DNA from: Novosphingobium sp. SG751A
Lineage (GTDB): Bacteria; Pseudomonadota; Alphaproteobacteria; Sphingomonadales; Sphingomonadaceae
NCBI RefSeq assembly: GCF_013149295.1
Contig: NZ_JABGCB010000001.1
Coordinates: 310,001 to 374,000 of the forward strand
Reading direction: 5' to 3'
Length of the DNA stretch: 64,000 nucleotides
Positions within the stretch are counted from its first letter, which is position 1. Each line of letters starts with the position of its first letter. A model generated the notes under the pieces. That model was not told the origin of the DNA. It was given only the letters and a program-made list of their open reading frames with translations, and searched no databases. Below are positions 1-64,000 of this stretch, one piece after another. A program made the translations under genes and the position numbers.

Positions 1-666
1 GGCCAGATGAAACCCGCCCAGCCCTTTAACCGCCACAATCGCCCCGCCGCGCAGCAATTTCACGGCGGCGGCGATGGGCTCTCCTTCGGCCCCCTCGATC
101 CACAAGCGCGGCCCGCAAGCGGCGCAGGCGATCGGCTGGGCATGAAAGCGCCGGTCCGCCGGGTCGCCATATTGCTCTGCGCAATCCGCGCACATCGGGA
201 AATCACCCATGCTGGTCTGCGCCCGGTCCCACGGAATGGCGCGAGCGATGGTCAGGCGCGGGCCGCAATGGGTGCAATTAGTGAAAGCATACTTATGCCG
301 CCGCTCACCCGGATCGCGGATTTCGGCCAGGCAGGCCGGGCAGGTGGCCGCATCGGGCGGGATGGCGGTGGTGGTGGCGCCCTGCCCGCTCTCGACAATT
401 TTGAATGCGCCCCAGCCTTGCCCATTGGGCCCATCGCAGACTTCGACCCCGGCCACGCGGGCCAAGGGGGGAGCTTCATCCCGGATGCGCCGGGCCAGTT
501 CGTCAAGCTCCGCCTCATCGCCCCATGCCGCGATGCGCACGCCCTGGCCATCGTTCGACACCTCGCCCGTCAGGCCCAATTCGCGCGCCAGACGCCAGAC
601 GAAGGGGCGAAAGCCCACACCCTGCACCGTCCCGCGCACACGGATGCTGCGCCCTTTGGCCGACAT
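1..666 (-). CDS. hypF: Carbamoyltransferase HypF, N-terminal 222 residues (cut by window edge)
   Basis: HypF makes the cyanide ligands of the [NiFe] active site from carbamoyl phosphate and passes the carbamoyl group to HypE. The frame is open from an ATG at 666 to the window edge. Residues 6-90 form the acylphosphatase domain with the GTVQGVGFR motif (Arg20) and Asn38. Two HypF zinc-finger units follow, with CxxC pairs CPAC/CTHC and CADC/CAAC, and the start of the YrdC-like domain is visible at about residue 200. Full HypF is about 750 residues, so roughly two thirds lies outside. Its ATG shares one base with the hupV stop (TGATG). Placing hypF last, after the H2-sensor genes, is unlike the common hypABFCDE order. 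The family call is secure. Confidence 0.95.
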   Translation of the reverse strand, partial: MSAKGRSIRVRGTVQGVGFRPFVWRLARELGLTGEVSNDGQGVRIAAWGDEAELDELARRIRDEAPPLARVAGVEVCDGPNGQGWGAFKIVESGQGATTTAIPPDAATCPACLAEIRDPGERRHKYAFTNCTHCGPRLTIARAIPWDRAQTSMGDFPMCADCAEQYGDPADRRFHAQPIACAACGPRLWIEGAEGEPIAAAVKLLRGGAIVAVKGLGGFHLA

Positions 667-2135
667 CAATGCACCGTGCAGACCATGCAGGGATCGAAGC
701 TGCGCACGATATGCTGGACCGAAACCGGCTCGGTCTCGCCGGGGCGGATGGGTGCGCCGACAAGCGCCTGCTCCAGCGGACCGGGGATGCCGTTGCTGTC
801 TCTGGGCGAGAAGTTCCACGTTGTCGGCGCAATGATCTGATAATGGCTGATCCGCCCGCCATCCAGCCGCAGCCAGTGGCCCAGACTGCCCCGCGCCGCC
901 TCGGTCAGGCCCATGGCATCGCCCGTGTCCAGACGCGGGCGCGTGTCCTGAAAGGGCGAGGCCGGGTCGATGACGGCGATCCAATGCTCCATGGCCATCA
1001 CCACCAGCGCGACCTCGATGATGCGCGCCACCACGCGGGCCTCAACGCTGGCACCATCGCGCGCGACATAATCGCGCAGCAGCGGATGGCCCGCCACCAA
1101 TTGCCGCGAGAGCGCGCCCACCTCGGCGACATTTCCGCCAAGGCGCGGGGCCTTGCACCAGCTATAGGCATCCGGGTTGCTCATGTCGGGCACAGGGGCG
1201 GCATGGCGCGGCGCGCCGCCATGCCCGGCATACCAGGCGTGTGAAACATCCTCGGTGATCGCGCCGATAGGCAATGGCCCCGCAGCCCCGATCCCGGCAT
1301 CGAACATCCCGCGCGGAAACAGCGGTCCGTCCCCGCCGGCATAGGCGCCAAAGGCGATATGGCGCAGGCGCGTCACCCCAGCGCGGGCGAGATCAAGCCT
1401 TTGCGCAATCTTCAGGAAATGAGCAAAATCGCCCCCATTCCCCTGCGCAAAGGCATAAAGCGCATCGCGGCTGGAAATCGCGGCCACCGCCTCCAGCGGC
1501 GCGTCGAACAGGACATTTTCGCAAAAGCTGCGAAAGCCCGCCAGCATCAGCCGCAGCCGGGCCTGTTCGGCCCGCGTGATGGCCCGCGTCGATCCGCCCG
1601 GCTGGATGGAGAGCGTATGGGGCCATTTGCCCGCCAGCACGCCCATCATGTTCATCAACCCGGCCCGCGCAGGCAGCATCTGGGTTGCCGCGCTGCCCTT
1701 CAGGGCGGTGAAACGGTCCGCCGCTGCCTGATGCCATGGCTCGCCCGCATAGGCGGCGCGGGCGAAATCGGGCATGAAGAACAGATAGAAATGGGTGATA
1801 TGATCCGCGATATTTTCCACCGCATGGACCAGATTGATCGCATGTTGGCCATTGGCAGGGGGCAAGCGCCGCTCCAGCCCGGCGGGGCGCACCCCGGCCA
1901 GCGCGCGAGCCGCCGCCACGCTTTGCGAGACCGAACAGATGCCGCAGATGCGCGGGGCATAGGTAAGCGCATCGGCGGCAGGGCGCCCCACCAGCATCGC
2001 CTCAAACCCGCGATAGAGCGGCGAGGTGACGCGCGCGTCCTCGACATGATCGCCCGCCAAATCGAGCCGCACCTCAAGATCGCCCTCCACCCGGTTGAAC
2101 GGGCCAAGGATCAGGCGCGATGGTTTGTCGGTCAT
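666..2135 (-). CDS. hupV: Regulatory (H2-sensing) [NiFe] hydrogenase large subunit HupV/HoxC
   Basis: Large subunit, 489 residues, of the cytoplasmic hydrogenase that senses H2 instead of supplying energy (group 2b, HupUV/HoxBC). The nickel ligands are the L1 motif RICGICSVSQ (Cys64, Cys67) and the L2 motif DPCMVCTVH (Cys483, Cys486). The protein stops directly at that last histidine. Catalytic large subunits carry a C-terminal extension removed by a HupD-type protease, while sensor hydrogenases lack it, so this settles the class. The start is the ATG at 2135, which overlaps the hupU stop by 4 bases (ATGA). A longer reading frame exists upstream but runs into hupU. It should act with HupU, HoxJ and HoxA. 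Confidence 0.95.
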   Translation of the reverse strand: MTDKPSRLILGPFNRVEGDLEVRLDLAGDHVEDARVTSPLYRGFEAMLVGRPAADALTYAPRICGICSVSQSVAAARALAGVRPAGLERRLPPANGQHAINLVHAVENIADHITHFYLFFMPDFARAAYAGEPWHQAAADRFTALKGSAATQMLPARAGLMNMMGVLAGKWPHTLSIQPGGSTRAITRAEQARLRLMLAGFRSFCENVLFDAPLEAVAAISSRDALYAFAQGNGGDFAHFLKIAQRLDLARAGVTRLRHIAFGAYAGGDGPLFPRGMFDAGIGAAGPLPIGAITEDVSHAWYAGHGGAPRHAAPVPDMSNPDAYSWCKAPRLGGNVAEVGALSRQLVAGHPLLRDYVARDGASVEARVVARIIEVALVVMAMEHWIAVIDPASPFQDTRPRLDTGDAMGLTEAARGSLGHWLRLDGGRISHYQIIAPTTWNFSPRDSNGIPGPLEQALVGAPIRPGETEPVSVQHIVRSFDPCMVCTVH

Positions 2136-3160
2136 GCGCCCTCCTTGCGCCGGTCGCGCGGCAGGATGGCGGGGGTGGGCCTTGCGGCATTCTCTTTTAA
2201 CCGGCGCGGCGTGGCGGCCTTGGACAGGCTGGCCAGCGCTACGAACCACGCCTTGGGCATATCGGTGGGCAGGCCGATGGGGATGCCGCTGATCTTGGGT
2301 GTGGTGGAGAAACTGTGGCCCGGATCTTCAAACCCCGGCGCGGTGCAGTTGATGCAAGGGTAGCCCCCCGAAAGGCACGATCCCGACCCGTTCCACGCCC
2401 GCGTGTTGCAATCGGCGCGCGCCTGCGTGCCCTTGCAACCAAGGTTTTCCATCATGCAGCCAAGATCGCCCAGTTCCTCGGCGCTGGCCTTGAATTCATA
2501 ATATTCATTACGGGCGCAGCCGTGGTGAACAAGGCTGGCGGTATAGGCCAAGGGGCGCTCCCATTCGTCAAGATCGGCGGCGGACAAGGTGCCGTCCGCC
2601 AGTTGCAGGATCGTATCGACAAACCAGCCCGGATGGATCGGGCAACCGGCGATATTGATGACCGGCAATCCGCCCCTTGCGCGAAACCCCGCGCCCAGCA
2701 ACCCGCCCGCCCGCGTGCCGTTATAGGCAAGGCCGCCCGCCTCCACCGCATTGCCGCCGCCCGCCGTGATCCCGCCAAACGCCGCGCAGGAGCCAACCGC
2801 TATAATATGGGTCGCATGGGCGGCAATCGCGCCGATCATGTCGCGCATCGGCCGCCCGGTGCCCGCCATCAGGTGAAAGCCGCCGGTGCCGTTCGGGCCG
2901 TGGATGACCGATCCTTCGAGGCAGAGAATATCGACCGGCTGTGTCCCGTCCGCGGCGGAATCCAATATCGCGCGCGCCTCCGCCCCGGTCGCCTCGGAGA
3001 GCGAGGGGTGCCACAAGACCTCGACATGGGCGGCGCGCAGGGCCGAGATCAGGTCCGGCTCCTGCTGGCCCAGCAAGGAGAGCGTGCAGCCCCCGCAGCC
3101 CCCCGACTGCAGCCAGATCAGGCGCAGCGGGCGTTGCGCGGTGCCGGAGGGATAGGTCAT
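2132..3160 (-). CDS. hupU: Regulatory [NiFe] hydrogenase small subunit HupU/HoxB
   Basis: Iron-sulfur small subunit, 342 residues, of the H2-sensing hydrogenase. The N-terminus (MTYPSGTAQRPL) has no Tat signal, unlike HupS, so the protein should stay in the cytoplasm. The proximal-cluster motif is GCGGCTLSLL, the ordinary CxxC form without the extra cysteines of oxygen-tolerant enzymes, followed by GSCAAFGG, AGCPIHP and C-terminal cluster cysteines in LGCKGTQARADCN and GGYPCINCTAPGF. There is no C-terminal membrane anchor. ATGA overlaps at both ends link it to hoxJ and hupV, so sensor subunits and partner kinase should be made together. Confidence 0.94.
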   Translation of the reverse strand: MTYPSGTAQRPLRLIWLQSGGCGGCTLSLLGQQEPDLISALRAAHVEVLWHPSLSEATGAEARAILDSAADGTQPVDILCLEGSVIHGPNGTGGFHLMAGTGRPMRDMIGAIAAHATHIIAVGSCAAFGGITAGGGNAVEAGGLAYNGTRAGGLLGAGFRARGGLPVINIAGCPIHPGWFVDTILQLADGTLSAADLDEWERPLAYTASLVHHGCARNEYYEFKASAEELGDLGCMMENLGCKGTQARADCNTRAWNGSGSCLSGGYPCINCTAPGFEDPGHSFSTTPKISGIPIGLPTDMPKAWFVALASLSKAATPRRLKENAARPTPAILPRDRRKEGA

Positions 3161-4212
3161 TCCTCGCCTCCTTCCGGCCCGGACAGGGGCAGGCGCAGTG
3201 TGAACACCGCCCCGCCGCCGGGCGCATCGGCATAGTCCAGCGATCCGCCCAATTTGCCCGCCATCGTATAAGAGACATAGAGGCCCAGCCCTGTGCCCGC
3301 GCCAATGGGCTTAGTGGTGAAGAAGGGTTCGAAGATCTTGTCCTGATGATCGCGCGCCACGCCCGGCCCATTGTCGGCCACGGACAGGGCAATCGTATCG
3401 CCATCCTGCGCGGCGGAAATACGGATCGCCCCGCCATCGCGGTCCCTCAGCGCATCAGCGGCATTTTGCACCAGATTGACGAGGATCTGGTGCAACTGTC
3501 CTTTGCGGCTGGAGATCTCCAGCCTTTCGGGCAGGGCGCAATCCAATTCGGGCGGATCGCGCAGCGCCTTCAAGACCCAATCCGCCGCCGTATGCACCAG
3601 CCGGACAAGGTTGAAACTCTCCAGCGGCTCGCGCTGGCTGGCGGAGAAGCGGCGCAGATCCTGCACAATGTCGCGCACCCGTTCGGCCCCCTCCAGCGTG
3701 CCATCGACCAGCGGACCGATGTCGGAGAGCACGCGGTCGATCTTGAGCTTCTCACGCAAGGCGGCAAGGTCTGCCCCGCCCCGCCCGGCATCAATCGCGG
3801 CCAGATATTGCGTAATCGCCCCTCCATAGCGTTTGAGGGCATACATATTGCCAAAAACAAAGCTGATCGGATTGTTCAGCTCATGCGCCACGCCCGCCAC
3901 CAGACGGCCAAGCGCGGCCATCTTCTCGCTGGTCAGCAATTGCTGCTGGGTCTGGCGCAATTTGCGATGCGCCGTGTCCAGTTCGGCCAGCGTGCGTTCG
4001 AGCGCGATATTGCGCTCCTCCAGCGCGGTCTGGCTGGCGACAAGGTCGGCATAGACATCATCCATCTTGCGGATGACATCGATCCACATATCCTCGCCAT
4101 TCATGCCCAGATCCGCGAGCGCGGAAAATTCCGGCATGGGGTCATGAGGGCAATCGACATGGGACGGATCGAACCGCCCATCAAACCTGTCAAAACCGCC
4201 CGCCGCCATCAT
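3157..4212 (-). CDS. hoxJ: Sensor histidine kinase HoxJ/HupT
   Basis: Kinase partner of the H2-sensing hydrogenase, 351 residues. The N-terminal region (about residues 35-60, DMWIDVIRKMDDVYADL) resembles HupT-type input regions, and residues 60-95 form a coiled coil. The H-box GVAHELNNP has His110, followed by the N-box (LVNLVQNAADAL), G1 (VADNGPGV) and G2 (GAGTGLGLYVSY), all intact. There are no membrane segments, so it is soluble like its sensor. In known HupT/HoxJ systems the kinase phosphorylates the NtrC-type regulator without H2, and the non-phosphorylated regulator is the active form. That mode is inferred here. Starts MM at 4212, overlapping the hoxA stop by 4 bases. Confidence 0.93.
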   Translation of the reverse strand: MMAAGGFDRFDGRFDPSHVDCPHDPMPEFSALADLGMNGEDMWIDVIRKMDDVYADLVASQTALEERNIALERTLAELDTAHRKLRQTQQQLLTSEKMAALGRLVAGVAHELNNPISFVFGNMYALKRYGGAITQYLAAIDAGRGGADLAALREKLKIDRVLSDIGPLVDGTLEGAERVRDIVQDLRRFSASQREPLESFNLVRLVHTAADWVLKALRDPPELDCALPERLEISSRKGQLHQILVNLVQNAADALRDRDGGAIRISAAQDGDTIALSVADNGPGVARDHQDKIFEPFFTTKPIGAGTGLGLYVSYTMAGKLGGSLDYADAPGGGAVFTLRLPLSGPEGGEE

Positions 4213-5699
4213 CGCCCCGCCACCCCACGCAACGGGTGGACATTTTCCAGCCCATAGCGTTCCAATTTCGCCCGCAGGCCCACGCGCGAGAGGCCCAATT
4301 CGCGCGCCGCCTGCGATTTGTTCCAGCGGTGGCGGATCAGCGTTTCGCGGATGATCCGCGCCTCCATCGCGCCGACCCGTTCTTTCAGATCGCCGGTCAG
4401 GTCGCCCAGATCGGGCACGGTTTCAGCCTGCGCCGTGGCCGCGCGCGCGGCGGGCGCGGCAATATGAGGCGACAGCACGTCCACCCCCAGCCAGCGCCCC
4501 TCCACCCCGCGCACCAGCATGCGCTGGATCTCGTTCTGCAACTCGCGCACATTGCCCGGCCAGCCATAGGCCGACAGGCGCGCCATCGCCTCGTCCGAAA
4601 CGCCCTGCACGCGCTTGCCCATGCTGCCCATCGCGCGGTCAAGCAAGGTCTGCACCAGCACCGGCAGATCGCCGGGGCGGTCCTTCAGATCGGGCAGGCG
4701 CACGATCATGCCCGCCAGCCGATAGAACAGATCGGCGCGGAACCGGCCCTCGCGCACTTCTTCCTCCAGATCGCGGTTAGTCGCGGCGATGATACGCACA
4801 TCGACCTTGCGCGTGCGGCCATGGCCGAGCGGGCGGATCTCGCCCTCCTGAAGCACGCGCAGCAATTTGACCTGAAAGGCGGAGCTGACCTCGCCGATCT
4901 CATCAAGAAACACCGTGCCACCATCGGCGCGCTCGAACAGGCCGGTGTGGTCGTCGATGGCACCGGTGAAGGCGCCCTTTTTATGGCCGAACAATTCGCT
5001 TTCCAGCAATTCATCGGGCAAGGCGCCGCAATTCTCCACCACGAAAGCCTTGTTCCAGCGCAGCGAGCCATAGTGCAAGGCCCGCGCCGCCAGTTCCTTG
5101 CCCGTGCCCGACGATCCGATCAGCAGCACCGGCACATCAAAAGGCGCCACCTGCGCCAGGGCGCCGCAGACATCATCCATCGGGCTGCCATGGCTGCGCA
5201 CGATGCCATCGTTGAAATCATAGGCGCGGCGCACCTGCGCCTTGCGCTTATCCACCACGGCGGCGGCGGCCTTGGGGGCCATGCGCAGCTCCACCGCCAG
5301 CAGTTCATTCTCGCGCTGAAGCTGAAACAGGCGGCAGGCCGAATGCAGCGTCAAGAGCAGGTGATCGGGGTGCCATGGCTTGGTGACATATTGGAAGATG
5401 CCCGCCTGATTGATGCCGTCGATAATGTCATGCGCATCGGCATAGCCGGAAATAATCATGCGGATCACATCGGGCCAGCGCTCCTTCACCAACGTCAGGA
5501 ATTCAACCCCGCTGCGCTCCGGCATCCGCTGGTCGCACAGGATCACCTGCACCCAATGCCGGCCCAACATCTCCTCGGCCTCACGCGTCGAGGAGGCCGT
5601 CAGGATCTCGAACTCATCCTCCAGAATGCGGCGCAGGGATTCAAGGCTGCGGATCTCGTCATCGACGATCAGGATGGTGGGCAGGGCCGATTGCGTCAT
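4209..5699 (-). CDS. hoxA: NtrC-family hydrogenase regulator HoxA/HupR
   Basis: Response regulator and sigma-54 activator, 496 residues. The receiver domain (1-125) has the acidic pair Asp13/Asp14, phospho-acceptor Asp56 and Lys107. The AAA+ domain has Walker A GSSGTGKE (Lys201), an intact GAFTGA loop (242-247) and Walker [10 protein letters not shown] (262-270). A Fis-type helix-turn-helix lies near the C-terminus ([16 protein letters not shown]). The intact GAFTGA loop means it can work with sigma-54, which fits the -24/-12 promoters before hupS and hupD. Start: ATG 5699, with GAGAG upstream; a TTG at 5717 is possible. It follows hypE after 11 bases and couples to hoxJ by ATGA. Confidence 0.94.
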
Positions 5700-5710
5700 A
5701 AACCAGCTCT

Positions 5711-6748
5711 CTAGCAAATTCTGGGCAATTGCTCACCCGCCAACCAGTCCACCACGCGCATCCCGCCAATCAGCGTTTCCATCCGCAGCAATCCGGGCGT
5801 GCCGGGCGCAGCATGAGCGCCCACCGTGCCGATTTGCGCCGCATCGCGCCCTTCGGGATGGGCGCGCATAACGGACAAAACCGCCTCGGCCTGATCCTGC
5901 GGACAGATACAGATCAGCTTGCCCTCATTGGCGATGTGGATCGGGTCCAGCCCCAGCAATTCGCAGGCCCCCGCCACTTCGGGCCGAACCGGGATCGCTG
6001 CCTCTTTCAGAACCATGCTTACCCCCGCCGCCTCGGCCAGTTCGTTGAGCGTGGCCGAAAGCCCGCCCCGCGTGGGGTCGCGCAGGCAGGCGATGGAGGG
6101 CGCCGCCGCCAGCATATCGCCCACCATCCGATGCAGCGCCGCACTGTCGCTCTCAATCGTCGTGCCAAAGGCCAACCCCTGCCGCCGGCTCAAAATCGCC
6201 ACGCCATGGTCGCCCAGCGTGCCCGACAGCAGGATCGCCATGCCCGGCGCGATGCGTTCGGGCGCGATTTCGACGCCTTCGGGGATGATGCCGATGCCGG
6301 TTGTGGTGATGAACAGACCGTCGGCGGCCCCGCGCTCAACCACCTTGGTGTCGCCTGTGACGATGGGCACGCCCGCCTTGCGCGCCGCCGCGCCCATGCT
6401 GGCGGCAATACGGTCCAGCGTTTCAAGCGGCAGCCCCTCCTCGATGATGAAAGCAGCCGACAGCGCCACCGGCACCGCGCCGCCCATGGCCACATCATTG
6501 ATCGTACCATGCACGGCCAGCGAGCCGATATCCCCGCCGGGAAATTCCAGCGGGCTGATGACATGGGCATCCGTGCTCATCACAATGCGGCCATGGGGCA
6601 GGTTTAGCCGGGCCGCGTCATGGCCCTGATCGAGGATGGGATTGGCGAAATGGCGGGCGAAGATCTCGCGGATCAGTCGCGTGGTGGCCATGCCGCCCCC
6701 GCCATGGGCCATTTCGACGGCGGCTCCGGGGCGCAGGATGCCGCTCAT
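5711..6748 (-). CDS. hypE: Hydrogenase maturation protein HypE
   Basis: HypE (345 residues) receives the carbamoyl group from HypF on its C-terminal cysteine and dehydrates it to a thiocyanate, the source of the CN ligands. The C-terminus is PRIC, so the acceptor Cys345 is present. The AIR-synthase/PurM-type ATP-binding fold is recognisable (STDAHVISPLEFPGGDIG, RDPTRGGLSATLNEL). Start: ATG 6748, whose ATGA overlaps the hypD stop. A longer frame reaches 6919, but those 57 residues lie antisense-like within hypD and are not HypE. It is the last of the hypABCDE block before the regulator genes. Confidence 0.96.
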   Translation of the reverse strand: MSGILRPGAAVEMAHGGGGMATTRLIREIFARHFANPILDQGHDAARLNLPHGRIVMSTDAHVISPLEFPGGDIGSLAVHGTINDVAMGGAVPVALSAAFIIEEGLPLETLDRIAASMGAAARKAGVPIVTGDTKVVERGAADGLFITTTGIGIIPEGVEIAPERIAPGMAILLSGTLGDHGVAILSRRQGLAFGTTIESDSAALHRMVGDMLAAAPSIACLRDPTRGGLSATLNELAEAAGVSMVLKEAAIPVRPEVAGACELLGLDPIHIANEGKLICICPQDQAEAVLSVMRAHPEGRDAAQIGTVGAHAAPGTPGLLRMETLIGGMRVVDWLAGEQLPRIC

Positions 6749-7872
6749 TGCGCAGCCTCCATTTCCGCCATCGTTTCGGCGCGGCGATAGGTGTAATAGG
6801 CCGCGCAGGAGCCTTCGGAGGAAACCATACAGGCCCCCATCGGCGTTTCGGGCGTGCAGGCCTTGCCGAACAATTTGCAATCCTTGGGGCTTTTTACGCC
6901 GCGCAGGATGGCGGGGCATTCGCAGCTTTTTACCTCACGGCTCTGCTTCTCGCTGATGGCGAAACGCGCCTCGGCGTCGAAATCGGCCAATTCGGGCCGG
7001 ATCGCGCGGGCACTGTCGGGCACGCTGCCCAAACCGCGCCACTCGAACGTATCGCGCAGGGCAAAGACCTTCTCGATCACCCCTTGCGCCTTGGTGTTGC
7101 CCGCATCCGTCACAACGCGCGAATATTGGTTCTCGACCTCACACCGCCCCTCATTCACCTGACGGATCAGCATCAGCACCGATTGCAGCACATCGAGCGG
7201 CTCAAACCCGGCGATCACCAGCGGCCGCCCATAATGCGCCACCAAGGGGCGATAGGCCGCAGCGCCAATCACCGTCGAAACATGGCTCGGCCCAAGGAAA
7301 CCATCCAGCGCGATACCCGGCGCGGCCAGCACATGCTCCATCGCGGGCGGGGTCAGCACATGGTTGCAGAACACGCTGAAATTGGTCAGCCCCTGCGCCC
7401 GCGCAGTCAGGATGGCCATGCCGGTGGCGGGCGTGGTGGTTTCAAAACCAATCCCCATAAACACCACCTGCCGATCCGGATTGTCCCGCGCCAGCGCCAG
7501 CGCATCGAGCGGCGAATAGACCATGCGAATATCGGCCCCCGCGCCCCGCGCCGTCAGCATCGATCGCCGCCCGCTGCCCGGCACGCGCATCATGTCGCCA
7601 TAAGTGGCCAGAATGACGCCATGCCGCTCGGCCAGTTCGAGCGCATCGTCCAGGCGCCGCATCGGCAGCACGCAGACGGGGCACCCCGGCCCATGCACAA
7701 AGCGCACATTGGAAGGCACGAGATCCTGCACCCCATAGCGGAAGATCGCATGGGTATGCCCGCCGCAGAACTCCATGAAAGCATAGGAGCGCGCCGGATC
7801 GACCTCGCGCGCAATCGCCGTGGCAAGGCTTTGCGCCAGCGCCGGATCGCGAAATTCGGAGACATATTTCAT
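6745..7872 (-). CDS. hypD: Hydrogenase maturation protein HypD
   Basis: HypD (375 residues) forms with HypC the scaffold on which Fe(CN)2CO is assembled. Conserved cysteines are visible: Cys36 in EFCGGHTHAIF, Cys64 and Cys67 in GPGCPVC, and a C-terminal [4Fe-4S]-binding group (KSCECPAILRG, DCKLFGKAC, GACMVSSEGSC). Length is normal. Start: ATG 7872, overlapping the hypC stop by 4 bases; five extra upstream residues are possible but would lose this coupling. Confidence 0.96.
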   Translation of the reverse strand: MKYVSEFRDPALAQSLATAIAREVDPARSYAFMEFCGGHTHAIFRYGVQDLVPSNVRFVHGPGCPVCVLPMRRLDDALELAERHGVILATYGDMMRVPGSGRRSMLTARGAGADIRMVYSPLDALALARDNPDRQVVFMGIGFETTTPATGMAILTARAQGLTNFSVFCNHVLTPPAMEHVLAAPGIALDGFLGPSHVSTVIGAAAYRPLVAHYGRPLVIAGFEPLDVLQSVLMLIRQVNEGRCEVENQYSRVVTDAGNTKAQGVIEKVFALRDTFEWRGLGSVPDSARAIRPELADFDAEARFAISEKQSREVKSCECPAILRGVKSPKDCKLFGKACTPETPMGACMVSSEGSCAAYYTYRRAETMAEMEAAQ

Positions 7873-8111
7873 GCGCCCGCCCCCCATTCTTCCTCGACCA
7901 GTCCGGCCTCGGCCATCATTTTCAGCGTGGCCTCGGCTTCCTCCGGGCTGATCTTGTGCAGCGCATAGCCAACATGGAGCAGCACATAATCGCCCAGCGC
8001 CGCATCATCGACCAGCGCGACCGAAACGATGCGCGTCACACCTCCGGCGCTGACCGTGGCCATGCCATCGGGCAGGATTTCCACCACCTGCGCGGGGATC
8101 GCAAGGCACAT
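7869..8111 (-). CDS. hypC: Hydrogenase maturation chaperone HypC
   Basis: Small chaperone (80 residues) that carries the Fe(CN)2CO unit with HypD and delivers it to the large-subunit precursor. It begins MCLAIPAQ with the essential Cys2 and has the conserved His46 in LLHVGYAL. Four bases separate it from the hypB stop. The paralogue HupF (12054-12365) starts MCVGLPMR and presumably serves the export-type HupL. Confidence 0.96.
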   Translation of the reverse strand: MCLAIPAQVVEILPDGMATVSAGGVTRIVSVALVDDAALGDYVLLHVGYALHKISPEEAEATLKMMAEAGLVEEEWGAGA

Positions 8112-8115
8112 GCGA

Positions 8116-9003
8116 TCAGCCCTCCACCACAGGGCGCGAGGCCAGAGCCATCGCCCGCGCGGCCCGCAGCCAGTCGAGCCACTGCCCCATCCCCTCGCCG
8201 CTGCGTGCGGAAACGCGGATCAGGCGGACGCGCGGATTGACGCGGCGGGCGTTGGCCATCGCAAGGTCAATGTCGAAATCCAGATGCGGCAAAAGATCGA
8301 CCTTGTTGACCAGCACCAGATCGGCGCTGGCGAACATATCGGGATATTTGAGCGGCTTGTCCTCGCCCTCGGTCACCGACAGGATCGCCACCCGCGCGCC
8401 CTCGCCCAGATCAAAGGCGGCGGGACACACCAGATTGCCGACATTCTCGATGAACAGCACGCTGCCCTGCGCGGGCGAAAGGTGATCCACCGCATGGCCC
8501 ACCATATGGCCGTCGAGATGGCATCCCTTGCCGGTGTTGATCTGGATCGCGGGAGCGCCGGTGGCGCGGATGCGGTCGGCGTCGGCGCTGGTCTGCTGAT
8601 CGCCCTCGATCACGGCCACGGGAAATTCGCCCGCGATCTCGCTGAGCGTGCGGCACAGCAAGGTGGTCTTGCCCGATCCGGGCGAAGACACCAGATTGAG
8701 CGCCAGAATGCCCGCCGCCGTAAAGCGATCCCGGTTGGCGGCGGCATAGCGGGCGTTCTTGCCCATAATGTCGGCCTCCAACTGGATCAGACGGGTCTGA
8801 CTCATGCCCGGAACGGAAACGCCCGCCGGGCCGTGGCCATAGTGCAGATCCTCACCATGATGGTGGTGGTCATGCTCATGATCGTGGTGATGGTGATGAT
8901 GATGATGATGATGATCATGGTCATGCTCATGGTCGTGCCCGTGATGATGATGCCCGCCTTCCAGCTTGGCCCCGCCGTCGCTGCATCCGCAAACCGTGCA
9001 CAT
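8116..9003 (-). CDS. hypB: Nickel-inserting GTPase HypB with polyhistidine stretch
   Basis: HypB (295 residues) inserts nickel with HypA and uses GTP. It begins MCTVCGC, the N-terminal CxxCGC nickel site. Residues about 18-60 contain around two dozen histidines, including a run of ten, mixed with Asp/Glu. Such regions bind several Ni ions and can store nickel (rhizobial HypB is the known case). The SIMIBI GTPase domain follows with P-loop [17 protein letters not shown], and NKVDLL as the base-recognition motif. The ATG at 9003 overlaps the hypA stop by one base; a longer frame upstream lies inside hypA. The histidine run shows on the DNA as a near-tandem ATG/CAT tract at about 8,870-8,950. 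Confidence 0.96.
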
Positions 9004-9344
9004 TACAAAACCTCCAATTCGCGGATGGTCATGTCTTCGCCACCCGTCACCTGCAATTGATAGGACCCGCATTGCGGGCAGGCATCATAGCGCGCGGCAA
9101 TCGCCACATTGGCCGCGCAAGGCATACACCACGCGCGGGCCGCCACATCCTCGATTTCCAGCCGCGCGCCCTCGGCCACGCTTCCGCGCATCACCACATC
9201 GAAACCGAAGCGCAGCGCCTCCGGTTCGACGCCCGAAAGCGCGCCGATGGCCAGTTTAACCCGTTCGACGCGGGCGAAACCGGCGGACCGGGCCTGTTCT
9301 TCCAAAATCTGGCGGATGGATTCGCAAATCGCCATTTCATGCAT
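9003..9344 (-). CDS. hypA: Nickel metallochaperone HypA
   Basis: HypA (113 residues) hands nickel to the large subunit with HypB. It starts MHEMAICES, with the N-terminal Met-His-Glu nickel site intact (His2). The zinc site has two CxxC pairs, CMPC and CPQC. The ATG at 9344 shares a base with the hupK stop (TGATG). A longer frame reaching 9530 is mostly inside hupK and is not HypA-like. Confidence 0.96.
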
Positions 9345-10060
9345 CAGGCCGTCTCCATCGCCGCATCCATCGCCCAATCCACACAGGGGTCGATGGCCTG
9401 CATCGCCCATGCCGCATCCTCGGCCCGATGGCATTGCGCCAAAAGCGCGACCGCATCGCCATCCGGGCCGAACCGGCGCGCGGTGGGCGCATCGATGGTG
9501 TATGCCCGCACCCGCCCCTTGTGAAGCCACACGCGATGAATCAGCCGCCCCCTTGCACAGGTCAGCCCGGCCACGCCCATGTCGGGTTCAGGGGAATGCA
9601 TGTCGGGCGCGACCGGCGCGCCGTTCAAACGCGCGGCAAAGATCGGGCGCAACGCCTCGGGCGCATGGGCCAGCACTCTTGCAGCCAATCCAGATGCCTC
9701 CACACCGCGCCAGTCGCCCGCGATAATCTCGCGTGCCAGCCCGGTCTGAGGCGCCTCGCCAATCAGCGCGGGCCAGTCGAGGCACAGGCGCAGGCCCGTC
9801 TCGCGCCGCGCCTCGGTATGGACGCGGGCGATGCGCTGGCTGAGATAATCCGGTGCAATTGCTTCCCCCATCGCCGCCGCCACGACCATTTCGCCCGCCA
9901 GCCCTTGTGCTTCGCGGCAAATCCCGTGCAGGCGCCGCAGGGCCTGCCCCACCTTGATGGCGGGCAGGCCGATCAGCAGGTCCTGCGCATTGGGGATCGC
10001 GCAACGGGCGATCCGGCCCCCGGCGGGCGTCATGGCGATGCGGATGGCCGGGCCGGTCAC
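9344..10060 (-). CDS. hupK: Hydrogenase assembly scaffold HupK/HoxV
   Basis: HupK/HoxV (238 residues) is a degenerate relative of hydrogenase large subunits thought to act as an intermediate scaffold for the Fe(CN)2CO unit. The L1-like motif is LHGICREAQ, where only the second cysteine of the usual RxCGxC pair remains. A C-terminal DPCVDW keeps one L2 cysteine. This matches the family and indicates a scaffold rather than an enzyme. It overlaps the hupJ stop by 4 bases and hypA by 1. Confidence 0.88.
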   Translation of the reverse strand: MTGPAIRIAMTPAGGRIARCAIPNAQDLLIGLPAIKVGQALRRLHGICREAQGLAGEMVVAAAMGEAIAPDYLSQRIARVHTEARRETGLRLCLDWPALIGEAPQTGLAREIIAGDWRGVEASGLAARVLAHAPEALRPIFAARLNGAPVAPDMHSPEPDMGVAGLTCARGRLIHRVWLHKGRVRAYTIDAPTARRFGPDGDAVALLAQCHRAEDAAWAMQAIDPCVDWAMDAAMETA

Positions 10061-10539
10061 GCCGCATCCTCACAAGGCAGCCGGAACAGGGCGCGGCGGC
10101 TGAGCGCGGGTCTGAGCTCCGGCTCCGGCGCCTGAGGCTCGGTCATGATTTCGGCCATGGCGGCATCTCCCGTGGCGGTGGCCGCCTCCATGGTTTCAAA
10201 TTCAAACATGGGCGAAAACAACGAGATTGCCCAATAGAAGCCCAAAGCCTCCTCATACCCCCGGATCGCCTCATAGGCGCCCGACGGCAGAGCTATGTGG
10301 CGCTTTTCCCCCACGCGGGCGGGGGCCTCATCATCCGGGCCGAAAGCCAGCACATTCATAAACCAAGGCGTGATCAGCACGCCCATGCGCCAGCCATCAC
10401 GCTCGCACGCCCCGCGCATCGCCACGCCCAGCGCAGTGTTCATCACCGGCACACCCGCCATGCGCGTCTGCGCAATATCGGCAAACACCGCCTCGACCCG
10501 CGCCGCCCACGTCTTTGGCCGTGACTGGCTCTCGCTCAT
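10057..10539 (-). CDS. hupJ: Hydrogenase accessory protein HupJ/HoxT
   Basis: HupJ family protein of 160 residues, found only in operons for exported uptake hydrogenases. Its precise function is not established; rhizobial hupGHIJ products help the small subunit mature, especially with oxygen present. I see no catalytic motif. Visible blocks are GMRVC-like start MSESQSRPKTWAARVEAVF and LLITPWFMNVLAFGPD-like text, typical of the family. Start: ATG 10539 with ATGA overlap on hupI; a longer frame upstream lies within hupI. Confidence 0.88.
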   Translation of the reverse strand: MSESQSRPKTWAARVEAVFADIAQTRMAGVPVMNTALGVAMRGACERDGWRMGVLITPWFMNVLAFGPDDEAPARVGEKRHIALPSGAYEAIRGYEEALGFYWAISLFSPMFEFETMEAATATGDAAMAEIMTEPQAPEPELRPALSRRALFRLPCEDAA

Positions 10540-10757
10540 TCCACCACCATAAAGCCCGCCTTGGGCGCATCGCATTGCGGGCATGTCCAATGGTCGGGCA
10601 GATCGGCAAAGGGCGTGCCGGGGGCCACCTGCCAATAGGTGCAGCCATCGGCGGGGTCATAGATGTGCCAGCAGATCTTGCATTCCAGCTTTGTCTGCGG
10701 CCCGATCTTGCCCACATCCCCGCCAAAGGAGCCTTCGAAGAAATGCGGATCGCTCAC
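10536..10757 (-). CDS. hupI: Rubredoxin-like protein HupI/HoxR
   Basis: Rubredoxin of 73 residues with two iron-binding pairs, CKIC (in ECKICWHIYDP) and CPQC (in HWTCPQCDAPK). HupI/HoxR-type rubredoxins help make the small-subunit clusters of hydrogenases working in oxygen. I choose a GTG start at 10757, giving MSDPHFFEG and overlapping the hupH stop as GTGA, like the other 4-base junctions here. The longer frame to 10901 would run deep into hupH. Confidence 0.92.
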   Translation of the reverse strand: MSDPHFFEGSFGGDVGKIGPQTKLECKICWHIYDPADGCTYWQVAPGTPFADLPDHWTCPQCDAPKAGFMVVE

Positions 10758-11599
10758 CGATAGGTGTCCATGATCTCGGCCAACCGCTCGGCGCTGTCGG
10801 CAATATCCTCGGGCGCGGCCTGCGCCACGGCGGGCAGAGGGCTGATCTCGATCGTGTTGAGGATCAGCGTGTCCTGCGAATTGAAATAGCGCACCCACCA
10901 ATTATGCCGCGTCCCCGTGCTGCGGATCCGGCAATTGCCATAGCCGCGCGAGAGGATGATGAGATCGCCCTTGCCCAGCGCTTCTTCAAGAAACAGCAGG
11001 TCGCCCTCGGTATGGGGCAGCAGCGAGAGGTTGATGACATGCGGCTCGGCCCGCGTGGCAGTGCCGGGGATATGGGCGTTGATCTCGGCGATCAGCGCGG
11101 GGGCGTTGAACAGGCCGTCGAAACTCTTTTCCGGGATGGTCACCTCGCCCTGCGCCCGGCCAAAGGCGGCGGCGATAAAGCCTGCCGGAAAGGCGCCTAT
11201 GTCTACCCGGTCACCGCGCCGTTCGCCCGTTTGCCGCACGCGCCACACGCCCGCCAGCACCGATTCCTGCGCCTGATGGCTTTCGCCCAGCACGACCGAA
11301 ACCTCACCCTCGCCCAGCAATTGATCGACAAAGGCAAGATCGGCCGGGGCCAGATGGGCCAGATCGACGCTTTCCTCCGGCCCGCCCGCCGCCACGCGGT
11401 TCAGGGCAGCCAGGATCGCCTCGCCCGCCGCCACGCCCGCGCCATGGTCGGCTGCATCGGCGGGAATGCTGGCCATCGAGAACACCCGCATCTCCTCGGG
11501 CATGATCATGTAATCGAGCTTCGCATCGTCCGGGCCGTCGGGCTGGCTGCCGGGGCCGACAAGAGCGCTGAGCAGAGTTTCGATGTCCGGGTTCATCAT
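10754..11599 (-). CDS. hupH: Hydrogenase expression/formation protein HupH/HoxQ
   Basis: HupH/HoxQ/HyaF family protein, 281 residues. The family acts with HupG as a chaperone of the hydrogenase small subunit and its Tat signal; the exact mechanism is not settled. Characteristic stretches include a C-terminal block ending ILNTIEISPLPAV, before which SRGYGNCRIRSTG and NWWVRYFNSQDTLI are visible. Starts MMN at 11599, overlapping the hupG stop by 4 bases. Confidence 0.92.
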   Translation of the reverse strand: MMNPDIETLLSALVGPGSQPDGPDDAKLDYMIMPEEMRVFSMASIPADAADHGAGVAAGEAILAALNRVAAGGPEESVDLAHLAPADLAFVDQLLGEGEVSVVLGESHQAQESVLAGVWRVRQTGERRGDRVDIGAFPAGFIAAAFGRAQGEVTIPEKSFDGLFNAPALIAEINAHIPGTATRAEPHVINLSLLPHTEGDLLFLEEALGKGDLIILSRGYGNCRIRSTGTRHNWWVRYFNSQDTLILNTIEISPLPAVAQAAPEDIADSAERLAEIMDTYR

Positions 11600-12057
11600 G
11601 CGTCTCCATTGGGCGTAGCGCAGCCCGAAGGCATACGAAAGGATGGCGGATCGGACGGTTCGCGGCCCAGCATGTCGGGCAATTCATTCATATATTCGGA
11701 CCAGTCGCGGATGCCCTCCATCGCGCCCAGATATTGCCCTTCGCGCAGGAAGATCAGCGCCGGAAAGGAGGCGAAGCGAAACCGGCGCTGCATCGCGCGC
11801 TCGGCATCGCGCGCGGCCACCAAAACGCCGACATGCCCGCCCAGCGCCTTGTCCAGTTCGGGCACCACCACGGCCAGATCATCGCATTCGGCCAGACGCC
11901 ACCAATCCCCCGCCACCAGCAGCATGGAGAGCGGATGGGACGCGGCGATGGCCTCGAAATCCTCCTCACCCACCACGGCGTAATGATGGCGCGCGATGAT
12001 CGAGGCAAGCAGCGGCGAATGGGCCGAGCGGTCGAGTTCGGGGGAAAGGTCGCTCAA
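11596..12057 (-). CDS. hupG: Thioredoxin-fold hydrogenase chaperone HupG/HoxO/HyaE
   Basis: HupG/HyaE family, 153 residues: a thioredoxin fold without the CxxC active site, binding the Tat signal of the small subunit until clusters are in place. The expected spot reads LLVAGDWWRLAECDD, confirming loss of the redox motif, and the cis-proline segment RFRFASFPALIFLREGQYLG is of the thioredoxin type. ATGA overlaps on both sides (hupF upstream, hupH downstream). Confidence 0.9.
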   Translation of the reverse strand: MSDLSPELDRSAHSPLLASIIARHHYAVVGEEDFEAIAASHPLSMLLVAGDWWRLAECDDLAVVVPELDKALGGHVGVLVAARDAERAMQRRFRFASFPALIFLREGQYLGAMEGIRDWSEYMNELPDMLGREPSDPPSFRMPSGCATPNGDA

Positions 12058-12365
12058 GGGCGGTACTCCGGCATAAGGTGGTCTGGCAATTGCGGTTCGC
12101 GCGCAATCAGATCGGCAAAGGCGGCGTCCAGATCGACAGGCTCGCCGCGCATCAGGGCCGCCAGCGCATCGGTGGCGGCCAGCGTTTGCAGCGCGGTTTC
12201 CTCATCCATCTTTTCGCGCGCGGCGCCAAGGAAGGTCATCAGCCATTCGCCCGGCGCGCATTCGCCCACCAGCGCGGTGTCGATGGAATGGAGCGCCCCG
12301 TCGTGATGGCACAGCGCAAAACCCGCGCCATTTTCCACCACACGCATCGGAAGGCCGACGCACAT
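12054..12365 (-). CDS. hupF: HypC-family chaperone HupF
   Basis: HupF (103 residues) is a HypC paralogue with a longer C-terminus, specific to exported uptake hydrogenases; in rhizobia it protects HupL under oxygen. It keeps the essential Cys2 (MCVGLPMRV). The ATG at 12365 shares a base with the hupD stop (TAATG). Having both HypC and HupF fits a system that must make an oxygen-exposed enzyme and a separate sensor enzyme. Confidence 0.93.
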   Translation of the reverse strand: MCVGLPMRVVENGAGFALCHHDGALHSIDTALVGECAPGEWLMTFLGAAREKMDEETALQTLAATDALAALMRGEPVDLDAAFADLIAREPQLPDHLMPEYRP

Positions 12366-13069
12366 TACAGCGCAACTTTCAGATTGGGTCCGCCAAGGAT
12401 CGACTGGATTTCGGCCTCATGATCCTCCGGCCCGGCAGGCCCGGCCCAGCCATCGGCCAGCACGCGCGCGTCGCCATGGCGGGGGGCGTCATCGGCATCG
12501 GGGCGGGCGGCCTCATAATGCTCCATCAGCATCTCAAGGCTGCCGATCCCCTGCTCGGGCGAGAGCGGCGTGGCGCGGCGCGTGGCATGCACCCCGCGCG
12601 CGGCCAGCCATTGGAGCGCCACAGCAATCGCCGGTTCCATCTGCGCCTTGACGCTTTCGCGCAGAGAGCCGCCGAAATCCTCCAGTTCTTCGGGCTGAAC
12701 CCCCACCAGCAGGATTTCGGATGGCGGCTCGCCCATCATCTCGGCCATGGCCAGCACTTCCTGAAAGCCGGTCTGGTGGAGCGAGATCTTTTTCGCGCCA
12801 AGGAAGCTTGGCACTTCCTCGCCCTCAACCACTTTCATCGTGGCGGGGGGCAAGCCGTAATCCACCGCATCGAACACCACCAAGAGGTCAGCCTCGCGGA
12901 TGTCCTGCACCAGATAGATGCCCTGCGTTCCGCCATCCATAAGCCGCACCTGGTCGGGAAAGGACCAGTGGCGATGGAGATGCTCGACCGCGCGCACGCC
13001 AAAGCCTTCGTCGGCCCACAACAGATTGCCAATGCCCAGAATGAGCGTGTTGAGCTTTTGCCCGTTCAT
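12365..13069 (-). CDS. hupD: HupL C-terminal processing endopeptidase HupD
   Basis: Nickel-dependent protease (234 residues) that cuts the C-terminal extension from HupL after metal insertion. The three nickel-sensing residues of the HybD family are present: Glu21 (LWADEG), Asp67 (VVFDAVD) and His98 (SLHQTGF). At 234 residues it is longer than typical (about 160-200); the extra part is a charged C-terminal tail. HupV has no extension, so HupL is the only substrate seen here. Start: ATG 13069 with a strong GGGGAG ribosome site 8-9 bases upstream. First gene of the second hup operon, about 50 bases after a -24/-12 promoter. Confidence 0.94.
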   Translation of the reverse strand: MNGQKLNTLILGIGNLLWADEGFGVRAVEHLHRHWSFPDQVRLMDGGTQGIYLVQDIREADLLVVFDAVDYGLPPATMKVVEGEEVPSFLGAKKISLHQTGFQEVLAMAEMMGEPPSEILLVGVQPEELEDFGGSLRESVKAQMEPAIAVALQWLAARGVHATRRATPLSPEQGIGSLEMLMEHYEAARPDADDAPRHGDARVLADGWAGPAGPEDHEAEIQSILGGPNLKVAL

Positions 13070-13120
13070 TGATTGCTCCCCACCATCTCTTGCAAATGGC
13101 TTCGCTATGGAAAGATGGAT

Positions 13121-13136
13121 AGCAAGCGCTGTGCCA
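13121..13136 (-). promoter_or_regulatory. Sigma-54 promoter P2 (before hupD)
   Basis: On the minus strand the sequence is TGGCACAGCGCTTGCT: TGGCAC and TTGCT with GG and GC exactly 10 bases apart, matching the sigma-54 consensus in full. The predicted start lies near 13110, giving a leader of about 40 bases to hupD. It differs at one position from the promoter before hupS, so HoxA with sigma-54 probably drives hupD through hypF from here. Confidence 0.85.
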
Positions 13137-13213
13137 GTTCCTGCCAAAGCGTGAAGATACGGGCCATATGGGTTAGGGGTGAGGCCGGGCCTGAAGAGTT
13201 AAATGCAAACTAT

Positions 13214-13254
13214 CTTTCCACTATGGAAAGGCAACATGGACACTAGATTTCCAT
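13214..13254. promoter_or_regulatory. Probable HoxA upstream activator site for P2
   Basis: A perfect 17-bp inverted repeat CTTTCCACTATGGAAAG (13214-13230) is followed by a second, looser one, ATGGA...TCCAT (13236-13254). Together they give three TTTCCA half sites and one TGGACA, about 80-130 bp upstream of the P2 -24/-12 element, the usual place for an NtrC-type activator. The word CTTTCCACT recurs before hupS. The binding protein is inferred. Confidence 0.6.
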
Positions 13255-13256
13255 GC

Positions 13257-13285
13257 AAAAAAGGGGAGCGGTTTCCCACTCCCCT
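13257..13285 (-). terminator. Intrinsic terminator after hupC
   Basis: On the minus strand GGGGAG-N10-CTCCCC is followed by six T's. It lies 25 bases past the hupC stop and upstream of P2, so the structural genes hupSLEC and the accessory genes are two transcription units. Confidence 0.8.
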
Positions 13286-13309
13286 CTCCTTCACACGTGG
13301 CAAAACCGA

Positions 13310-14047
13310 TCAGGTGTCGCGGTCAATCGGTTTGGCATCGCGGAAATTGCGCCAGCCCGAAATCATCGAGGAAATGATCGACTGGCGCGACATGATATCC
13401 TCACGCACGGCGGCATAGATATGGACGATCACAAAGATCACCATCGCCCACATCGCCAGATGATGCCAGGTATGCACCGTCTGCGAATTGCCGCCAAAGA
13501 GCCACAGGACCGGGCCGGTAAAGACCGTGTGGATCCACCCCGGTCCCTCGCCCTCGCCGTAAAGGGCAAAGCCGGTGACGATCATGAACAGGCCCACCCA
13601 AACGAACAGGACATGCATCGAAACCATTGCCAGCGGATTATGGCCGACATATTTGCGCGGATGTTCCTCGATCATCGCATACCAGCGCATTTCGTGCAGC
13701 ACGCCTTTCCAAAAGCCGATATGCCAGAAAGGCGGGCGGAAGATCTCGCGCGCATGATGGTTGCCGACAAAGCTCCAGTAAAAACGCAGGACAAAGCCTA
13801 CCGCCATGATCTGCCCCGAGGCGAAATGCAGAAAGCGGACCCAGCCGAAGAAGTAATGGCTGGAGGCCTCGCCCATCAGCGTGAAGGGCGGCGAGCCGAT
13901 CAGATAGCCGGTGACGAAAAGCACCGTGACGGCAAGCGCATTGATCCAGTGCCAGATGCGCACCGGCGCTTCATAGACATAGACTGCCGGTTCTACGGTT
14001 AATGGCGGTTCGCTGGATAATGGTTCTTCTATGGGGGTGCTGGCCAT
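13310..14047 (-). CDS. hupC: Hydrogenase cytochrome b subunit HupC/HoxZ
   Basis: Di-haem b-type cytochrome (245 residues) that anchors HupSL to the periplasmic face of the inner membrane and passes electrons from H2 to quinone. Four hydrophobic segments are visible, starting about residues 32-50, 66-92, 140-165 and 195-217. Candidate haem ligands include His33 (RIWHWINAL), His74 (VRFLHFASG) and the late HTWHHLAMW and FVIVHIYAA segments. Fourteen bases separate it from hupE, and it is the last gene before the terminator. Confidence 0.95.
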   Translation of the reverse strand: MASTPIEEPLSSEPPLTVEPAVYVYEAPVRIWHWINALAVTVLFVTGYLIGSPPFTLMGEASSHYFFGWVRFLHFASGQIMAVGFVLRFYWSFVGNHHAREIFRPPFWHIGFWKGVLHEMRWYAMIEEHPRKYVGHNPLAMVSMHVLFVWVGLFMIVTGFALYGEGEGPGWIHTVFTGPVLWLFGGNSQTVHTWHHLAMWAMVIFVIVHIYAAVREDIMSRQSIISSMISGWRNFRDAKPIDRDT

Positions 14048-14061
14048 GGCGCCCTCCCCCT

Positions 14062-14628
14062 TTATGCGGCAAGCAGCGCAAGGCCGGTGGCGCCAAGCGC
14101 GAGGCCCGCCGCCAGCCGACCTTGCGACCGTGAGAAGATCATCCGGCCGATGCGATAGCCCACGCTATGCAGCAGCGACGAAGAGAGCAGGAAGCCGCCG
14201 AAATAGGCCGCCAGATTGCCGCCGGCCTCCGCGCCATGGGCCAGCCCATGCACCGCGCCAGCCGCCACGATCAACCCCAGCCCAAGGCCCGAGGAAAGCC
14301 GGGTGGCCAGCACCAGCAAAGCGCCCAACACCAGCACCGAGCCCGCCACCATCGGCTCGACCATAGGCAATGCGCCCGTCATCAACCCGGCCGCGGCGCC
14401 CGCCGCCAATGCGCCCATGAAGGCCGCCGGAGCGATCATCGCCTGACGCGCAGGCCGCGTGGCCGCCCACAGGCCTACCGCCACCATCGCGGCCAGATGG
14501 TCCACGCCGGAGAAGGGATGCGCCAGCCCCGCCATCACCGATCCATCATGGCCCGGATGCGCCATCGCGGGCATGGCCGTTGCCGCAAGGACAGAGGCGG
14601 CCAGAACAGTTTTACCAATCGCTTTCAT
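14062..14628 (-). CDS. hupE: HupE/UreJ-family nickel permease
   Basis: Nickel transporter of 188 residues. It has a cleavable signal (about residues 1-24, ending AMPAMA), then HPGHDGS, and the HupE signature HPFSGVDHLAAMVAVGLWA, with later histidines in GAVHGLAHGAEAGG; about six membrane segments follow. HupE proteins bring in Ni by diffusion for hydrogenase synthesis. Start: ATG 14628 with GGGAGAGG upstream. Position between hupL and hupC is unusual; rhizobial clusters place hupE after hupD. Confidence 0.93.
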   Translation of the reverse strand: MKAIGKTVLAASVLAATAMPAMAHPGHDGSVMAGLAHPFSGVDHLAAMVAVGLWAATRPARQAMIAPAAFMGALAAGAAAGLMTGALPMVEPMVAGSVLVLGALLVLATRLSSGLGLGLIVAAGAVHGLAHGAEAGGNLAAYFGGFLLSSSLLHSVGYRIGRMIFSRSQGRLAAGLALGATGLALLAA

Positions 14629-14640
14629 CAAACCTCTCCC

Positions 14641-16440
14641 TTACCGTACCTTGACCTGCGCCATTTCCTGCCCATCGGGCCCCATCACATGGGTCGAACA
14701 GGCAAGGCAGGGATCGAAACTGTGCAGCGTGCGCAGGATTTCCACCGGTTCCTCGGCACGCTCGACCTTGGTGTTCATCAGGCTGGCCTCAAAGGCGCCG
14801 ATGTTGCCCTGATTGTCGCGAGGACTGCCGTTCCAAGTGGTGGGCACGACGCATTGGTAATTGTCGATCTTACCGTCCTTGATGCGGATCCAATGGCCCA
14901 GCGCCCCGCGCGGCGCCTCGGTAAAGCCTACGCCCTTGACCTCGGAGGGCCAGGTCTTGGGGTCGAATTTGGCGGTGTTGGCGGTAGCGGTGTCGCCCGC
15001 CTTGATATTGGCGATCAGCTTGTCGAGGAAATACTTCTGCTTGCGCGCAGCCCACTGCGCCTCCAGCCCGCGCGCGGCGGTGCGGCCCAGCGTCGAGAAC
15101 AGGGCGTCCATCGGCACGTCCAGCGTTTTCAGCGCCCAGTCGACCTGCTCCTTGATCTCCTTGTTGCCCTGCATATAGCCGATGACATAGCGGGCCAGCG
15201 GCCCCACCTCCATCGCATGGCCGCGCCAGCGCGGAGCCTTGATCCAGCTGTATTTGGCGCTTTCGTCGATTTCCTCGATGCGGGTGCTGGTGCCCTTGGC
15301 GCCCTTGCCCAGCTCATAATGCGGTTCGGTCACGCCGTCCCACGGGTGCAGGCCCTTGCTCTCATCCTCATATTTGTACCACGAATGGGGCACAAATTCC
15401 TGCACCTGCGTCAGGTCGGCCAGATCGACCGGGTGAACCTCATTCAGCTTGCCGTTGATGATCGCCCCGCGCGGCATCAGCAGGTTGGCGGGGCTGTAAT
15501 CATTGGCCTTGTCGGGAATGTCGCCATAGGCCAGCAGCGATTTGTTCGACAGGCCGCCGCCATAGAGCCAGCCCTTGTAGAATGAGGCAATCGCCATCAG
15601 GTCGGGAATATAGACATTCTCGACGAACTCGATGCAGCGCTGGGTGATGTCGGCCACGTAATTGAGGCTCGCCATGTTGATCGGCGCGCCCGCGGCCATA
15701 TCGCCGTCGATGTTGATCGCGCAGGGAACGCCCCCGACCAGCCAGTTGGGGTGAATATCCTTGCCGCCAAAGATCGTGCGCACGCGCATGATTTCCTTCT
15801 GGAAATCCAGCGCCTCAAGGTAATGCGTCACCGCCATCAGATCAGCTTCGGGCGGCAATTTATAGGCCGGGTTGGTCCAGTAGCCATTCTTGAACGGCCC
15901 CAATTGCCCGCTCTCGACAAATTTGCGCAGGCGCGTCTGCACATCGCGGAAATAGCCGGGCGAGGAATTGGGGTGGCTGGGCGAGACCTTCTGCTGCAGC
16001 TCGCTGGTGGCCTTGGGGTCGGCCTTCAGCGCATTAACCGGATTGACCCAATCGAGCGCGTGCAGATGGTAGAAATGCACCAGATGGTCATGCACCTGGA
16101 GCGACAATTGCATGATGTTGCGGATCGAATTGGCGTTTTCGGGAATGTCGATCCCCAGCGCGTTTTCCACCGCGCGCACGCTGGTCAACGCATGGGTGCC
16201 GGTGCAGACGCCGCAGATGCGCTGGACAAAGGCCCATGCATCGCGCGGGTCGCGGCCTTTCAGGATCACTTCCAATCCGCGCCACATCGTGCCGGTGGAA
16301 ACGGCGTTGCGGATCACATTGTTGGCATCGAGATTGACCTCGCAGCGCATATGCCCTTCGATGCGGGTGACGGGATCGACGACAACGCGCTTGCCACTGC
16401 TGTCGAGGTTAAAGCCATTGGGCGTGGCGATCGTGGCCAT
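14641..16440 (-). CDS. hupL: Uptake [NiFe] hydrogenase large subunit HupL/HoxG
   Basis: Catalytic large subunit, 599 residues, of the membrane-bound uptake hydrogenase. Nickel ligands: L1 [11 protein letters not shown] (Cys76, Cys79) and L2 DPCLACSTH (Cys578, Cys581). After His584 comes a 15-residue extension, [15 protein letters not shown], to be cut by HupD. It has no signal and crosses the membrane folded with HupS. The ATG at 16440 shares one base with the hupS stop (TGATG), fixing equal translation. Length and motifs fit group 1 enzymes; HupS features point to the oxygen-tolerant 1d group. Confidence 0.98.
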
Positions 16441-17564
16441 CAGTCCTGTCCCTCAAGTTCGTTGCTTTTGCTTTCCGGGCTTTTGGTGTCTTCGCCCGTC
16501 TTCTGGCGCGCGCGCTTCACCGCGCTGGCGGCGGCATGGGCGGCTGCCGCAATGCCCACAACGCCCGCAGCCGTCCCGCCGATCTGGTCGGCATTGGCCT
16601 CGATGCCAAAGCCCTTGATGTCGGTCAGGCGTTCATAGAACGAACCCTTGTCCCAGAAGCCATCCTCCGAACAGCCGATGCAGGGGTGGCCGGCCTGAAT
16701 GGGGAAGGACAGGCCGCCGTTCCATCGCACCGTCGAACAGGCGTTATAGGTAGTCGGGCCTTTGCAACCGACCTTGTAGAGGCAATAGCCCTTGCGCGCG
16801 CCCTCATCGTCGAATTTCTCGACAAATTGCCCGGCGTCGAAATGCGGGCGGCGATAGCATTTGTCGTGAATGCGCTGCGAATAGAACATCTTGGGGCGGC
16901 CCTGAAGGTCCAGCTCCGGGAAACGTTCAAAGGTCAGGATATAGGCGATCACCGCGGTCATCACCTCGGCAATCGGCGGGCAACCGGGCACCTTGATGAT
17001 GGGCTTTGCAGGCAGACCGGGCACCTTATGCACCGGGGTCGCCTGCGTGGGATTGGGCCGCGCGGCCTGAACGCAGCCCCAGCTTGCGCAAGATCCCCAA
17101 GAGATGATCGCCTTGCAGTGATCGGCGGCCTCTTTCAACTGCTCAAGGAACGGACGCCCGCCGATGATGCAGCTCATCCCTTCCTGATTGAGCGGCGGAT
17201 TGCCCTCGACCGCCAGGATGAAATTGCCATCATATTTCTTGATGGTCTCCTGAATGATCGCCTCGGCCTGATGCCCGGCGGCGGCCATGATCGTGTCGTC
17301 ATAATCAAGGCTGATCATCGAAAGGATCACGTCCTTGGCCAGCGGATGGCCCGAACGAATGAAGCTTTCCGAACAACAGGTGCATTCCAGCCCATGCAGC
17401 CACAGCACAGGGATGCGCGGCTTGGTTTCCATCGCGGTCTGGATCTGGGCGGCGGCGGCGGGCGGCAGGCCCAATGCGGCGGCGGTCAGGCTGCAAAACT
17501 TGGTAAAGCTGCGCCTTGTGATGCCCTGACGGCGCATCACATCGTAAAATGTCTCGGTGGCCAT
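16440..17564 (-). CDS. hupS: Uptake [NiFe] hydrogenase small subunit HupS/HoxK, Tat-exported, six-Cys proximal cluster
   Basis: Small subunit (374 residues) carrying three iron-sulfur clusters. A Tat signal (RRSFTKF, residues 17-23) precedes the mature part, which begins about residue 45. Proximal-cluster cysteines are Cys61, Cys63, Cys64, Cys159, Cys164 and Cys195. The CTCC motif and the CASWGC spacing supply the two extra cysteines of the [4Fe-3S] cluster known from oxygen-tolerant enzymes. Distal and medial cluster ligands lie in [21 protein letters not shown] and [13 protein letters not shown]-terminal hydrophobic helix ([20 protein letters not shown]) is the membrane anchor. Start: ATG 17564 with GGGGAA upstream; longer frames to 17858 run through the promoter. 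Confidence 0.97.
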
Positions 17565-17632
17565 GCGTGTTCTTCCCCGGACGTTTCCCCTTGACGGGGA
17601 TTTGCGTGTTAAGATTTCAGCGGGGGTTGTTA

Positions 17633-17648
17633 AGCAAGGCCTGTGCCA
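17633..17648 (-). promoter_or_regulatory. Sigma-54 promoter P1 (before hupS)
   Basis: On the minus strand the sequence is TGGCACAGGCCTTGCT, with GG and GC 10 bases apart: a full sigma-54 -24/-12 match. The expected start is near 17622, a leader of about 58 bases to hupS. HoxA in this cluster has the intact GAFTGA loop required to activate it. Confidence 0.87.
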
Positions 17649-17704
17649 GATACGGATACTGGCGGGAAAGTTGGAATATCCCCGACAGGCGAACCAATCT
17701 GGAT

Positions 17705-17751
17705 GGCAAGTTGCCTTCCACTTATGCCCGCCCGCTTTCCACTTGTGATGG
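17705..17751. promoter_or_regulatory. Probable HoxA upstream activator sites for P1
   Basis: Two direct copies, CCTTCCACTTATG (17714-17726) and CTTTCCACTTGTG (17735-17747), are 21 bp apart, two helical turns, so they would face the same side of the DNA. They are preceded by a perfect 11-bp palindrome GGCAAGTTGCC (17705-17715). They sit about 70-100 bp upstream of P1 and share TTCCACT with the P2 site. They also lie close upstream of the divergent plus-strand gene. Confidence 0.55.
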
Positions 17752-17789
17752 GCCACCCGCCATGGGGCAATATGTCCTGAAACGAGCGG

Positions 17790-18218
17790 ATGACGCGAGG
17801 CCCACGCGCCGCTATGCGTTTGATCGTGCATTCGATCCGCCGCCTTGCTCTGGCCCACCGCTGGCTGGCCGCCGCCCTTGTGGCGCTAGCGCTGCTGGTG
17901 CGCGCATGGGTTCCGGCAGGCTATATGCCCGATCATCGTGCGCGGGTGCTCACCATGGAAATCTGCGCCGATTCTTTGGGGCAAAGGATCACCCGCAGCA
18001 TTACCCTGCCCGGCCGCGACGATGGTACGGCGCGGGTGAAGAACCATTGCGACTATGGCGTGATGGCGGACGCGGCGATGGGCGGGGCCGATGGGTTCCT
18101 GTTGGCCGCCGCGCTGGCCTTTATTCTGGCGCTGGGGTTCTTGCCCCGGCCTGCCCTGCCGCTGCGCCGCGCGCGCGCGATCCGGCCGCCTTTGCGCGGG
18201 CCGCCTGCCCGCCCCTGA
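17790..18218 (+). CDS. DUF2946-like small membrane protein
   Basis: A 142-residue protein with a hydrophobic segment at about residues 25-40 ([16 protein letters not shown]), then VPAGYMPD, the phrase typical of DUF2946-like proteins, a CADSL...HCDYG region with two cysteines and a histidine, and a second hydrophobic segment near residues 100-122. The family has no assigned role but is often beside TonB-dependent receptor genes, as here. It diverges from hupS. Start could be the ATG at 17790 or at 17814. Family assignment is from memory of the pattern and moderate only. Confidence 0.65.
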
Positions 18219-18296
18219 ACCGGCGCTTCTTGCCGGAATGACGCCATGGCGCGCCTTTGGCCGCGCCCTTCTGCGCCTGCCTGTTTCGGGGGTTTT

Positions 18297-20525
18297 ATGT
18301 CTTTTGTTTCCTATGCGGCCCTACCTATGGTCGCCCTCTCGGCCGTTCTTGCCCTGCCTGTTCTTTCAACGCCTGCCTATGCCGGCGATGAGGACCAACG
18401 CACCATCATCGTCAATGCCCAAGCCACCACCATCGCAACACCTGCGGCCACCACCGCCTCGGTCGATGCCTCCACCATCGCCGCGCAGGTCAATGCCATC
18501 AGCGTCGAGGACACGTTCAAATATCTGCCCAGCCTGATCATCCGCAAACGCCACATAGGCGACAATTACGCCCCCATCGCCACGCGTACCAGCGGGCTGG
18601 GCTCTTCCGCGCGCAGCCTGATCTATGCCGATGGCGCGCTGCTCTCGGCGCTGATCGCCAATAATAACGGCAACGGATCGCCCCGCTGGAGCCTCGTCAC
18701 GCCTTCGGAAATCGAGCGGGTGGATGTGATCTACGGCCCGTTTTCGGCGGCCTATGCGGGCAATTCAATCGGCACTGTGGTCAATATAACCACCCGCATG
18801 CCCGACCATCTGGAGGCGCGCCTCTCGGCCCAGACCAACATCCAGACCTATTCCTATTACGGCACCGACCAGACCCTGCCGACCACGCAGTTCTCCGGCT
18901 CGCTGGGCCAACGTTTCGGCCGCTTCTCGGTGCTGCTCAGCGCCACCCGCACCACCGCCAACAGCCAGCCCGTCAGCTTTATCACCGCCGCCACCGGCAC
19001 GGCGGGCTATGCCGATGTCAGCCGCACAGGCTCAGCCATCCGTGTGCTGGGCGCAGGCGGCATCGAGCATCATATTCAGGACACCTATAAGGCCAAATTC
19101 GCCTTTGACCTGACGCCCAATGTTCAGGCGCGCTATGTGCTGGGCATCTGGCGCGACGATACGCAAGGAGGCGTGCAGACTTATACGTCCTCTTACACCA
19201 CCGCCTTCAATTCCGCGCTCTACACCCGCGATGCGCTCCACCTGTCCCACGCGCTCAGCCTGACGGCAAGCGATTGGCAGGTGATCGGCACGCTCTATCG
19301 CTATGAACGCGATGCGCAGAACAACCCCTCGCCCGATACGACCAGCGGCACGTCCAGTACCGGATTTATAGCCACGCGCAACGATCTGCCCGGCGCGTTT
19401 TCGGGGGGCGCCGGCACGATGGCGCGGCAGGATGGCACCGGCTGGGCCACGCTGGACGCACGGATCGCGCGCGATGTGGGGGCTGGGCAAAGGATCAGCA
19501 TCGGCGCACATTTCGACCGCACCACGCTGAATGCAGCCACCTATTCCATCGCCAACTGGCTCGACAGTGGCTCAGCGGTGGGTCAATTGCGCTCGGCCAG
19601 CAGGGGCAATACGCGGACCTTCGCGCTCTGGGCGCAGGATGAGATCCGCCTTGCCTCCGGCGTCAAACTGACGCTGGGCGGGCGGCAGGAATGGTGGCGG
19701 GCCTATGGCGGGGCCAACACCGCGCTTTCCTCCACGATCAACGCCGCGCTGGCCCAGCCCGAGCGCAGCTTTGCCGGGTTCAGCCCCAAGGCTGCGCTGG
19801 AATATCGCCTTGCACCGCAATGGATCGCGCGGCTTTCGGCAGGACAAGCCTTTCGCATGCCCACCGTGGGCGAGCTCTATCAGACCGTCACCACCGGCAC
19901 CTTGCTGGCCAATCCCAACCCCGGCCTGTTGCCCGAACGCGCGCGCAGCCTCGAACTGGCGATGGAGCATAAGGCGGGCCATGGTTCGGCCCGGATCGCA
20001 CTGTTCAACGAAGTCGTGGACAATGCTCTGATTTCGCAGCTCAATGCCGCAACCAACACAACCTATGTGCAAAATGTCGAGCGCACCCGCGCGCGCGGGG
20101 TCGAAATCGCCGCCGAACGCCACGACATCCTCGGCGCCTTCGACCTTCAGGCCAGCATGACCCATGCCGCCGCGATCACCAGCAAGAACAGCGTCCTGCC
20201 CTCGGCTCAAGGCAAATTGCTGCCCTCTGTCCCCCGCTGGAAGGCCAGCGCCGTGCTGACATGGCATCCCACGCCTCGCTTCAGCCTGAGCGCGGCGGCG
20301 CGCTATTCCAGCCGCAATTATGGCACGCTCGACAACAGCGACATCATCGGCAACACCTATCAGGGCTTCGACAAATATTTCGTCGTCGATATCCGCGCCC
20401 TGTTTCGCGTCACCGATCATTTCGAGGCCAGCCTTGGCGTCGATAATCTCAACAATGACAGATACTTCCTCTTCCACCCCTTCCCCCAGCGCAGCTTTTC
20501 GGCAGGCGTGAACTGGCGGATGTAG
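18297..20525 (+). CDS. TonB-dependent outer-membrane receptor
   Basis: A 742-residue TonB-dependent receptor. A signal peptide (about residues 1-30, ending TPAYA) precedes a possible TonB box (RTIIVNA), a plug domain (SVEDTFKYLPSLIIRKR, SGLGSSARSLIYADG, ERVDVIYGPFSAAYAGNSIGTVVNI) and a beta-barrel ending with PQRSFSAGVNWRM. The RBS CGGGGG five bases before ATG 18297 decides this start over 18246. Substrate cannot be read from the sequence. The position next to a nickel enzyme and divergent from hupS allows a nickel or other metal-chelate receptor, but that is inference. About 80 bases follow the DUF2946-like gene. Confidence 0.93.
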   Translation: MSFVSYAALPMVALSAVLALPVLSTPAYAGDEDQRTIIVNAQATTIATPAATTASVDASTIAAQVNAISVEDTFKYLPSLIIRKRHIGDNYAPIATRTSGLGSSARSLIYADGALLSALIANNNGNGSPRWSLVTPSEIERVDVIYGPFSAAYAGNSIGTVVNITTRMPDHLEARLSAQTNIQTYSYYGTDQTLPTTQFSGSLGQRFGRFSVLLSATRTTANSQPVSFITAATGTAGYADVSRTGSAIRVLGAGGIEHHIQDTYKAKFAFDLTPNVQARYVLGIWRDDTQGGVQTYTSSYTTAFNSALYTRDALHLSHALSLTASDWQVIGTLYRYERDAQNNPSPDTTSGTSSTGFIATRNDLPGAFSGGAGTMARQDGTGWATLDARIARDVGAGQRISIGAHFDRTTLNAATYSIANWLDSGSAVGQLRSASRGNTRTFALWAQDEIRLASGVKLTLGGRQEWWRAYGGANTALSSTINAALAQPERSFAGFSPKAALEYRLAPQWIARLSAGQAFRMPTVGELYQTVTTGTLLANPNPGLLPERARSLELAMEHKAGHGSARIALFNEVVDNALISQLNAATNTTYVQNVERTRARGVEIAAERHDILGAFDLQASMTHAAAITSKNSVLPSAQGKLLPSVPRWKASAVLTWHPTPRFSLSAAARYSSRNYGTLDNSDIIGNTYQGFDKYFVVDIRALFRVTDHFEASLGVDNLNNDRYFLFHPFPQRSFSAGVNWRM

Positions 20526-20582
20526 CGCCTTCGCAGTTTGCCCCCTTGTTCCCCCGGCGCGGCCCGGCCATAGGCTGGGCCC

Positions 20583-21527
20583 ATGAGCATCATTCTGATC
20601 GACGCCGGGGGAACCATCTCCTCCTTGCCCGATGCGGGCGGCAAGCTGGCCGGGGGCGCGTCCGGCCTTGGGGAAACGCTGGCGGGGCCAGTCGTGCGAC
20701 AGGTTTACGCAGGCCTGTCCGAGGATATGACGCTGGCCGATATGGCCCGCGTGCGCGATGCGGTGCTGTCCGCTCTGGCCAAGCCGGAGGTGAGCGGCAT
20801 CGTCGTGGCCCATGGCACCGATGCGATGGAGGAAACGGCTTTCCTTATCGACCTGTCGCTGCCGCTGACCAAGCCAGTGATCGTGACCGGGGCGATGCTG
20901 CCGATCAGCGATCCGAACAGCGATGGTCCGGGCAATTTGGCCGCCGCCCTGCGCGCCGCCGCCACGCCGGAATTGGCGGCGCACGGCGCGCTGGTGGCGT
21001 TTGCCGGACACCTGATCCCGGCGGCGCTGGTGTATAAGCACGCCACCTCGGCGCTCGACGGCTTTGGCTGGCGCGGCGGCGCGGCGGGCACGGCTTCGGG
21101 CGAGGCAATCACCGCGCCCGCTCCCCTTCCCCGGTTTGCGCCTTTGTCGCCGGCGGTGCCTGATAGTTCCTGCCCGATCATCGCGCTGTCAGGCGGAGAT
21201 GATGGCGCGATGATCCGCGCAGCGGTAGCCTCTGGGGCACGGGGCATCGTCCTGATGGCGCTGGGTCGCGGCAATGGTTCGGTGGGCGCAGCCCAGGCGA
21301 TTGCGCATGCGGGCGTGCCGATGGTGGTCGCCTCGCGATGCCCCACAGGCTCGACCGCCGCCGATTATGCCAGCGGCCAGCGGCTTGCCGAAGCGGGCGC
21401 GATCTTTGCGGGCGGATTGGGCGCGACTCAGGCGCGCATCCTGCTTTCCACCCTGATCGCGGCGGGCGCTTCGAATATTGCCGGGGAATTTGCGGCGCGC
21501 GGCGCTCTTTATACGGAAACCCATTGA
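20583..21527 (+). CDS. Type I/II L-asparaginase family protein
   Basis: Asparaginase of 314 residues that hydrolyses asparagine (and perhaps glutamine). The N-terminal motif IDAGGTISS holds the first catalytic threonine, and VVAHGTDAMEETAFLI the second Thr-Asp pair. There is no signal peptide, so it is probably cytoplasmic. It begins 57 bases after the receptor gene and its stop lies 2 bases before the GNAT start, so the two should be co-transcribed. Nothing ties it to hydrogen metabolism. Confidence 0.9.
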   Translation: MSIILIDAGGTISSLPDAGGKLAGGASGLGETLAGPVVRQVYAGLSEDMTLADMARVRDAVLSALAKPEVSGIVVAHGTDAMEETAFLIDLSLPLTKPVIVTGAMLPISDPNSDGPGNLAAALRAAATPELAAHGALVAFAGHLIPAALVYKHATSALDGFGWRGGAAGTASGEAITAPAPLPRFAPLSPAVPDSSCPIIALSGGDDGAMIRAAVASGARGIVLMALGRGNGSVGAAQAIAHAGVPMVVASRCPTGSTAADYASGQRLAEAGAIFAGGLGATQARILLSTLIAAGASNIAGEFAARGALYTETH

Positions 21528-21529
21528 TT

Positions 21530-22060
21530 ATGCTGACCCATCGCATCGCCGTTATGGACGATCTGGACAATCTGCGCGCGCTGATGGCCCGGGCCATCGA
21601 TCATCTGCAAACCGGATTTCTGACCCCGGAGCAGATCACCGCCAGTCGCCACGTGATGGGGCTGGACACCCAGCTCATCAAGGATGGCACCTATTTCCTC
21701 GTCGAATCGGATGGGGTGCTGGCCGGCTGCGGCGGCTGGTCCTATCGCGCCACGCTCTATGGCGGCGACGCCAGCGTGGTCGCGCGTGAACCCGAGGTGC
21801 TGGACCCGGCCAAGGACGCCGCCCGCATCCGCGCCATGTATACCAACCCCGATTTCGCCCGCCGCGGCATCGGCCGCCGCGTGATGCAGGTGTGCGAAGA
21901 TGCCGCCCGCGCCGCCGGTTTCGCCCGCACCGAGATGATGGCGACCATGGCGGGCGTCCCGCTCTATCGCTCCTGCGGCTATAGCCCGATCGAGGAAGTG
22001 CTTTCCGCCCCCATCGACGGGGTTCAAGTGCCTCTGCTGCGCATGGGCAAGAGCTTGTAA
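21530..22060 (+). CDS. GNAT-family N-acetyltransferase
   Basis: A 176-residue GNAT protein. The acetyl-CoA loop is visible as NPDFARRGIGRRVMQVCEDAARAAGF, and the C-terminal strand as YRSCGYSPIEE. Start: ATG 21530, two bases after the asparaginase stop; a longer frame upstream only reads through that gene. Substrate unknown. An intrinsic terminator follows at once. Confidence 0.9.
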   Translation: MLTHRIAVMDDLDNLRALMARAIDHLQTGFLTPEQITASRHVMGLDTQLIKDGTYFLVESDGVLAGCGGWSYRATLYGGDASVVAREPEVLDPAKDAARIRAMYTNPDFARRGIGRRVMQVCEDAARAAGFARTEMMATMAGVPLYRSCGYSPIEEVLSAPIDGVQVPLLRMGKSL

Positions 22061-22065
22061 GCAAA

Positions 22066-22098
22066 GAAAAAGGGCCGGCGATCAACCGGCCCTTTTTT
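22066..22098. terminator. Intrinsic terminator after the GNAT gene
   Basis: GGGCCGG (22072-22078) pairs with CCGGCCC (22086-22092); A-run before and T-run after make it work on both strands. It ends the plus-strand unit and could also end the minus-strand tRNA-Leu transcript. Confidence 0.85.
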
Positions 22099-22108
22099 CA
22101 TCAGGGAA

Positions 22109-22192
22109 TGGTGCCCCTGGCCCGACTCGAACGGGCACATCTCTCGATAACCGATTTTGAGTCGGTCGCGTCTACCATTCCACCACAGGGGC
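22109..22192 (-). tRNA. tRNA-Leu (anticodon CAA)
   Basis: 84 bases including an encoded CCA. Acceptor arm GCCCCTG/CAGGGGC, anticodon stem ACCGA/TCGGT with loop CTCAAAA (anticodon CAA), a class II variable arm, and TTCGAGT in the T-loop. Reads UUG codons. Confidence 0.95.
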
Positions 22193-22282
22193 GCTATTCC
22201 CAAAACCATCCGCGAAAGGATTGCCGCAGCGGCTCTGTTCGCCCCGCCTAGCGATCCTTTCGCATCAGATCAATGGCTTTTA

Positions 22283-23119
22283 TCAGCCTTCCTTCAACGC
22301 GCCCACCAGCAACTTGTGGAGACGCGAGTGGAGAGCATCATTGCCAGCCAGCACTTCCTTGTCGCAAACCGGCAGCGATTGGCCGCGATAGTTCGAGACA
22401 AAGCCGCCGGCTTCACGCACCAGCAGACAGCCAGCAGCCGAATCCCAAGGCTTCAGGTTCGATTCCCAGAAACCTTCGTAACGGCCGGCAGCGACCCAAG
22501 CCAGATCGAGCGAGGCCGCGCCAAAGCGACGAATGCCCGCCACCTGCGGCGCAATGGCCGCATAGATCTTGGCCCATTCCAGCGGATCGCCATGGCCGGC
22601 AAAGGGGATGCCGGTGGCGATCAGGCTCTCGTCCAGATGACGGCGGCCCGACACGCGCAGACGGCGATCGTGCAACCACGCCCCGCGCGACTTTTCCGCC
22701 CAGAAGCTTTCATCCGTGATCGGCTGATAGATGATCCCGGCGATAACATCGCCCCAGCCGTCGCCCGCCGGGCCCTTGCCATCATAGGCTGGCTCTTGTG
22801 CGGCGATGGAAATGGCGAAATGCGGGATGCCGTGCAGAAAGTTGCTGGTGCCATCGAGCGGGTCGATGATCCAGCGCGGGCGGGTGGGATCGCCTTCGAT
22901 CACCCCGCCCTCTTCCATCACAAAGCCCCAGTCGGGGCGCGCGGCGCGCAATTCGTCATAGATCGTGCGTTCGCTCTGCTGGTCGGCGCGGCTGACGAAA
23001 TCCGCCGTGCCCTTGCGGCTCACCTGCAGGTGCTCCACTTCGCCAAAGTCGCGACGCAAACGCTGACCGGCCTTGCGGGCGGCGCGTTCCATCACGCGGA
23101 TCAGGCCGGAAATTGCCAT
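22283..23119 (-). CDS. suhB: Inositol monophosphatase family protein (SuhB-like)
   Basis: A 278-residue member of the Li+-sensitive phosphatase family. Metal-site motifs are visible: Glu in FVMEEGG, WIIDPLDGTSNFLHG, and the C-terminal WDSAAGCLLVREAGG. Members dephosphorylate inositol-1-phosphate or related sugars; in proteobacteria SuhB also aids rRNA antitermination. Which applies cannot be read here. The stop is 3 bases upstream of... the EF-P stop side: efp lies directly upstream (its stop at 23122, this start at 23119), so the two are one unit. Confidence 0.92.
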   Translation of the reverse strand: MAISGLIRVMERAARKAGQRLRRDFGEVEHLQVSRKGTADFVSRADQQSERTIYDELRAARPDWGFVMEEGGVIEGDPTRPRWIIDPLDGTSNFLHGIPHFAISIAAQEPAYDGKGPAGDGWGDVIAGIIYQPITDESFWAEKSRGAWLHDRRLRVSGRRHLDESLIATGIPFAGHGDPLEWAKIYAAIAPQVAGIRRFGAASLDLAWVAAGRYEGFWESNLKPWDSAAGCLLVREAGGFVSNYRGQSLPVCDKEVLAGNDALHSRLHKLLVGALKEG

Positions 23120-23121
23120 AC

Positions 23122-23685
23122 TCAGTCAGCCTTACCGACATAGGTGCGTTCGTAAACGTTCACCACAATGCGGGTGCCCGAAGCGATATGGGGCGGCACG
23201 AGAATACGCACGCCATTGTCCAGCACGGCGGGCTTATAGCTCGACGAGGCGGTCTGGCCCTTCACCACGGCATCGGCTTCAACGATGGTGGCTTCGACCT
23301 GTTCGGGCAACTGAACGCTGATCGGGCGTTCGTCATACATTTCCAGCACGGCGGTCATGCCATCCTGAAGGAAGGCCGCGGCATCGCCGATGATGTCCTT
23401 GGAAAGGTTGATCTGATCGTAGGTTTCCACGTCCATGAACACCAGATCCTCGCCCTCGGCATAGAGGAACTGGAAATCCTTGGTGTCGAGGCGCACTTTC
23501 TCCACCGTATCCTGGCTGCGAAAACGAACATTGGTCTTGCGCCCGTCGATCAGGTTCTTCATCTCGACCTGCATGAAAGCGCCGCCCTTGCCGGGCTGGG
23601 TATGCTGGGTCTTGGCGACCTTCCAGATGCCCTTTTCATACTCGATAATGTTGCCGGGGCGGATTTCGACGCCGCTGATCTTCAT
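23122..23685 (-). CDS. efp: Translation elongation factor P
   Basis: EF-P (187 residues) rescues ribosomes stalled at polyproline. The modified loop is QPGKGGAF with Lys33, the position lysylated by EpmA in many bacteria. Three beta-barrel domains of normal length; C-terminus [10 protein letters not shown]. Start: ATG 23685 ([11 protein letters not shown]); a longer frame to 23775 overlaps the divergent gene and has no EF-P character. Only 15 bases separate this start from the divergent gene at 23701. Confidence 0.97.
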
Positions 23686-23700
23686 GGGGTTTGACCTTCG

Positions 23701-24141
23701 ATGGAAAAGAGCAGGAATAAGTTTGGCGCAAAAGCGCAGTCGGGCGCCCTTAGCGGACCTCGGGCCATCTGGCAATCGTGCTGTGCAGTGGGATTAGCCG
23801 GAATTGCAGTCTTTTCTGCGCCCGCTCTGGCGGGGCCGGAAGGGCCTGCCTTTACCGTGCGGCGCGGAGAATATGCCTGCGAAATGCCGGGAACTGCGCT
23901 GACCTCTGCCGGATTACGCCGCCCGGAGGAGGATTTCACCATCCGCCAGGGTTCGATGTACAGCACGAGCGAGGGACGCGGATCGTATCTTGCCACGGGC
24001 GATGAGATCCACATGACCACCGGCCCCAAGCGCGGCGACCGGTTTCGCCGGGTCAGCGAGAATTTTCTGCGCAAGCTGACCAGCGAAGGCAAGGAGACCG
24101 ACCTTCGCTGTATCCGCCGCGTAGCCAATAATCGCTATTAA
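23701..24141 (+). CDS. Hypothetical exported protein
   Basis: A 146-residue protein, not recognised. An N-terminal positive stretch and hydrophobic core (about residues 25-44, ending SAPALAG) look like a signal peptide. The mature part has two cysteines (YACEMPG and LRCIRR), likely a disulfide, and is basic ([18 protein letters not shown]). It diverges from efp with 15 bases between start codons, and converges with the OPT transporter gene (10 bases). Start is uncertain, but no good later one exists. Confidence 0.7.
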
Positions 24142-24150
24142 TCCGGACTA

Positions 24151-26154
24151 TTAATCCTCCAGCGGCCATGTGGTCCGCTGGGCCGCCGCCCGCTTGGTGC
24201 TGGTGTAAAGCCAGACCAGCGCGGCGGCAAAGATCACCATGCCCAGCGGCAGGGCAACATCGCCTGGCTCGATGATTTCCAGCGGGGTCGGGCTGTTGCG
24301 CGCCGCCGCTATCCCAGCAAAGACCACGCCAAACAGGCTCTCGCCCGCAATCAGGCCCGTGGCCGCCAAAACACCCAGCCGCTCGGCCAGTTCGGGGTCG
24401 CGGCTCTTCTTGGCCCAATTGTCATAGATCCGCCCGATGATCGCCCCCACCGGGATCAGCAGCGTCAGGCCCATCGGCAGATAAATGCCCATGCCCAGCG
24501 CGAGCGGGGGCAGCGCGCCCTTCTTCATCGCGCGCAAGACTTCGTCGATGATGACGGCCACCACACCGATCCCCGCACCGATGCCGATCAGGCCCCAATC
24601 GAGACTGCCGCCCAAAACGCCCTGCGCGATGGCGGAAATCAGCGCGGCCTGCGGGGCGGCCAAGGCTTCCGGTCCGGCATTGGCTGCGCCCTGAAAGCCG
24701 AAGGTGGTGTTGAGCAGGCTGAGCACCGGCGGGATCACCAGCGCGCCAAACACCACGCCCAGCACCAGCGCGATCTGCTGCCGCCAGGGCGTCGCGCCGA
24801 TCAGTTCGCCCGTTTTCAGATCCTGAAGGTTGTCGTTCGAAATCGTCGCCACGCCAAAGACGATGGCCGTGACAAACAGCGCAAAGGCCACCAGCGCGCG
24901 GGTCGCCTCAGGCGCAATGCCCCGGCCAAAGATCGCCGCCAAGAGCAGCGCAATGCCCAGCGCGGAAATGATGCCGGTGCCCGAAATCGGGCTGTTCGAG
25001 GCGCCGATCAGCCCCGCCATATAGCCGCAGACCGAAGCGATCACGATGCCGATCAGCAGCACATACAGCACCGTGAGCACCAGCACCGGCACGAAATGCG
25101 CCTCAATCGGCCCTCCGGCGGCGAACCCTGCCAAGAGCAAACCAATCGGCACCATCGAAGCGGCAATCACCGCGCCCACAAGGCCAATCGGCAGATCCTG
25201 TTCGGACAGCGCCAGCGCCGCACCGCCGCCCGCCTTGCGCGCGCGCTGCGCCGCCAGAGCGCCCGTAATCCCCTTCACAATCGGCCCGATTACGCGCAGC
25301 AGCGTCCAGACCGCCGCCACGCCAATGGTGCCCGCGCCGATGAAGCGCACCTTGCTCTTGAACACGCCCGAAACGAAACCGGCCATTTCATGCGCCGCCG
25401 GAACCGCGCCTGCGGTATAATGCGGCACCAGCACGACCCAGCTGATCAGCATCCCAATCAGCATCGCAATGCCCACCGTCAACCCGACCAGATGGCCGAC
25501 ACCGATGAGAGCAAGGCTGAAACTGGTGGAAACGCCCGAAGCGCCTGCGCCAAAACGGAACACGCGCGAGGCCTCCTCGGCCACCACGCCCATCTTGGCC
25601 AGCAAAGTGTAGCCCACCGACACGCCCGAACCCAGCACGATGGCGGCCAGCCCCTTGCGGTTCTCCTCCTCGCCGCCCACGCCCGCGCCGACCTTGAGCA
25701 CCTCGGCCGCCGCCACCCCTTCGGGATAGGGCAGATCGCTGCCCGTGACCAGCGCGCGGCGCAGGGGCACGGAATACATCACCCCCAGAATGCCGCCCAC
25801 GCCGATCACCGCCACCGATTGCCAGTAAGGGAAATCCACCCACCAGCCGATCATAATCAGGCCCGGCAGCACGAAGATGATCGCGCTCAACGTCCCCGCC
25901 GCGCTGGCGATGGTTTGGACGATGTTGTTTTCCTGAATGGTCGCGCCCGAGAAATGGCGCAGCACCGCCATCGAGATCACCGCCGCCGGGATCGATGTGG
26001 CAAAGGTCAGGCCGATCTTCAGCCCCAGATAGACATTGGCCGCCGTGAACACGATGGTGAGCAAAGCGCCCAATACGATGCCACGCAGGGTCAGTTCGCG
26101 CGGGGCGGTTTCGGAAATGGGGGCGCCGTCAGGATTTGCTTGGGTCATGTCCAT
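24151..26154 (-). CDS. OPT-family oligopeptide (or metal-chelate) transporter
   Basis: A 667-residue inner-membrane protein with roughly 15 hydrophobic segments. The N-terminal ELTLRGIVLGALLTIVFTAANVYLGLKIG block (motif within residues 18-48) and the conserved GSDLPYPEGVAAAEVLK segment mark the bacterial branch of the OPT family, proton-driven importers of peptides or metal chelates. Substrate unknown. Start at ATG 26154 or 26148. It lies alone between thiE and the hypothetical exported gene. Confidence 0.92.
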   Translation of the reverse strand: MDMTQANPDGAPISETAPRELTLRGIVLGALLTIVFTAANVYLGLKIGLTFATSIPAAVISMAVLRHFSGATIQENNIVQTIASAAGTLSAIIFVLPGLIMIGWWVDFPYWQSVAVIGVGGILGVMYSVPLRRALVTGSDLPYPEGVAAAEVLKVGAGVGGEEENRKGLAAIVLGSGVSVGYTLLAKMGVVAEEASRVFRFGAGASGVSTSFSLALIGVGHLVGLTVGIAMLIGMLISWVVLVPHYTAGAVPAAHEMAGFVSGVFKSKVRFIGAGTIGVAAVWTLLRVIGPIVKGITGALAAQRARKAGGGAALALSEQDLPIGLVGAVIAASMVPIGLLLAGFAAGGPIEAHFVPVLVLTVLYVLLIGIVIASVCGYMAGLIGASNSPISGTGIISALGIALLLAAIFGRGIAPEATRALVAFALFVTAIVFGVATISNDNLQDLKTGELIGATPWRQQIALVLGVVFGALVIPPVLSLLNTTFGFQGAANAGPEALAAPQAALISAIAQGVLGGSLDWGLIGIGAGIGVVAVIIDEVLRAMKKGALPPLALGMGIYLPMGLTLLIPVGAIIGRIYDNWAKKSRDPELAERLGVLAATGLIAGESLFGVVFAGIAAARNSPTPLEIIEPGDVALPLGMVIFAAALVWLYTSTKRAAAQRTTWPLED

Positions 26155-26211
26155 GTTCTGACACGCCGGCGCCCCTTGGGAAAGGGGCAGCCGACATGCT
26201 CTTCAACAACT

Positions 26212-26892
26212 TTATTGCGCGGCCAAGATAGCATCCATCAAGGCTTTGACATTCGCAACCTCGTCGCCGTTCCACACCGCGCCCGAGACGGCGAGGAAAT
26301 CGGCCCCCGCACGCACCAGAGGCGCCGCGTTTTCCGCCGTGATCCCGCCAATCGCCACGCAGGGAATTTCAAACAGGCCTTGCCACCAGGTCAGCAGATC
26401 CGGCTCGGCGTAATGTTCGACCTCTTTGGTGGCGGTGGGATAATAGGCGCCAAAGGCCACATAATCGGCCCCCGCCTCGCCGGCCTCCAGCGCCAGATGG
26501 CGGCTGTTGTGGCAGGTCACGCCGATCTGCGCGTCCTGCCCCAATTCCTGCCGCGCCACTTTCACGCCGCCTTCGCGCTCCAGATCGTCCTGCCCCAGAT
26601 GGACGCCATCGGCGTTCAGGCGCTTGGCCAGCGTGAGCGAATCGTTGACAATGAAGGCAATCTCGCGCTCGGCGCAAATCGCCTGCAGCGGTGCTGCCAG
26701 ACGTGCGGCAGCGTGATCATCCAGCCCCTTTACGCGGAACTGGAAAGCGGCGATCCGATGACGCCCCTTCAGGCCCGCATCGAGCGCGCGCGCCAGCCTT
26801 TCGGGAAAATCGCCGCCCACATCGGCGGGCGAGATCAGGTAAAGCTGCGTGGGCGCGCGGGTGTGTTCGAAAGTCGGTGCTTCTTCAGTCAT
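26212..26892 (-). CDS. thiE: Thiamine phosphate synthase
   Basis: ThiE (226 residues) joins the thiazole and pyrimidine parts of thiamine. TIM-barrel motifs: FQFRVKG, FIVNDSLTLAKRLNADGVHLGQDD, TCHN, DYVAFGAYYPTATK and IPCVAIGGITAEN. Start: ATG 26892 (MTEEAPT); an ATG at 26904 is also possible. The longer frame to 27171 reads antisense-like in fba and is discarded. A terminator separates it from fba. Some members of this group prefer other phosphates, so the exact reaction is by family. Confidence 0.88.
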   Translation of the reverse strand: MTEEAPTFEHTRAPTQLYLISPADVGGDFPERLARALDAGLKGRHRIAAFQFRVKGLDDHAAARLAAPLQAICAEREIAFIVNDSLTLAKRLNADGVHLGQDDLEREGGVKVARQELGQDAQIGVTCHNSRHLALEAGEAGADYVAFGAYYPTATKEVEHYAEPDLLTWWQGLFEIPCVAIGGITAENAAPLVRAGADFLAVSGAVWNGDEVANVKALMDAILAAQ

Positions 26893-26910
26893 GCCCGCGC
26901 CCATACCGCA

Positions 26911-26944
26911 TAAAAAACGCGGAGGCCAGTGTCGGCCCCCGCGT
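26911..26944 (-). terminator. Intrinsic terminator after fba
   Basis: On the minus strand ACGCGGGGGCC pairs with GGCCTCCGCGT (26934-26944 with 26917-26927) and a run of T's follows. It ends the glycolytic unit before thiE. Confidence 0.82.
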
Positions 26945-26972
26945 CTTTTGCGCCACCCAAGGGGCTTAAGGA

Positions 26973-27884
26973 TTATTCCTTGCCCTTGTAGATGTTGATC
27001 AGCTTGCCCAACATGGCCAGCGCTTCGTCGCGCGGGCGCTGGAACGTGTTGCGGCCGATGATCGAGCCATTGCCGCCGCCATCGCGAATGTCGCGCGCGT
27101 CCTGATAGACCGCATCGGCGCCCTTGGTGGCCCCGCCCGAGAAGATCACGATGCGGCGGCCGTTGAAGCACGACTGGACCACATGCTTGACGCGATCGGA
27201 CTGTGCCGACCAGTCGGCGCCCTCATAGCAGGGCTTGGCTTCGGCCTGTTCGATGTGGTTGCTGGGCAGCTTCACCTTGATGATATGCGCGCCGATCAGC
27301 GCCGCGATATGCGCAGCATAGGCGCCCACGTCCAAGGCCAGTTCGCCGCTCTTGGGCAGCTTGCCGCCGCGCGGATAGGACCAGATCACCGTGGCAAGGC
27401 CAACGCTGGCCGCTTCGTTGCGCAGTTCCTTGATCTCTTCGATCATCTCGAACACATCGTCCGAGCCGGGATAGATCGTAAAACCGATGGCCGAGCAGCC
27501 CAGACGCAGCGCATCATCAACGCCGCCCGTCAGCGCCTGATTGGCCGCCGTGCCCCAGCTGTTCGAGCTGTTGACTTTGAGGATGGTCGGGATCTGGCCT
27601 GCAAACTTGTCGGCGCCCGCCTCCAGCATGCCCAGCGGCGCGGCATAGGCCGACAGGCCAGCGTCGATGGCGAGCTGATAGTGGTAATGCGGGTCATAGG
27701 CGTCGGGGTTGACCGAGAAGCTGCGCGCGGGGCCATGTTCAAAGCCCTGATCGACCGGCAGAATGATCATCTTGCCGGTGCCGCCCAGCTTGCCCTGATT
27801 GAGCATGCGATAGAGATTGGCCTTAACGCCGGGATTGTCGGATTCGTAATTGCTGAGGATCTTCTGGACAACCTTCGTGGTCAT
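26973..27884 (-). CDS. fba: Class I fructose-bisphosphate aldolase
   Basis: A 303-residue archaeal/DhnA-type class I aldolase that splits fructose-1,6-bisphosphate through a Schiff-base lysine. Visible blocks: MIILPVDQGFEHGP, LKVNSSNSWG, KLPSNHIEQ with the probable lysine region IIKVKLP, and phosphate-binding IFSGGATKGAD and GSIIGRNTFQRP. Start: ATG 27884 with AGGGAAA upstream. Last gene of tkt-gap-pgk-fba, but with its own upstream region holding a perfect inverted repeat (27917-27948). Confidence 0.94.
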   Translation of the reverse strand: MTTKVVQKILSNYESDNPGVKANLYRMLNQGKLGGTGKMIILPVDQGFEHGPARSFSVNPDAYDPHYHYQLAIDAGLSAYAAPLGMLEAGADKFAGQIPTILKVNSSNSWGTAANQALTGGVDDALRLGCSAIGFTIYPGSDDVFEMIEEIKELRNEAASVGLATVIWSYPRGGKLPKSGELALDVGAYAAHIAALIGAHIIKVKLPSNHIEQAEAKPCYEGADWSAQSDRVKHVVQSCFNGRRIVIFSGGATKGADAVYQDARDIRDGGGNGSIIGRNTFQRPRDEALAMLGKLINIYKGKE

Positions 27885-27916
27885 GCGTGTTTCCCTGTTG
27901 GTTAAGGCCTGTTGTT

Positions 27917-27948
27917 CATACCTATGCGCAAAAGATTGCATAGGTATG
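27917..27948. promoter_or_regulatory. Operator-like inverted repeat before fba
   Basis: CATACCTATGC (27917-27927) and GCATAGGTATG (27938-27948) form a perfect 11-bp inverted repeat with a 10-base spacer, 33-64 bases upstream of the fba start. The 21-bp centre distance equals two helical turns, as expected for a dimeric repressor or activator. The 10-mer GCATACCTAT recurs before tkt. Confidence 0.6.
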
Positions 27949-28021
27949 CGCGGCCAGTCTGAAATAGCCCGCCCGGTTTTGCAATGCAACTGCTGCACTG
28001 CAACCGAGCGGGCGGAATTAT

Positions 28022-29218
28022 TTAGATTTCGAGCGCCTTGACGCCCGGCAGTTCGCGGCCTTCCATCCATTCAAGGAAAGCGCCGCCTGCGGTCGAGATA
28101 TAGGAGAAGTCTCCCGCCACCCCGGCATGATGCAGCGCAGCAACGGTGTCGCCTCCGCCCGCCACGGAAACCAGCGAACCTTCCTTGGTCAGCGCCGCCG
28201 CGATTTGGGCCAGAGCCACGGTCGCCGCGTCGAAAGGCACGGTTTCAAACGCGCCCATCGGCCCGTTCCACACCAGCGTCTTGCAGGTTTTCAGCGCATC
28301 GGCCAGCGCTTCGACCGCGCTGGGGCCAACGTCGAGGATCATCTCGTCGGCAGCCACCTCATGCACGTTGCAGGTGCGCAAAGACGGCGGATTGGCGGCA
28401 AATTCCTTCGACACCACCACTTCATAGGGCAGATGCACGGTGCAACCGGCAGCATCGGCCGCTTCCATGATCTCTTCGGCGGTGCCGGCCAGATCATGCT
28501 CGCACAGGCTCTTGCCCACATCCACGCCGCGCGCGGCCAGGAACGTGTTGGCCATGCCGCCGCCGATGATCAGATGATCGACCTTGGTCACCAGATGCTT
28601 CAACACATCCAGCTTGCTCGACACCTTGGCCCCGCCGACAACGGCGGCGACCGGACGCACCGGCTTACCCAGCGCATTTTCCAGCGCCTCAAGCTCGGCC
28701 TGCATCGAACGACCGGCATAAGCGGGCAGCACATGGGCCAGACCTTCGGTGCTGGCATGGGCGCGGTGCGCGGCGGAAAAAGCGTCATTGACGTAGAAAT
28801 CGCCAACCTCGGCAATGGCTTTCACCAGCTCGGGGTCGTTCTTTTCCTCGCCGGGCCAGAAACGGGTGTTTTCCAGCAAAGCAATGTCGCCCGCGCGCAG
28901 GATGCCGGCGGCCTGCTTGACCACATCGCCCGCAATTTCCGGCACGAACATCACTTCGCGGCCCAGCACCTTTTCCACCGCGCCCACGACCAGCGACAAC
29001 GACTGATCCGCCACGCGATTGCCCTTGGGACGACCGAAATGCGCCAGCAGCAGCACCTTGGCACCCTTGTCGGCCAGCTCCAGAATGGTCGGCGCCACGG
29101 CGCGCACGCGCGTATCTTCCGTGACCGCGCCATCCTTCATCGGCAGATTGAAATCGACGCGCACCAGCGCGACCTTGCCGGTCACATCGCCCAGATCGTC
29201 GAGCTTACGAAAAGCCAT
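28022..29218 (-). CDS. pgk: Phosphoglycerate kinase
   Basis: Pgk (398 residues) interconverts 1,3-bisphosphoglycerate + ADP and 3-phosphoglycerate + ATP. Signature [11 protein letters not shown] near the N-terminus, [22 protein letters not shown], and the C-terminal nucleotide site [12 protein letters not shown]. Start: ATG 29218; a GTG directly upstream at 29221 is possible. A terminator hairpin lies between gap and pgk, so readthrough or a separate promoter is needed. Confidence 0.97.
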
Positions 29219-29247
29219 CACTAACCCCTAATTTGCAGAACCCCAGA

Positions 29248-29279
29248 AACAAAGGGCGGAAAGGTTTCCCTTCCCGCCC
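29248..29279 (-). terminator. Intrinsic terminator between gap and pgk
   Basis: An 11-bp stem (29254-29264 with 29269-29279, one G-U) closes on a GAAA loop on the minus strand, followed by TTTGTTT. It may be a partial terminator lowering pgk relative to gap. Confidence 0.75.
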
Positions 29280-29289
29280 CTGTGTTCCA

Positions 29290-30297
29290 TCAGAGGAACT
29301 TGGCCATCGCGCCTGCCGTGTCCAGCATGCGGTTCGAGAAGCCCCACTCATTGTCGTACCAGCTCAGCACGCGCACCAGCTTGCCGTCGATGACAGCCGT
29401 TTCCAGCGCGTCGATGGTCGAGGAATGCGGATCGTGGTTGAAGTCGATCGAAACCAGCGGCTCTTCGGTATAGCCCAGCACGCCCTTGAGCGGACCTTCG
29501 GCAGCAGCCTTGAGCAGAGCGTTCACTTCCTCGATGGTCGTGTCGCGCTTGGGCTGGAACGTCAGGTCGACGACCGAAACGTTCGGGGTCGGCACGCGGA
29601 TCGACGAACCGTCCAGCTTGCCCTTCAATTCGGGCAGCACTTCGCCCACGGCCACAGCAGCGCCGGTCGAGGTCGGGATCATGTTGAGAGCCGCAGCGCG
29701 GGCGCGGCGCGGATCCTTGTGGATCTGGTCCAGGATCTTCTGATCGTTGGTGTACGAGTGGATCGTGGTCATCAGGCCACGCTCGATGCCGATCGATTCA
29801 TGCAGAACCTTGGCGAAGGGCGCAAGGCAGTTGGTGGTGCACGAAGCGTTCGAGACGATCAGATCGTCGGCCGTCAGCGTTTCGTGGTTCACGCCGAACA
29901 CGACGGTCTTGTCCACCTTCTTGGCGGGCGCCGAGATCAGCACGCGCTTGGCGCCTGCCGTCAGGTGCTTGCCGGCCGAATCGCGGTCAACGAAGAAGCC
30001 GGTGCATTCCAGCGCAATGTCGATGCCATTGGCGGCATGCGGCAGGTTGGCCGGGTCCTTCTCGGCGGTCACCTGAACGCGCTTGCCGTTCAGGATCAGG
30101 TCGTTGCCGTCCACTTCGACGGTGCCCGAGAAAGTGCCATGCACGCTGTCATGCTTGAAGAGGCGGGCATTGGCCTTGGCATCGGCCAGATCGTTGATCG
30201 AAACCAGTTCGAGCCCGCAATCGGGGCGCTCCAGAATGGCGCGGGCCACATTGCGCCCAATGCGACCGAAACCGTTGATGGCAACCTTCACAGCCAT
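29290..30297 (-). CDS. gap: Glyceraldehyde-3-phosphate dehydrogenase, type I
   Basis: Gap (335 residues) oxidises glyceraldehyde-3-phosphate with NAD(P). N-terminal Rossmann motif [14 protein letters not shown], active-site [12 protein letters not shown] with the catalytic cysteine, and the C-terminal [13 protein letters not shown]. Fourteen bases downstream of the tkt stop, so co-transcribed with tkt. Confidence 0.98.
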
Positions 30298-30311
30298 GAA
30301 TATCCTCCTCG

Positions 30312-32285
30312 TTAGTTCTGGAGTACCGCAAGAATTTGCGGCGCAATCTTTTCAGCCGTAAGACCGAAATAGTCATAAAGAGCCGGGGCCGGAGCCGATG
30401 CGCCGAAGGTGTCGATACCAAAGCGCAGACCGTCAAGGCCCGTAATACGTTCCCAGCCAAAGGTCGTACCTGCCTCGATGCTGACGCGCAGCACATCAGC
30501 AGGCAGAACATCGGCCTTGTAAGCCGCATCCTGTTCAAGGAAACGGCTCATCGAAGGCATCGAGACCACATCGGCGCCCACACCCTGCGCTTCAAGCGCG
30601 GCGCGGGTCGCCATGGCAATCTCAACTTCCGAACCGGTCGCCACGATCACCACCTTGCGCGCCGCACCGGCGGCTTCAAGACGATAGGCGCCCTTCGCCG
30701 TCAGGTTCGGACCCGAATGGCGATATTGCGGCAGGTTCTGACGGGTCAGAGCCAGCACGCTGGGGCGGCCTTCATTGGCGATCGCCAATTGCCATGCCTC
30801 GGCGGTTTCAATCACGTCGGCGGGGCGGAACACTTCCAGATTCGGGATCATGCGCATCGACATCACATGTTCGATCGGCTGATGGGTCGGACCGTCCTCG
30901 CCAAGGCCAATCGAATCGTGCGTCAGCACATAGACCACCTTGGCCCGCTGCAAAGCCGACATACGAATGGCATTGCGGCAATAATCCGAAAACACGAGGA
31001 AAGTGCCGCCATAGGGGATGATCCCGCCATGCAGCGCCATGCCGTTCATGGCCGCAGCCATGCCGAATTCGCGGATGCCGTAATAGACATAACGGCCCGA
31101 ATAGTCCTGCGGACCGAAGGGCTTGGTCGATTTCGTCACGGTCAGGTTCGAGCCGGTAAGGTCGGCCGAGCCGCCCACCATTTCGGGCACATGGGCGGTC
31201 AGCACTTCCAGCGCCATTTCGCTGGCCTTGCGGGTGGCGACCTTGGTGCTGCCTTCGAGCCATGAGTCAAATGTGGCCTGCACCTCGGTCTGATCGGGCA
31301 GTTCGCCGTTCATCCGGCGCAGCAGTTCGCCGCCCTTGTCGCTGGCCGCCACGCGCGCGGCCCAGTCAACCGCCGCCGTCTTGCCCAGCGCGCCGACATT
31401 GCGCCAGTCGCCCAGCACATCGGCGGGCAGTTCGAACGCGGGCAGCGTCCAGCCCAGTTCGCCGCGCGCAGCTTCCACTTCGGCCGCGCCCAGCGGCGAG
31501 CCGTGCACCGAATGGCCGCCCTGCTTGTTCGGGGCGCCCTTACCAATGATCGTGCGGCAGGCGACGAGCGAGGGGCGCGGATCGGCCATCGCTTCGGCAA
31601 TCGCGCGTTCGATATCGGCGAAATCATGGCCATCGCACGACACCACATGCCAGCCGGTCGCCGTATAGCGCGCGGCCACGTCTTCGCTGGTCGACAGATC
31701 GGTGTCGCCGTCGATGGTGATGCGATTGTCATCCCACAGCACGACCAGACGGCCCAGCTTCAGGTGACCGGCAAGGCCGATGGCCTCGTGGTTGATGCCC
31801 TCCATGATACAGCCGTCGCCCGCGATCACAAAGGTCTTGTGATCAACCAGATCGTCGCCGAACTGCGCATTCAGATGACGCTCGGCAATGGCAAAGCCCA
31901 CCGACATGGCCAGACCCTGACCCAAGGGACCAGTGGTGCATTCCACGCCCGGCAGCTCAAAGTTTTCCGGGTGACCGGCGCAAACCGAGTGCAGTTGACG
32001 GAAATTCTTGATGTCCTCGATCGTGGGCTGTTCATAGCCGGTCAGGTGCAGCAGGCTGTAGATCAGCATCGAACCATGGCCCGCCGACAGGATAAACCGG
32101 TCGCGGTCGGGCCAGCGCGGCTGGGCCGGATCGAACTTCAGGAACTTCGAAAACAGCACCGTGGCAACATCGGCCATGCCCATCGGCATGCCGGGGTGGC
32201 CTGAATTTGCGGCCTGAACCGCATCCATCGAGAGCACACGGATGGCGTTGGCCATGTTTTGCAGGCGGGGGGCGGTAATGCTCAT
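30312..32285 (-). CDS. tkt: Transketolase
   Basis: Transketolase (657 residues) moves two-carbon units in the pentose phosphate pathway, using thiamine diphosphate. Motifs: [13 protein letters not shown] at the N-terminus, the ThDP site [22 protein letters not shown], and [17 protein letters not shown]. Start: ATG 32285 (MSITAPR); the frame upstream to 32351 is not conserved-looking. A 12-bp palindrome GCTTTCGAAAGC (32289-32300) sits just before the start, and the 10-mer shared with fba is at 32306-32315. Confidence 0.97.
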
Positions 32286-32305
32286 GATGCTTTCGAAAGC
32301 TCCGA

Positions 32306-32315
32306 ATAGGTATGC
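32306..32315 (-). promoter_or_regulatory. Shared 10-mer before tkt (half of the fba operator)
   Basis: On the minus strand GCATACCTAT, identical to the half site of the fba inverted repeat, 21-30 bases upstream of the tkt start. Only one half is well conserved here. Common regulation of tkt and fba is inferred. Confidence 0.4.
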
Positions 32316-32481
32316 ACAGACACACAGGCGTGCGATTCGCGCCGCCTCCATTGCGGACCGGGGGGCGCTGCGTCAACCTCTGCGCGGGGCCAAAATGGCA
32401 TGGAAATCGCCGCAACCGTTGTCATTTGGGCCGCAGCGACCTTTGCAAGGGCAAAATTATTACGCTAGGCCTTTGCCGGTG

Positions 32482-32706
32482 ATGGCCAGCAGCGAACCCG
32501 AACCCGCCCCGATGAACAGCGCCCTTGACCGGATCGAGGCCGCGCTGGACCGGATCACCCATGCTGCTCAGCGCGCAAGGGAAGCGCGCCTTGAGGCCGC
32601 CGGTCAGACCGCCCAGCTTGAAGTGCGCCACGAAATCCTGCGCGAAAAGGTGGGCGATGCGCTCTCCACCCTCGATGGACTGATCGCACGGGTGCAAAAA
32701 TCATGA
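32482..32706 (+). CDS. Small coiled-coil protein upstream of zapA
   Basis: A 74-residue hydrophilic protein (64 if ATG 32512 is used) made almost wholly of heptad-like helix (ALDRIEAALDRITHAAQ, LEVRHEILREKV). Its stop overlaps the zapA start (ATGA), so it is translationally coupled to a cell-division gene. Similar small genes precede zapA in other alphaproteobacteria; no function is assigned. Its shape suggests a partner of ZapA or of the division ring, which is inference. Confidence 0.75.
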   Translation: MASSEPEPAPMNSALDRIEAALDRITHAAQRAREARLEAAGQTAQLEVRHEILREKVGDALSTLDGLIARVQKS

Positions 32707-33020
32707 GCCGGGTCGACCTGATGATCGGCGGGCGCGATTATGCGGTTGCCTGCTCGCCGGGCGAGGAAGACCATGTGCGCCTGCTGGGCCGCATCATCGA
32801 GGAGAAGATGGACGCCCTGCCCGGCACCACGAATCAGAGCGAGGTGCGCTCGATGCTCTTTGCCGCGCTGCTTCTGGCCGACGAGGTGCAGGAATTGCGC
32901 CAGCAGGCCGATCAGGGCGCCCCCGATACGCCGCCTGCCGATCCTGCGCTGGCCCAAAGGCTGGACGCCGTGGCGGCCAAGCTCGAACAACTGGCCGCAT
33001 CGGTCGAAGGGCTTTTCTAA
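32703..33020 (+). CDS. zapA: Cell division protein ZapA
   Basis: ZapA (105 residues) bundles FtsZ filaments. The N-terminal domain MSRVDLMIGGRDYAVACSPG with EEDHVRLLGRIIEEKM is typical, followed by a C-terminal coiled coil (DEVQELRQQ...LAQRLDAVAAKLEQLAASVEGLF). Coupled to the small coiled-coil gene upstream, and followed by 6S RNA and the cyclo-ligase gene as in many proteobacteria. Confidence 0.92.
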   Translation: MSRVDLMIGGRDYAVACSPGEEDHVRLLGRIIEEKMDALPGTTNQSEVRSMLFAALLLADEVQELRQQADQGAPDTPPADPALAQRLDAVAAKLEQLAASVEGLF

Positions 33021-33037
33021 TACACCCCTACTAGCCC

Positions 33038-33066
33038 TTGAGAAATCGCTCCATCGCGCCTACATA
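33038..33066 (+). promoter_or_regulatory. Sigma-70 promoter of 6S RNA
   Basis: TTGAGA (33038-33043), a 17-base spacer and TACATA (33061-33066). The predicted start, about 7 bases later, coincides with the 5' end of the 6S terminal stem. Confidence 0.7.
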
Positions 33067-33072
33067 GGTGAT

Positions 33073-33232
33073 TGACGGGTACTGCCCGGTGCGAGCCGCA
33101 TGAAAATCCCTGAGGCTATAAGCAATCCTAGGGGGCTGTCCCTGCCACTGGCTCTGGCCTCTGGCACATGGTCCCCACCTGACGTCGAGGCGTCAGAGGA
33201 TTTCCCGGCAACGGCCCATGGTGGTCCCGTCA
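33073..33232 (+). ncRNA. ssrS: 6S RNA
   Basis: 6S RNA binds sigma-70 RNA polymerase by mimicking an open promoter. Support: position between zapA and the 5-formyl-THF cyclo-ligase gene, the conserved proteobacterial order; a 7-bp closing stem TGACGGG/CCCGTCA (33073-33079 with 33226-33232); an internal CCCTGAGGCTATA segment like that of E. coli; and a 3' hairpin CACCTGACG...CGTCAG matching the late hairpin of enteric 6S. About 160 bases. Ends are approximate. Confidence 0.78.
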
Positions 33233-33272
33233 CCCTGTATTTGTTGCGCGCTGGCCCTCCGGCCAACGCTTG

Positions 33273-33353
33273 CGGCGTCAGCCCTCTCCCCCTGCCCTGC
33301 CACCCAGATGATAACCCGCAGGGTAGCATGGCAGGGGGAGAGGGCTGACGCCG
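33273..33353. repeat. 81-bp palindromic element with perfect 24-base arms
   Basis: Positions 33273-33296 and 33330-33353 are exact reverse complements (24 bases), around a 33-base loop that has its own small hairpin (ACCC-GCA-GGGT). It lies between 6S RNA and the cyclo-ligase start. No T-run follows on the plus strand, so it is not a clear terminator. It could be a dispersed repeat or an RNA processing signal. Confidence 0.85.
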
Positions 33354-33367
33354 TTTGAGAGGCTGCC

Positions 33368-33940
33368 TTGACCGACAAAAAATCCCTGCGCGCCCGTTTG
33401 CGCCGCCTGCGTCGCGAGCATGTGAACGCCCTGCCCGGCTCCATGTCCGCCCTATTGTTCCTGCGGCCGCCCGGCACGGTGGCGAAGGTGGCGGGCGAAG
33501 GCTCGGTGGTGGGGCTCTATCACGCCATTTCGGGCGAGGCGCCGACCCGCTCCTACGCCAAGTGGTTTGCCGAAAACGGCCGGCGAATCGCCCTGCCGTG
33601 GTTTGCCGCCGTAGGCGCGCCGATGCAGTTTCGCGCATGGAACGATCCGTTCGGCGACGAAGGGCTGGAAACAGGCCCCTATGGCGCGCTGCAACCCTCT
33701 GCCGATGCCGAAGAACTGTTTCCCGATGTCGCCTTTGTGCCTCTGGTCGGCTTTACCGCCGAGGGCCTGCGACTGGGGCAAGGCGGCGGGCATTACGACC
33801 GCTGGTTGGGCGCGAATCCGGGCGTCATGGCGCTGGGGCTGGCATGGGACTGTCAGAAGGTGGACAGCCTGCCCGCAGAGCCCCATGATATGCCCCTACG
33901 CGCGGTGATCACCCCCACACGCCTTTACGGAGATATTTAA
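33368..33940 (+). CDS. fau: 5-formyltetrahydrofolate cyclo-ligase
   Basis: A 190-residue enzyme (YgfA/Fau family) that converts 5-formyl-THF to 5,10-methenyl-THF using ATP. The N-terminal basic helix KKSLRARLRRLRREH and the C-terminal active-site block GLRLGQGGGHYDRWL are characteristic, followed by LRAVITPTRLYG. Its stop overlaps the next ATG by one base (TAATG). Confidence 0.93.
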   Translation: MTDKKSLRARLRRLRREHVNALPGSMSALLFLRPPGTVAKVAGEGSVVGLYHAISGEAPTRSYAKWFAENGRRIALPWFAAVGAPMQFRAWNDPFGDEGLETGPYGALQPSADAEELFPDVAFVPLVGFTAEGLRLGQGGGHYDRWLGANPGVMALGLAWDCQKVDSLPAEPHDMPLRAVITPTRLYGDI

Positions 33941-34155
33941 TGCGCAAGGAACCTACGTGGCGCATTCCGGCAGGCCTTCTGCTGCTGCTGGCCGCTCTGG
34001 CAGTCTATGCGGCGCTGGTGGCGCGCTATATCGCGCCATGGATCGCACCGTGGCCTGCGCTGGGTCAAATGCCGGTCTATGTTGTGCTGGGCGTGGTGTG
34101 GCTGCTGCCCTTGCGGCGATTCCTGATCTGGATGGAAACGGGGCGCTGGGGTTAA
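33940..34155 (+). CDS. DUF2842 family membrane protein
   Basis: A 71-residue protein with two membrane segments (about residues 10-30 and 43-60) and the DUF2842 ending PLRRFLIWMETGRWG. Found in alphaproteobacteria; function unknown. Coupled to the cyclo-ligase by TAATG. Confidence 0.85.
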   Translation: MRKEPTWRIPAGLLLLLAALAVYAALVARYIAPWIAPWPALGQMPVYVVLGVVWLLPLRRFLIWMETGRWG

Positions 34156-34185
34156 GTCCCGGCGCTTTTTTTAAAGCCCAAACGC

Positions 34186-34220
34186 AAAAAGGCCCGATCC
34201 GCGTAGGACCGGGCCTTTTT
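34186..34220. terminator. Intrinsic terminator
   Basis: AAAAAGGCCCG (34186-34196) pairs with CGGGCCTTTTT (34210-34220). It works on both strands: for the DUF2842 gene on plus and the tRNA-Asp pair on minus. Confidence 0.85.
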
Positions 34221-34247
34221 GATACCATTCCAAGAATGGACCCAAGG

Positions 34248-34324
34248 TGGCGCGAGTGACGGGGCTCGAACCCGCGACCTCCGGCGTGACAGGCCGGCAC
34301 TCTAACCAACTGAGCTACACCCGC
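34248..34324 (-). tRNA. tRNA-Asp (anticodon GTC), copy 1
   Basis: 77 bases with encoded CCA. Acceptor GCGGGTG/CACTCGC, anticodon loop CTGTCAC (GTC), T-loop TTCGAGC. Identical to the copy at 34359-34435. Confidence 0.96.
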
Positions 34325-34358
34325 GCAATATGCTTGGGCCTCGCAAGGAACCATGAAG

Positions 34359-34435
34359 TGGCGCGAGTGACGGGGCTCGAACCCGCGACCTCCGGCGTGA
34401 CAGGCCGGCACTCTAACCAACTGAGCTACACCCGC
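34359..34435 (-). tRNA. tRNA-Asp (anticodon GTC), copy 2
   Basis: Identical in sequence to copy 1, 34 bases upstream on the minus strand. Tandem duplication within one transcript. The 200 bases beyond (34436-34641) show no gene. Confidence 0.96.
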
Positions 34436-34641
34436 TCACTTCGATGTTTCCTTCGGGGCAGCGCCCCTTGGGTGACGCGGCCTCTACGTTGGGAGGGGCG
34501 ACCTGTCAACAGGCTTGAACATGCTTTTGCCCAAGCCCCGGTTTTTCAGGGTTTTCGCGCGGTGAACGTCCCGTAATCTCTGCCACGAATCTGTTTCCGG
34601 CGCATGACAATGCGATTTATCCACAGACTAATGCCGAAAAA

Positions 34642-35235
34642 TCAGCACTTTTCGTATTTCCAGTTGCGTCTTTTCCCTTCCGCCATCCATTCCACCGCCT
34701 GAGTGATACGGCGGGCGCGGGTGGCGGGCGCTTTGGCCTCGACAATCCATTCCAGATAATCGCGCCGATGCGATGGCGCGAAAGCGGCAAACACTGCGCC
34801 GGCCGCAGCATTCTCCGCCAGAGCCGCCGTCAGATCATCAGGAACGGCAATCTCCGGCTTAGGCGCCTTGGGCGCGCGGGGCGCCTTCTTCGCCCCCGAC
34901 AGGCCCTGCGCGGCCTCCACCAATCGCATCCGAAACGTATCGGCATCGGGCAAATCGTCCATACTGGCGATCTTGCCATAGGCGCCCAGCCCATCATCAC
35001 GGCGGCCCTCCTCGGCCCCCTGACGCCCCGCGCCATGGATCACAAAGGCGCAATGCGCCTTGAACGCCGCCATCCCGGCCAGATTCTTACCATTGAGCGT
35101 GAAATGGGGCATCGACCATTTGATCGTCTCGCCCAGCCCCGGGACGGCCTCATGCACCGCGCGGCGCAAATGGGTCAGGATCGGCCGCGCGAAATCGGGC
35201 GCGGCCGCGATATAGGCATCGATTCTCTGATCCAT
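34642..35235 (-). CDS. YdeI/OmpD-associated, DUF1801-domain protein
   Basis: A 197-residue protein in two parts. Residues 1-115 form a DUF1801 domain (AYIAAAPDFARPILTHLRR, PGLGETIKWSMPHFTLNGKN); residues 130-197 are a bacteriocin-protection/YdeI domain (VPDDLTAALAENAAAGAVF, HRRDYLEWIVEAKAPATRARR). Biochemical role unknown; YdeI has been linked to peptide resistance. Twelve bases separate it from thyA, so it is probably co-transcribed. Confidence 0.85.
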   Translation of the reverse strand: MDQRIDAYIAAAPDFARPILTHLRRAVHEAVPGLGETIKWSMPHFTLNGKNLAGMAAFKAHCAFVIHGAGRQGAEEGRRDDGLGAYGKIASMDDLPDADTFRMRLVEAAQGLSGAKKAPRAPKAPKPEIAVPDDLTAALAENAAAGAVFAAFAPSHRRDYLEWIVEAKAPATRARRITQAVEWMAEGKRRNWKYEKC

Positions 35236-35247
35236 TTGCTCTCCCTT

Positions 35248-36216
35248 TTACACAGCCACTGGCGCTCCCAACTTCCCCTGGGGCGCATAATCCAGCACCG
35301 AGAAATCCTCGATGGCATAATCAAAGATGCTGTCCGGTTGGCGCGTCATCGCCAGCTTCGGCTCGCTCGAGGGCACGCGCTTCAACTGTTCCTCGACCAG
35401 ATCGCCATGGTTGAGATAGAGATGCACATCGCCCCCCATCCACACCAGCTCGCCCGGCTCCAGCCCGGTCTGCGCCGCCAGCAACCGCACAAACAGCGCC
35501 GCGCCCCACAGGTTGAACGGCACGCCCAGCGCCAGATCCGCGCTGCGCTGATACAGGATGCCCGACAGGCGCCCGTCGGCCACGTGGAACTGATAGGTCT
35601 TGTGGCAGGGCGGCAGCGCCATCGCGTCCACTTCGGCCACATTCCAGCCTTCGACGATATGGCGGCGGCTGCCCGGATTGGTTTTCAGCGCATGGACCAG
35701 ATCAGCCACCTGATTGATCCCCTGCCCCAGCCGGTAAAGCCCATCACCCTTTTCATCAAAACCGGCCGGCTCATAGGTCGGCCAGTTCACCCATTGCTTG
35801 CCATAGACCGGGCCAAGATCGCCCCAGCGCGCCGCAAATTCCACATCGGCCACGATACGCGCGGAAAAATCCTCACGGCTGATGTGATCCCCCGTCTCGC
35901 GCCGATAATGCGCCAGCGGCCAGTCGGTCCAGATCTCCACCCCCTGCGTACAGAGCGCACGGATATTGGTATCACCGGTCAGGAACCACAAAAATTCGCG
36001 CGTCGCCGTTTTCCAGAACACCCGCTTGGTGGTGACCAGCGGCATACGCCCATCGGACAGGTCACAGCGAATCGTCGCCCCGAACAGCGATCGCGTGCCC
36101 ACACCCGTACGATCGCGCCTCTCATCGCCCGTTTCCCAGATCTGGCGCATCAGATCGAGATATTGCCATTCCCAATGGCGGCGAGAGTGAGAGCTGTCGG
36201 TCTGCATCACCCTCAT
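35248..36216 (-). CDS. thyA: Thymidylate synthase
   Basis: ThyA (322 residues, or 319 from the ATG at 36207 which has GAGGG before it) methylates dUMP to dTMP. Motifs: RTGVGTRSLFGATIR, the active-site PPCHKTYQFHV, QRSADLALGVPFN, and GDVHLYLNH. Longer than E. coli ThyA (264), as is usual for the long bacterial form. It starts divergently from the small gene at 36352. Confidence 0.96.
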   Translation of the reverse strand: MRVMQTDSSHSRRHWEWQYLDLMRQIWETGDERRDRTGVGTRSLFGATIRCDLSDGRMPLVTTKRVFWKTATREFLWFLTGDTNIRALCTQGVEIWTDWPLAHYRRETGDHISREDFSARIVADVEFAARWGDLGPVYGKQWVNWPTYEPAGFDEKGDGLYRLGQGINQVADLVHALKTNPGSRRHIVEGWNVAEVDAMALPPCHKTYQFHVADGRLSGILYQRSADLALGVPFNLWGAALFVRLLAAQTGLEPGELVWMGGDVHLYLNHGDLVEEQLKRVPSSEPKLAMTRQPDSIFDYAIEDFSVLDYAPQGKLGAPVAV

Positions 36217-36351
36217 CTAACGCCGCCCCGCGCCGAAAGCCACCGGCAATCGCCCCACGCCATCTATGGATGTTTGCGTAATACCTCCGCGCGAAATGCC
36301 AAAGTCTACTCGGTAAAACGAGCAAATATCCCTCATTCCCATGGGTTGCCT

Positions 36352-36690
36352 GTGTTGAGATCCGTTATCCTTCCCTATCGGCAATTGGCCGTCGCTCAAC
36401 TGGCCTTGGTGCTGGTGCTGGTGCCGCTGATCGCGCTTTGGCCGCGGGCCGGGATGGCGGTGCTGGTGCTGCCTTTGCCCGGGCACAGCGCCGGGGCGGC
36501 CCTTTGGGCCAGAGAGCAGGGCCTGCCCCTGACGGGCCGCGGAATTGCGAGGGGAAGCCTGATCCTGATCGGGGGCCGCCAGCAGTATACGCCTTTCTCC
36601 GCGCTGGGTGCGGGGGCGCTGGTTTTCGCCGTCCCCTCTTCGCTTTGCCGGTCTCCTTCAAACTTTCCATCTGCCAATCGCCAAGGATAA
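36352..36690 (+). CDS. Hypothetical membrane-associated protein upstream of a chemoreceptor
   Basis: A 112-residue frame, not recognised. It has one hydrophobic segment (about residues 10-28, VAQLALVLVLVPLIALW), a second weaker one, and a proline/serine-rich tail. I choose a GTG start at 36352 because the frame upstream is antisense to thyA; no strong ribosome site is seen. It ends 3 bases before the chemoreceptor start, which is the best sign that it is real. Confidence 0.45.
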   Translation: MLRSVILPYRQLAVAQLALVLVLVPLIALWPRAGMAVLVLPLPGHSAGAALWAREQGLPLTGRGIARGSLILIGGRQQYTPFSALGAGALVFAVPSSLCRSPSNFPSANRQG

Positions 36691-36693
36691 GTC

Positions 36694-38226
36694 ATGCATG
36701 AAATTATCAATCTGCGTCATCTGGGGATGAAAGCCCTTGTGGGCGTATGCTGGCTGATCACCATTCTGGTGCTGATGGGCAGCATGATCGCCGGTTCGGG
36801 CTTTACCCCGGTCTTGCTGGCGCTGGGGCTGGTGGCGGTGCCGACCTTGCTGTTGATGTCTGGCAAGGATGACGCGGTGGCGCGCATCGCCATGGGCGCC
36901 ACCCTGCCGCTGTTCAGCGCGGTGCTGCTCTATCAATGGAACGGCGCTACATGGCAGGTCGATCTGCACATGACCTTCTTTGCGCTGATCGCGATGCTGC
37001 CCGTTCTGGTCGACTGGCGCCCTGTCATTGCGGCAACCGTGGTCACGGCGCTTCATCACCTGCTGCTCAGCTATATTGCGCCTTCGCTGGTGTTTGGCGC
37101 CACGGGTGATTTCTTTCGCGTGGTTCTGCATGCGGTGATCCTGCTGGTGGAAACCGGGGTGCTCATCGCGCTTGTGCAGAAATTGTCGCAGGTGATGATC
37201 CAGCAGGAGGTCGCGCAAGAGGAAAAGGAGCGCATCACCCTTGCCGCAGAGCGCGAGCGTGAAAGCGTCGAGGCCGAGCGGCGCGAAGTCGTCGAGGAAA
37301 TCGGTGCCGCGATGCAGGCGCTGGCGCGCGGCAATCTGGCCCACCGGCTCAACCGCCGCTTTCCGGCCCAGTTCGAGGAACTGCGCGAGGACTTCAACCG
37401 TTCGGTGGGCGATCTGGCCGCACTGGTCAGCCAGGTTTCGCGCGCTTCCAGCGTCATTCAGGCCGGGTCAGCCGAAATCCGCACCGCCAGCAACGATCTG
37501 GCCCTGCGCACCGAGCAACAGGCCGCCCGCGTCGAACAGGCCGGCTCCACCATGCACCGGCTTGTCGAGGCCGCACGCGATACCGCCCAGAGCGCCGCCT
37601 CGGTCAATGCCGCACTGGATCAGGCTCAGCAAAGCGCCAATGATGGCCAGCATGTCGTCAGCCGCGCGATGGCGACGATGGAACTGGTCGAGAAATCCGC
37701 GCAGGAGATCCGCCAGATCATCACCCTGATCGACGGCATTGCGTTCCAGACCAACCTGCTGGCGCTGAACGCGGGGGTCGAGGCCGCGCGCGCCGGGGAT
37801 GCGGGCAAGGGCTTTGCCGTTGTCGCCAATGAAGTGCGCGCGCTGGCCCAGCGCAGCGCGGACGCGGCCAATGGCATCAAGCAGTTGATCGACACATCCA
37901 CCCATCAGGTTTCCGAAGGCGTGGCGCAGGTGCTCCAGACCGGCGAGGCGTTGCAAGGCATCATCGGCCAGATCGGCCAGATTGCGCAGGCCGTGGGCGC
38001 GATTGCCGACGCAGCCCACAGCAATGCCGAAGACCTTTCGCAAGTGGGCGACACCTTCCGCATCCTTGACCAATCAACCCAGCAAAACGCCGCCATGGTC
38101 GAGGAAAGCAACGCCGCGCTGCAGGCGCTTTCGGGCGAAACCAACGTGCTCATCAACGCCGTGGGGCGGTTCAGCGGCGAGGGTCAGGGGGGCCATTCCG
38201 GGGGCCGTTTGGGGCTGGCGGCGTAA
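36694..38226 (+). CDS. Methyl-accepting chemotaxis protein
   Basis: A 510-residue chemoreceptor. Residues 1-170 are a membrane sensor with about six hydrophobic segments and almost no periplasmic domain, so the signal may be sensed in the membrane. Residues 170-195 are a charged helix (EEKERITLAAERERESVEAERR), followed by a HAMP-like linker and the signalling domain with tip IDGIAFQTNLLALNAGVEAARAGDAGKG and a typical C-terminus. Ligand unknown. No other che genes are in the window. Confidence 0.93.
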   Translation: MHEIINLRHLGMKALVGVCWLITILVLMGSMIAGSGFTPVLLALGLVAVPTLLLMSGKDDAVARIAMGATLPLFSAVLLYQWNGATWQVDLHMTFFALIAMLPVLVDWRPVIAATVVTALHHLLLSYIAPSLVFGATGDFFRVVLHAVILLVETGVLIALVQKLSQVMIQQEVAQEEKERITLAAERERESVEAERREVVEEIGAAMQALARGNLAHRLNRRFPAQFEELREDFNRSVGDLAALVSQVSRASSVIQAGSAEIRTASNDLALRTEQQAARVEQAGSTMHRLVEAARDTAQSAASVNAALDQAQQSANDGQHVVSRAMATMELVEKSAQEIRQIITLIDGIAFQTNLLALNAGVEAARAGDAGKGFAVVANEVRALAQRSADAANGIKQLIDTSTHQVSEGVAQVLQTGEALQGIIGQIGQIAQAVGAIADAAHSNAEDLSQVGDTFRILDQSTQQNAAMVEESNAALQALSGETNVLINAVGRFSGEGQGGHSGGRLGLAA

Positions 38227-38386
38227 ATCAGCCCTGTGGAAAACTTTGAAAAGCCGGGATTTCTGCGGTTTTTCGAAAAAATGCATCGGTTTTTGAAAAA
38301 ACTTGCCACTTGCCGCTTGCCAACCCGAATACCCCCCTATATAGGCGCCCTCCTGCCCAGCGGCGCTCTTAGAGAGCCGCTCCGGT

Positions 38387-38463
38387 CGGGGAATAGCTCA
38401 GCCTGGTAGAGCACTGTCTTCGGGAGGCAGGGGCCGGAGGTTCGAATCCTCTTTCCCCGACCA
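38387..38463 (+). tRNA. tRNA-Pro (anticodon CGG)
   Basis: 77 bases with encoded CCA. Acceptor CGGGGAA/TTCCCCG, anticodon stem CTGTC/GGCAG around TTCGGGA (CGG). A TATATA at 38338-38343 could be its -10 box. Confidence 0.95.
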
Positions 38464-38493
38464 TTTTCTCTTTTTCAAGAGAGATACAGGATA

Positions 38494-38518
38494 AGGCGAC
38501 CTTCGGGTCGCCTTTTTC
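38494..38518 (+). terminator. Intrinsic terminator after tRNA-Pro
   Basis: AGGCGACC-TTCG-GGTCGCCT, an 8-bp stem with a stable TTCG loop, then T's. The 130 bases after it up to the GGDEF-EAL gene show nothing else. Confidence 0.88.
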
Positions 38519-38651
38519 TTTGCGCGCGATATATTCGCCCTCTGCGCGGTCCGCCCCGCCCAACCCCGCCGCCGCGACAATTATTAACGCAAATTTTACA
38601 ACCTGATCCTAGATTTCATCCAAATTCGCGCTTCAGGGGCAAGCCATCTCC

Positions 38652-40349
38652 ATGTCCGTCATTGCCAAGATCCAGCGGGCCAATTCACAGCCAGACGCTC
38701 GGCCCTCCCGGTCCGCGCGCAATGATATGCTCGCGCTGGCCATTGCGGTCACGGCAACCTGCATGGTCGCCGCCATCGGCGGGAAGGCGCTCTCGCAGGT
38801 TTGGGCGCGGGCCAGCGGCATCGGGCTTGGCCCGGATCAACTGCTGACCAATGCGCTTTTGCTTAACATCGCGCTCGTCATCTTTGGCTGGCGCCGGTAT
38901 CAGGATCTGCATGGCGAAGTGGTCGCGCGCCGTCAGGCCGAAGATCTGGCCCGCCAGATGGAGCAGACCGATCCGCTGACCGGCTGCCTTAACCGCCATT
39001 CCTTTGCCCCGCGCGCCAATCAGTTGCTGGCGACGCTGCGCGAACGCGGCGAAACGGCGGCGCTGGTGATGCTCGACATCAATGACTTCAAGGTCATCAA
39101 TGACAAGATCGGCACTGCCGGCGGCGATCTCCTGTTGACCGACACGGCACAGCGGATCGAGGCGCTCTTGCCTCCCGAGGCTCTGCTGGCTCGGCTAGGC
39201 GGCGATGAATTCGCCTGTGTCATTCCCTTTACGCCGGGCCATCCCGAACGCGTTGATCATATTGCCGACGCCATGCTGGCCACGATGGACCGCAAGCTGG
39301 AAAACCACCGGCTGAGCGCCAGCGTGGGGCTGGCCAGCGGCGATCGCCAGAACCGGCTGGGCAATGCGCCTATCGACGCCAATGGCCTGCTGCATCTGGC
39401 CGAGGTTGCGCTGTTTCATGCCAAGAAGCAGGCGCGCCCTGCCCCGCTGTGGTTCGAGGAATCGCTGGAAACCGAATTGCGCTATCGCTGCGAACTGGAA
39501 CTGGCGATCCGCGAGGCGATCCCGGCAGGCGAATTCGTGCCTTATTATGAACAACAGGTCGATCTGGCCACAGGCGAAGTGCTGGGCTTTGAAATGCTGG
39601 CGCGCTGGCATTCGCCCACCTTTGGCCTGATCGGGCCGGATGTGTTCATCCCGATTGCCGAGGAAATCGGCGTGATCGCCGAAATGTCCGAATCGCTGAT
39701 CCGTCAGGCCCTGCGCGATGCGCGCGAATGGCACCCGCGCCTCACGCTCTCGGTCAATATCTCGCCGCTGCAATTGCGCGACCCGTGGTTTGCGCAAAAG
39801 CTGCTCAAGCTGCTGGTCGAGGCGCAATTCCCGCCCCAGCGGCTGGAGGTGGAAATCACCGAAACCAGCCTGCACCAGAATATCGCTGTGGTTCAGGCGC
39901 TCGTCACCTCGCTGCGCAATCAGGGCATCACGATCAGCCTCGATGATTTCGGCACCGGCTATTCCTCCTTTGCCCAACTACGCAAGCTGCCTTTTGATCG
40001 CATCAAGATCGACCGCAGTTTTGTGCTGGCCATGCAGGAGGATTCCGACAGCCGCACCATCGTGGAAACCATCGCGCTGCTGGGCAAGGGTCTGGGCCTG
40101 CCGATTACGGCCGAGGGGGTCGAATCGACCGAATTGCTCGAAAGCCTGCAGTCTTTGGGCAGCTTCAAAGGCCAGGGCTATCTCTACGGCAAACCTCAAG
40201 ACGCACAGGCCACCCGCGAATTTCTGGCCGAACGCGCGCTGCTGGCGCCCCACGCCCATGACGTTTCGCTGGCCAGCAGCCGTCAGGCCGAGCCCGCACC
40301 ATCGACCCAGCCATCAACTGTGCCGCAAGAGTGGCTCCGCACCGCCTAA
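38652..40349 (+). CDS. GGDEF-EAL domain cyclic-di-GMP protein
   Basis: A 565-residue inner-membrane protein with two hydrophobic segments (about residues 25-48 and 66-80), a GGDEF domain (95-270) with intact LGGDEF, and an EAL domain (285-530). In the EAL domain the signature reads FEMLARW (ExL kept), with later catalytic-type blocks SVNISPLQL, EITET, LDDFGTGYSS, KIDRSFV and ITAEGVES. The phosphodiesterase motifs look complete; the synthase motif is also complete, so the net direction is open. A proline-rich tail ends it. Confidence 0.94.
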   Translation: MSVIAKIQRANSQPDARPSRSARNDMLALAIAVTATCMVAAIGGKALSQVWARASGIGLGPDQLLTNALLLNIALVIFGWRRYQDLHGEVVARRQAEDLARQMEQTDPLTGCLNRHSFAPRANQLLATLRERGETAALVMLDINDFKVINDKIGTAGGDLLLTDTAQRIEALLPPEALLARLGGDEFACVIPFTPGHPERVDHIADAMLATMDRKLENHRLSASVGLASGDRQNRLGNAPIDANGLLHLAEVALFHAKKQARPAPLWFEESLETELRYRCELELAIREAIPAGEFVPYYEQQVDLATGEVLGFEMLARWHSPTFGLIGPDVFIPIAEEIGVIAEMSESLIRQALRDAREWHPRLTLSVNISPLQLRDPWFAQKLLKLLVEAQFPPQRLEVEITETSLHQNIAVVQALVTSLRNQGITISLDDFGTGYSSFAQLRKLPFDRIKIDRSFVLAMQEDSDSRTIVETIALLGKGLGLPITAEGVESTELLESLQSLGSFKGQGYLYGKPQDAQATREFLAERALLAPHAHDVSLASSRQAEPAPSTQPSTVPQEWLRTA

Positions 40350-40390
40350 AAGGGTGGACCTGAGGCGCCAACAGGCATAGAGCGCGGCCC

Positions 40391-41203
40391 ATGCGCATAG
40401 GTTTTGTCAAGATGCACGGGCTGGGCAATGACTTCGTCGTCCTTGATGGGCGCGGCGAAGCCTTGCCCGAAATCACCACCTCGCTGGCCGCCGCGCTGGC
40501 CAACCGCCACACCGGCATCGGCTGTGACCAACTGGTTGTGCTGGACGGGTCGGATGTGGCCGATTTCCGGATGCGGTTTTTCAATGCGGACGGCAGCGAA
40601 AGCGGCGCCTGCGGCAATGCCAGTCGCGCGGTCGGCCTGCTGCATGGCCGCCCCGCCCGGATCGAAACGCAGGGCGGCATCCTGACCACCGAGCCGAGCG
40701 ATGCCGGGATCAGTGTCGATATGGGCGTACCGCGCTTTGACTGGGATGCGATTCCCTTGGGCTTTGCCATGGATACGCTGACCATGCCTGTCGGCTGGGA
40801 AGATTTGCAGGACCCCACGGCGGTCAACGTCGGCAATCCGCATGTGATCTTTTTCACCCCCGACACCGACGCCGTCGATCTGGCCCGCATTGGCCCGATC
40901 ATCGAGCATGACCCGCTCTTCCCTGAGCGCATCAACGTCAATGTCGCCACGATTGTCTCGCGCAGCGCCATCCGCCTGCGCGTGTGGGAGCGCGGCTCGG
41001 GCATTACCCTTGCCTGCGGCACCGGGGCCTGCGCCACGGCGGTGAGCGCCATGCGTCGGGGCCTTGTGGACCGCCGCGTCGAGGTCACGCTGCCGGGCGG
41101 CACGCTGGTGATCGAATGGGGCGCGGATAACCGGATCATCATGACCGGCCCGGCCACCGAGGCCTTTCGCGGCAGCTTCGAGCTTTCTGACTATCTCGCA
41201 TGA
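40391..41203 (+). CDS. dapF: Diaminopimelate epimerase
   Basis: DapF (270 residues) makes meso-diaminopimelate for lysine and peptidoglycan. Both catalytic cysteines are visible, in SGACGNASR and LACGTGACA, with the N-terminal KMHGLGNDFVVLD. Its stop overlaps the mtaB start by 4 bases (ATGA). Confidence 0.97.
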   Translation: MRIGFVKMHGLGNDFVVLDGRGEALPEITTSLAAALANRHTGIGCDQLVVLDGSDVADFRMRFFNADGSESGACGNASRAVGLLHGRPARIETQGGILTTEPSDAGISVDMGVPRFDWDAIPLGFAMDTLTMPVGWEDLQDPTAVNVGNPHVIFFTPDTDAVDLARIGPIIEHDPLFPERINVNVATIVSRSAIRLRVWERGSGITLACGTGACATAVSAMRRGLVDRRVEVTLPGGTLVIEWGADNRIIMTGPATEAFRGSFELSDYLA

Positions 41204-42372
41204 GCGTTGAGGTCGTCTCTCTGGGCTGCCGGATGAATCTGGCCGAAAGCGAGCGGATGCAGGCGATGCTGGCGGGTGAAACCGATCTGGTGGTCATCAA
41301 TTCCTGCGCCGTGACGGCCGAGGCGCTGCGCCAGACGCGGCAAGCCATCCGCCGCGCGCGCCGCAACAGCCCCGATGCGCGCCTGATGGTGACGGGCTGC
41401 GCCGCCGAGATCGAGCGTGAGGCAATTGCCGCCATGCCTGAGGTGGACGGCTTGATCGCCAATGCGGCAAAGCTGGATGCGCGGGCGTGGAATGTGCCCG
41501 ATCTGGCCCCGGTGGCGGCGCGCTCGGTGGGCCATACGCGGGCCTTTGTCGCGGTACAGAATGGCTGCGATCATGCCTGTACCTTCTGCATCATACCGCA
41601 GGGGCGCGGGCCGTCACGCTCGCGCCTGCCGGCCGATGTCGTGGCCGAAGTGCGCGAACATGTCGCGGGCGGCGTGGGCGAAGTGGTGCTGACGGGGGTG
41701 GACCTCACCTCCTGGGGTCAGGATTTCGGGCTGCGTCTGGGGGCCCTGGTGGCCGAGATCCTGCGCGAAGTGCCCGAACTGGCGCGCCTGCGTCTGTCAT
41801 CGGTCGATGGGGTGGAGATCGATCCTGAATTGTTCGACCTGCTGGCCGGGGAAGCGCGGCTGATGCCCCATCTGCATCTTTCGCTGCAACATGGCGACGA
41901 TCTGATCCTGAAGCGCATGAAACGCCGCCACAGCCGGGCCGATGCGCTGGATCTGGTGGCGCGGTTGAAGGCCTTGCGCCCGGATATGGCGATCGGCGCC
42001 GACATCATCGCCGGTTTCCCGACCGAGGATGAGGCCGCCCATCAGGCCAACCTGTCGATCATTGCCGAACTGGCCATCGTCCATGGCCATATCTTCCCCT
42101 ATTCCCCACGCCCCGGCACGCCCGCCGCGCGTATGCCGCAGGTGGCCCGCGAGGTCGTGCTCTCCCGCGCCGCCGCCCTGCGCGAAGCGGTCGCGGCCCA
42201 GCGTCATGCATGGCAGGAAAGCCTGATCGGGCGGCCCCAGACGATTCTGGTCGAACGCGACGGGACGGGCCATGCGGAAAATTTCGCCTCCATTCGCGCG
42301 CCTGCCGGTGCGCAGCGCGGGGCCGTCATCACCATCACACCCACATGTTTGATCGAAGGAATGCTGGCATGA
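41200..42372 (+). CDS. mtaB: tRNA t6A37 methylthiotransferase MtaB
   Basis: Radical-SAM methylthiotransferase (390 residues) that turns t6A into ms2t6A at position 37 of tRNAs. N-terminal UPF0004 cluster cysteines (SLGCRMN, NSCAVT, TGCAAE), radical-SAM motif NGCDHACTFCIIPQGRG, and a C-terminal TRAM-like region. MtaB rather than MiaB by the GCRMN start and absence of the MiaB tail. ATGA couplings to dapF and ftsY. Confidence 0.9.
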   Translation: MSVEVVSLGCRMNLAESERMQAMLAGETDLVVINSCAVTAEALRQTRQAIRRARRNSPDARLMVTGCAAEIEREAIAAMPEVDGLIANAAKLDARAWNVPDLAPVAARSVGHTRAFVAVQNGCDHACTFCIIPQGRGPSRSRLPADVVAEVREHVAGGVGEVVLTGVDLTSWGQDFGLRLGALVAEILREVPELARLRLSSVDGVEIDPELFDLLAGEARLMPHLHLSLQHGDDLILKRMKRRHSRADALDLVARLKALRPDMAIGADIIAGFPTEDEAAHQANLSIIAELAIVHGHIFPYSPRPGTPAARMPQVAREVVLSRAAALREAVAAQRHAWQESLIGRPQTILVERDGTGHAENFASIRAPAGAQRGAVITITPTCLIEGMLA

Positions 42373-43298
42373 GTGCCGATAGTTGGTCCGAGCGCCTGTT
42401 GGGCGGTTTTGCCAAAACGAGCGACCGGCTGACGGGCAATATCGCCGGTCTGCTGGGCGGGGCCGCGCGCCTGACCGAGGATCAGTTGGATGACCTTGAA
42501 GACGCGCTGATCCTGTCCGACCTTGGCCCGCGCGCGGCGGCCCGCATTCGCGAGCGTCTGGCCGCCACGCGGTTTGACAATGGCGTCGATGAAACCGCCA
42601 TCCGCGCCGCCGTGGCCGAGGAAATCGCCGCGATCCTGCGCCCGGTGGCCAAGCCGCTGGACGTCACCGCCTTTCCGCGCCCGCATGTCGTGTTGGTCAT
42701 CGGCGTCAACGGCAGCGGCAAGACCACGACCATCGCCAAGCTGGCCCATCTGTTTCAGGAACAGGATTATGCGGTGATGCTGGCCGCAGGCGACACCTTC
42801 CGCGCAGCGGCCATCGGGCAGTTGGGCGTCTGGGCGGATCGCTTGGGCGTGCCGATCATCAAAGGTCCCGAGGGCGGCGATCCGGCCAGCGTGGTGTTCG
42901 ACGCGGTGAAAGCCGCGACCGACAAGGGCACTGACGCGCTGATCGTGGACACCGCCGGGCGCTTGCAGAACAAGCGCGAATTGATGGATGAGCTGGCCAA
43001 GATCCGCCGCGTTCTGGGCCGTTTGAACCCGGCAGCGCCGCATGATGTCGTGCTGGTGCTGGACGCCACCAACGGCCAGAACGCTTTGGCCCAGATCGAG
43101 GTGTTCCGCGAGGTGGCCGGGGTGACCGGCTTGGTGATGACCAAGCTGGACGGCACCGCGCGCGGCGGCGTGCTGGTGGCGGCGGCCGAGCAATATGGCC
43201 TGCCGATCCATGCCATTGGCGTGGGCGAAACCATCGACGACCTGCGCCCGTTTGACCCGGACCTTGTGGCCCGCGTGATCGCCGGGGTTGCGGCATGA
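42369..43298 (+). CDS. ftsY: Signal recognition particle receptor FtsY
   Basis: FtsY (309 residues) is the SRP receptor GTPase. NG domain only, with a short N-terminus: GVNGSGKTTTIAKL (G1), DTFRAAA, VDTAGR (G3), TKLDGTARGG (G4) and the ending GVGETIDDLRPFDPDLV. Lacks the long acidic A domain of E. coli. Start: ATG 42369 overlapping mtaB; a longer upstream frame is within mtaB. Confidence 0.96.
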   Translation: MSADSWSERLLGGFAKTSDRLTGNIAGLLGGAARLTEDQLDDLEDALILSDLGPRAAARIRERLAATRFDNGVDETAIRAAVAEEIAAILRPVAKPLDVTAFPRPHVVLVIGVNGSGKTTTIAKLAHLFQEQDYAVMLAAGDTFRAAAIGQLGVWADRLGVPIIKGPEGGDPASVVFDAVKAATDKGTDALIVDTAGRLQNKRELMDELAKIRRVLGRLNPAAPHDVVLVLDATNGQNALAQIEVFREVAGVTGLVMTKLDGTARGGVLVAAAEQYGLPIHAIGVGETIDDLRPFDPDLVARVIAGVAA

Positions 43299-43930
43299 GC
43301 GCGACGAAGAAGAAGTCGGGCTGGCTCAATATCGTCATCGATTATGGGCCGATGCTGGCCTTTTTCCTCGCCTATCGCGCATCACGCCCGGCGGGCGGCG
43401 AAGCGGGGATCGGTGATGTGGTGGCCATCACCAAAAGCACGGTGGTGTTTATCGTCGCAACGCTGGTGGCGCTGGTCGTTTCGAAATGGAGGCTGGGGCG
43501 GATCGGGCCGATGCTGTGGCTCTCCTCAGGCCTGGTCGTGTTCTTTGGCGGCCTCACGGTGCTGCTGCATGACGCCACTTGGGTGCAGATCAAGCCTACC
43601 GCGATCTATGTCGCCAGCGGGCTGGCTCTGCTGATCGGGTTGATGCGCGGGCATGCACTGCTCAAAATTCTGCTGGAGGACGCCTTTGCAGGCCTGTCCG
43701 ACGAAGGATGGATGAAGCTGTCGCGCAACTGGGGCTGGTTCTTCCTGTTCCTCGCGGTGCTGAATGAGGTGCTGCGCCACTTCTACAATCAGGCGAATCA
43801 CAATTTCGACACTTGGTTGGCGATGAAGATCTGGCTGTTTATGCCGCTGTCCTTCCTGTTCACCTTTGCCCAGATGCCGATGCTGTTGAAGCATGGGTTA
43901 GGGGCGGAGGAGGATTCCAAGGAAGATTGA
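43295..43930 (+). CDS. yciB: YciB/IspZ-family inner-membrane septation protein
   Basis: A 211-residue protein with about six membrane segments and the YciB features IDYGPMLAFFLAY at the N-terminus and LSRNWGWFFLFLAVLNEVL. YciB helps keep envelope synthesis at the septum. ATGA overlap with ftsY. Last gene of the dapF-mtaB-ftsY-yciB unit. Confidence 0.92.
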   Translation: MSATKKKSGWLNIVIDYGPMLAFFLAYRASRPAGGEAGIGDVVAITKSTVVFIVATLVALVVSKWRLGRIGPMLWLSSGLVVFFGGLTVLLHDATWVQIKPTAIYVASGLALLIGLMRGHALLKILLEDAFAGLSDEGWMKLSRNWGWFFLFLAVLNEVLRHFYNQANHNFDTWLAMKIWLFMPLSFLFTFAQMPMLLKHGLGAEEDSKED

Positions 43931-44000
43931 ATGCGAGGGACTGGTCCATCGCGCTCCCGTTAATGTCTGTTCGACCTTGCATGTCGGACGCGGCGTTGAA

Positions 44001-44046
44001 AAATAAAAGCCTGCGGCGCACTCAATCGGCGCCGCAGACTTTTTCA
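44001..44046. terminator. Bidirectional intrinsic terminator between yciB and sodB
   Basis: CTGCGGCGC (44011-44019) pairs with GCGCCGCAG (44029-44037), flanked by A- and T-rich tracts on both sides. The genes converge here. Confidence 0.8.
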
Positions 44047-44103
44047 TAAAAATAGCCCCAAAGCGCAAAGCCTCAGGACCATCCCAAACCCCATAATGGG
44101 GGT

Positions 44104-44125
44104 GCAGGGGGACAAGTCCCCCTGC
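44104..44125. repeat. Short strong hairpin downstream of sodB
   Basis: GCAGGGGGAC-AA-GTCCCCCTGC, a perfect 10-bp stem, with CCCCATAATGGGG just before it at 44089-44102. A five-A run follows on plus. It lies 26 bases past the sodB stop and may protect the mRNA 3' end. Confidence 0.7.
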
Positions 44126-44150
44126 AAAAATCAATCGCGAAGCGAATAGA

Positions 44151-44771
44151 TCAACCCTGCTGATCCGCGCGGGCGGCGCCTTCGCCATCGAGGTTGGCTT
44201 CGACAAACGCCCAGTTCACATGGTCGAGCAGCGCGTCGAGGTAGCTGGGGCGCAGGTTACGATAATCGACGTAATAGGCGTGTTCCCAAACGTCGAGCGT
44301 GAAGAGCGGCTTCACGCCTTCATAGGCGACGGGGGTGTCGGCGTCGTGATAGCTCGTCACCTTGAGCTTGCCGTCTTCCAACACCAGCCAGCCCCAGCCG
44401 CTGGCGAAATGGCCAGCGCTTTCAGCCTTGATCGCGGCCTTAAACGCGTCGAGGCCGCCCAGATCGGCGTCGATCTTGGCCAGCAGTTCGGCCGAAGGAG
44501 CGGTCTTTTCCGGCGACAGGCCCAGCCAATAGAACGTGTGGTTCCAGATCTGGGCCGAAGCGTTGAACAGCTTCTTGTTGCCCGCAGCCTTGGCGGCCGC
44601 GATCACTTCGAGCAGGCTCTTGCCTTCCAGATCGGTGCCCTTGATCTGGTCGTTGGCCTGCGTGACATAGGCATTGTGATGCTTGCCATGGTGATAATCA
44701 AAGGTTTCGGCCGAGAGGACCGTGCCAAAGGCGTCCTTGGCATAGGGCAGTTCGGGAAGAGTGAAGGCCAT
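44151..44771 (-). CDS. sodB: Superoxide dismutase (Fe/Mn)
   Basis: SOD (206 residues) removes superoxide. Metal ligands are visible in YHHGKHHNAYV, IWNHTFYWLGLSP, and the C-terminal LDVWEHAYYVDYRN. The pattern and NGLSP-like tip favour the iron type, but metal use cannot be fixed by sequence alone. Start: ATG 44771 (MAFTLPELPY). Confidence 0.95.
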   Translation of the reverse strand: MAFTLPELPYAKDAFGTVLSAETFDYHHGKHHNAYVTQANDQIKGTDLEGKSLLEVIAAAKAAGNKKLFNASAQIWNHTFYWLGLSPEKTAPSAELLAKIDADLGGLDAFKAAIKAESAGHFASGWGWLVLEDGKLKVTSYHDADTPVAYEGVKPLFTLDVWEHAYYVDYRNLRPSYLDALLDHVNWAFVEANLDGEGAARADQQG

Positions 44772-44860
44772 GACTTTCTCCTGTGTTATCGCGAATCCCC
44801 GGCCCCGGGGTTGTGGCGTCATATGGGTATCAAAGCGCGGATCGACCACCGTGCAGAGCG

Positions 44861-44900
44861 AAAAAATCTGTAGGGCGGGAAAGTTTTACCCTTCCCGCCC
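44861..44900 (-). terminator. Intrinsic terminator after kup
   Basis: GGGCGGGAA (44873-44881) and TTCCCGCCC (44892-44900) pair; on the minus strand a T-run (44861-44866) follows a few bases later. The sequence resembles the gap-pgk terminator. Confidence 0.7.
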
Positions 44901-44906
44901 CTCTAT

Positions 44907-46829
44907 TTAGATCTCGACCTGGCTGCCCAGTTCGACCACGCGGTTGACGGGCAGGCGGAAGAATTCCATCGCGGATGCCGCATTGCGCATCATCCATGCA
45001 AACAGCTTTTCGCGCCAGATCGCCATGCCCGGCTTGGACGAGGCGATCAAAGTCTGGCGCGAGAGGAAGAAGCTGGTCTTCATCATGTCGATCGGCACGC
45101 CGTCCAGCGTCACACCCTTGAGCGCGGCGGGCACATCGGTATCCTCAAGAAAGCCGAACTTGATCGCCATCTTGTAGAAGCCCTGACCGAAGTTTTTAAG
45201 TTCGATCCGCTCGCCGTCCTCCAGCACCGGCACGTCCTGAATGGCGATGGTCAGCACCACCACGCGTTCATGCAGCACCTTGTTATGCTTGATATTATGC
45301 AGCAGCGCCGAAGGCACCCCGCCCCGCGTCGATGACATGAAGATCGCCGTGCCCGCCACGCGCTGCGCGCTGGAATGGGCGCTCTTGGCGAAGACCTCAA
45401 ACGGGATCGTGCCCTCGGCCATACTGGCCCGCATCAGCGCGCGCCCCTTGGACCATGTGGTGAGCAGGGTGAAAATCGCCAGGCCCATCACCAGCGGCAC
45501 CCAGCCGCCATCGGGGATCTTCGTCAGATTGGCCGAGAGATAACCGAAATCGAGCAGCGTAAAGACCACCAGCAAGGGGATCGCCAGCCACTTGGCCCAT
45601 TTCCACACCACAAACAGCATCACCGCCAGCAGGAAATTGTCGATCATCATCGCGCCCGTCACCGCGATGCCATAGGCCGCCGTCAGGTTCGAGCTTTCCT
45701 TGAACACAAACACCAGCAGGATCACCGCGATCATCAGCGCCCAGTTGATGACCGGAATATAGATCTGCCCGGCGTTCACGCTGGTGTATTTGATCGACAT
45801 GCGCGGGATAAAGCCCAGCTGGATCGCCTGCTGCGTCACCGAAAAAGCGCCGGTGATGACCGCCTGCGACGCAATGATCGCGGCCAGACTGGCCAGACCC
45901 AGCAAGGGCCACTGAAACCATTCGGGCGCGAGGAAATAGAACGGGCTGGCCAGAGCGGGCGCGCCCACACGCACCAGCAGCGATGCCTGCCCCAGATAAT
46001 TGAGCACCAGCGAAGGCAGCACGATGGCCAGCCACGACAGGCGAATCGGCGGACGCCCAAAGTGGCCCATATCGGCATAAAGCGCCTCGGCGCCCGTCAC
46101 GGCCAGCACCGCCGAACCCATCGCCAGAAATCCGCGCATCGGATCGGCCACAAACATGGCGGCGGCAAAATGGGGCGAAAGCGCGGCGATCACGCCGGGA
46201 TGCTCCAGAATGCTCATCACGCCCAAGACCGCGATCACCGCGAAATAGACCAGCATGACCGGGCCAAAAAAGGCCGCAACCTTGGCCGTGCCGCGGCTCT
46301 GGATCAGAAACAGGCCGATCAGGATCACCACCACCATCGGCACGACCGCGCCATGCATCCCCGGTTCGTAAACGGCCAGCCCCTCAATCGCACCCATCAC
46401 CGACACGGCGGGCGTAATCATCGAATCGCCATAGAACAGCGAAGTGGCAAACACGCCCAGCAGCACGATACCCGCCGACCAGCGCTTGCCCGAAATATGC
46501 TGATTGACCAAAGCCAGCAGGGCCAGCGACCCGCCCTCGCCTCGGTTATCCGCGCGCATGATAATTGAGACATATTTCAACGTCACAATCACCATCATCG
46601 ACCAGAACATCAGGCTGATGATGCCGTAAACATGCAATTGGTCGAGCGGCAGGCGGTGATGCCCGGCAAAAGTGTCGCGCATCGCGTAAAGCGGGCTGGT
46701 GCCGATGTCGCCAAACACCACGCCCATCGCCCCCAGCGCCAGCTTGGGCAGGCCGCCATGTGATCCGTGATGGGTGGTAGAGTGTTCGACCTTATCGGTC
46801 TCGCCCGGCTGCGCCACTGGCTGCATCAT
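44907..46829 (-). CDS. kup: Kup-family potassium transporter
   Basis: A 640-residue potassium/proton symporter with about 12 membrane segments. The N-terminal signature [19 protein letters not shown] and [11 protein letters not shown] are typical, as is the soluble C-terminal part (from about residue 450). Start at 46829 or 46826 (MM). No partner genes nearby. Confidence 0.96.
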
Positions 46830-46933
46830 GCCTATGCCCCTGAGTCGCCGCGAAAAGCGGCAAGGCCCGGCGATTAGCAGCGCGGCAATGCCCCGGCAAC
46901 AGCCGTTTGCATCCCGCCGCGCTGCCCAACCGC

Positions 46934-47641
46934 TTATTGCGGCGCTGCCATTGGGGCGGCCATGGGGGGCGCCATCGGCGCGCCTTGCGGGGCGGCGGCC
47001 TCAGCCTGCGCGCGCTGGCGCAGCATCGCCATCAATTCGTCCAAGCGCTTCAAACGCATGGCAATATCATCGCGCCACGGTGCATCGGCGGGCGCCTTGG
47101 CCACCAGATCGGCCCAGAGGCTGCGCGTTTCGTCAAAACGCCCCGCCCGCGCCATCGCCAGTCCAAGAAAGAAGGACGGCCCCGGCGCCTTGGGATCGGC
47201 ATTCTGCGCCTGACGGAAGGCATAGAGCGCGGCGGGCGAAATATTGCCCTCGGCATGGCTGACCAGCGCATTGGCAATCGCCAGCCACGCATCGCCATTC
47301 TTGGGATCGGCCTCGACCGCCCCGCGCAAAACCGTAGCCGCCTCGGCATATTGGCCATGCATCGCCAGCGCATCGCCCGGTACGATCCAGCGATTCTTGG
47401 TCGGGTCCTGCCCCGACAGCTTCTGCCGCTCCTCGACCAAAGCCTTGCCATTGCCCGCCGCCGGATTGCTCGGCGCCTTCATGGCCGAGGGCATCGCGGG
47501 CTGGCCTTGCAACGCATAGCCGGCAAGACCGACCATCAGCGCTGCGGCCACCGCCTCCCAGCCCTCACGCCGCCGCCGCATCAGCCACAGCAAAACCGCC
47601 AGCACCAGCACCACCAGCGCGATCAAAACCACCCAGGTCAT
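46934..47641 (-). CDS. ccmI: Cytochrome c maturation protein CcmI (TPR)
   Basis: CcmI/CycH-like protein (235 residues) that chaperones apocytochrome c to the haem ligase. One N-terminal membrane helix ([17 protein letters not shown]), a second short one, and TPR repeats ([26 protein letters not shown] onward). The C-terminus is an Ala/Pro/Met-rich tail with [15 protein letters not shown]. Shorter than classical CcmI. Overlaps ccmH by 4 bases. Confidence 0.88.
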
Positions 47642-48060
47642 GCCTCAGTCTCCGTTCCGCTGGTAAACCTTTTGCGCAGCAAAAACGCCGCCAGCGCCAG
47701 CAGCAGCAGAGGCGCGGCAAACAGCGGCCATGTCGCGGCGCTGACGCGCGGCTCATAGCTGACATAATCGCCATAACGTTGGATCAGCCAGGCGCGGATC
47801 GCCTCCGGGTCCTCGCCCGCGGCGATGCGCTCGCGCACCTGCGAGCGCATGTCGCCCGCAATCGAGGCGTCAGAATCGGCAATCGACTGGCTCTGACAGA
47901 CCAGACAGCGCAGCGTTTCCATCAGCGCCTTGGCCTTGGCCTCCTGCGCGGGGTCGGGCAACTGACGATAGGCCCAAGGCGCAGGCGGCATCGAATCATC
48001 GGCCCAGACAGGCCCTGCCAACATCAACACCAAAGCGGCAAAAAGCGTGCGAATCATCAC
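47638..48060 (-). CDS. ccmH: Cytochrome c maturation protein CcmH
   Basis: CcmH/CcmL (140 residues) reduces the apocytochrome haem-binding cysteines. Signal/anchor at the N-terminus, the LRCLVCQSQS redox motif, GDMRSQVRERIAAGEDPEAI, and a C-terminal membrane helix. Starts MM at 48060, overlapping the ccmG stop. Confidence 0.95.
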   Translation of the reverse strand: MMIRTLFAALVLMLAGPVWADDSMPPAPWAYRQLPDPAQEAKAKALMETLRCLVCQSQSIADSDASIAGDMRSQVRERIAAGEDPEAIRAWLIQRYGDYVSYEPRVSAATWPLFAAPLLLLALAAFLLRKRFTSGTETEA

Positions 48061-48608
48061 TGCGCCTCCTTCAACAGGCGCAGGATGTCAGGGATCTGCT
48101 CAGGCCGAATGTCGCCGATATGCTGGTAACGGATCACGCCCTTGCCATCGATGACGAAGGTTTCGGGCACGCCGCTCGAACCGATCGCCAATTGCACCGC
48201 CGAGACGTCATCCGCGCCGATCCGCGCATAGGGATTGCCGTACTGGCCCAAAAATGCCGCCAGATCGGCCTTATGATCGCGGATGGCGATGGCGTTGATC
48301 GTCACGCCCTGACGGCGCAATTCATCCAGCACCGGCGCCTCAGCGCGACAGGGAATGCACCAGCTGGCAAAGATATTCAGCAATTGCGGCTTGCCGGTCT
48401 GAAAATCACCCGTGGCCAGACCAGGCCGCTCATCGGCCGCCGCGCGCAGGGTAAAGGCGGGCAAAGGCTTACCCACCATCTGGCTGGCAATATCGGTGTT
48501 CTTGGGCTTGACCAGCCCGACCACCACCAGCACCACAAAACCGGCAAACAGCGCCAAAGGCAGCCACAGCGCCCAGCGCGGGGCCTTGGCGGGATTGTCC
48601 TTGCTCAT
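48057..48608 (-). CDS. ccmG: Thiol:disulfide interchange protein CcmG/DsbE
   Basis: Membrane-anchored thioredoxin (183 residues) that keeps CcmH and apocytochrome thiols reduced. One N-terminal helix, active site ASWCIPCRAE, and the SSGVPETFVIDGKG cis-proline region. Overlaps ccmF and ccmH by 4 bases each. Confidence 0.95.
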   Translation of the reverse strand: MSKDNPAKAPRWALWLPLALFAGFVVLVVVGLVKPKNTDIASQMVGKPLPAFTLRAAADERPGLATGDFQTGKPQLLNIFASWCIPCRAEAPVLDELRRQGVTINAIAIRDHKADLAAFLGQYGNPYARIGADDVSAVQLAIGSSGVPETFVIDGKGVIRYQHIGDIRPEQIPDILRLLKEAQ

Positions 48609-50584
48609 GCCGCATCTCCCTTGGCCAAAGCCGCCACTTCATCGCGCCGATGACCGCCCTTGGCCCGCGCCAGACGGCGCTTCAAATCCTGCGCCACGCG
48701 GCTGAGCAAAGCCAGACCACCACCCAGCGCCACCAACAGGCCCCCGATCCAGATCAGCGGCACATAGGGCTTCCACCAGAGGCGCAATTGCCAACGGCTC
48801 TCGCCCTTGTCCGACACCGTCTCATCTCCCAGCACCGTATAAAGCTGACCATTCCAGCGACCTTTCAGCGCCGAAACCGCATTGGTCTGGAGCGGGGCCC
48901 AGAAAGTGCGCGATTGCGGGCGCAAGGTGACCTCGGCCCCGCCGTCATAGCGCGCCTTCAGTACGCCTTCCATCGCGGTCCAGTTCTGCCCGGCAATCGG
49001 GGCCACCTCGGCCAGCTTAATGCTCCACGGGCCGACCTGCTGGACCTCGCCCACCTTGGCGGCGACCAGCTTTTCAACCGTAAACGCACTGTCGGACGCC
49101 ATGCCGAACAGCGCCACGCCGATCCCGGCATGGGCAATCACCATGCCCCACAGGCTGAGGGGCGCACGCAGCACCGAACGGCCACGCAGCGGCAGCACAC
49201 TGGCCACCACCAGCGCAGGCCCCAGCGCCAGCCCCAGCAGCGGCAACACATGGCGCACGCCCACCGCAAAGGCCCAACCCCCCGCGATCAGGGCCACCAC
49301 CAGCGGCAGCGCCAGCACGCCCGAAACGCGCGAAAACTTGTCCCGTCGCCAGCGCAGCATCGGCCCGAACAGCAGCACGACAAACATCGGCACCGCAAAC
49401 ATCGCCGAAACCGGCGTGAAATAGGGCGGGCCGACCGAAACCTTGGTCCCCATCGCCTCGGTAAACAGCGGATAGAGCGTGCCGATCAGCGTGATGCCAA
49501 GAATCGAGGAAAGCATGACATTGTTGAACACCAGCGCGCCCTCGCGGCTAGTGATGGCAAAGCGTTCGCCCTCGGTCACGGTAGCGGCGCGCAGGGCGAA
49601 GAGCAACAAGGCCCCGCCGATATAGATCGCCAGCAAGGCCAGAATGAACCCGCCCCGGCGCGGATCGACCGCAAAGGCATGAACCGAGGTCAGAATGCCC
49701 GAACGCACAAGGAAGGTACCCACCATCGACATGGAGAAGGCCACCACGCCCAGCATCACCGTCCACGCCCGCAACGCATTGCGCGCGGCCAGAACACTGC
49801 AACTATGCAGCAGAGCCGTCGCCGCCAGCCAAGGCATCAGCGAGGCGTTCTCAACCGGGTCCCAGAACCACCAGCCGCCCCAGCCCAGCACGTAATAGGC
49901 CCAATAGCTGCCCGCCGTGATACCCACGGTCAGAAAGATCCACGCGCCCAGCACCCAGGGCCGCATCGCGCGGGCGAAATCGGGCCCGACCTGCCGCGTG
50001 ATCAACGCGCCGATGGCAAAGGAGAAGGCGATCGAAAGCCCGACATAGCCCAGATAAAGCGTGGGCGGATGGAACGCGAGGCCGGGGTCTTGCAGCAGCG
50101 GGTTAAGCCCATTGCCATCCTCCGGCACCGGATAGAGCCGCGCAAAGGGATTGGAGGCGAACAGCAGGAAGGCATAGAAGCCAAGGCTGACAAAAGCCTG
50201 CCCCGCCAGCGTCGCCATCATCGTGGGTTCGGGCAACCGGCGCTCAACGGCGGCGACAAACGCCCCGCCCAGCCCCATCACCGTCACCCAGAGCAGCATC
50301 GAGCCCTCGTGATTGCCCCAAGTGCCCGCGATCTTGTACATCAGCGGTTTTGCCGAATGGCTGTTTTCCGCCACCAGCTTGACCGACAGATCGGTCTGCA
50401 CGAACAGCCAGATCAGGATGCCCATCGCCGCCGCGGCCAAAACACCCTGCACGATCGCCACCGGGCGCACGATGCCCGCCATGCCGCCGCCATTGGCGCT
50501 CAGCGACAATCCGCCCGCCAGCAATTGCAGACCGGCCAGTGCCGCCGCCAGCCACAACAGGCCCAAACCGATTTCAGGAAGCAC
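48605..50584 (-). CDS. ccmF: Cytochrome c haem lyase subunit CcmF
   Basis: CcmF (659 residues) attaches haem to apocytochrome c. About 14 membrane segments, the Trp-rich WGGWWFWDPVENASLMPW motif, and haem-ligand histidines such as GTWGNHEGSM. Twelve bases after the ccmE stop. Confidence 0.97.
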   Translation of the reverse strand: MLPEIGLGLLWLAAALAGLQLLAGGLSLSANGGGMAGIVRPVAIVQGVLAAAAMGILIWLFVQTDLSVKLVAENSHSAKPLMYKIAGTWGNHEGSMLLWVTVMGLGGAFVAAVERRLPEPTMMATLAGQAFVSLGFYAFLLFASNPFARLYPVPEDGNGLNPLLQDPGLAFHPPTLYLGYVGLSIAFSFAIGALITRQVGPDFARAMRPWVLGAWIFLTVGITAGSYWAYYVLGWGGWWFWDPVENASLMPWLAATALLHSCSVLAARNALRAWTVMLGVVAFSMSMVGTFLVRSGILTSVHAFAVDPRRGGFILALLAIYIGGALLLFALRAATVTEGERFAITSREGALVFNNVMLSSILGITLIGTLYPLFTEAMGTKVSVGPPYFTPVSAMFAVPMFVVLLFGPMLRWRRDKFSRVSGVLALPLVVALIAGGWAFAVGVRHVLPLLGLALGPALVVASVLPLRGRSVLRAPLSLWGMVIAHAGIGVALFGMASDSAFTVEKLVAAKVGEVQQVGPWSIKLAEVAPIAGQNWTAMEGVLKARYDGGAEVTLRPQSRTFWAPLQTNAVSALKGRWNGQLYTVLGDETVSDKGESRWQLRLWWKPYVPLIWIGGLLVALGGGLALLSRVAQDLKRRLARAKGGHRRDEVAALAKGDAA

Positions 50585-50596
50585 GGGGGGAAATCC

Positions 50597-51043
50597 TCAT
50601 TTGGTGTTTTCGATGGCCTTGCGAGCCTGCTGCATATCTTTCATCTCGCGCGGCACGTACTTCTCATCGTGCTTGGCCAGCAGATTGTCGGCCACGAAAG
50701 TCCCGTCGCGGCCCAGCTTGCCCTCGGCCACAACGCCGCTGCCCTCGACGAACAGCGCGGGGCGGATGCCGGCGAAGCGCACCGGAATGCGCGCCTTGCC
50801 ATCCGAAACGATGAAGTTGACGGTCACGCCATCGGCCGCATTCTTCATGCTGCCGCGTTCGACCATGCCGCCAAGGCGCACGGCGCGATCCGATTCCGGC
50901 GGATTGGCGGCCATATCGGCGGGCACATAGAAATAGCTGGCCTGGCTGCGCAGCGCCCACGTTGCCAGCAAACCCGCCCCGATCAGCGCGACCAGCGCGA
51001 TGCCCAGCAAAACCAGACGTTGATGTTTGGCCCGAACCGCCAT
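50597..51043 (-). CDS. ccmE: Haem chaperone CcmE
   Basis: CcmE (148 residues) binds haem covalently and carries it to CcmF. One N-terminal helix, a beta-barrel, and the haem-binding histidine His125 in KHDEKYVP with Tyr129. The ATG directly follows the ccmD stop. Confidence 0.96.
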   Translation of the reverse strand: MAVRAKHQRLVLLGIALVALIGAGLLATWALRSQASYFYVPADMAANPPESDRAVRLGGMVERGSMKNAADGVTVNFIVSDGKARIPVRFAGIRPALFVEGSGVVAEGKLGRDGTFVADNLLAKHDEKYVPREMKDMQQARKAIENTK

Positions 51044-51184
51044 TTAACCCTCTCGAACTTTATCGCGGCGCGCCTCGGCCCGGCGCATCGCCAGCCAGCT
51101 ATAGGCCGCAAGACCCAATGTTGTCGCGCCCCCTAATGCATAGGCGGCGATCACGAATTGCCATTGGTCAAATGTCTCGGTCAT
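51044..51184 (-). CDS. ccmD: Haem exporter protein CcmD
   Basis: A 46-residue protein: MTETFDQWQFVIAAYALGG, one membrane helix (about residues 10-32), then a basic tail (MRRAEARRDKVREG). CcmD helps release holo-CcmE from the CcmABC complex. Recognised by size, helix-plus-basic-tail pattern and position between ccmC (TAATG overlap) and ccmE (TAA directly followed by ATG). Confidence 0.9.
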   Translation of the reverse strand: MTETFDQWQFVIAAYALGGATTLGLAAYSWLAMRRAEARRDKVREG

Positions 51185-51942
51185 TACCAAGCCTCCCCGG
51201 CGCCCGGAGCCTGCGCCCGCATCGCTTTACGACGAAGCCGCGCCTCAGCCTGTTCATCGGCCAGAATGGTGCGCATCCGCGCCATCACGATCCCGCCAAA
51301 GATCAGCGAGAAACCGACCGTGGCGATCAGCAACGGCACGAGGAAATCGGCCGCCATGGCTGATTTGCCCATGGTGATGCTGGGCGGCTGGTGCAGGCTG
51401 TTCCACCAGGTGACCGAATAATGGATCACCGGGATGTTAACGGCCCCCACAAGGCCGAAAATGGCGGTGATGCGGCTCTGCCCCTGCCCCGCCTGCTGGC
51501 TGCCTCGCGCGGCGGCGTCGAGCGCCATATAGCCGAAATAGAGGAACAGCAGCACCAGCATCGAGGTCAGCCGCCCATCCCACACCCACCATGTGCCCCA
51601 AGCCGGACGTCCCCAGATCGAGCCTGTGATCAGACACAGCGCGGTAAACACCGCGCCCGGCAGCGCCACGGCCCGCGCCGCAATCCCGGCCAGCGGGTGG
51701 CGCCAGACGATTTCTGTAAAGCTGGCGATCGCTATCGCGCTCCACCCGCCCATGCCCAGCCAGGCGGTGGGCACATGCAGGTAAACGATTCGCACCGTAT
51801 CGCCCTGAAGCGTATCGGCGGGGGCAAAGAACACGCCCCACACCAGCGCCCATGTGGCCAGCGCCAGCCCCAGCAACAGACAGAGCGGCGTGGCCCAGCG
51901 GGCAATACGCAGGAAACGGGCGGGATTGGCAAAACCGTGCAT
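51184..51942 (-). CDS. ccmC: Haem exporter protein CcmC
   Basis: CcmC (252 residues) loads haem onto CcmE. Six membrane segments, the tryptophan-rich WGTWWVWDGRLTSML motif and the flanking histidines VYLHVPTAW and IHYSVTWWNSLHQ. First gene of the ccm unit seen; ccmA and ccmB are not in the window. Confidence 0.96.
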   Translation of the reverse strand: MHGFANPARFLRIARWATPLCLLLGLALATWALVWGVFFAPADTLQGDTVRIVYLHVPTAWLGMGGWSAIAIASFTEIVWRHPLAGIAARAVALPGAVFTALCLITGSIWGRPAWGTWWVWDGRLTSMLVLLFLYFGYMALDAAARGSQQAGQGQSRITAIFGLVGAVNIPVIHYSVTWWNSLHQPPSITMGKSAMAADFLVPLLIATVGFSLIFGGIVMARMRTILADEQAEARLRRKAMRAQAPGAGEAW

Positions 51943-52087
51943 GACCGATCAATAACCGCAAAAGCGCCGACCCTTTCGGCGCGCGCCATTGCTTTGGCAG
52001 GCCGCATCGCGCGCGGCAAGGGGGCCATGGGACCAGCACCATGGTTTTTACGCGTATAGGAAGGCCGATAAAAAGCAGAAAGGGCAA

Positions 52088-52113
52088 TAAAAAAGCGGCC
52101 CGTTGAGGCCGCT
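52088..52113 (-). terminator. Intrinsic terminator after tRNA-His
   Basis: AGCGGCC (52094-52100) pairs with GGCCGCT (52107-52113); on the minus strand T's follow. Ends the tRNA-His transcript. Confidence 0.8.
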
Positions 52114-52128
52114 GCTGCTTTAGAAAAA

Positions 52129-52206
52129 TGGGGCGATTAAAGGGGTTCGAACCCTCGACCTCCGGTACCACAAACCGGCGCTCTAACCAACTGAGCTATA
52201 ATCGCC
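52129..52206 (-). tRNA. tRNA-His (anticodon GTG)
   Basis: Acceptor GCGATTA/TAATCGC, with the G(-1) at 52206 and its partner C73 at 52132, and an encoded CCA. Anticodon loop TTGTGGT (GTG). The encoded G(-1):C73 pair is worth noting because several alphaproteobacteria have lost it. Confidence 0.93.
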
Positions 52207-52401
52207 ACTCTATTTTTGCGGGGTTTTTCAACCGCGCCGTCCCTGCCGGGAGCGGCCCTTTGCACCAGCTTGGCGGAGATGGAAAGAGTTATTTTCACTT
52301 TTCGTGAAAAATTTTTCCCACACCCGCCATTTTCGCTCATGCCATATGACAGAGCAGGCGCGCGACAGGCCGGTGCAGGCCCGCCGCGCCCCGTAAAACG
52401 C

Positions 52402-52635
52402 TTACTTCTTGGTAAGCGAAAGCCCGCCAAAGCGCTTGTTGAACTGCGCCACGCGGCCGCCCTGATCCAGCAGACGGGCGTTACCGCCGGTCCATGCCGG
52501 GTGCGAGGTCGGGTCGATGTCCAGAGCCAGCGTGTCGCCTTCCTTGCCGTAGGTCGAACGGGTCTGGAAAACGGTACCGTCGGTCATCTGCACGTTGATG
52601 AAGTGGTAGTCGGGATGGATGTTAGCCTTGGCCAT
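52402..52635 (-). CDS. rpmE: Ribosomal protein bL31 (zinc-free type)
   Basis: bL31 (77 residues) of the 50S subunit. It has no cysteines, so it is the zinc-independent form. N-terminal [19 protein letters not shown] and C-terminal [10 protein letters not shown]. Start: ATG 52635; the frame upstream to 52695 is leader. Confidence 0.95.
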
Positions 52636-52725
52636 GGCATTCACTTTCGCAAAAACGGCCGGTTCCGACCGGCCTGAATGAGAAGCGGCGCGCATAGACG
52701 CGCGCCGCTTGCTTGTCCAGTTGAA

Positions 52726-53205
52726 TCAATCCTTGGGCGGATCGGCGATCATCGCGGTAAAGTTAACCTCGCAGGTCACCTTGCCGTCAATTTCCGCCTT
52801 GCCCCAGAATTTGCACACGCGCGCGCGCTTCTGGATAAAGCCCACCTTGAGATCGAGCAGTACGCCCGGCTCGACAGGAGCACGGAACTTGGCGTCCTCG
52901 ATGCTCATGAAATAGACCAGCTTGTTGCTGCCGGCCAGTTCCAGAGTCTCGATGGCCAGAATGGCCGCCGCCTGCGCCAGCGCCTCGATCTGAAGCACGC
53001 CGGGCATGATCGGGCGGCCGGGGAAATGGCCCTGAAAGAACGCCTCGTTGAACGAGACGGCCTTCACCGCGTGGATGTCCTCGCCAATGTTCAGCGCGGC
53101 AACCCGATCCACCAGAAGCAAGGGGTAACGATGAGGCAGCGCCGCCAGAACCTTGCGAATGTCATATGTCAGCGGCGCCGCGGCTGCGGCAGTATCGTCG
53201 CTCAT
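52726..53205 (-). CDS. fabZ: 3-hydroxyacyl-ACP dehydratase FabZ
   Basis: FabZ (159 residues) dehydrates 3-hydroxyacyl-ACP in fatty-acid synthesis. Hot-dog fold motif [13 protein letters not shown] and active-site [23 protein letters not shown] with His and Glu. It follows skp directly: no lpxD between them, and no lpxA after it. Confidence 0.97.
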
Positions 53206-53226
53206 CCTATCCCCCTCACTCTTTCC

Positions 53227-53907
53227 TTAGCGGCTCTCGTTGGCCGGAGCCTGCTGCTGCTGAGCGGCGGCTTCGCGAGCTTCGCGCGGCTGCCAGCCAG
53301 CGGGCGGCACGATCTGAACCGACGGCAGCGAGGTGTTCAGCTCGGTCAGGATCTGCTGGTTGAGGTTGTAAGCGTTGGTCGCGGCCAGAATCGCTTCGGG
53401 GTTGAGCAGCAGCGTAACGCCGGCCTTGCTCATCGCGCTCTGCACGGCAGCGGCACGCTTTTCCATGATCTGCTCAAGCACATAGGCGTCCGACAGGCGA
53501 ACCGGTTCGACAATCTTTTCGATCTCGGCCTTGCCCTGCTCCTGAATCTGCTGAACCTGCTGCTGAGCAGCGGCAGCAAGAGCGTTCACATTAGCGCCGG
53601 GCGCCGCGCGATCCTTCTGGAACTTGTCCACGATCGGCTTGATCTGGGCGTTGAGTGCGGCTTCCTTCGACTTGGCGGCGTCAAGCTGCGCCTTGTAGGT
53701 CACTTCGCGATCAGCCTGCGCCTTCTTGAAGGCCAGCGAATTGGCGACGACAGCGTCGAGGTTGGCCACAGCCACGCCGTTGACGCCGGCGCTTGCCGAC
53801 GCTGCCGGAGCAGCCGCCGCAGCGGGCTTGGCAGCCGGAGCAGCCATGGCAGCCTGCGAAATACCAGCCAGCGCGGCCAGAGCGATAATCTTGGCAAAAG
53901 TTTTCAT
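53227..53907 (-). CDS. skp: OmpH/Skp-family periplasmic chaperone
   Basis: A 226-residue protein with a signal peptide (ending SQAAMAAPAA), an Ala/Pro-rich linker and the helical Skp-like arms (LNAQIKPIVDKFQKDR). It carries unfolded outer-membrane proteins to BamA. The one-base overlap with bamA (TGATG-like) links their expression. The long C-terminal helix-poor tail (QREAREAAAQQQQAP) is extra. Confidence 0.9.
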   Translation of the reverse strand: MKTFAKIIALAALAGISQAAMAAPAAKPAAAAAPAASASAGVNGVAVANLDAVVANSLAFKKAQADREVTYKAQLDAAKSKEAALNAQIKPIVDKFQKDRAAPGANVNALAAAAQQQVQQIQEQGKAEIEKIVEPVRLSDAYVLEQIMEKRAAAVQSAMSKAGVTLLLNPEAILAATNAYNLNQQILTELNTSLPSVQIVPPAGWQPREAREAAAQQQQAPANESR

Positions 53908-56705
53908 CAGAACTGCGTTCCCACGTTGAATTGGAAGGTCTTGGTGTCGTCGCCCTCTTCGTGCAGCAGCGACTTGGCAATGTCGATGCGGAACGGGCCG
54001 AAGGGCGAATTCCAGTTAAAGCCAACGCCGATCGCGATACGCGGACGCGGGCTGTCGCCGTAATAGAATTCCTTGAACGGACTGATATTGCTGCCAATTG
54101 CGGTGTTGGCGGCGCCCGTCGCGGTGTTGGTCTTGTTGGTCGTGGTGACCACGCTGCCATCGGTGTTGGTCTGATAATACAGCGCATTACCGGTGGTATC
54201 GCGGGTCGGCACAAAGATCGAGCAGCCCACATAGCCGCAGATCGCCGTCGAATCCTGAAGCGTGGGCTTGGTGATGCCCCAAACCGCGCCCGCATCAAGG
54301 AAGATCGAGGGACGGATGCCCATTTCCTTGGCGCCCGAACCCAGCGGAATTTCGACCTCGGCGTGGAACAGATAGTAATACTTGCCGCCGACCGCGTCCT
54401 GAGTCCAGGAATTCTTGTCCGTGGTCAGGACATAGGCCCCGGTGCTGTCGGTCGTATAAGGCTTGCGCACCACGCGCGGACCGATGCCGCGAATGTCGAA
54501 GCCGCGCATCTGCGGTTCGCCAAGATAGAAGCGGTCGGTCAGATAGACGTCATCCACCCCGGCCACATTACGGCTGCTGAGCGCCTTGATCGCGCCCGCT
54601 TCGCCCTTCATCGAGAAGATGAAGCCCTTGCCCAGCGGATAGAATTGCGAGGCATTGGCGCGCAGGCGCGCATAGCGCACATCACCGCCAAGCCCGGCGA
54701 AATCCACGCCCAGCGAGCCCGAACGGCCGCGCGTCGGGCGCACGCGATTGTCCAGATTGTCATAGATCAGCGAAGCGCCGACAATCGAGGAAAGGCGCTT
54801 GCCTTCCGCATCGCAAAGATAGCGGCCCGCGAGCAGCGGGTTACAAGCATTAACGCCGGAAGAATTCACCGTGTAAAACTGCGACTTGGACAGCGACACA
54901 TTGTCATAGTTCAACGTGTAACGACCAACCAGCGACATATATTCGGTCACCGGGAAACCAAGGCGAGCCTGAAAACCGATGGTCGAGTTGCTGTAGGTGG
55001 TCGAGGTGTTGCTGCTGTAATAATTGTAGTTATTATAGTCGCGGCGGTAGATATCGACACCCATCGAGACATTCTTGTCCATCAGATAGGGTTCGGTAAA
55101 GGACAGCACGAGGCTCTTGGAATAGCGCGAGACCGAGCCCGACAGGCCGATCGTCTGACCGCGCCCGCGGAAGTTGTTCTGGCGGATCGATGCCTGGAAA
55201 ATGAAGCTTTCAAGGCTGGAGTAACCGGCCGAGAGCTGCAATTCGCCGGTCGGCTTTTCTTCGACGTTGGCTTCCAGAATGATGCGGTCGCGCGCCGATC
55301 CGTTGACCTGCTTGACCTCGAACTTTTCCTGGAAATAGCCAAGGCTCTTGATACGGTTGGTCGAACGCTTCACCTGCACCGAGTTGAACGCATCGCCCTC
55401 GGCCAGACGGAATTCGCGGCGCACCACCTTGTCCTGCGTCAGCGTGTTGCCGTTCACGTCGATCCGCTCGACATAAACGCGCGGCGCTTCCTGAAGGTTG
55501 AAGGTAACGCCCATTTCCAGATTCTTGGCGTCGCGCTGATAATCGGGGCGCGCGTCGGCAAAGGCATAGCCGAACACGCCGACCGTCTCGTTCATCTTGT
55601 CGATCGTGTCTTCGACCAGCTTGGCGTTGTACCACTGGCCCTTCTTCATCGGCAATTGCTTGGCCAACTGCGCACCGTCAAAGTCGCGAAGCTGGCTTTC
55701 GACCTTCACATCGCCAAACTTATAGCGCTGCCCTTCTTCCACCACATAGGTGATGATGAAGTCGCGCTTGTTGGGCGTCAGTTCGGCCACGGCCGAGACC
55801 ACGCGGAAATCGGCATAGCCCTGCGTCAGATAGAACTGGCGCAGTTTCTGCTGGTCATAGGCCAGCTTGTCCGGGTCATAGGAGGTGTTCGAGCGGAAGA
55901 TATGCAAAGGCCGTGCGGTCTTGGTGATCATCGCAGCTTCAATTTCCTTGATGCTGAAATGGTCATTGCCGATCACGTTGATCTGGCGAACCTTCGACTT
56001 GGGGCCTTCGTTGATTTCAAAGACGATATCGACGCGGTTCTGGTCCAGCCGCACCATCTTGGGCTCCACCGTCGCGGCGAAGCGGCCCTGACGCTTGTAA
56101 AGCTCGATAATGCGCGACACGTCCGCGCGAACCTTGGACCGGGTAAAGATCTGGCGCGGGGCCAGCTTGATTTCCGGATTGATCTTGTCTTCCTTGAGGT
56201 GCTTGTTGCCCTCAAGCACGATGCGGTTGATGACCGGGTTTTCCTTAACCGTAATCACCACGCGCCCGGCATCGTTGCGCACCGAAACGTCGGCGAACAA
56301 TTCGGTGGCGTACAGATCCTTGAGCGCCTGGTCGGCGGCGGCCTCGCTATAGGGCTGGCCCGCGCGCATCTGGATATAGGACAGGACCGTATCGGGTTCG
56401 AGACGCTGCGCGCCCTCAACCGTAAGCGACAGGATCGGCTCGGCCGCAACCGTCGCCACCGGCTGGGCGGCAATCGCGGGGGTTGCCGCAGGAGTGGCAG
56501 CAGGCTTGGCCGCCGGAGCAGCAGCAGTGGCCGCAGCGGCGGACTTTTGCGCCGGACGCTCGGCCGCGCTTGCCATCTGGGGCGCGCCCGCCAAGATCGT
56601 CGTGCCCAGCAAGGCCATGCCGATCTGGCCCAGGCGAGTCATCTTATCCGTATTTGCCTGCCCGAAAGCCATATTCCGATCCATCTTCGACACGGTACTT
56701 CCCAT
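53907..56705 (-). CDS. bamA: Outer-membrane protein assembly factor BamA
   Basis: BamA (932 residues, start 56705 or 56672) inserts beta-barrel proteins in the outer membrane. A signal peptide, a long Ala/Pro-rich segment (about residues 45-90) not found in E. coli BamA, five POTRA domains (first: ILSLTVEGAQRLEPDTVLSYI), and a C-terminal barrel ending in FQFNVGTQF. The barrel has the motif VRGY-like PQMRGFDIRGIGP. Confidence 0.96.
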   Translation of the reverse strand: MGSTVSKMDRNMAFGQANTDKMTRLGQIGMALLGTTILAGAPQMASAAERPAQKSAAAATAAAPAAKPAATPAATPAIAAQPVATVAAEPILSLTVEGAQRLEPDTVLSYIQMRAGQPYSEAAADQALKDLYATELFADVSVRNDAGRVVITVKENPVINRIVLEGNKHLKEDKINPEIKLAPRQIFTRSKVRADVSRIIELYKRQGRFAATVEPKMVRLDQNRVDIVFEINEGPKSKVRQINVIGNDHFSIKEIEAAMITKTARPLHIFRSNTSYDPDKLAYDQQKLRQFYLTQGYADFRVVSAVAELTPNKRDFIITYVVEEGQRYKFGDVKVESQLRDFDGAQLAKQLPMKKGQWYNAKLVEDTIDKMNETVGVFGYAFADARPDYQRDAKNLEMGVTFNLQEAPRVYVERIDVNGNTLTQDKVVRREFRLAEGDAFNSVQVKRSTNRIKSLGYFQEKFEVKQVNGSARDRIILEANVEEKPTGELQLSAGYSSLESFIFQASIRQNNFRGRGQTIGLSGSVSRYSKSLVLSFTEPYLMDKNVSMGVDIYRRDYNNYNYYSSNTSTTYSNSTIGFQARLGFPVTEYMSLVGRYTLNYDNVSLSKSQFYTVNSSGVNACNPLLAGRYLCDAEGKRLSSIVGASLIYDNLDNRVRPTRGRSGSLGVDFAGLGGDVRYARLRANASQFYPLGKGFIFSMKGEAGAIKALSSRNVAGVDDVYLTDRFYLGEPQMRGFDIRGIGPRVVRKPYTTDSTGAYVLTTDKNSWTQDAVGGKYYYLFHAEVEIPLGSGAKEMGIRPSIFLDAGAVWGITKPTLQDSTAICGYVGCSIFVPTRDTTGNALYYQTNTDGSVVTTTNKTNTATGAANTAIGSNISPFKEFYYGDSPRPRIAIGVGFNWNSPFGPFRIDIAKSLLHEEGDDTKTFQFNVGTQF

Positions 56706-56929
56706 CCATTAGCAACCGTCGGTCACCCGACCGGTTAATGCGCCCCCGACAATCGGCCACCATCCGGCGGCCAGCTGCACGGTCCCCGTGTTTGCCCGTT
56801 TCATGGACCGGACGAACCGGCCGAAACAGCATCCCTTTTGCGCGTCATGCGCCCTCTGCCCGATGCGGGCCCAGCTTTCAAGGCATCTTGCGCCGTCCGG
56901 CCAAAAGCGGGCCGGTCAAAACCGCCCCG

Positions 56930-58051
56930 TTAAAGGCCGAACAAATCCGCCGGCACCAGATCGTTGATCGTGACGAACACCATCAACGCCAGCACGAAGG
57001 CAATCCCGGTGCGAAACGCCCATTCCTGGCTCTTCGCATCCAAAGGTTTGCGCCGCACCGCCTCGGCCAGATAAAATGCCAGATGTCCACCATCCAGCGC
57101 CGGGATTGGCAGCAGATTGATGAATGCCAAATTAATTGAAATGAAAGCAGCAAAGGACACAAACGGCAACCAGCCCATTTGCAGGGTCTGGCCCGAATAT
57201 TGCGCCATTTTGATCGGGCCGCTCATCTCGCGCACGCTGCGCTGGCCTGTCACGATCTGCTTCAAACCCGTGGCAATCAGGCCCATCAGATGGAGCGACT
57301 GATCGCCCGCCGTCACAAAGGAATCGACCACACCCATCCGGATATGGATCACCTCTGTATCGCCCAGCGGCCGCCCGACGCCAAGACGCCCGATCCGCGC
57401 GCTGTTGCCCAACCCGTCTTTCATCATTTCGGAGGCCAGCGTGACCGGGATCGTCAGGCGATGGCCCGAACGCTCGATCTGCAATTGCACGGTTTCGCCC
57501 GGAAAAGGTTTCACCGCATCGGGGATCTGCTCAAACCCGGAAATCGCCTTACCGTCGATGGCCACGATCCGGTCGCCCAACTGCACACCAGCAGCCTGCG
57601 CGGCGGAATTTTCGCCAAAGCGCCCCACCACGGCGGGCACGGTCAGGCGCCCATAGGCCATATTGAAAGCGGCAAAAATCAACACCGCCACGATCAGATT
57701 GGTCGCCGGGCCCGCCAGCACGATCAGGAAGCGCTGCCACAGGGGTTTGAAATGGAACCAGCCCTCGCGTTCCTTGATGTCGAGCGGGATCTTGTCCACC
57801 CCCGCCGAGGCAGGGTTCATGTCGCCTGCGAACTGAACATAGCCGCCCAAAGGCAGCATCGAGAGCCGCCAGCGCGTGCCTTGTCGATCCGTCCAGCCCG
57901 CGATTTCCCGGCCAAAACCAATGGAAAAGGCCACCACCCTCACCCCGCACCAGCGGCCAACCAGATAGTGGCCCAGCTCATGCACCAGCACCAGCGGCCC
58001 CAGCAGCAGGGCAAAGGCAAGGATCGTCATCAAAATCGTCGGCTGCGCCAT
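56930..58051 (-). CDS. rseP: Site-2 protease RseP
   Basis: RseP (373 residues) is an intramembrane zinc protease. Active-site VLVHELGHYLVGR, one PDZ domain (about residues 120-205), and the later zinc ligand region NLLPIPALDGGH. Gap of 224 bases to bamA holds no gene that I see. Processes membrane anti-sigma factors and signal peptides. Confidence 0.96.
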   Translation of the reverse strand: MAQPTILMTILAFALLLGPLVLVHELGHYLVGRWCGVRVVAFSIGFGREIAGWTDRQGTRWRLSMLPLGGYVQFAGDMNPASAGVDKIPLDIKEREGWFHFKPLWQRFLIVLAGPATNLIVAVLIFAAFNMAYGRLTVPAVVGRFGENSAAQAAGVQLGDRIVAIDGKAISGFEQIPDAVKPFPGETVQLQIERSGHRLTIPVTLASEMMKDGLGNSARIGRLGVGRPLGDTEVIHIRMGVVDSFVTAGDQSLHLMGLIATGLKQIVTGQRSVREMSGPIKMAQYSGQTLQMGWLPFVSFAAFISINLAFINLLPIPALDGGHLAFYLAEAVRRKPLDAKSQEWAFRTGIAFVLALMVFVTINDLVPADLFGL

Positions 58052-58054
58052 GGT

Positions 58055-59224
58055 TCAGGCCATCTCCAGCAAGGCGGCGGCGCGGCGGCGGGCCTGCGCA
58101 TCCACCTCATGCACCTCTTCAATAGCAGCCGGAGGCGGCGGCGCATAGGCGCTCAGCACATCCTCGACCATCGCGGGAATGCGGGTAAAGCCGATCCGGC
58201 CGTTGAGGAAAGCATCGACCGCCACTTCATTGGCCGCGTTCAGCACCGCCGGAATGCCGCCTCCGGCATGGGCCGCCTGCCGCGCCAGCCTTGTTGCGGG
58301 AAAACGCTTTTCATCGGGCGCGCGGAAGGTCAATTCGCCAATCGCGGCCAGATCGAGCTGGCTCGACAGCGGCGTCTCCATCCGCTCCGGCCATGCCAGG
58401 CACGAGGCAATCGGCACGCGCATGTCGGACGGCCCCAATTGCGCCAGCGTTGAACCGTCGTGATATTCCACCATCGAATGGATGATCGATTGGGGATGGA
58501 CGATGATGCGCAACCGATCCAGCCCCACCGGGAACAGGTGATAGGCCTCGATGAACTCCAGCCCCTTGTTCATCATGCTGGCCGAATCGACGCTGATCTT
58601 GGCGCCCATGCTCCAGTTGGGATGCTTGATCGCCTGGGCCGGGGTGGCGCTCTGCAATTGCTCAAGGCTCCAGTCGCGGAACGGGCCGCCGCTGGCCGTC
58701 AGCGTGATCCAGCGGACGTGGCGGGTCTTGTTGCCCGACAGGCATTGAAAGATCGCATTATGCTCGGAATCAACCGGCAGCAGCGTAGTGCCATGCTTGG
58801 CCACCGCCGCGATCATCAACTCGCCCGCCGAAACCAGCGCTTCCTTATTGGCCAGCGCCACGGTGCGGCCCTGCTCAATCGCGGCCATCGTGGGGGCCAA
58901 TCCGGCGCAACCGACAATCGAGGCCATCACAATATCAGCCGGACGCCGCGCGGCGTCGACCAGAGCACCCGCCCCCGCCATAGCCTCAATACCGGTCCCG
59001 GCCAAAGCCTCGCTCAGCGCGGGCAGCGCGGCATGATCGGCACAAACCGCCACCTCGGCCTCGAACTCCCGCGCCAGCGCCGCCAGCGCCTGCGCATTGC
59101 CATTGGCCGTCAACGCGACAACGCGCCACTCCTCGCGATTGCGCCGGATCAGATCCAGCGTGGAGGCGCCGATCGAACCGGTGGCGCCCAAAACGGATAT
59201 TGATCGCACGGAAATGGATCGCAC
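58055..59224 (-). CDS. dxr: 1-deoxy-D-xylulose-5-phosphate reductoisomerase
   Basis: Dxr (389 residues) makes 2-C-methylerythritol 4-phosphate, the first committed step of non-mevalonate isoprenoid synthesis. NADPH motif SVLGATGSIGASTLDLI, LLPVDSEHNAIFQ, TASGGPFRD and NWSMGAKISVDSASMMNKGLE. Start is GTG at 59224 (or a second GTG at 59209). Three bases before rseP. Confidence 0.96.
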   Translation of the reverse strand: MRSISVRSISVLGATGSIGASTLDLIRRNREEWRVVALTANGNAQALAALAREFEAEVAVCADHAALPALSEALAGTGIEAMAGAGALVDAARRPADIVMASIVGCAGLAPTMAAIEQGRTVALANKEALVSAGELMIAAVAKHGTTLLPVDSEHNAIFQCLSGNKTRHVRWITLTASGGPFRDWSLEQLQSATPAQAIKHPNWSMGAKISVDSASMMNKGLEFIEAYHLFPVGLDRLRIIVHPQSIIHSMVEYHDGSTLAQLGPSDMRVPIASCLAWPERMETPLSSQLDLAAIGELTFRAPDEKRFPATRLARQAAHAGGGIPAVLNAANEVAVDAFLNGRIGFTRIPAMVEDVLSAYAPPPPAAIEEVHEVDAQARRRAAALLEMA

Positions 59225-59971
59225 TTAGAATCTTCCTATTGCGCCGAGCATCCCGGCAACGAACAGCACCGCGAGCAAACCGTCAACCCTGTCGAACAGC
59301 CCGCCATGGCCCGGAATGAGATGGCCGGAGTCCTTGACCCCCGCGCGGCGCTTCATCCAGCTTTCGAAAAAGTCGCCGGTTTGGGCGATGATGGCGACCA
59401 GCAGGCCGCTCACCGCAACCTCCAGCCAGTTAATGGCGAAAGGCGCAGCGGCAACCGGAATATGCAGCGCCGCCATCGCGCTGACGGCGCGCCAATGCGC
59501 ATAGGCCTGAAGCCCGGCCAGCGCCAGACCAGCGCCAATGGCCCCGCCTGCAAGCCCGCTCCACGTCTTGCTGGGGCTGATTTTCGGCGCGATCTTTGGC
59601 CCGCCAAAGGTGCGCCCGGCAAAATAGGCGCCAATATCGGTCGCGATCACCGCCAGCACCGGCATCAGCACCGACACGGTATCCTCGGCCCGCAGCACGA
59701 TCAGCATCTCGCCCGCCAGCCCGACATAGGCCACGCCCGCCGCCAGCCAGATGAGCCGCGCCCAATGGCTTGCCGCAATAGCGCGCGAGAGCTTGCTCCA
59801 CTCCCACAAGACGCCCGTAGCGACCAGCAGCACGAAGACCGTCCATGCAATCCCGCCCAGCCAGAGCGCTCCGCCCGCGACCGCCACCATCACGATGGCC
59901 GAAAGCGTGCGCGCCTTAAGATCAGAGTTTTTCTTGGGAGCCGCAGCCCCCTCGCCTTCAGCGGCCGCCAA
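59225..59971 (-). CDS. cdsA: Phosphatidate cytidylyltransferase
   Basis: CdsA (248 residues) makes CDP-diacylglycerol from phosphatidate. About seven membrane segments; C-terminal signature [18 protein letters not shown] and the closing [31 protein letters not shown] choose a TTG start at 59971 with GGGAG 7 bases before it, overlapping the uppS end by 14 bases. The longer frame to 60253 is inside uppS and is not conserved-looking. Confidence 0.88.
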
Positions 59972-60668
59972 AGCGACGCTCCCGCTGACCAAAGGCGCCA
60001 AGCGCGTGGGCCAGATGGTCGGGCGTGAAATCGGGCCACAGCACATCGGTGAACCACATTTCGGCATAGGCGGCCTGCCACAGCAGGAAGTTCGACAGGC
60101 GCACCTCGCCGCTGGTGCGCACCACCAGATCGAGCGGCGGCAGGCAGGCCGTGTCGAGTTCGGCCTCGATGGCCTCCGCCGTGATTTCCCCCTTGATCGC
60201 CGCCGCAGCGGCCGCGCGGGCGATCTCCTGCTGGCTGCCGTAATTGAGCGCAATGGCCAGTGTCAGCTCGCAATTGCCCGCAGTGCGCGCCATCGCACCT
60301 TCAAGCAGATCGACAATGTCTGCTGACAAAGCCTTGTAATCACCAATAATTTTCAAACGAACGCCGTTGGCAGCAATCTCGTCGATATCGCTGATGATAA
60401 AGCGCTTGAGCAGCCCCATCAGGTCCGACACTTCCTGTTCCGGGCGGCGCCAGTTTTCCGACGAAAACGCATAAAGCGTGACCGCCTCCAGCCCCATGCC
60501 GCGCACCCCGCGGATCAGGCGGCGCACCGCCTCGACCCCGCGTTGATGCCCCAGCACGCGAGGCAAATGGCGCTTCTTGGCCCAGCGGCCATTCCCATCC
60601 ATGATGATGGCCACGTGGCGGACACCGTGTTCGGGTCCGCCAGAAGCAGGAAGTACCGCAGCGGTCAC
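59958..60668 (-). CDS. uppS: Undecaprenyl diphosphate synthase
   Basis: UppS (236 residues) makes the C55 lipid carrier for cell-wall synthesis. Motifs: [41 protein letters not shown], and [21 protein letters not shown] start at 60668 overlaps the frr stop (GTGA). Confidence 0.96.
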
Positions 60669-61228
60669 TTGCCCAGGATTTCCTTTTCCTTGGCCGCAGC
60701 GGCTTCATCGGCGCCCTTGATCGCCTCGTCGGTCAGCTTCTGCACTTCGGTTTCAAAGCGCTTGCGCTCGTCTTCCGAGATCAGCTTCTTGTTCTCGTCA
60801 GCCTTGAGCGCTTCCATGCCGTCGCGGCGGACATTGCGGATCGCGATGCGCGCGCCTTCGGCATATTTGCTGGCCAACTTGGCCAGTTCCTTGCGGCGTT
60901 CCTCGGTCAGATCGGGGATCGGCAGACGGATCGTATTGCCGTCGGTGATCGGGTTCAGGCCCAGACCCGCCGAACGGATCGCCTTTTCCACCGGCGTCAC
61001 ACTCGAACGGTCCCACACGGTCACGGTCAACATGCGCGATTCGGGCGCGGCCACCGTGGCGCAGGCGTTGAGCGGCATGTGGCTGCCATAGATTTCGACC
61101 GTGATCGGATCGAGCAGCGCGGTATTGGCGCGGCCCGTGCGCAGGCCCGACAGATCGCCCTTCAACGATTCCACCGCGCCCTTCATCCGGCGCTCAAGAT
61201 CAGCCTTGTCATATTTGGGAGCAGCCAT
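60665..61228 (-). CDS. frr: Ribosome recycling factor
   Basis: RRF (187 residues) splits ribosomes after termination, with [33 protein letters not shown] at the N-terminus, [16 protein letters not shown], and the long C-terminal helices. Fifteen bases after pyrH. Confidence 0.97.
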
Positions 61229-61243
61229 TGGTAATCTCCTGAA

Positions 61244-61957
61244 TTACTGCACAATCGTCTGGACGCCTTGCCCCACCAGCACGCGGGCCAGATTGCCACG
61301 CTCGCGGATGGAAAAGACGACGATCGGAATCTTGTTGTCACGGCACAGCGCCACCGCGCTGGCATCCATTACCTTGAGGTTGTCGGCCAGAACAGTGTCA
61401 TAGTCGATGGTGTCATAACGCTTTGCCGCAGGATCATGCTTGGGATCGGCATTGTACACGCCATCTACACTGGTGCCCTTGAGCAGCGCATCGCAACGCA
61501 TTTCGGCCGCACGCAAGGCCGCGCCCGAATCCGTGGTGAAATAAGGCGCGCCAACCCCGGCAGCAAAGATCACCACACGGCCCTTTTCAAGATGGCGCTC
61601 GGCGCGGCGGCGGATGACCGGCTCGCACACCTTGTCCATTTCGATCGCGCTCTGCACACGGGTGGGAACGCCCAGTTGCTCCAGGGCATTCTGCATCGCC
61701 AGCGCGTTCATCACCGTGGCCAGCATGCCCATATAATCAGCCTGCGCGCGGTCCATGCCCTTGGCGGCACCCGCCATGCCGCGGAAGATATTGCCCCCGC
61801 CGATCACCAGACAGATTTCCAGACCGCTTTCCTTGGCAGCCTTCACCTCGGCGGCCATTTCGGCGACGAATTCGGGATCGATGCCGAAAGGCTGGCTTCC
61901 CATCAACACTTCGCCCGAAAGTTTCAGCAAAACGCGCTTATATTGGGGCTGAGCCAT
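61244..61957 (-). CDS. pyrH: Uridylate kinase
   Basis: PyrH (237 residues) phosphorylates UMP. Amino-acid-kinase motifs [24 protein letters not shown], and [20 protein letters not shown]. The 170 bases between it and tsf hold the tsf terminator and the pyrH promoter. Confidence 0.97.
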
Positions 61958-62073
61958 GGTTTCGATCTATCCTTATGCTTCGCAAGCGCCCTTATACCGT
62001 GGCGTTGCCCGTGCCAAGGGTGCGCAAAAACTAATGCACACAGGGATAGAGAAAACGCGCCGGAGCACCAAAC

Positions 62074-62100
62074 AAAAAGGCCCGCCGTTTCCGGCGAGCC
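62074..62100 (-). terminator. Intrinsic terminator after tsf
   Basis: On the minus strand GGCTCGCCG-GAAA-CGGCGGGCC, then T's (stem 62092-62100 with 62079-62087). It separates rpsB-tsf from the pyrH unit. Confidence 0.87.
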
Positions 62101-62127
62101 CCTTGTTTTCCATTGCTGGAAAGAAAC

Positions 62128-63054
62128 TTACTTCAGGCCGGCGGCAGCAGCCACTTCGGCGGCGAAGTCGGTTTCTTCCTTTTCGATGCCTTCGCCAAGC
62201 TGGAAGCGGACATAGTCCACCAGCTTGATCGTGGCACCGGCTTCCTTGGCCGCGGCGGCAACGACGTCCGAAACCGGGGTCTTGCCGTCCATCACGAAGA
62301 GCTGCGACAGAAGAGCATTTTCCTTGGCATACTTGGCCACGGCGCCGTCGATCATCTTGGCCTGAACGGCTTCGGGCTTGCCCGATTCAGCAGCCTTTTC
62401 AGCAGCGATCTTGCGCTCGCGCTCGATCAGAGCCGAGTCAAGGTCATCAGCCGACAGGGCCAGCGGGAAAGCGGCGGCAATGTGCATGCCGATCTGCTTG
62501 CCCAGCGGCTCCAGAACGTCAGCCGGAGCATTGCCTTCCAGAGCGACCAGCACGCCGATCTTGCCCAGGTTGGGGGCGGCGGCATTGTGCATGTAGGCCA
62601 CGACCACGCCTTCCGAGACCGAAACGGCCTTGATGCGGCGGATCTGCTGGTTTTCGCCAATGGTGGCCACGTTGCTCGTCAGCTTTTCGCCAACCGTGCC
62701 GCCGTCAGGATAGGCAGCAGCCTTGAGCGCTTCGACTTCGACGACATCGCCGTTCAGAGCGACTTCGGTGGTCTTGCGCACGAAATCCTGGAACTGGTCG
62801 TTCTTGGCGACGAAGTCGGTTTCCGAGTTCACTTCGACCGCGATGCCCTTGGTGCCGGCAATCGCCAGACCCACCAGACCTTCAGCGGCGGTGCGGCTCG
62901 ACTTCTTGGCGGCAGCAGCCAGACCCTTGGCGCGCAGGGCGTCAACGGCAGCTTCCATGTCGCCATTGGCTTCCTTGAGCGCCTTCTGGCAATCCATCAT
63001 GCCAGCGCCAGTGCGTTCGCGCAGGTTCTTCACGTCGGCGGCAGTAAAGGCCAT
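62128..63054 (-). CDS. tsf: Elongation factor Ts
   Basis: EF-Ts (308 residues) recharges EF-Tu with GTP. N-terminal [21 protein letters not shown], the TDFVAKN motif, and later domain LVALEGNAP. In the usual pair with rpsB, 109 bases apart; the gap contains GC-rich hairpins (for example 63091-63115) without T-runs. Confidence 0.97.
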
Positions 63055-63163
63055 GTCCGATAGTCCTTAGACAAGAGTTTTATACAGTTGCGCCGGGCCA
63101 CATGGACCCGGCGCGTTCCAGTTTTGTGACGGCGCCCGTTTCAGGCGCCAGTCCAAAGGCTTA

Positions 63164-63919
63164 TCAGCCTTCGATCACTTCTTCGGCAACCGGCTCGGCC
63201 ATAGCGCCGATGTCCGCGCCCGAAGCGACCACAGCCGCGCGGTTGCCCTTGGTGGCAGCAGCGGCAACAGCGTCGCAGTACAGGCGGATGGCGCGCGAGG
63301 CGTCATCGTTGGCGGGGATCGGGAAAGCGATGCCTTCGGGCGAAACGTTCGAGTCGAGGATCGCAACGACCGGGATACCCAGCACGTTGGCTTCCTTGAT
63401 CGCCAGTTCTTCCTTGTTGGCGTCGATCACGAACATCACGTCGGGGATGCCGCCCATGTCGCGGATGCCGCCCAGCGACAGTTCGAGCTTGTCGCGCTCG
63501 CGGGTCAGCTGAAGGATTTCCTTCTTGGTCAGGCCCGAGGTGGCGCTGGCCAGACGTTCTTCCAGCGTCTTGAGGCGCTTGATCGACTGCGAGATCGTCT
63601 TCCAGTTGGTGAGCATGCCGCCCAGCCAGCGATGGTTGACGAAGTGCTGACCGGCAGCGCGAGCGGCTTCAGCGATGGGTTCCTGGGCCTGACGCTTGGT
63701 GCCGACGAACAGAACCTTGCCACCGGCCTGAACGGTCGCCGAGATAAACTCCAGAGCGCGGCTGAAGAGCGGCACGGTCTGCGACAGGTCAAGGATGTGG
63801 ATGCCGTTGCGCGCGCCGAAGATATAGGGCTTCATGCGCGGGTTCCAACGGTGCGTCTGGTGGCCGAAGTGGGCACCGGCTTCGATAAGCTGCTGAATCG
63901 TAACGACGGGAGCCGCCAT
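63164..63919 (-). CDS. rpsB: Ribosomal protein uS2
   Basis: uS2 (251 residues) of the 30S subunit. [36 protein letters not shown] (motif at residues 9-45), [16 protein letters not shown], and [27 protein letters not shown] ribosome site before ATG 63919. The 81 bases to the window end are leader/promoter. Confidence 0.98.
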
Positions 63920-64000
63920 AAATAAGTCCTTCCGGTTGTTCCTCTGAGACGCTGGAACCGTGCGGCCAAGGCCATGAAGGCCCGAATTCCCGCTGCGGCA

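Follow-up and report, generated by a model that had tools for sequence, protein, structure and literature searches.

The hydrogenase island of Novosphingobium sp. SG751A raises the question of whether its genes are transcribed from one promoter or from two, and which activator controls them. We analysed a 64,000-nt stretch carrying the island, referred to hereafter as the window. The first-pass annotation had proposed that two near-identical sigma-54 promoters split the island into two operons, one for the enzyme and one for maturation and sensor genes, set by a single activator.

Two boxes and a terminator in the hydrogenase island

The coordinates of the two -24/-12 boxes, their minus-strand orientation and the GG-N10-GC present in each (Table 1) stood as annotated, whereas the identity of 15 of 16 bases claimed for them did not; the true count is 14 of 16, the mismatch being GC versus CG at positions 9-10. 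The exact pattern TGGCAC-N5-TTGCW occurred in the window only at these two boxes. A genome-wide search, which had been suggested as a check, returned ten exact copies in 5.73 Mb, or ~0.1 for every 64 kb. Inexact matches carry little information: when as many as two mismatches were tolerated, 35 were seen in the window and 42 expected, which is no excess, and at one mismatch or fewer the genome held 158 compared to 115 in the reversed control. The genome encodes rpoN (PF04552, E 5.3e-66). Sigma-70 promoters were dropped from consideration since the number of promoter-like sites between 8000 and 27000 was about as expected (5 vs 4.3). The genome of this strain also has nitrogen-fixation genes.

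Table 1. Genes, boxes, predicted operators and terminator of the hydrogenase island. Operator centres are given relative to the box.
Feature	Position	Strand	Remarks
hupU + hupV, predicted H2-sensing hydrogenase	666-3160	minus	NiFe-hydrogenase matches below enzyme-family cut-offs
hupT-like histidine kinase	3157-4212	minus	general histidine-kinase matches; name by position
hoxA, NtrC-family activator	4209-5702	minus	GAFTGA; helix SRVGLRAKL
hupF/hypC, hupG, hupH, rubredoxin, hupJ, hupK-like, hypA, hypB, hypC, hypD, hypE	5711-12365	minus	co-directional, almost abutting
hupD, maturation endopeptidase	12365-13069	minus	first gene of operon 2; TIGR00140 above cut-off
hupD-promoter -24/-12 box TGGCACAGCGCTTGCT	13121-13136	minus	67 nt ahead of hupD start
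Predicted HoxA operator, hupD promoter, core TGGAAAGATAGTTTGCA	13203-13221		centre -76
Second predicted HoxA operator, hupD promoter, core TGGAAATCTAGTGTCCA	13236-13254		centre -109; 33 bp from first
Intrinsic-terminator hairpin after hupC, then T run	13262-13285	minus	10 pairs, -20.2 kcal/mol
hupC, b-type cytochrome	13310-14047	minus	TIGR02125 above cut-off
hupE	14062-14631	minus	PF04955
hupL, hydrogenase large subunit	14641-16440	minus	best NCBIfam PRK10170, E 1.8e-268, below equivalog cut-off
hupS, hydrogenase small subunit	16440-17564	minus	TIGR00391 above cut-off
hupS-promoter -24/-12 box TGGCACAGGCCTTGCT	17633-17648	minus	84 nt ahead of hupS start
Predicted HoxA operator, hupS promoter, 17-bp core TGGAAGGCAACTTGCCA	17703-17721		centre 64 bp upstream of box
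Possible degenerate second operator, hupS promoter	17724-17742		centre -85; score 4.4, weak

The annotated intrinsic terminator closing hupSLEC just before the second box was borne out by a hairpin between the end of hupC (13310) and the hupD promoter (z -4.24; none of 200 shuffles was equally good). A generic terminator scan did not list this hairpin, probably because its stem absorbs the T run. Terminator-like hairpins were present at the equivalent place in 24 of 37 relatives among the matches listed, compared to 0.2 expected from shuffles that keep base composition only. The division into two units, with the terminator between them, was retained, and the second unit is now taken to comprise maturation, regulator and sensor genes and, by reading, probably hypF past the window edge. 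Within it, hupU and hupV were named from their position adjoining hoxA and hupT; hypA, hypE, the rubredoxin gene and the hupK-like frame were named by reading.

Conservation of the boxes and of a shared upstream palindrome

Of 591 relatives found, 79 among the matches listed were combined with the window to give 80 regions, in which a sequence counted as a box if it matched the consensus at 9 or more of 11 bases. Among the matches listed, a box preceded hupS in 69 of the 80 regions (3.1% in shuffles) and hupD in 39 of 69 regions (4.4% in shuffles); where at least 200 bp separated hupC from hupD, 32 of 39 regions had the hupD box. Coding windows, scanned as a control, had a box in 20 of 810 cases. 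Exact boxes were found again at orthologous positions across orders, and the hupD box and its palindromes (described below) stayed with hupD despite an insertion of ~2 kb (L033) and in inverted units (L043, L110). Because of this conservation we regard the boxes as beyond chance. The proposed pair of co-regulated promoters is thereby upheld in that both boxes are kept at the same genes, and the split two-promoter layout appears to be common to many related bacteria.

De novo motif search identified a 17-bp palindrome, TGGAA-N7-TTCCA, ahead of both promoters. When the window was scored with a matrix from which all sphingomonad loci had been withheld, the first and second hupD copies ranked first and third, and the hupS copy second, of 63,982 positions. 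The window's palindromes, including that at hupS, match 9 of 10 consensus bases, and hupS has only one good copy. Among the matches listed, the palindrome was present at 39 of 69 hupS promoters (4.5 expected) and 34 of 39 hupD promoters (2.4 expected), and was paired at a spacing of 31-33 bp in 19 of 35 cases; the shuffles used for discovery and for these counts keep base composition only. The exact operator occurred at three places in the whole genome, none of them at hup because the window copies match 9 of 10, compared to ten in the reversed control, and we therefore propose no additional HoxA targets. The operator matrix also matched at 19797-19815 (score 14.5), within a TonB-receptor-like frame, and we treated this match as coincidental. 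Another, at 13107-13125, overlaps the hupD box at its -12 end. Promoters of the HoxA/sigma-54 kind may have an IHF site between the activator sites and the box. The IHF consensus is WATCAANNNNTTR; scanned in this strict form, it was absent at both promoters.

HoxA was surveyed at 73 of the 80 loci (L032, L092, L098, L099, L102, L103 and L105 were left out). Among the matches listed, 72 genomes were compared, with the truncated HoxA of L067 kept outside; the palindrome was present in 44 of 49 genomes with HoxA/HupR but in only 3 of 23 without. Where layout allows a hupD box, it was found in 30 of 31 genomes with GAFTGA and in none of four with an altered loop, again among the matches listed. 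Fisher values overstate the support because the counted genomes are related, and cross-validation drops the locus under test, along with promoters of 45% or higher similarity, rather than whole clades. Additional genomes were sought in a family-wide sample (hupD in 2 of 397, one being the window's own genome and the other, G178, sharing coordinates with the L037 genome and so not independent) and in a class sample (hupD in 11 of 385), from which G423, G430, G563, G659 and G740 were used besides G000. Three of these extra genomes have HoxA and boxes at both genes; two lack HoxA and have neither box nor palindrome. Five weaker class-sample matches (L140-L144) entered the motif scan only and lie outside the HoxA search and the counts, as does a sample of 9 genomes intended as Rhodobacterales that belongs to another order.

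Several genomes depart from the pattern. The palindrome is weak or absent in four genomes with GAFTGA HoxA (L063, L066, L068, L087) and in Acidovorax and Paraburkholderia. The 9-of-11 criterion gives no box in Afipia OM5 or Pseudovibrio (L051), although both carry palindromes upstream of hupD and a HoxA with GAFTGA. Among relatives of Rhodobacter capsulatus, the recognition helix is preserved in HupR-type regulators, and the palindrome in five of the six genomes; boxes are lost in genomes whose HupR lacks the sigma-54 contact.

The proposed circuit and its alternatives

From the boxes, terminator, palindromes, gene content, conservation and co-occurrence observed, we infer binding, activation, a response to H2 and autoregulation. 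We give a probability of roughly 85% to the reading in which the island forms two sigma-54-dependent operons, activated by HoxA through the palindromes, with HoxA under HupT/HupUV control. Hydrogen would be sensed by HupUV, and the signal, passed via HupT, would set the state of HoxA. HoxA would bind the 17-bp sites ~60-110 bp upstream of each box and, through its GAFTGA loop, cause sigma-54 polymerase to open both promoters. Operon 1 (hupSLEC) would yield the enzyme and stop at the terminator; operon 2, from hupD to hupV and probably on to hypF, would yield the maturation proteins together with HoxA, HupT and HupUV. With hoxA inside operon 2, the circuit would be autoregulated, HoxA raising its own level; no basal promoter for hoxA was found. 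The sigma-54/HoxA control annotated at the outset agrees with the presence of rpoN and with an intact GAFTGA, the sigma-54 contact loop, in the window's HoxA, so far as sequence tells, and a single activator for both promoters is suggested by the common palindrome that tracks HoxA across genomes. If the circuit is correct, control of a widespread uptake hydrogenase would come down to a unit of two promoters with a common regulator and a common operator, and the H2-sensing genes, lying within their own target operon, could allow hydrogen to trigger self-amplifying expression.

The same boxes might serve another activator. The upstream site of NifA is TGT-N10-ACA, and it was absent upstream of both promoters; the conserved palindrome tracks HoxA, which is intact in the window. 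Both observations speak against NifA as the main activator, with the hydrogenase tied to nitrogen fixation, and we consider this unlikely. In its favour, an exact box stands 179 bp ahead of nifH in this genome, a NifA-like regulator with GAFTGA, named by reading, is on the same contig, and R. leguminosarum hupSL depends on NifA at promoter P1 (PMC3534401), unlike the HoxA control proposed here.

We give considerably less weight to the idea that the hupS box alone is active, with transcription of the maturation genes either running on from hupS past the terminator or starting at a different promoter. Terminators can leak, and among the matches listed the 27 relatives with less than 200 bp between hupC and hupD gave four scored boxes, all inside hupC. 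Against this, the hupD box and palindromes are conserved as well as those of hupS and remain with hupD after insertion or inversion, and the z score of the terminator argues against read-through from hupS. Chance as the source of the likeness between the boxes has next to no probability; weak pattern matches are as frequent as expected, but chance is already contradicted by exact boxes at orthologous places across orders and by their loss together with GAFTGA. A HupR/sigma-70 type, without GAFTGA and without a -24/-12 box, is not matched by the window, which has both.

For the TGGAA-N7-TTCCA palindrome we lean, with less confidence than for the two-operon circuit, toward a wider reading. Pairs ~three helical turns apart would serve HoxA/HupR regulators of Alphaproteobacteria and of some Gammaproteobacteria as their operator, marking a split, autoregulated two-operon hydrogenase regulon. 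Rhodobacteraceae would have left sigma-54, losing GAFTGA and the boxes together while keeping the operators and recognition helix, and rhizobia with broken or missing HoxA would keep relic operators. HupR motifs predicted in Acidithiobacillia (PMC12194929) may overlap with this palindrome; because of this possible overlap and the Afipia result, our estimate was set slightly lower than it would otherwise be. A literature search, with most subscription papers out of reach, returned no text describing a TGGAA-N7-TTCCA operator. If the wider reading holds, HoxA/HupR targets could be read from genomes by this operator, and the Rhodobacteraceae would be a natural experiment in which an activator leaves sigma-54.

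Comparison with known hydrogenase systems

Hydrogenase promoters served by HoxA and sigma-54 are already known, and R. leguminosarum P3 is a known hup promoter inside the cluster. In Cupriavidus necator H16, HoxA activates hydrogenase operons through sigma-54 (PMC10073562, PMC4974937). Its plasmid pHG1 has the same cluster order as the window, in which hoxA and the sensor genes follow those for maturation, and its activator is 50.9% identical to the window's HoxA. Unlike in the window, the pHG1 promoters PMBH and PSH serve two different hydrogenases; no box was found ahead of hoxM, the hupD homologue, and the palindrome scores only weakly at the HoxA promoters known from pHG1. The sensor logic proposed for the window is that of R. 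capsulatus HupR/HupT/HupUV (PMC5133592), whose HupR no longer contacts sigma-54 and works with sigma-70 (PMC3162934), whereas the window keeps GAFTGA and the boxes. HoxA-controlled hup genes in Bradyrhizobium japonicum are indicated by the title of van Soom 1997, as listed in PMC10073562.

R. leguminosarum likewise has another promoter within its hup cluster from which accessory genes are read, P3, which lies before hupG (PMC3126725). Strain Norway has an exact box and strong palindromes before hupG, and its hoxA is broken in pieces. Work by Martinez in 2004 reportedly described P3 as a -24/-12 promoter activated by NifA. The second promoter of R. leguminosarum differs from that of the window in lying at hupG and not at hupD, and in B. 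guangxiense, too, the second box with its palindromes precedes hupG.

Gene order, promoter boxes and terminator

The minus-strand genes form a first unit, hupS, hupL, hupE and hupC, and a second unit, hupD, hupF/hypC, hupG, hupH, rubredoxin, hupJ, a hupK-like frame, hypA, hypB, hypC, hypD, hypE, hoxA, hupT, hupU and hupV. The names of hypA, hypE, the rubredoxin gene and the hupK-like frame (which gave no Pfam match) were assigned by reading, and those of hoxA, hupT, hupU and hupV on the basis of position and similarity. Just beyond the window edge comes a hypF-like frame, also named by reading, and after it a DUF3422 gene (PF11902; genome C1:307191-308426, or L112:7191-8426 in locus numbering) ends the cluster. 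In Bradyrhizobium guangxiense an annotated DUF3422 gene lies directly before hupU (L126:380-1696), and this gene may be part of hydrogenase function.

Both sigma-54 (-24/-12) boxes lay on the minus strand where the first-pass annotation had placed them, although they share 14 rather than the claimed 15 of 16 bases, two being different. The terminator proposed between hupC and hupD was borne out as a hairpin of 10 pairs followed by a T run (-20.2 kcal/mol, z -4.24), and terminator-like hairpins stood between these genes in 24 of the 37 relatives whose gap measures 200-800 bp, against 0.2 expected.

Promoter elements of the hydrogenase units. Operators were ranked with a matrix of 49 sites from which all sphingomonad loci were omitted.
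Feature	Position	Strand	Remarks
hupS-promoter box TGGCACAGGCCTTGCT	17633-17648	minus	84 nt before hupS start
hupD-promoter box TGGCACAGCGCTTGCT	13121-13136	minus	67 nt before hupD start
Predicted HoxA operator (hupD promoter)	13203-13221		rank 1 of 63,982 window positions
Predicted HoxA operator (hupS promoter)	17703-17721		rank 2 of 63,982 window positions
Second predicted HoxA operator (hupD promoter)	13236-13254		rank 3 of 63,982 window positions
Half-good palindrome, possibly a low-affinity site	13107-13125		score 13.5, fifth in window; over -12 end of hupD box

Exact TGGCAC-N5-TTGCW occurs in the window only at these two boxes. The genome-wide search that had been proposed for more copies returned ten, and the frames near the other eight were named by reading. 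One copy precedes a PII-like gene by 51 bp, an ammonium-transporter-like frame coming next; another stands 25 bp ahead of a fliK-like frame, with two further copies on the same contig; and a nifB-like frame has a copy 82 bp upstream. Those within a fixC-like frame, in opposite orientation, and within a cydC-like frame are perhaps there by chance. The sigma-54 gene is present in the genome. The genome also carries nifH (C25:44610-45616), with another exact copy 179 bp before it; strain SG751A is probably a nitrogen fixer.

Conservation of the boxes and a shared palindrome

Relatives were the best 80 of 591 from a HupL search. To count as a box, a site had to match 9 or more of the 11 consensus bases, with GG and GC obligatory, and lie no more than 260 nt upstream of the start. 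With the window counted in both sets, and 1 (hupS) and 12 (hupD) relatives lacking the gene in the stretch examined, 69 of 80 hupS regions and 39 of 69 hupD regions carried a box, compared to 3.1% and 4.4% of dinucleotide shuffles, respectively, and 20 of 810 coding windows. Among the 68 loci that have both genes, the hupD box depended on layout: it was present in 32 of 39 where hupC and hupD were at least 200 bp apart and in both loci with an inverted hupD unit, but in only 4 of 27 where the gap was under 200 bp, all four inside hupC and three without TTGC. In N. nitrogenifigens (L033), 2 kb holding a 515-codon membrane-protein-like frame separates hupC from hupD, and the box is kept at hupD.

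A de novo dyad search covering 180 nt ahead of each of 100 non-redundant boxes found TGGA-N8-TTCC in 35, while no dyad exceeded 8 in 15 shuffled sets. The extended palindrome TGGAA-N7-TTCCA (at least 8 of 10 bases) occurred in 39 of 69 hupS promoters (4.5 expected) and 34 of 39 hupD promoters (2.4 expected). Its centres cluster at about -73 and -104 in hupD promoters and at about -63, -84 and -106 in hupS promoters, and 19 of 35 same-promoter pairs are spaced 31-33 bp. Positions were periodic at about 10.75 bp (none of 5000 uniform random sets was as strong), a signal driven by a few preferred positions.

Methanotroph relatives (L071, L076, L078, L081, L084, L085, L093, L097, L098, L102, L105 and L108) carry a near-uniform hupS box, CGGCAT-N3-TGTTGCT, and mostly lack both HoxA and the palindrome; this box is likely served by another activator.

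Co-occurrence with the regulator

A search for HoxA covered 73 of the 80 genomes, and its outcome was compared with cross-validated palindrome scores. Where HoxA had the GAFTGA sigma-54 contact loop (n=43), the palindrome was present in 39, the hupS box in 42 and the hupD box in 30 of the 31 whose layout permits it. Where the loop was altered or deleted (n=6, all labelled Rhodobacteraceae, Octadecabacter or Albidovulum), five had the palindrome, one a doubtful hupS box (score 9) and none of four a hupD box. Genomes in which HoxA was not found (n=23) had the palindrome in 3, a hupD box in 3 of 5 and a hupS box in 19, mostly methanotrophs, where a different activator presumably acts. HoxA was truncated in one genome of the 73, and the recognition-helix core SRVGLR was present in every alignment extending that far. 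Two plasmid records concur: in Fuscovulum (GMLPGG) and in Paracoccus (GAVAGG) the hupD palindromes are good and a box is lacking. Among further sampled genomes, three with HoxA (G423, G563, G659) carry the hupS box, the hupD box and hupD palindromes, the hupS palindrome being good in two and weak in G423; two in which HoxA was not found (G430, G740) have neither element at hupS or hupD. Across these counts, plasmid records and further genomes, the palindrome tracks the DNA-binding domain and the box the contact loop. HupR of R. capsulatus is described as having lost sigma-54 interaction and as sigma-70 dependent (PMC3162934).

Some loci depart from this pattern. The palindrome was weak or absent in four genomes with GAFTGA HoxA (L063, L066, L068, L087) and in several such plasmid records, whose best scores were -1.6 (Acidovorax), 5.6 (Paraburkholderia), 8.2 and 8.4 (hoxK and hoxF of the Cupriavidus plasmid pHG1), 12.3 (Variovorax), and 11.6 and 13.6 (two Azospirillum). 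The pHG1 hoxF box is the promoter PSH as published in PMC4974937, and two weak dyads there lie 32 bp apart, in agreement with the spacing of the paired palindromes. Upstream of hupD, Afipia OM5 and L051 carry palindromes but no box. Palindromes also occur in two Mesorhizobium loci (L045, L048) and a Devosia MAG (L054) in which HoxA was not found; because a relaxed search gave only matches of 29-50% identity, these may be relics, or HoxA may have been missed in assembly gaps.

A predicted circuit and its relation to known systems

The most economical reading is that the HupUV sensor and HupT would set the state of HoxA, which would bind the predicted palindromes upstream of the hupS and hupD promoters and activate sigma-54 polymerase at both. 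Such a circuit would amplify itself, since hoxA, hupT, hupU and hupV sit in the hupD operon; no basal source of HoxA, which self-amplification requires, was found. In R. capsulatus, PMC5133592 describes activation by unphosphorylated HupR with H2 present.

HoxA/sigma-54 control is already known from Cupriavidus, HupR motifs are predicted for Acidithiobacillia in PMC12194929, and PMC3126725 describes an internal promoter, P3, before hupG in R. leguminosarum. In R. leguminosarum Norway (L127) and B. guangxiense, hupC and hupD abut, and the second box, an exact one with palindromes, stands at hupG and not at hupD. The R. leguminosarum palindromes may be relics, because hoxA is in pieces there. 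What is new is that placement of the second promoter at hupD is the common form among these relatives, that this promoter has its own palindromes and terminator, and that the palindrome is a testable, predicted operator of family-wide reach.

Only 2 of 397 family genomes have hupD, the window's own (cluster at 666-17564) included, and Nitrospirillum HupL (89-90%) is no more distant than the HupL of other Novosphingobium; the hydrogenase cluster has therefore likely spread horizontally.
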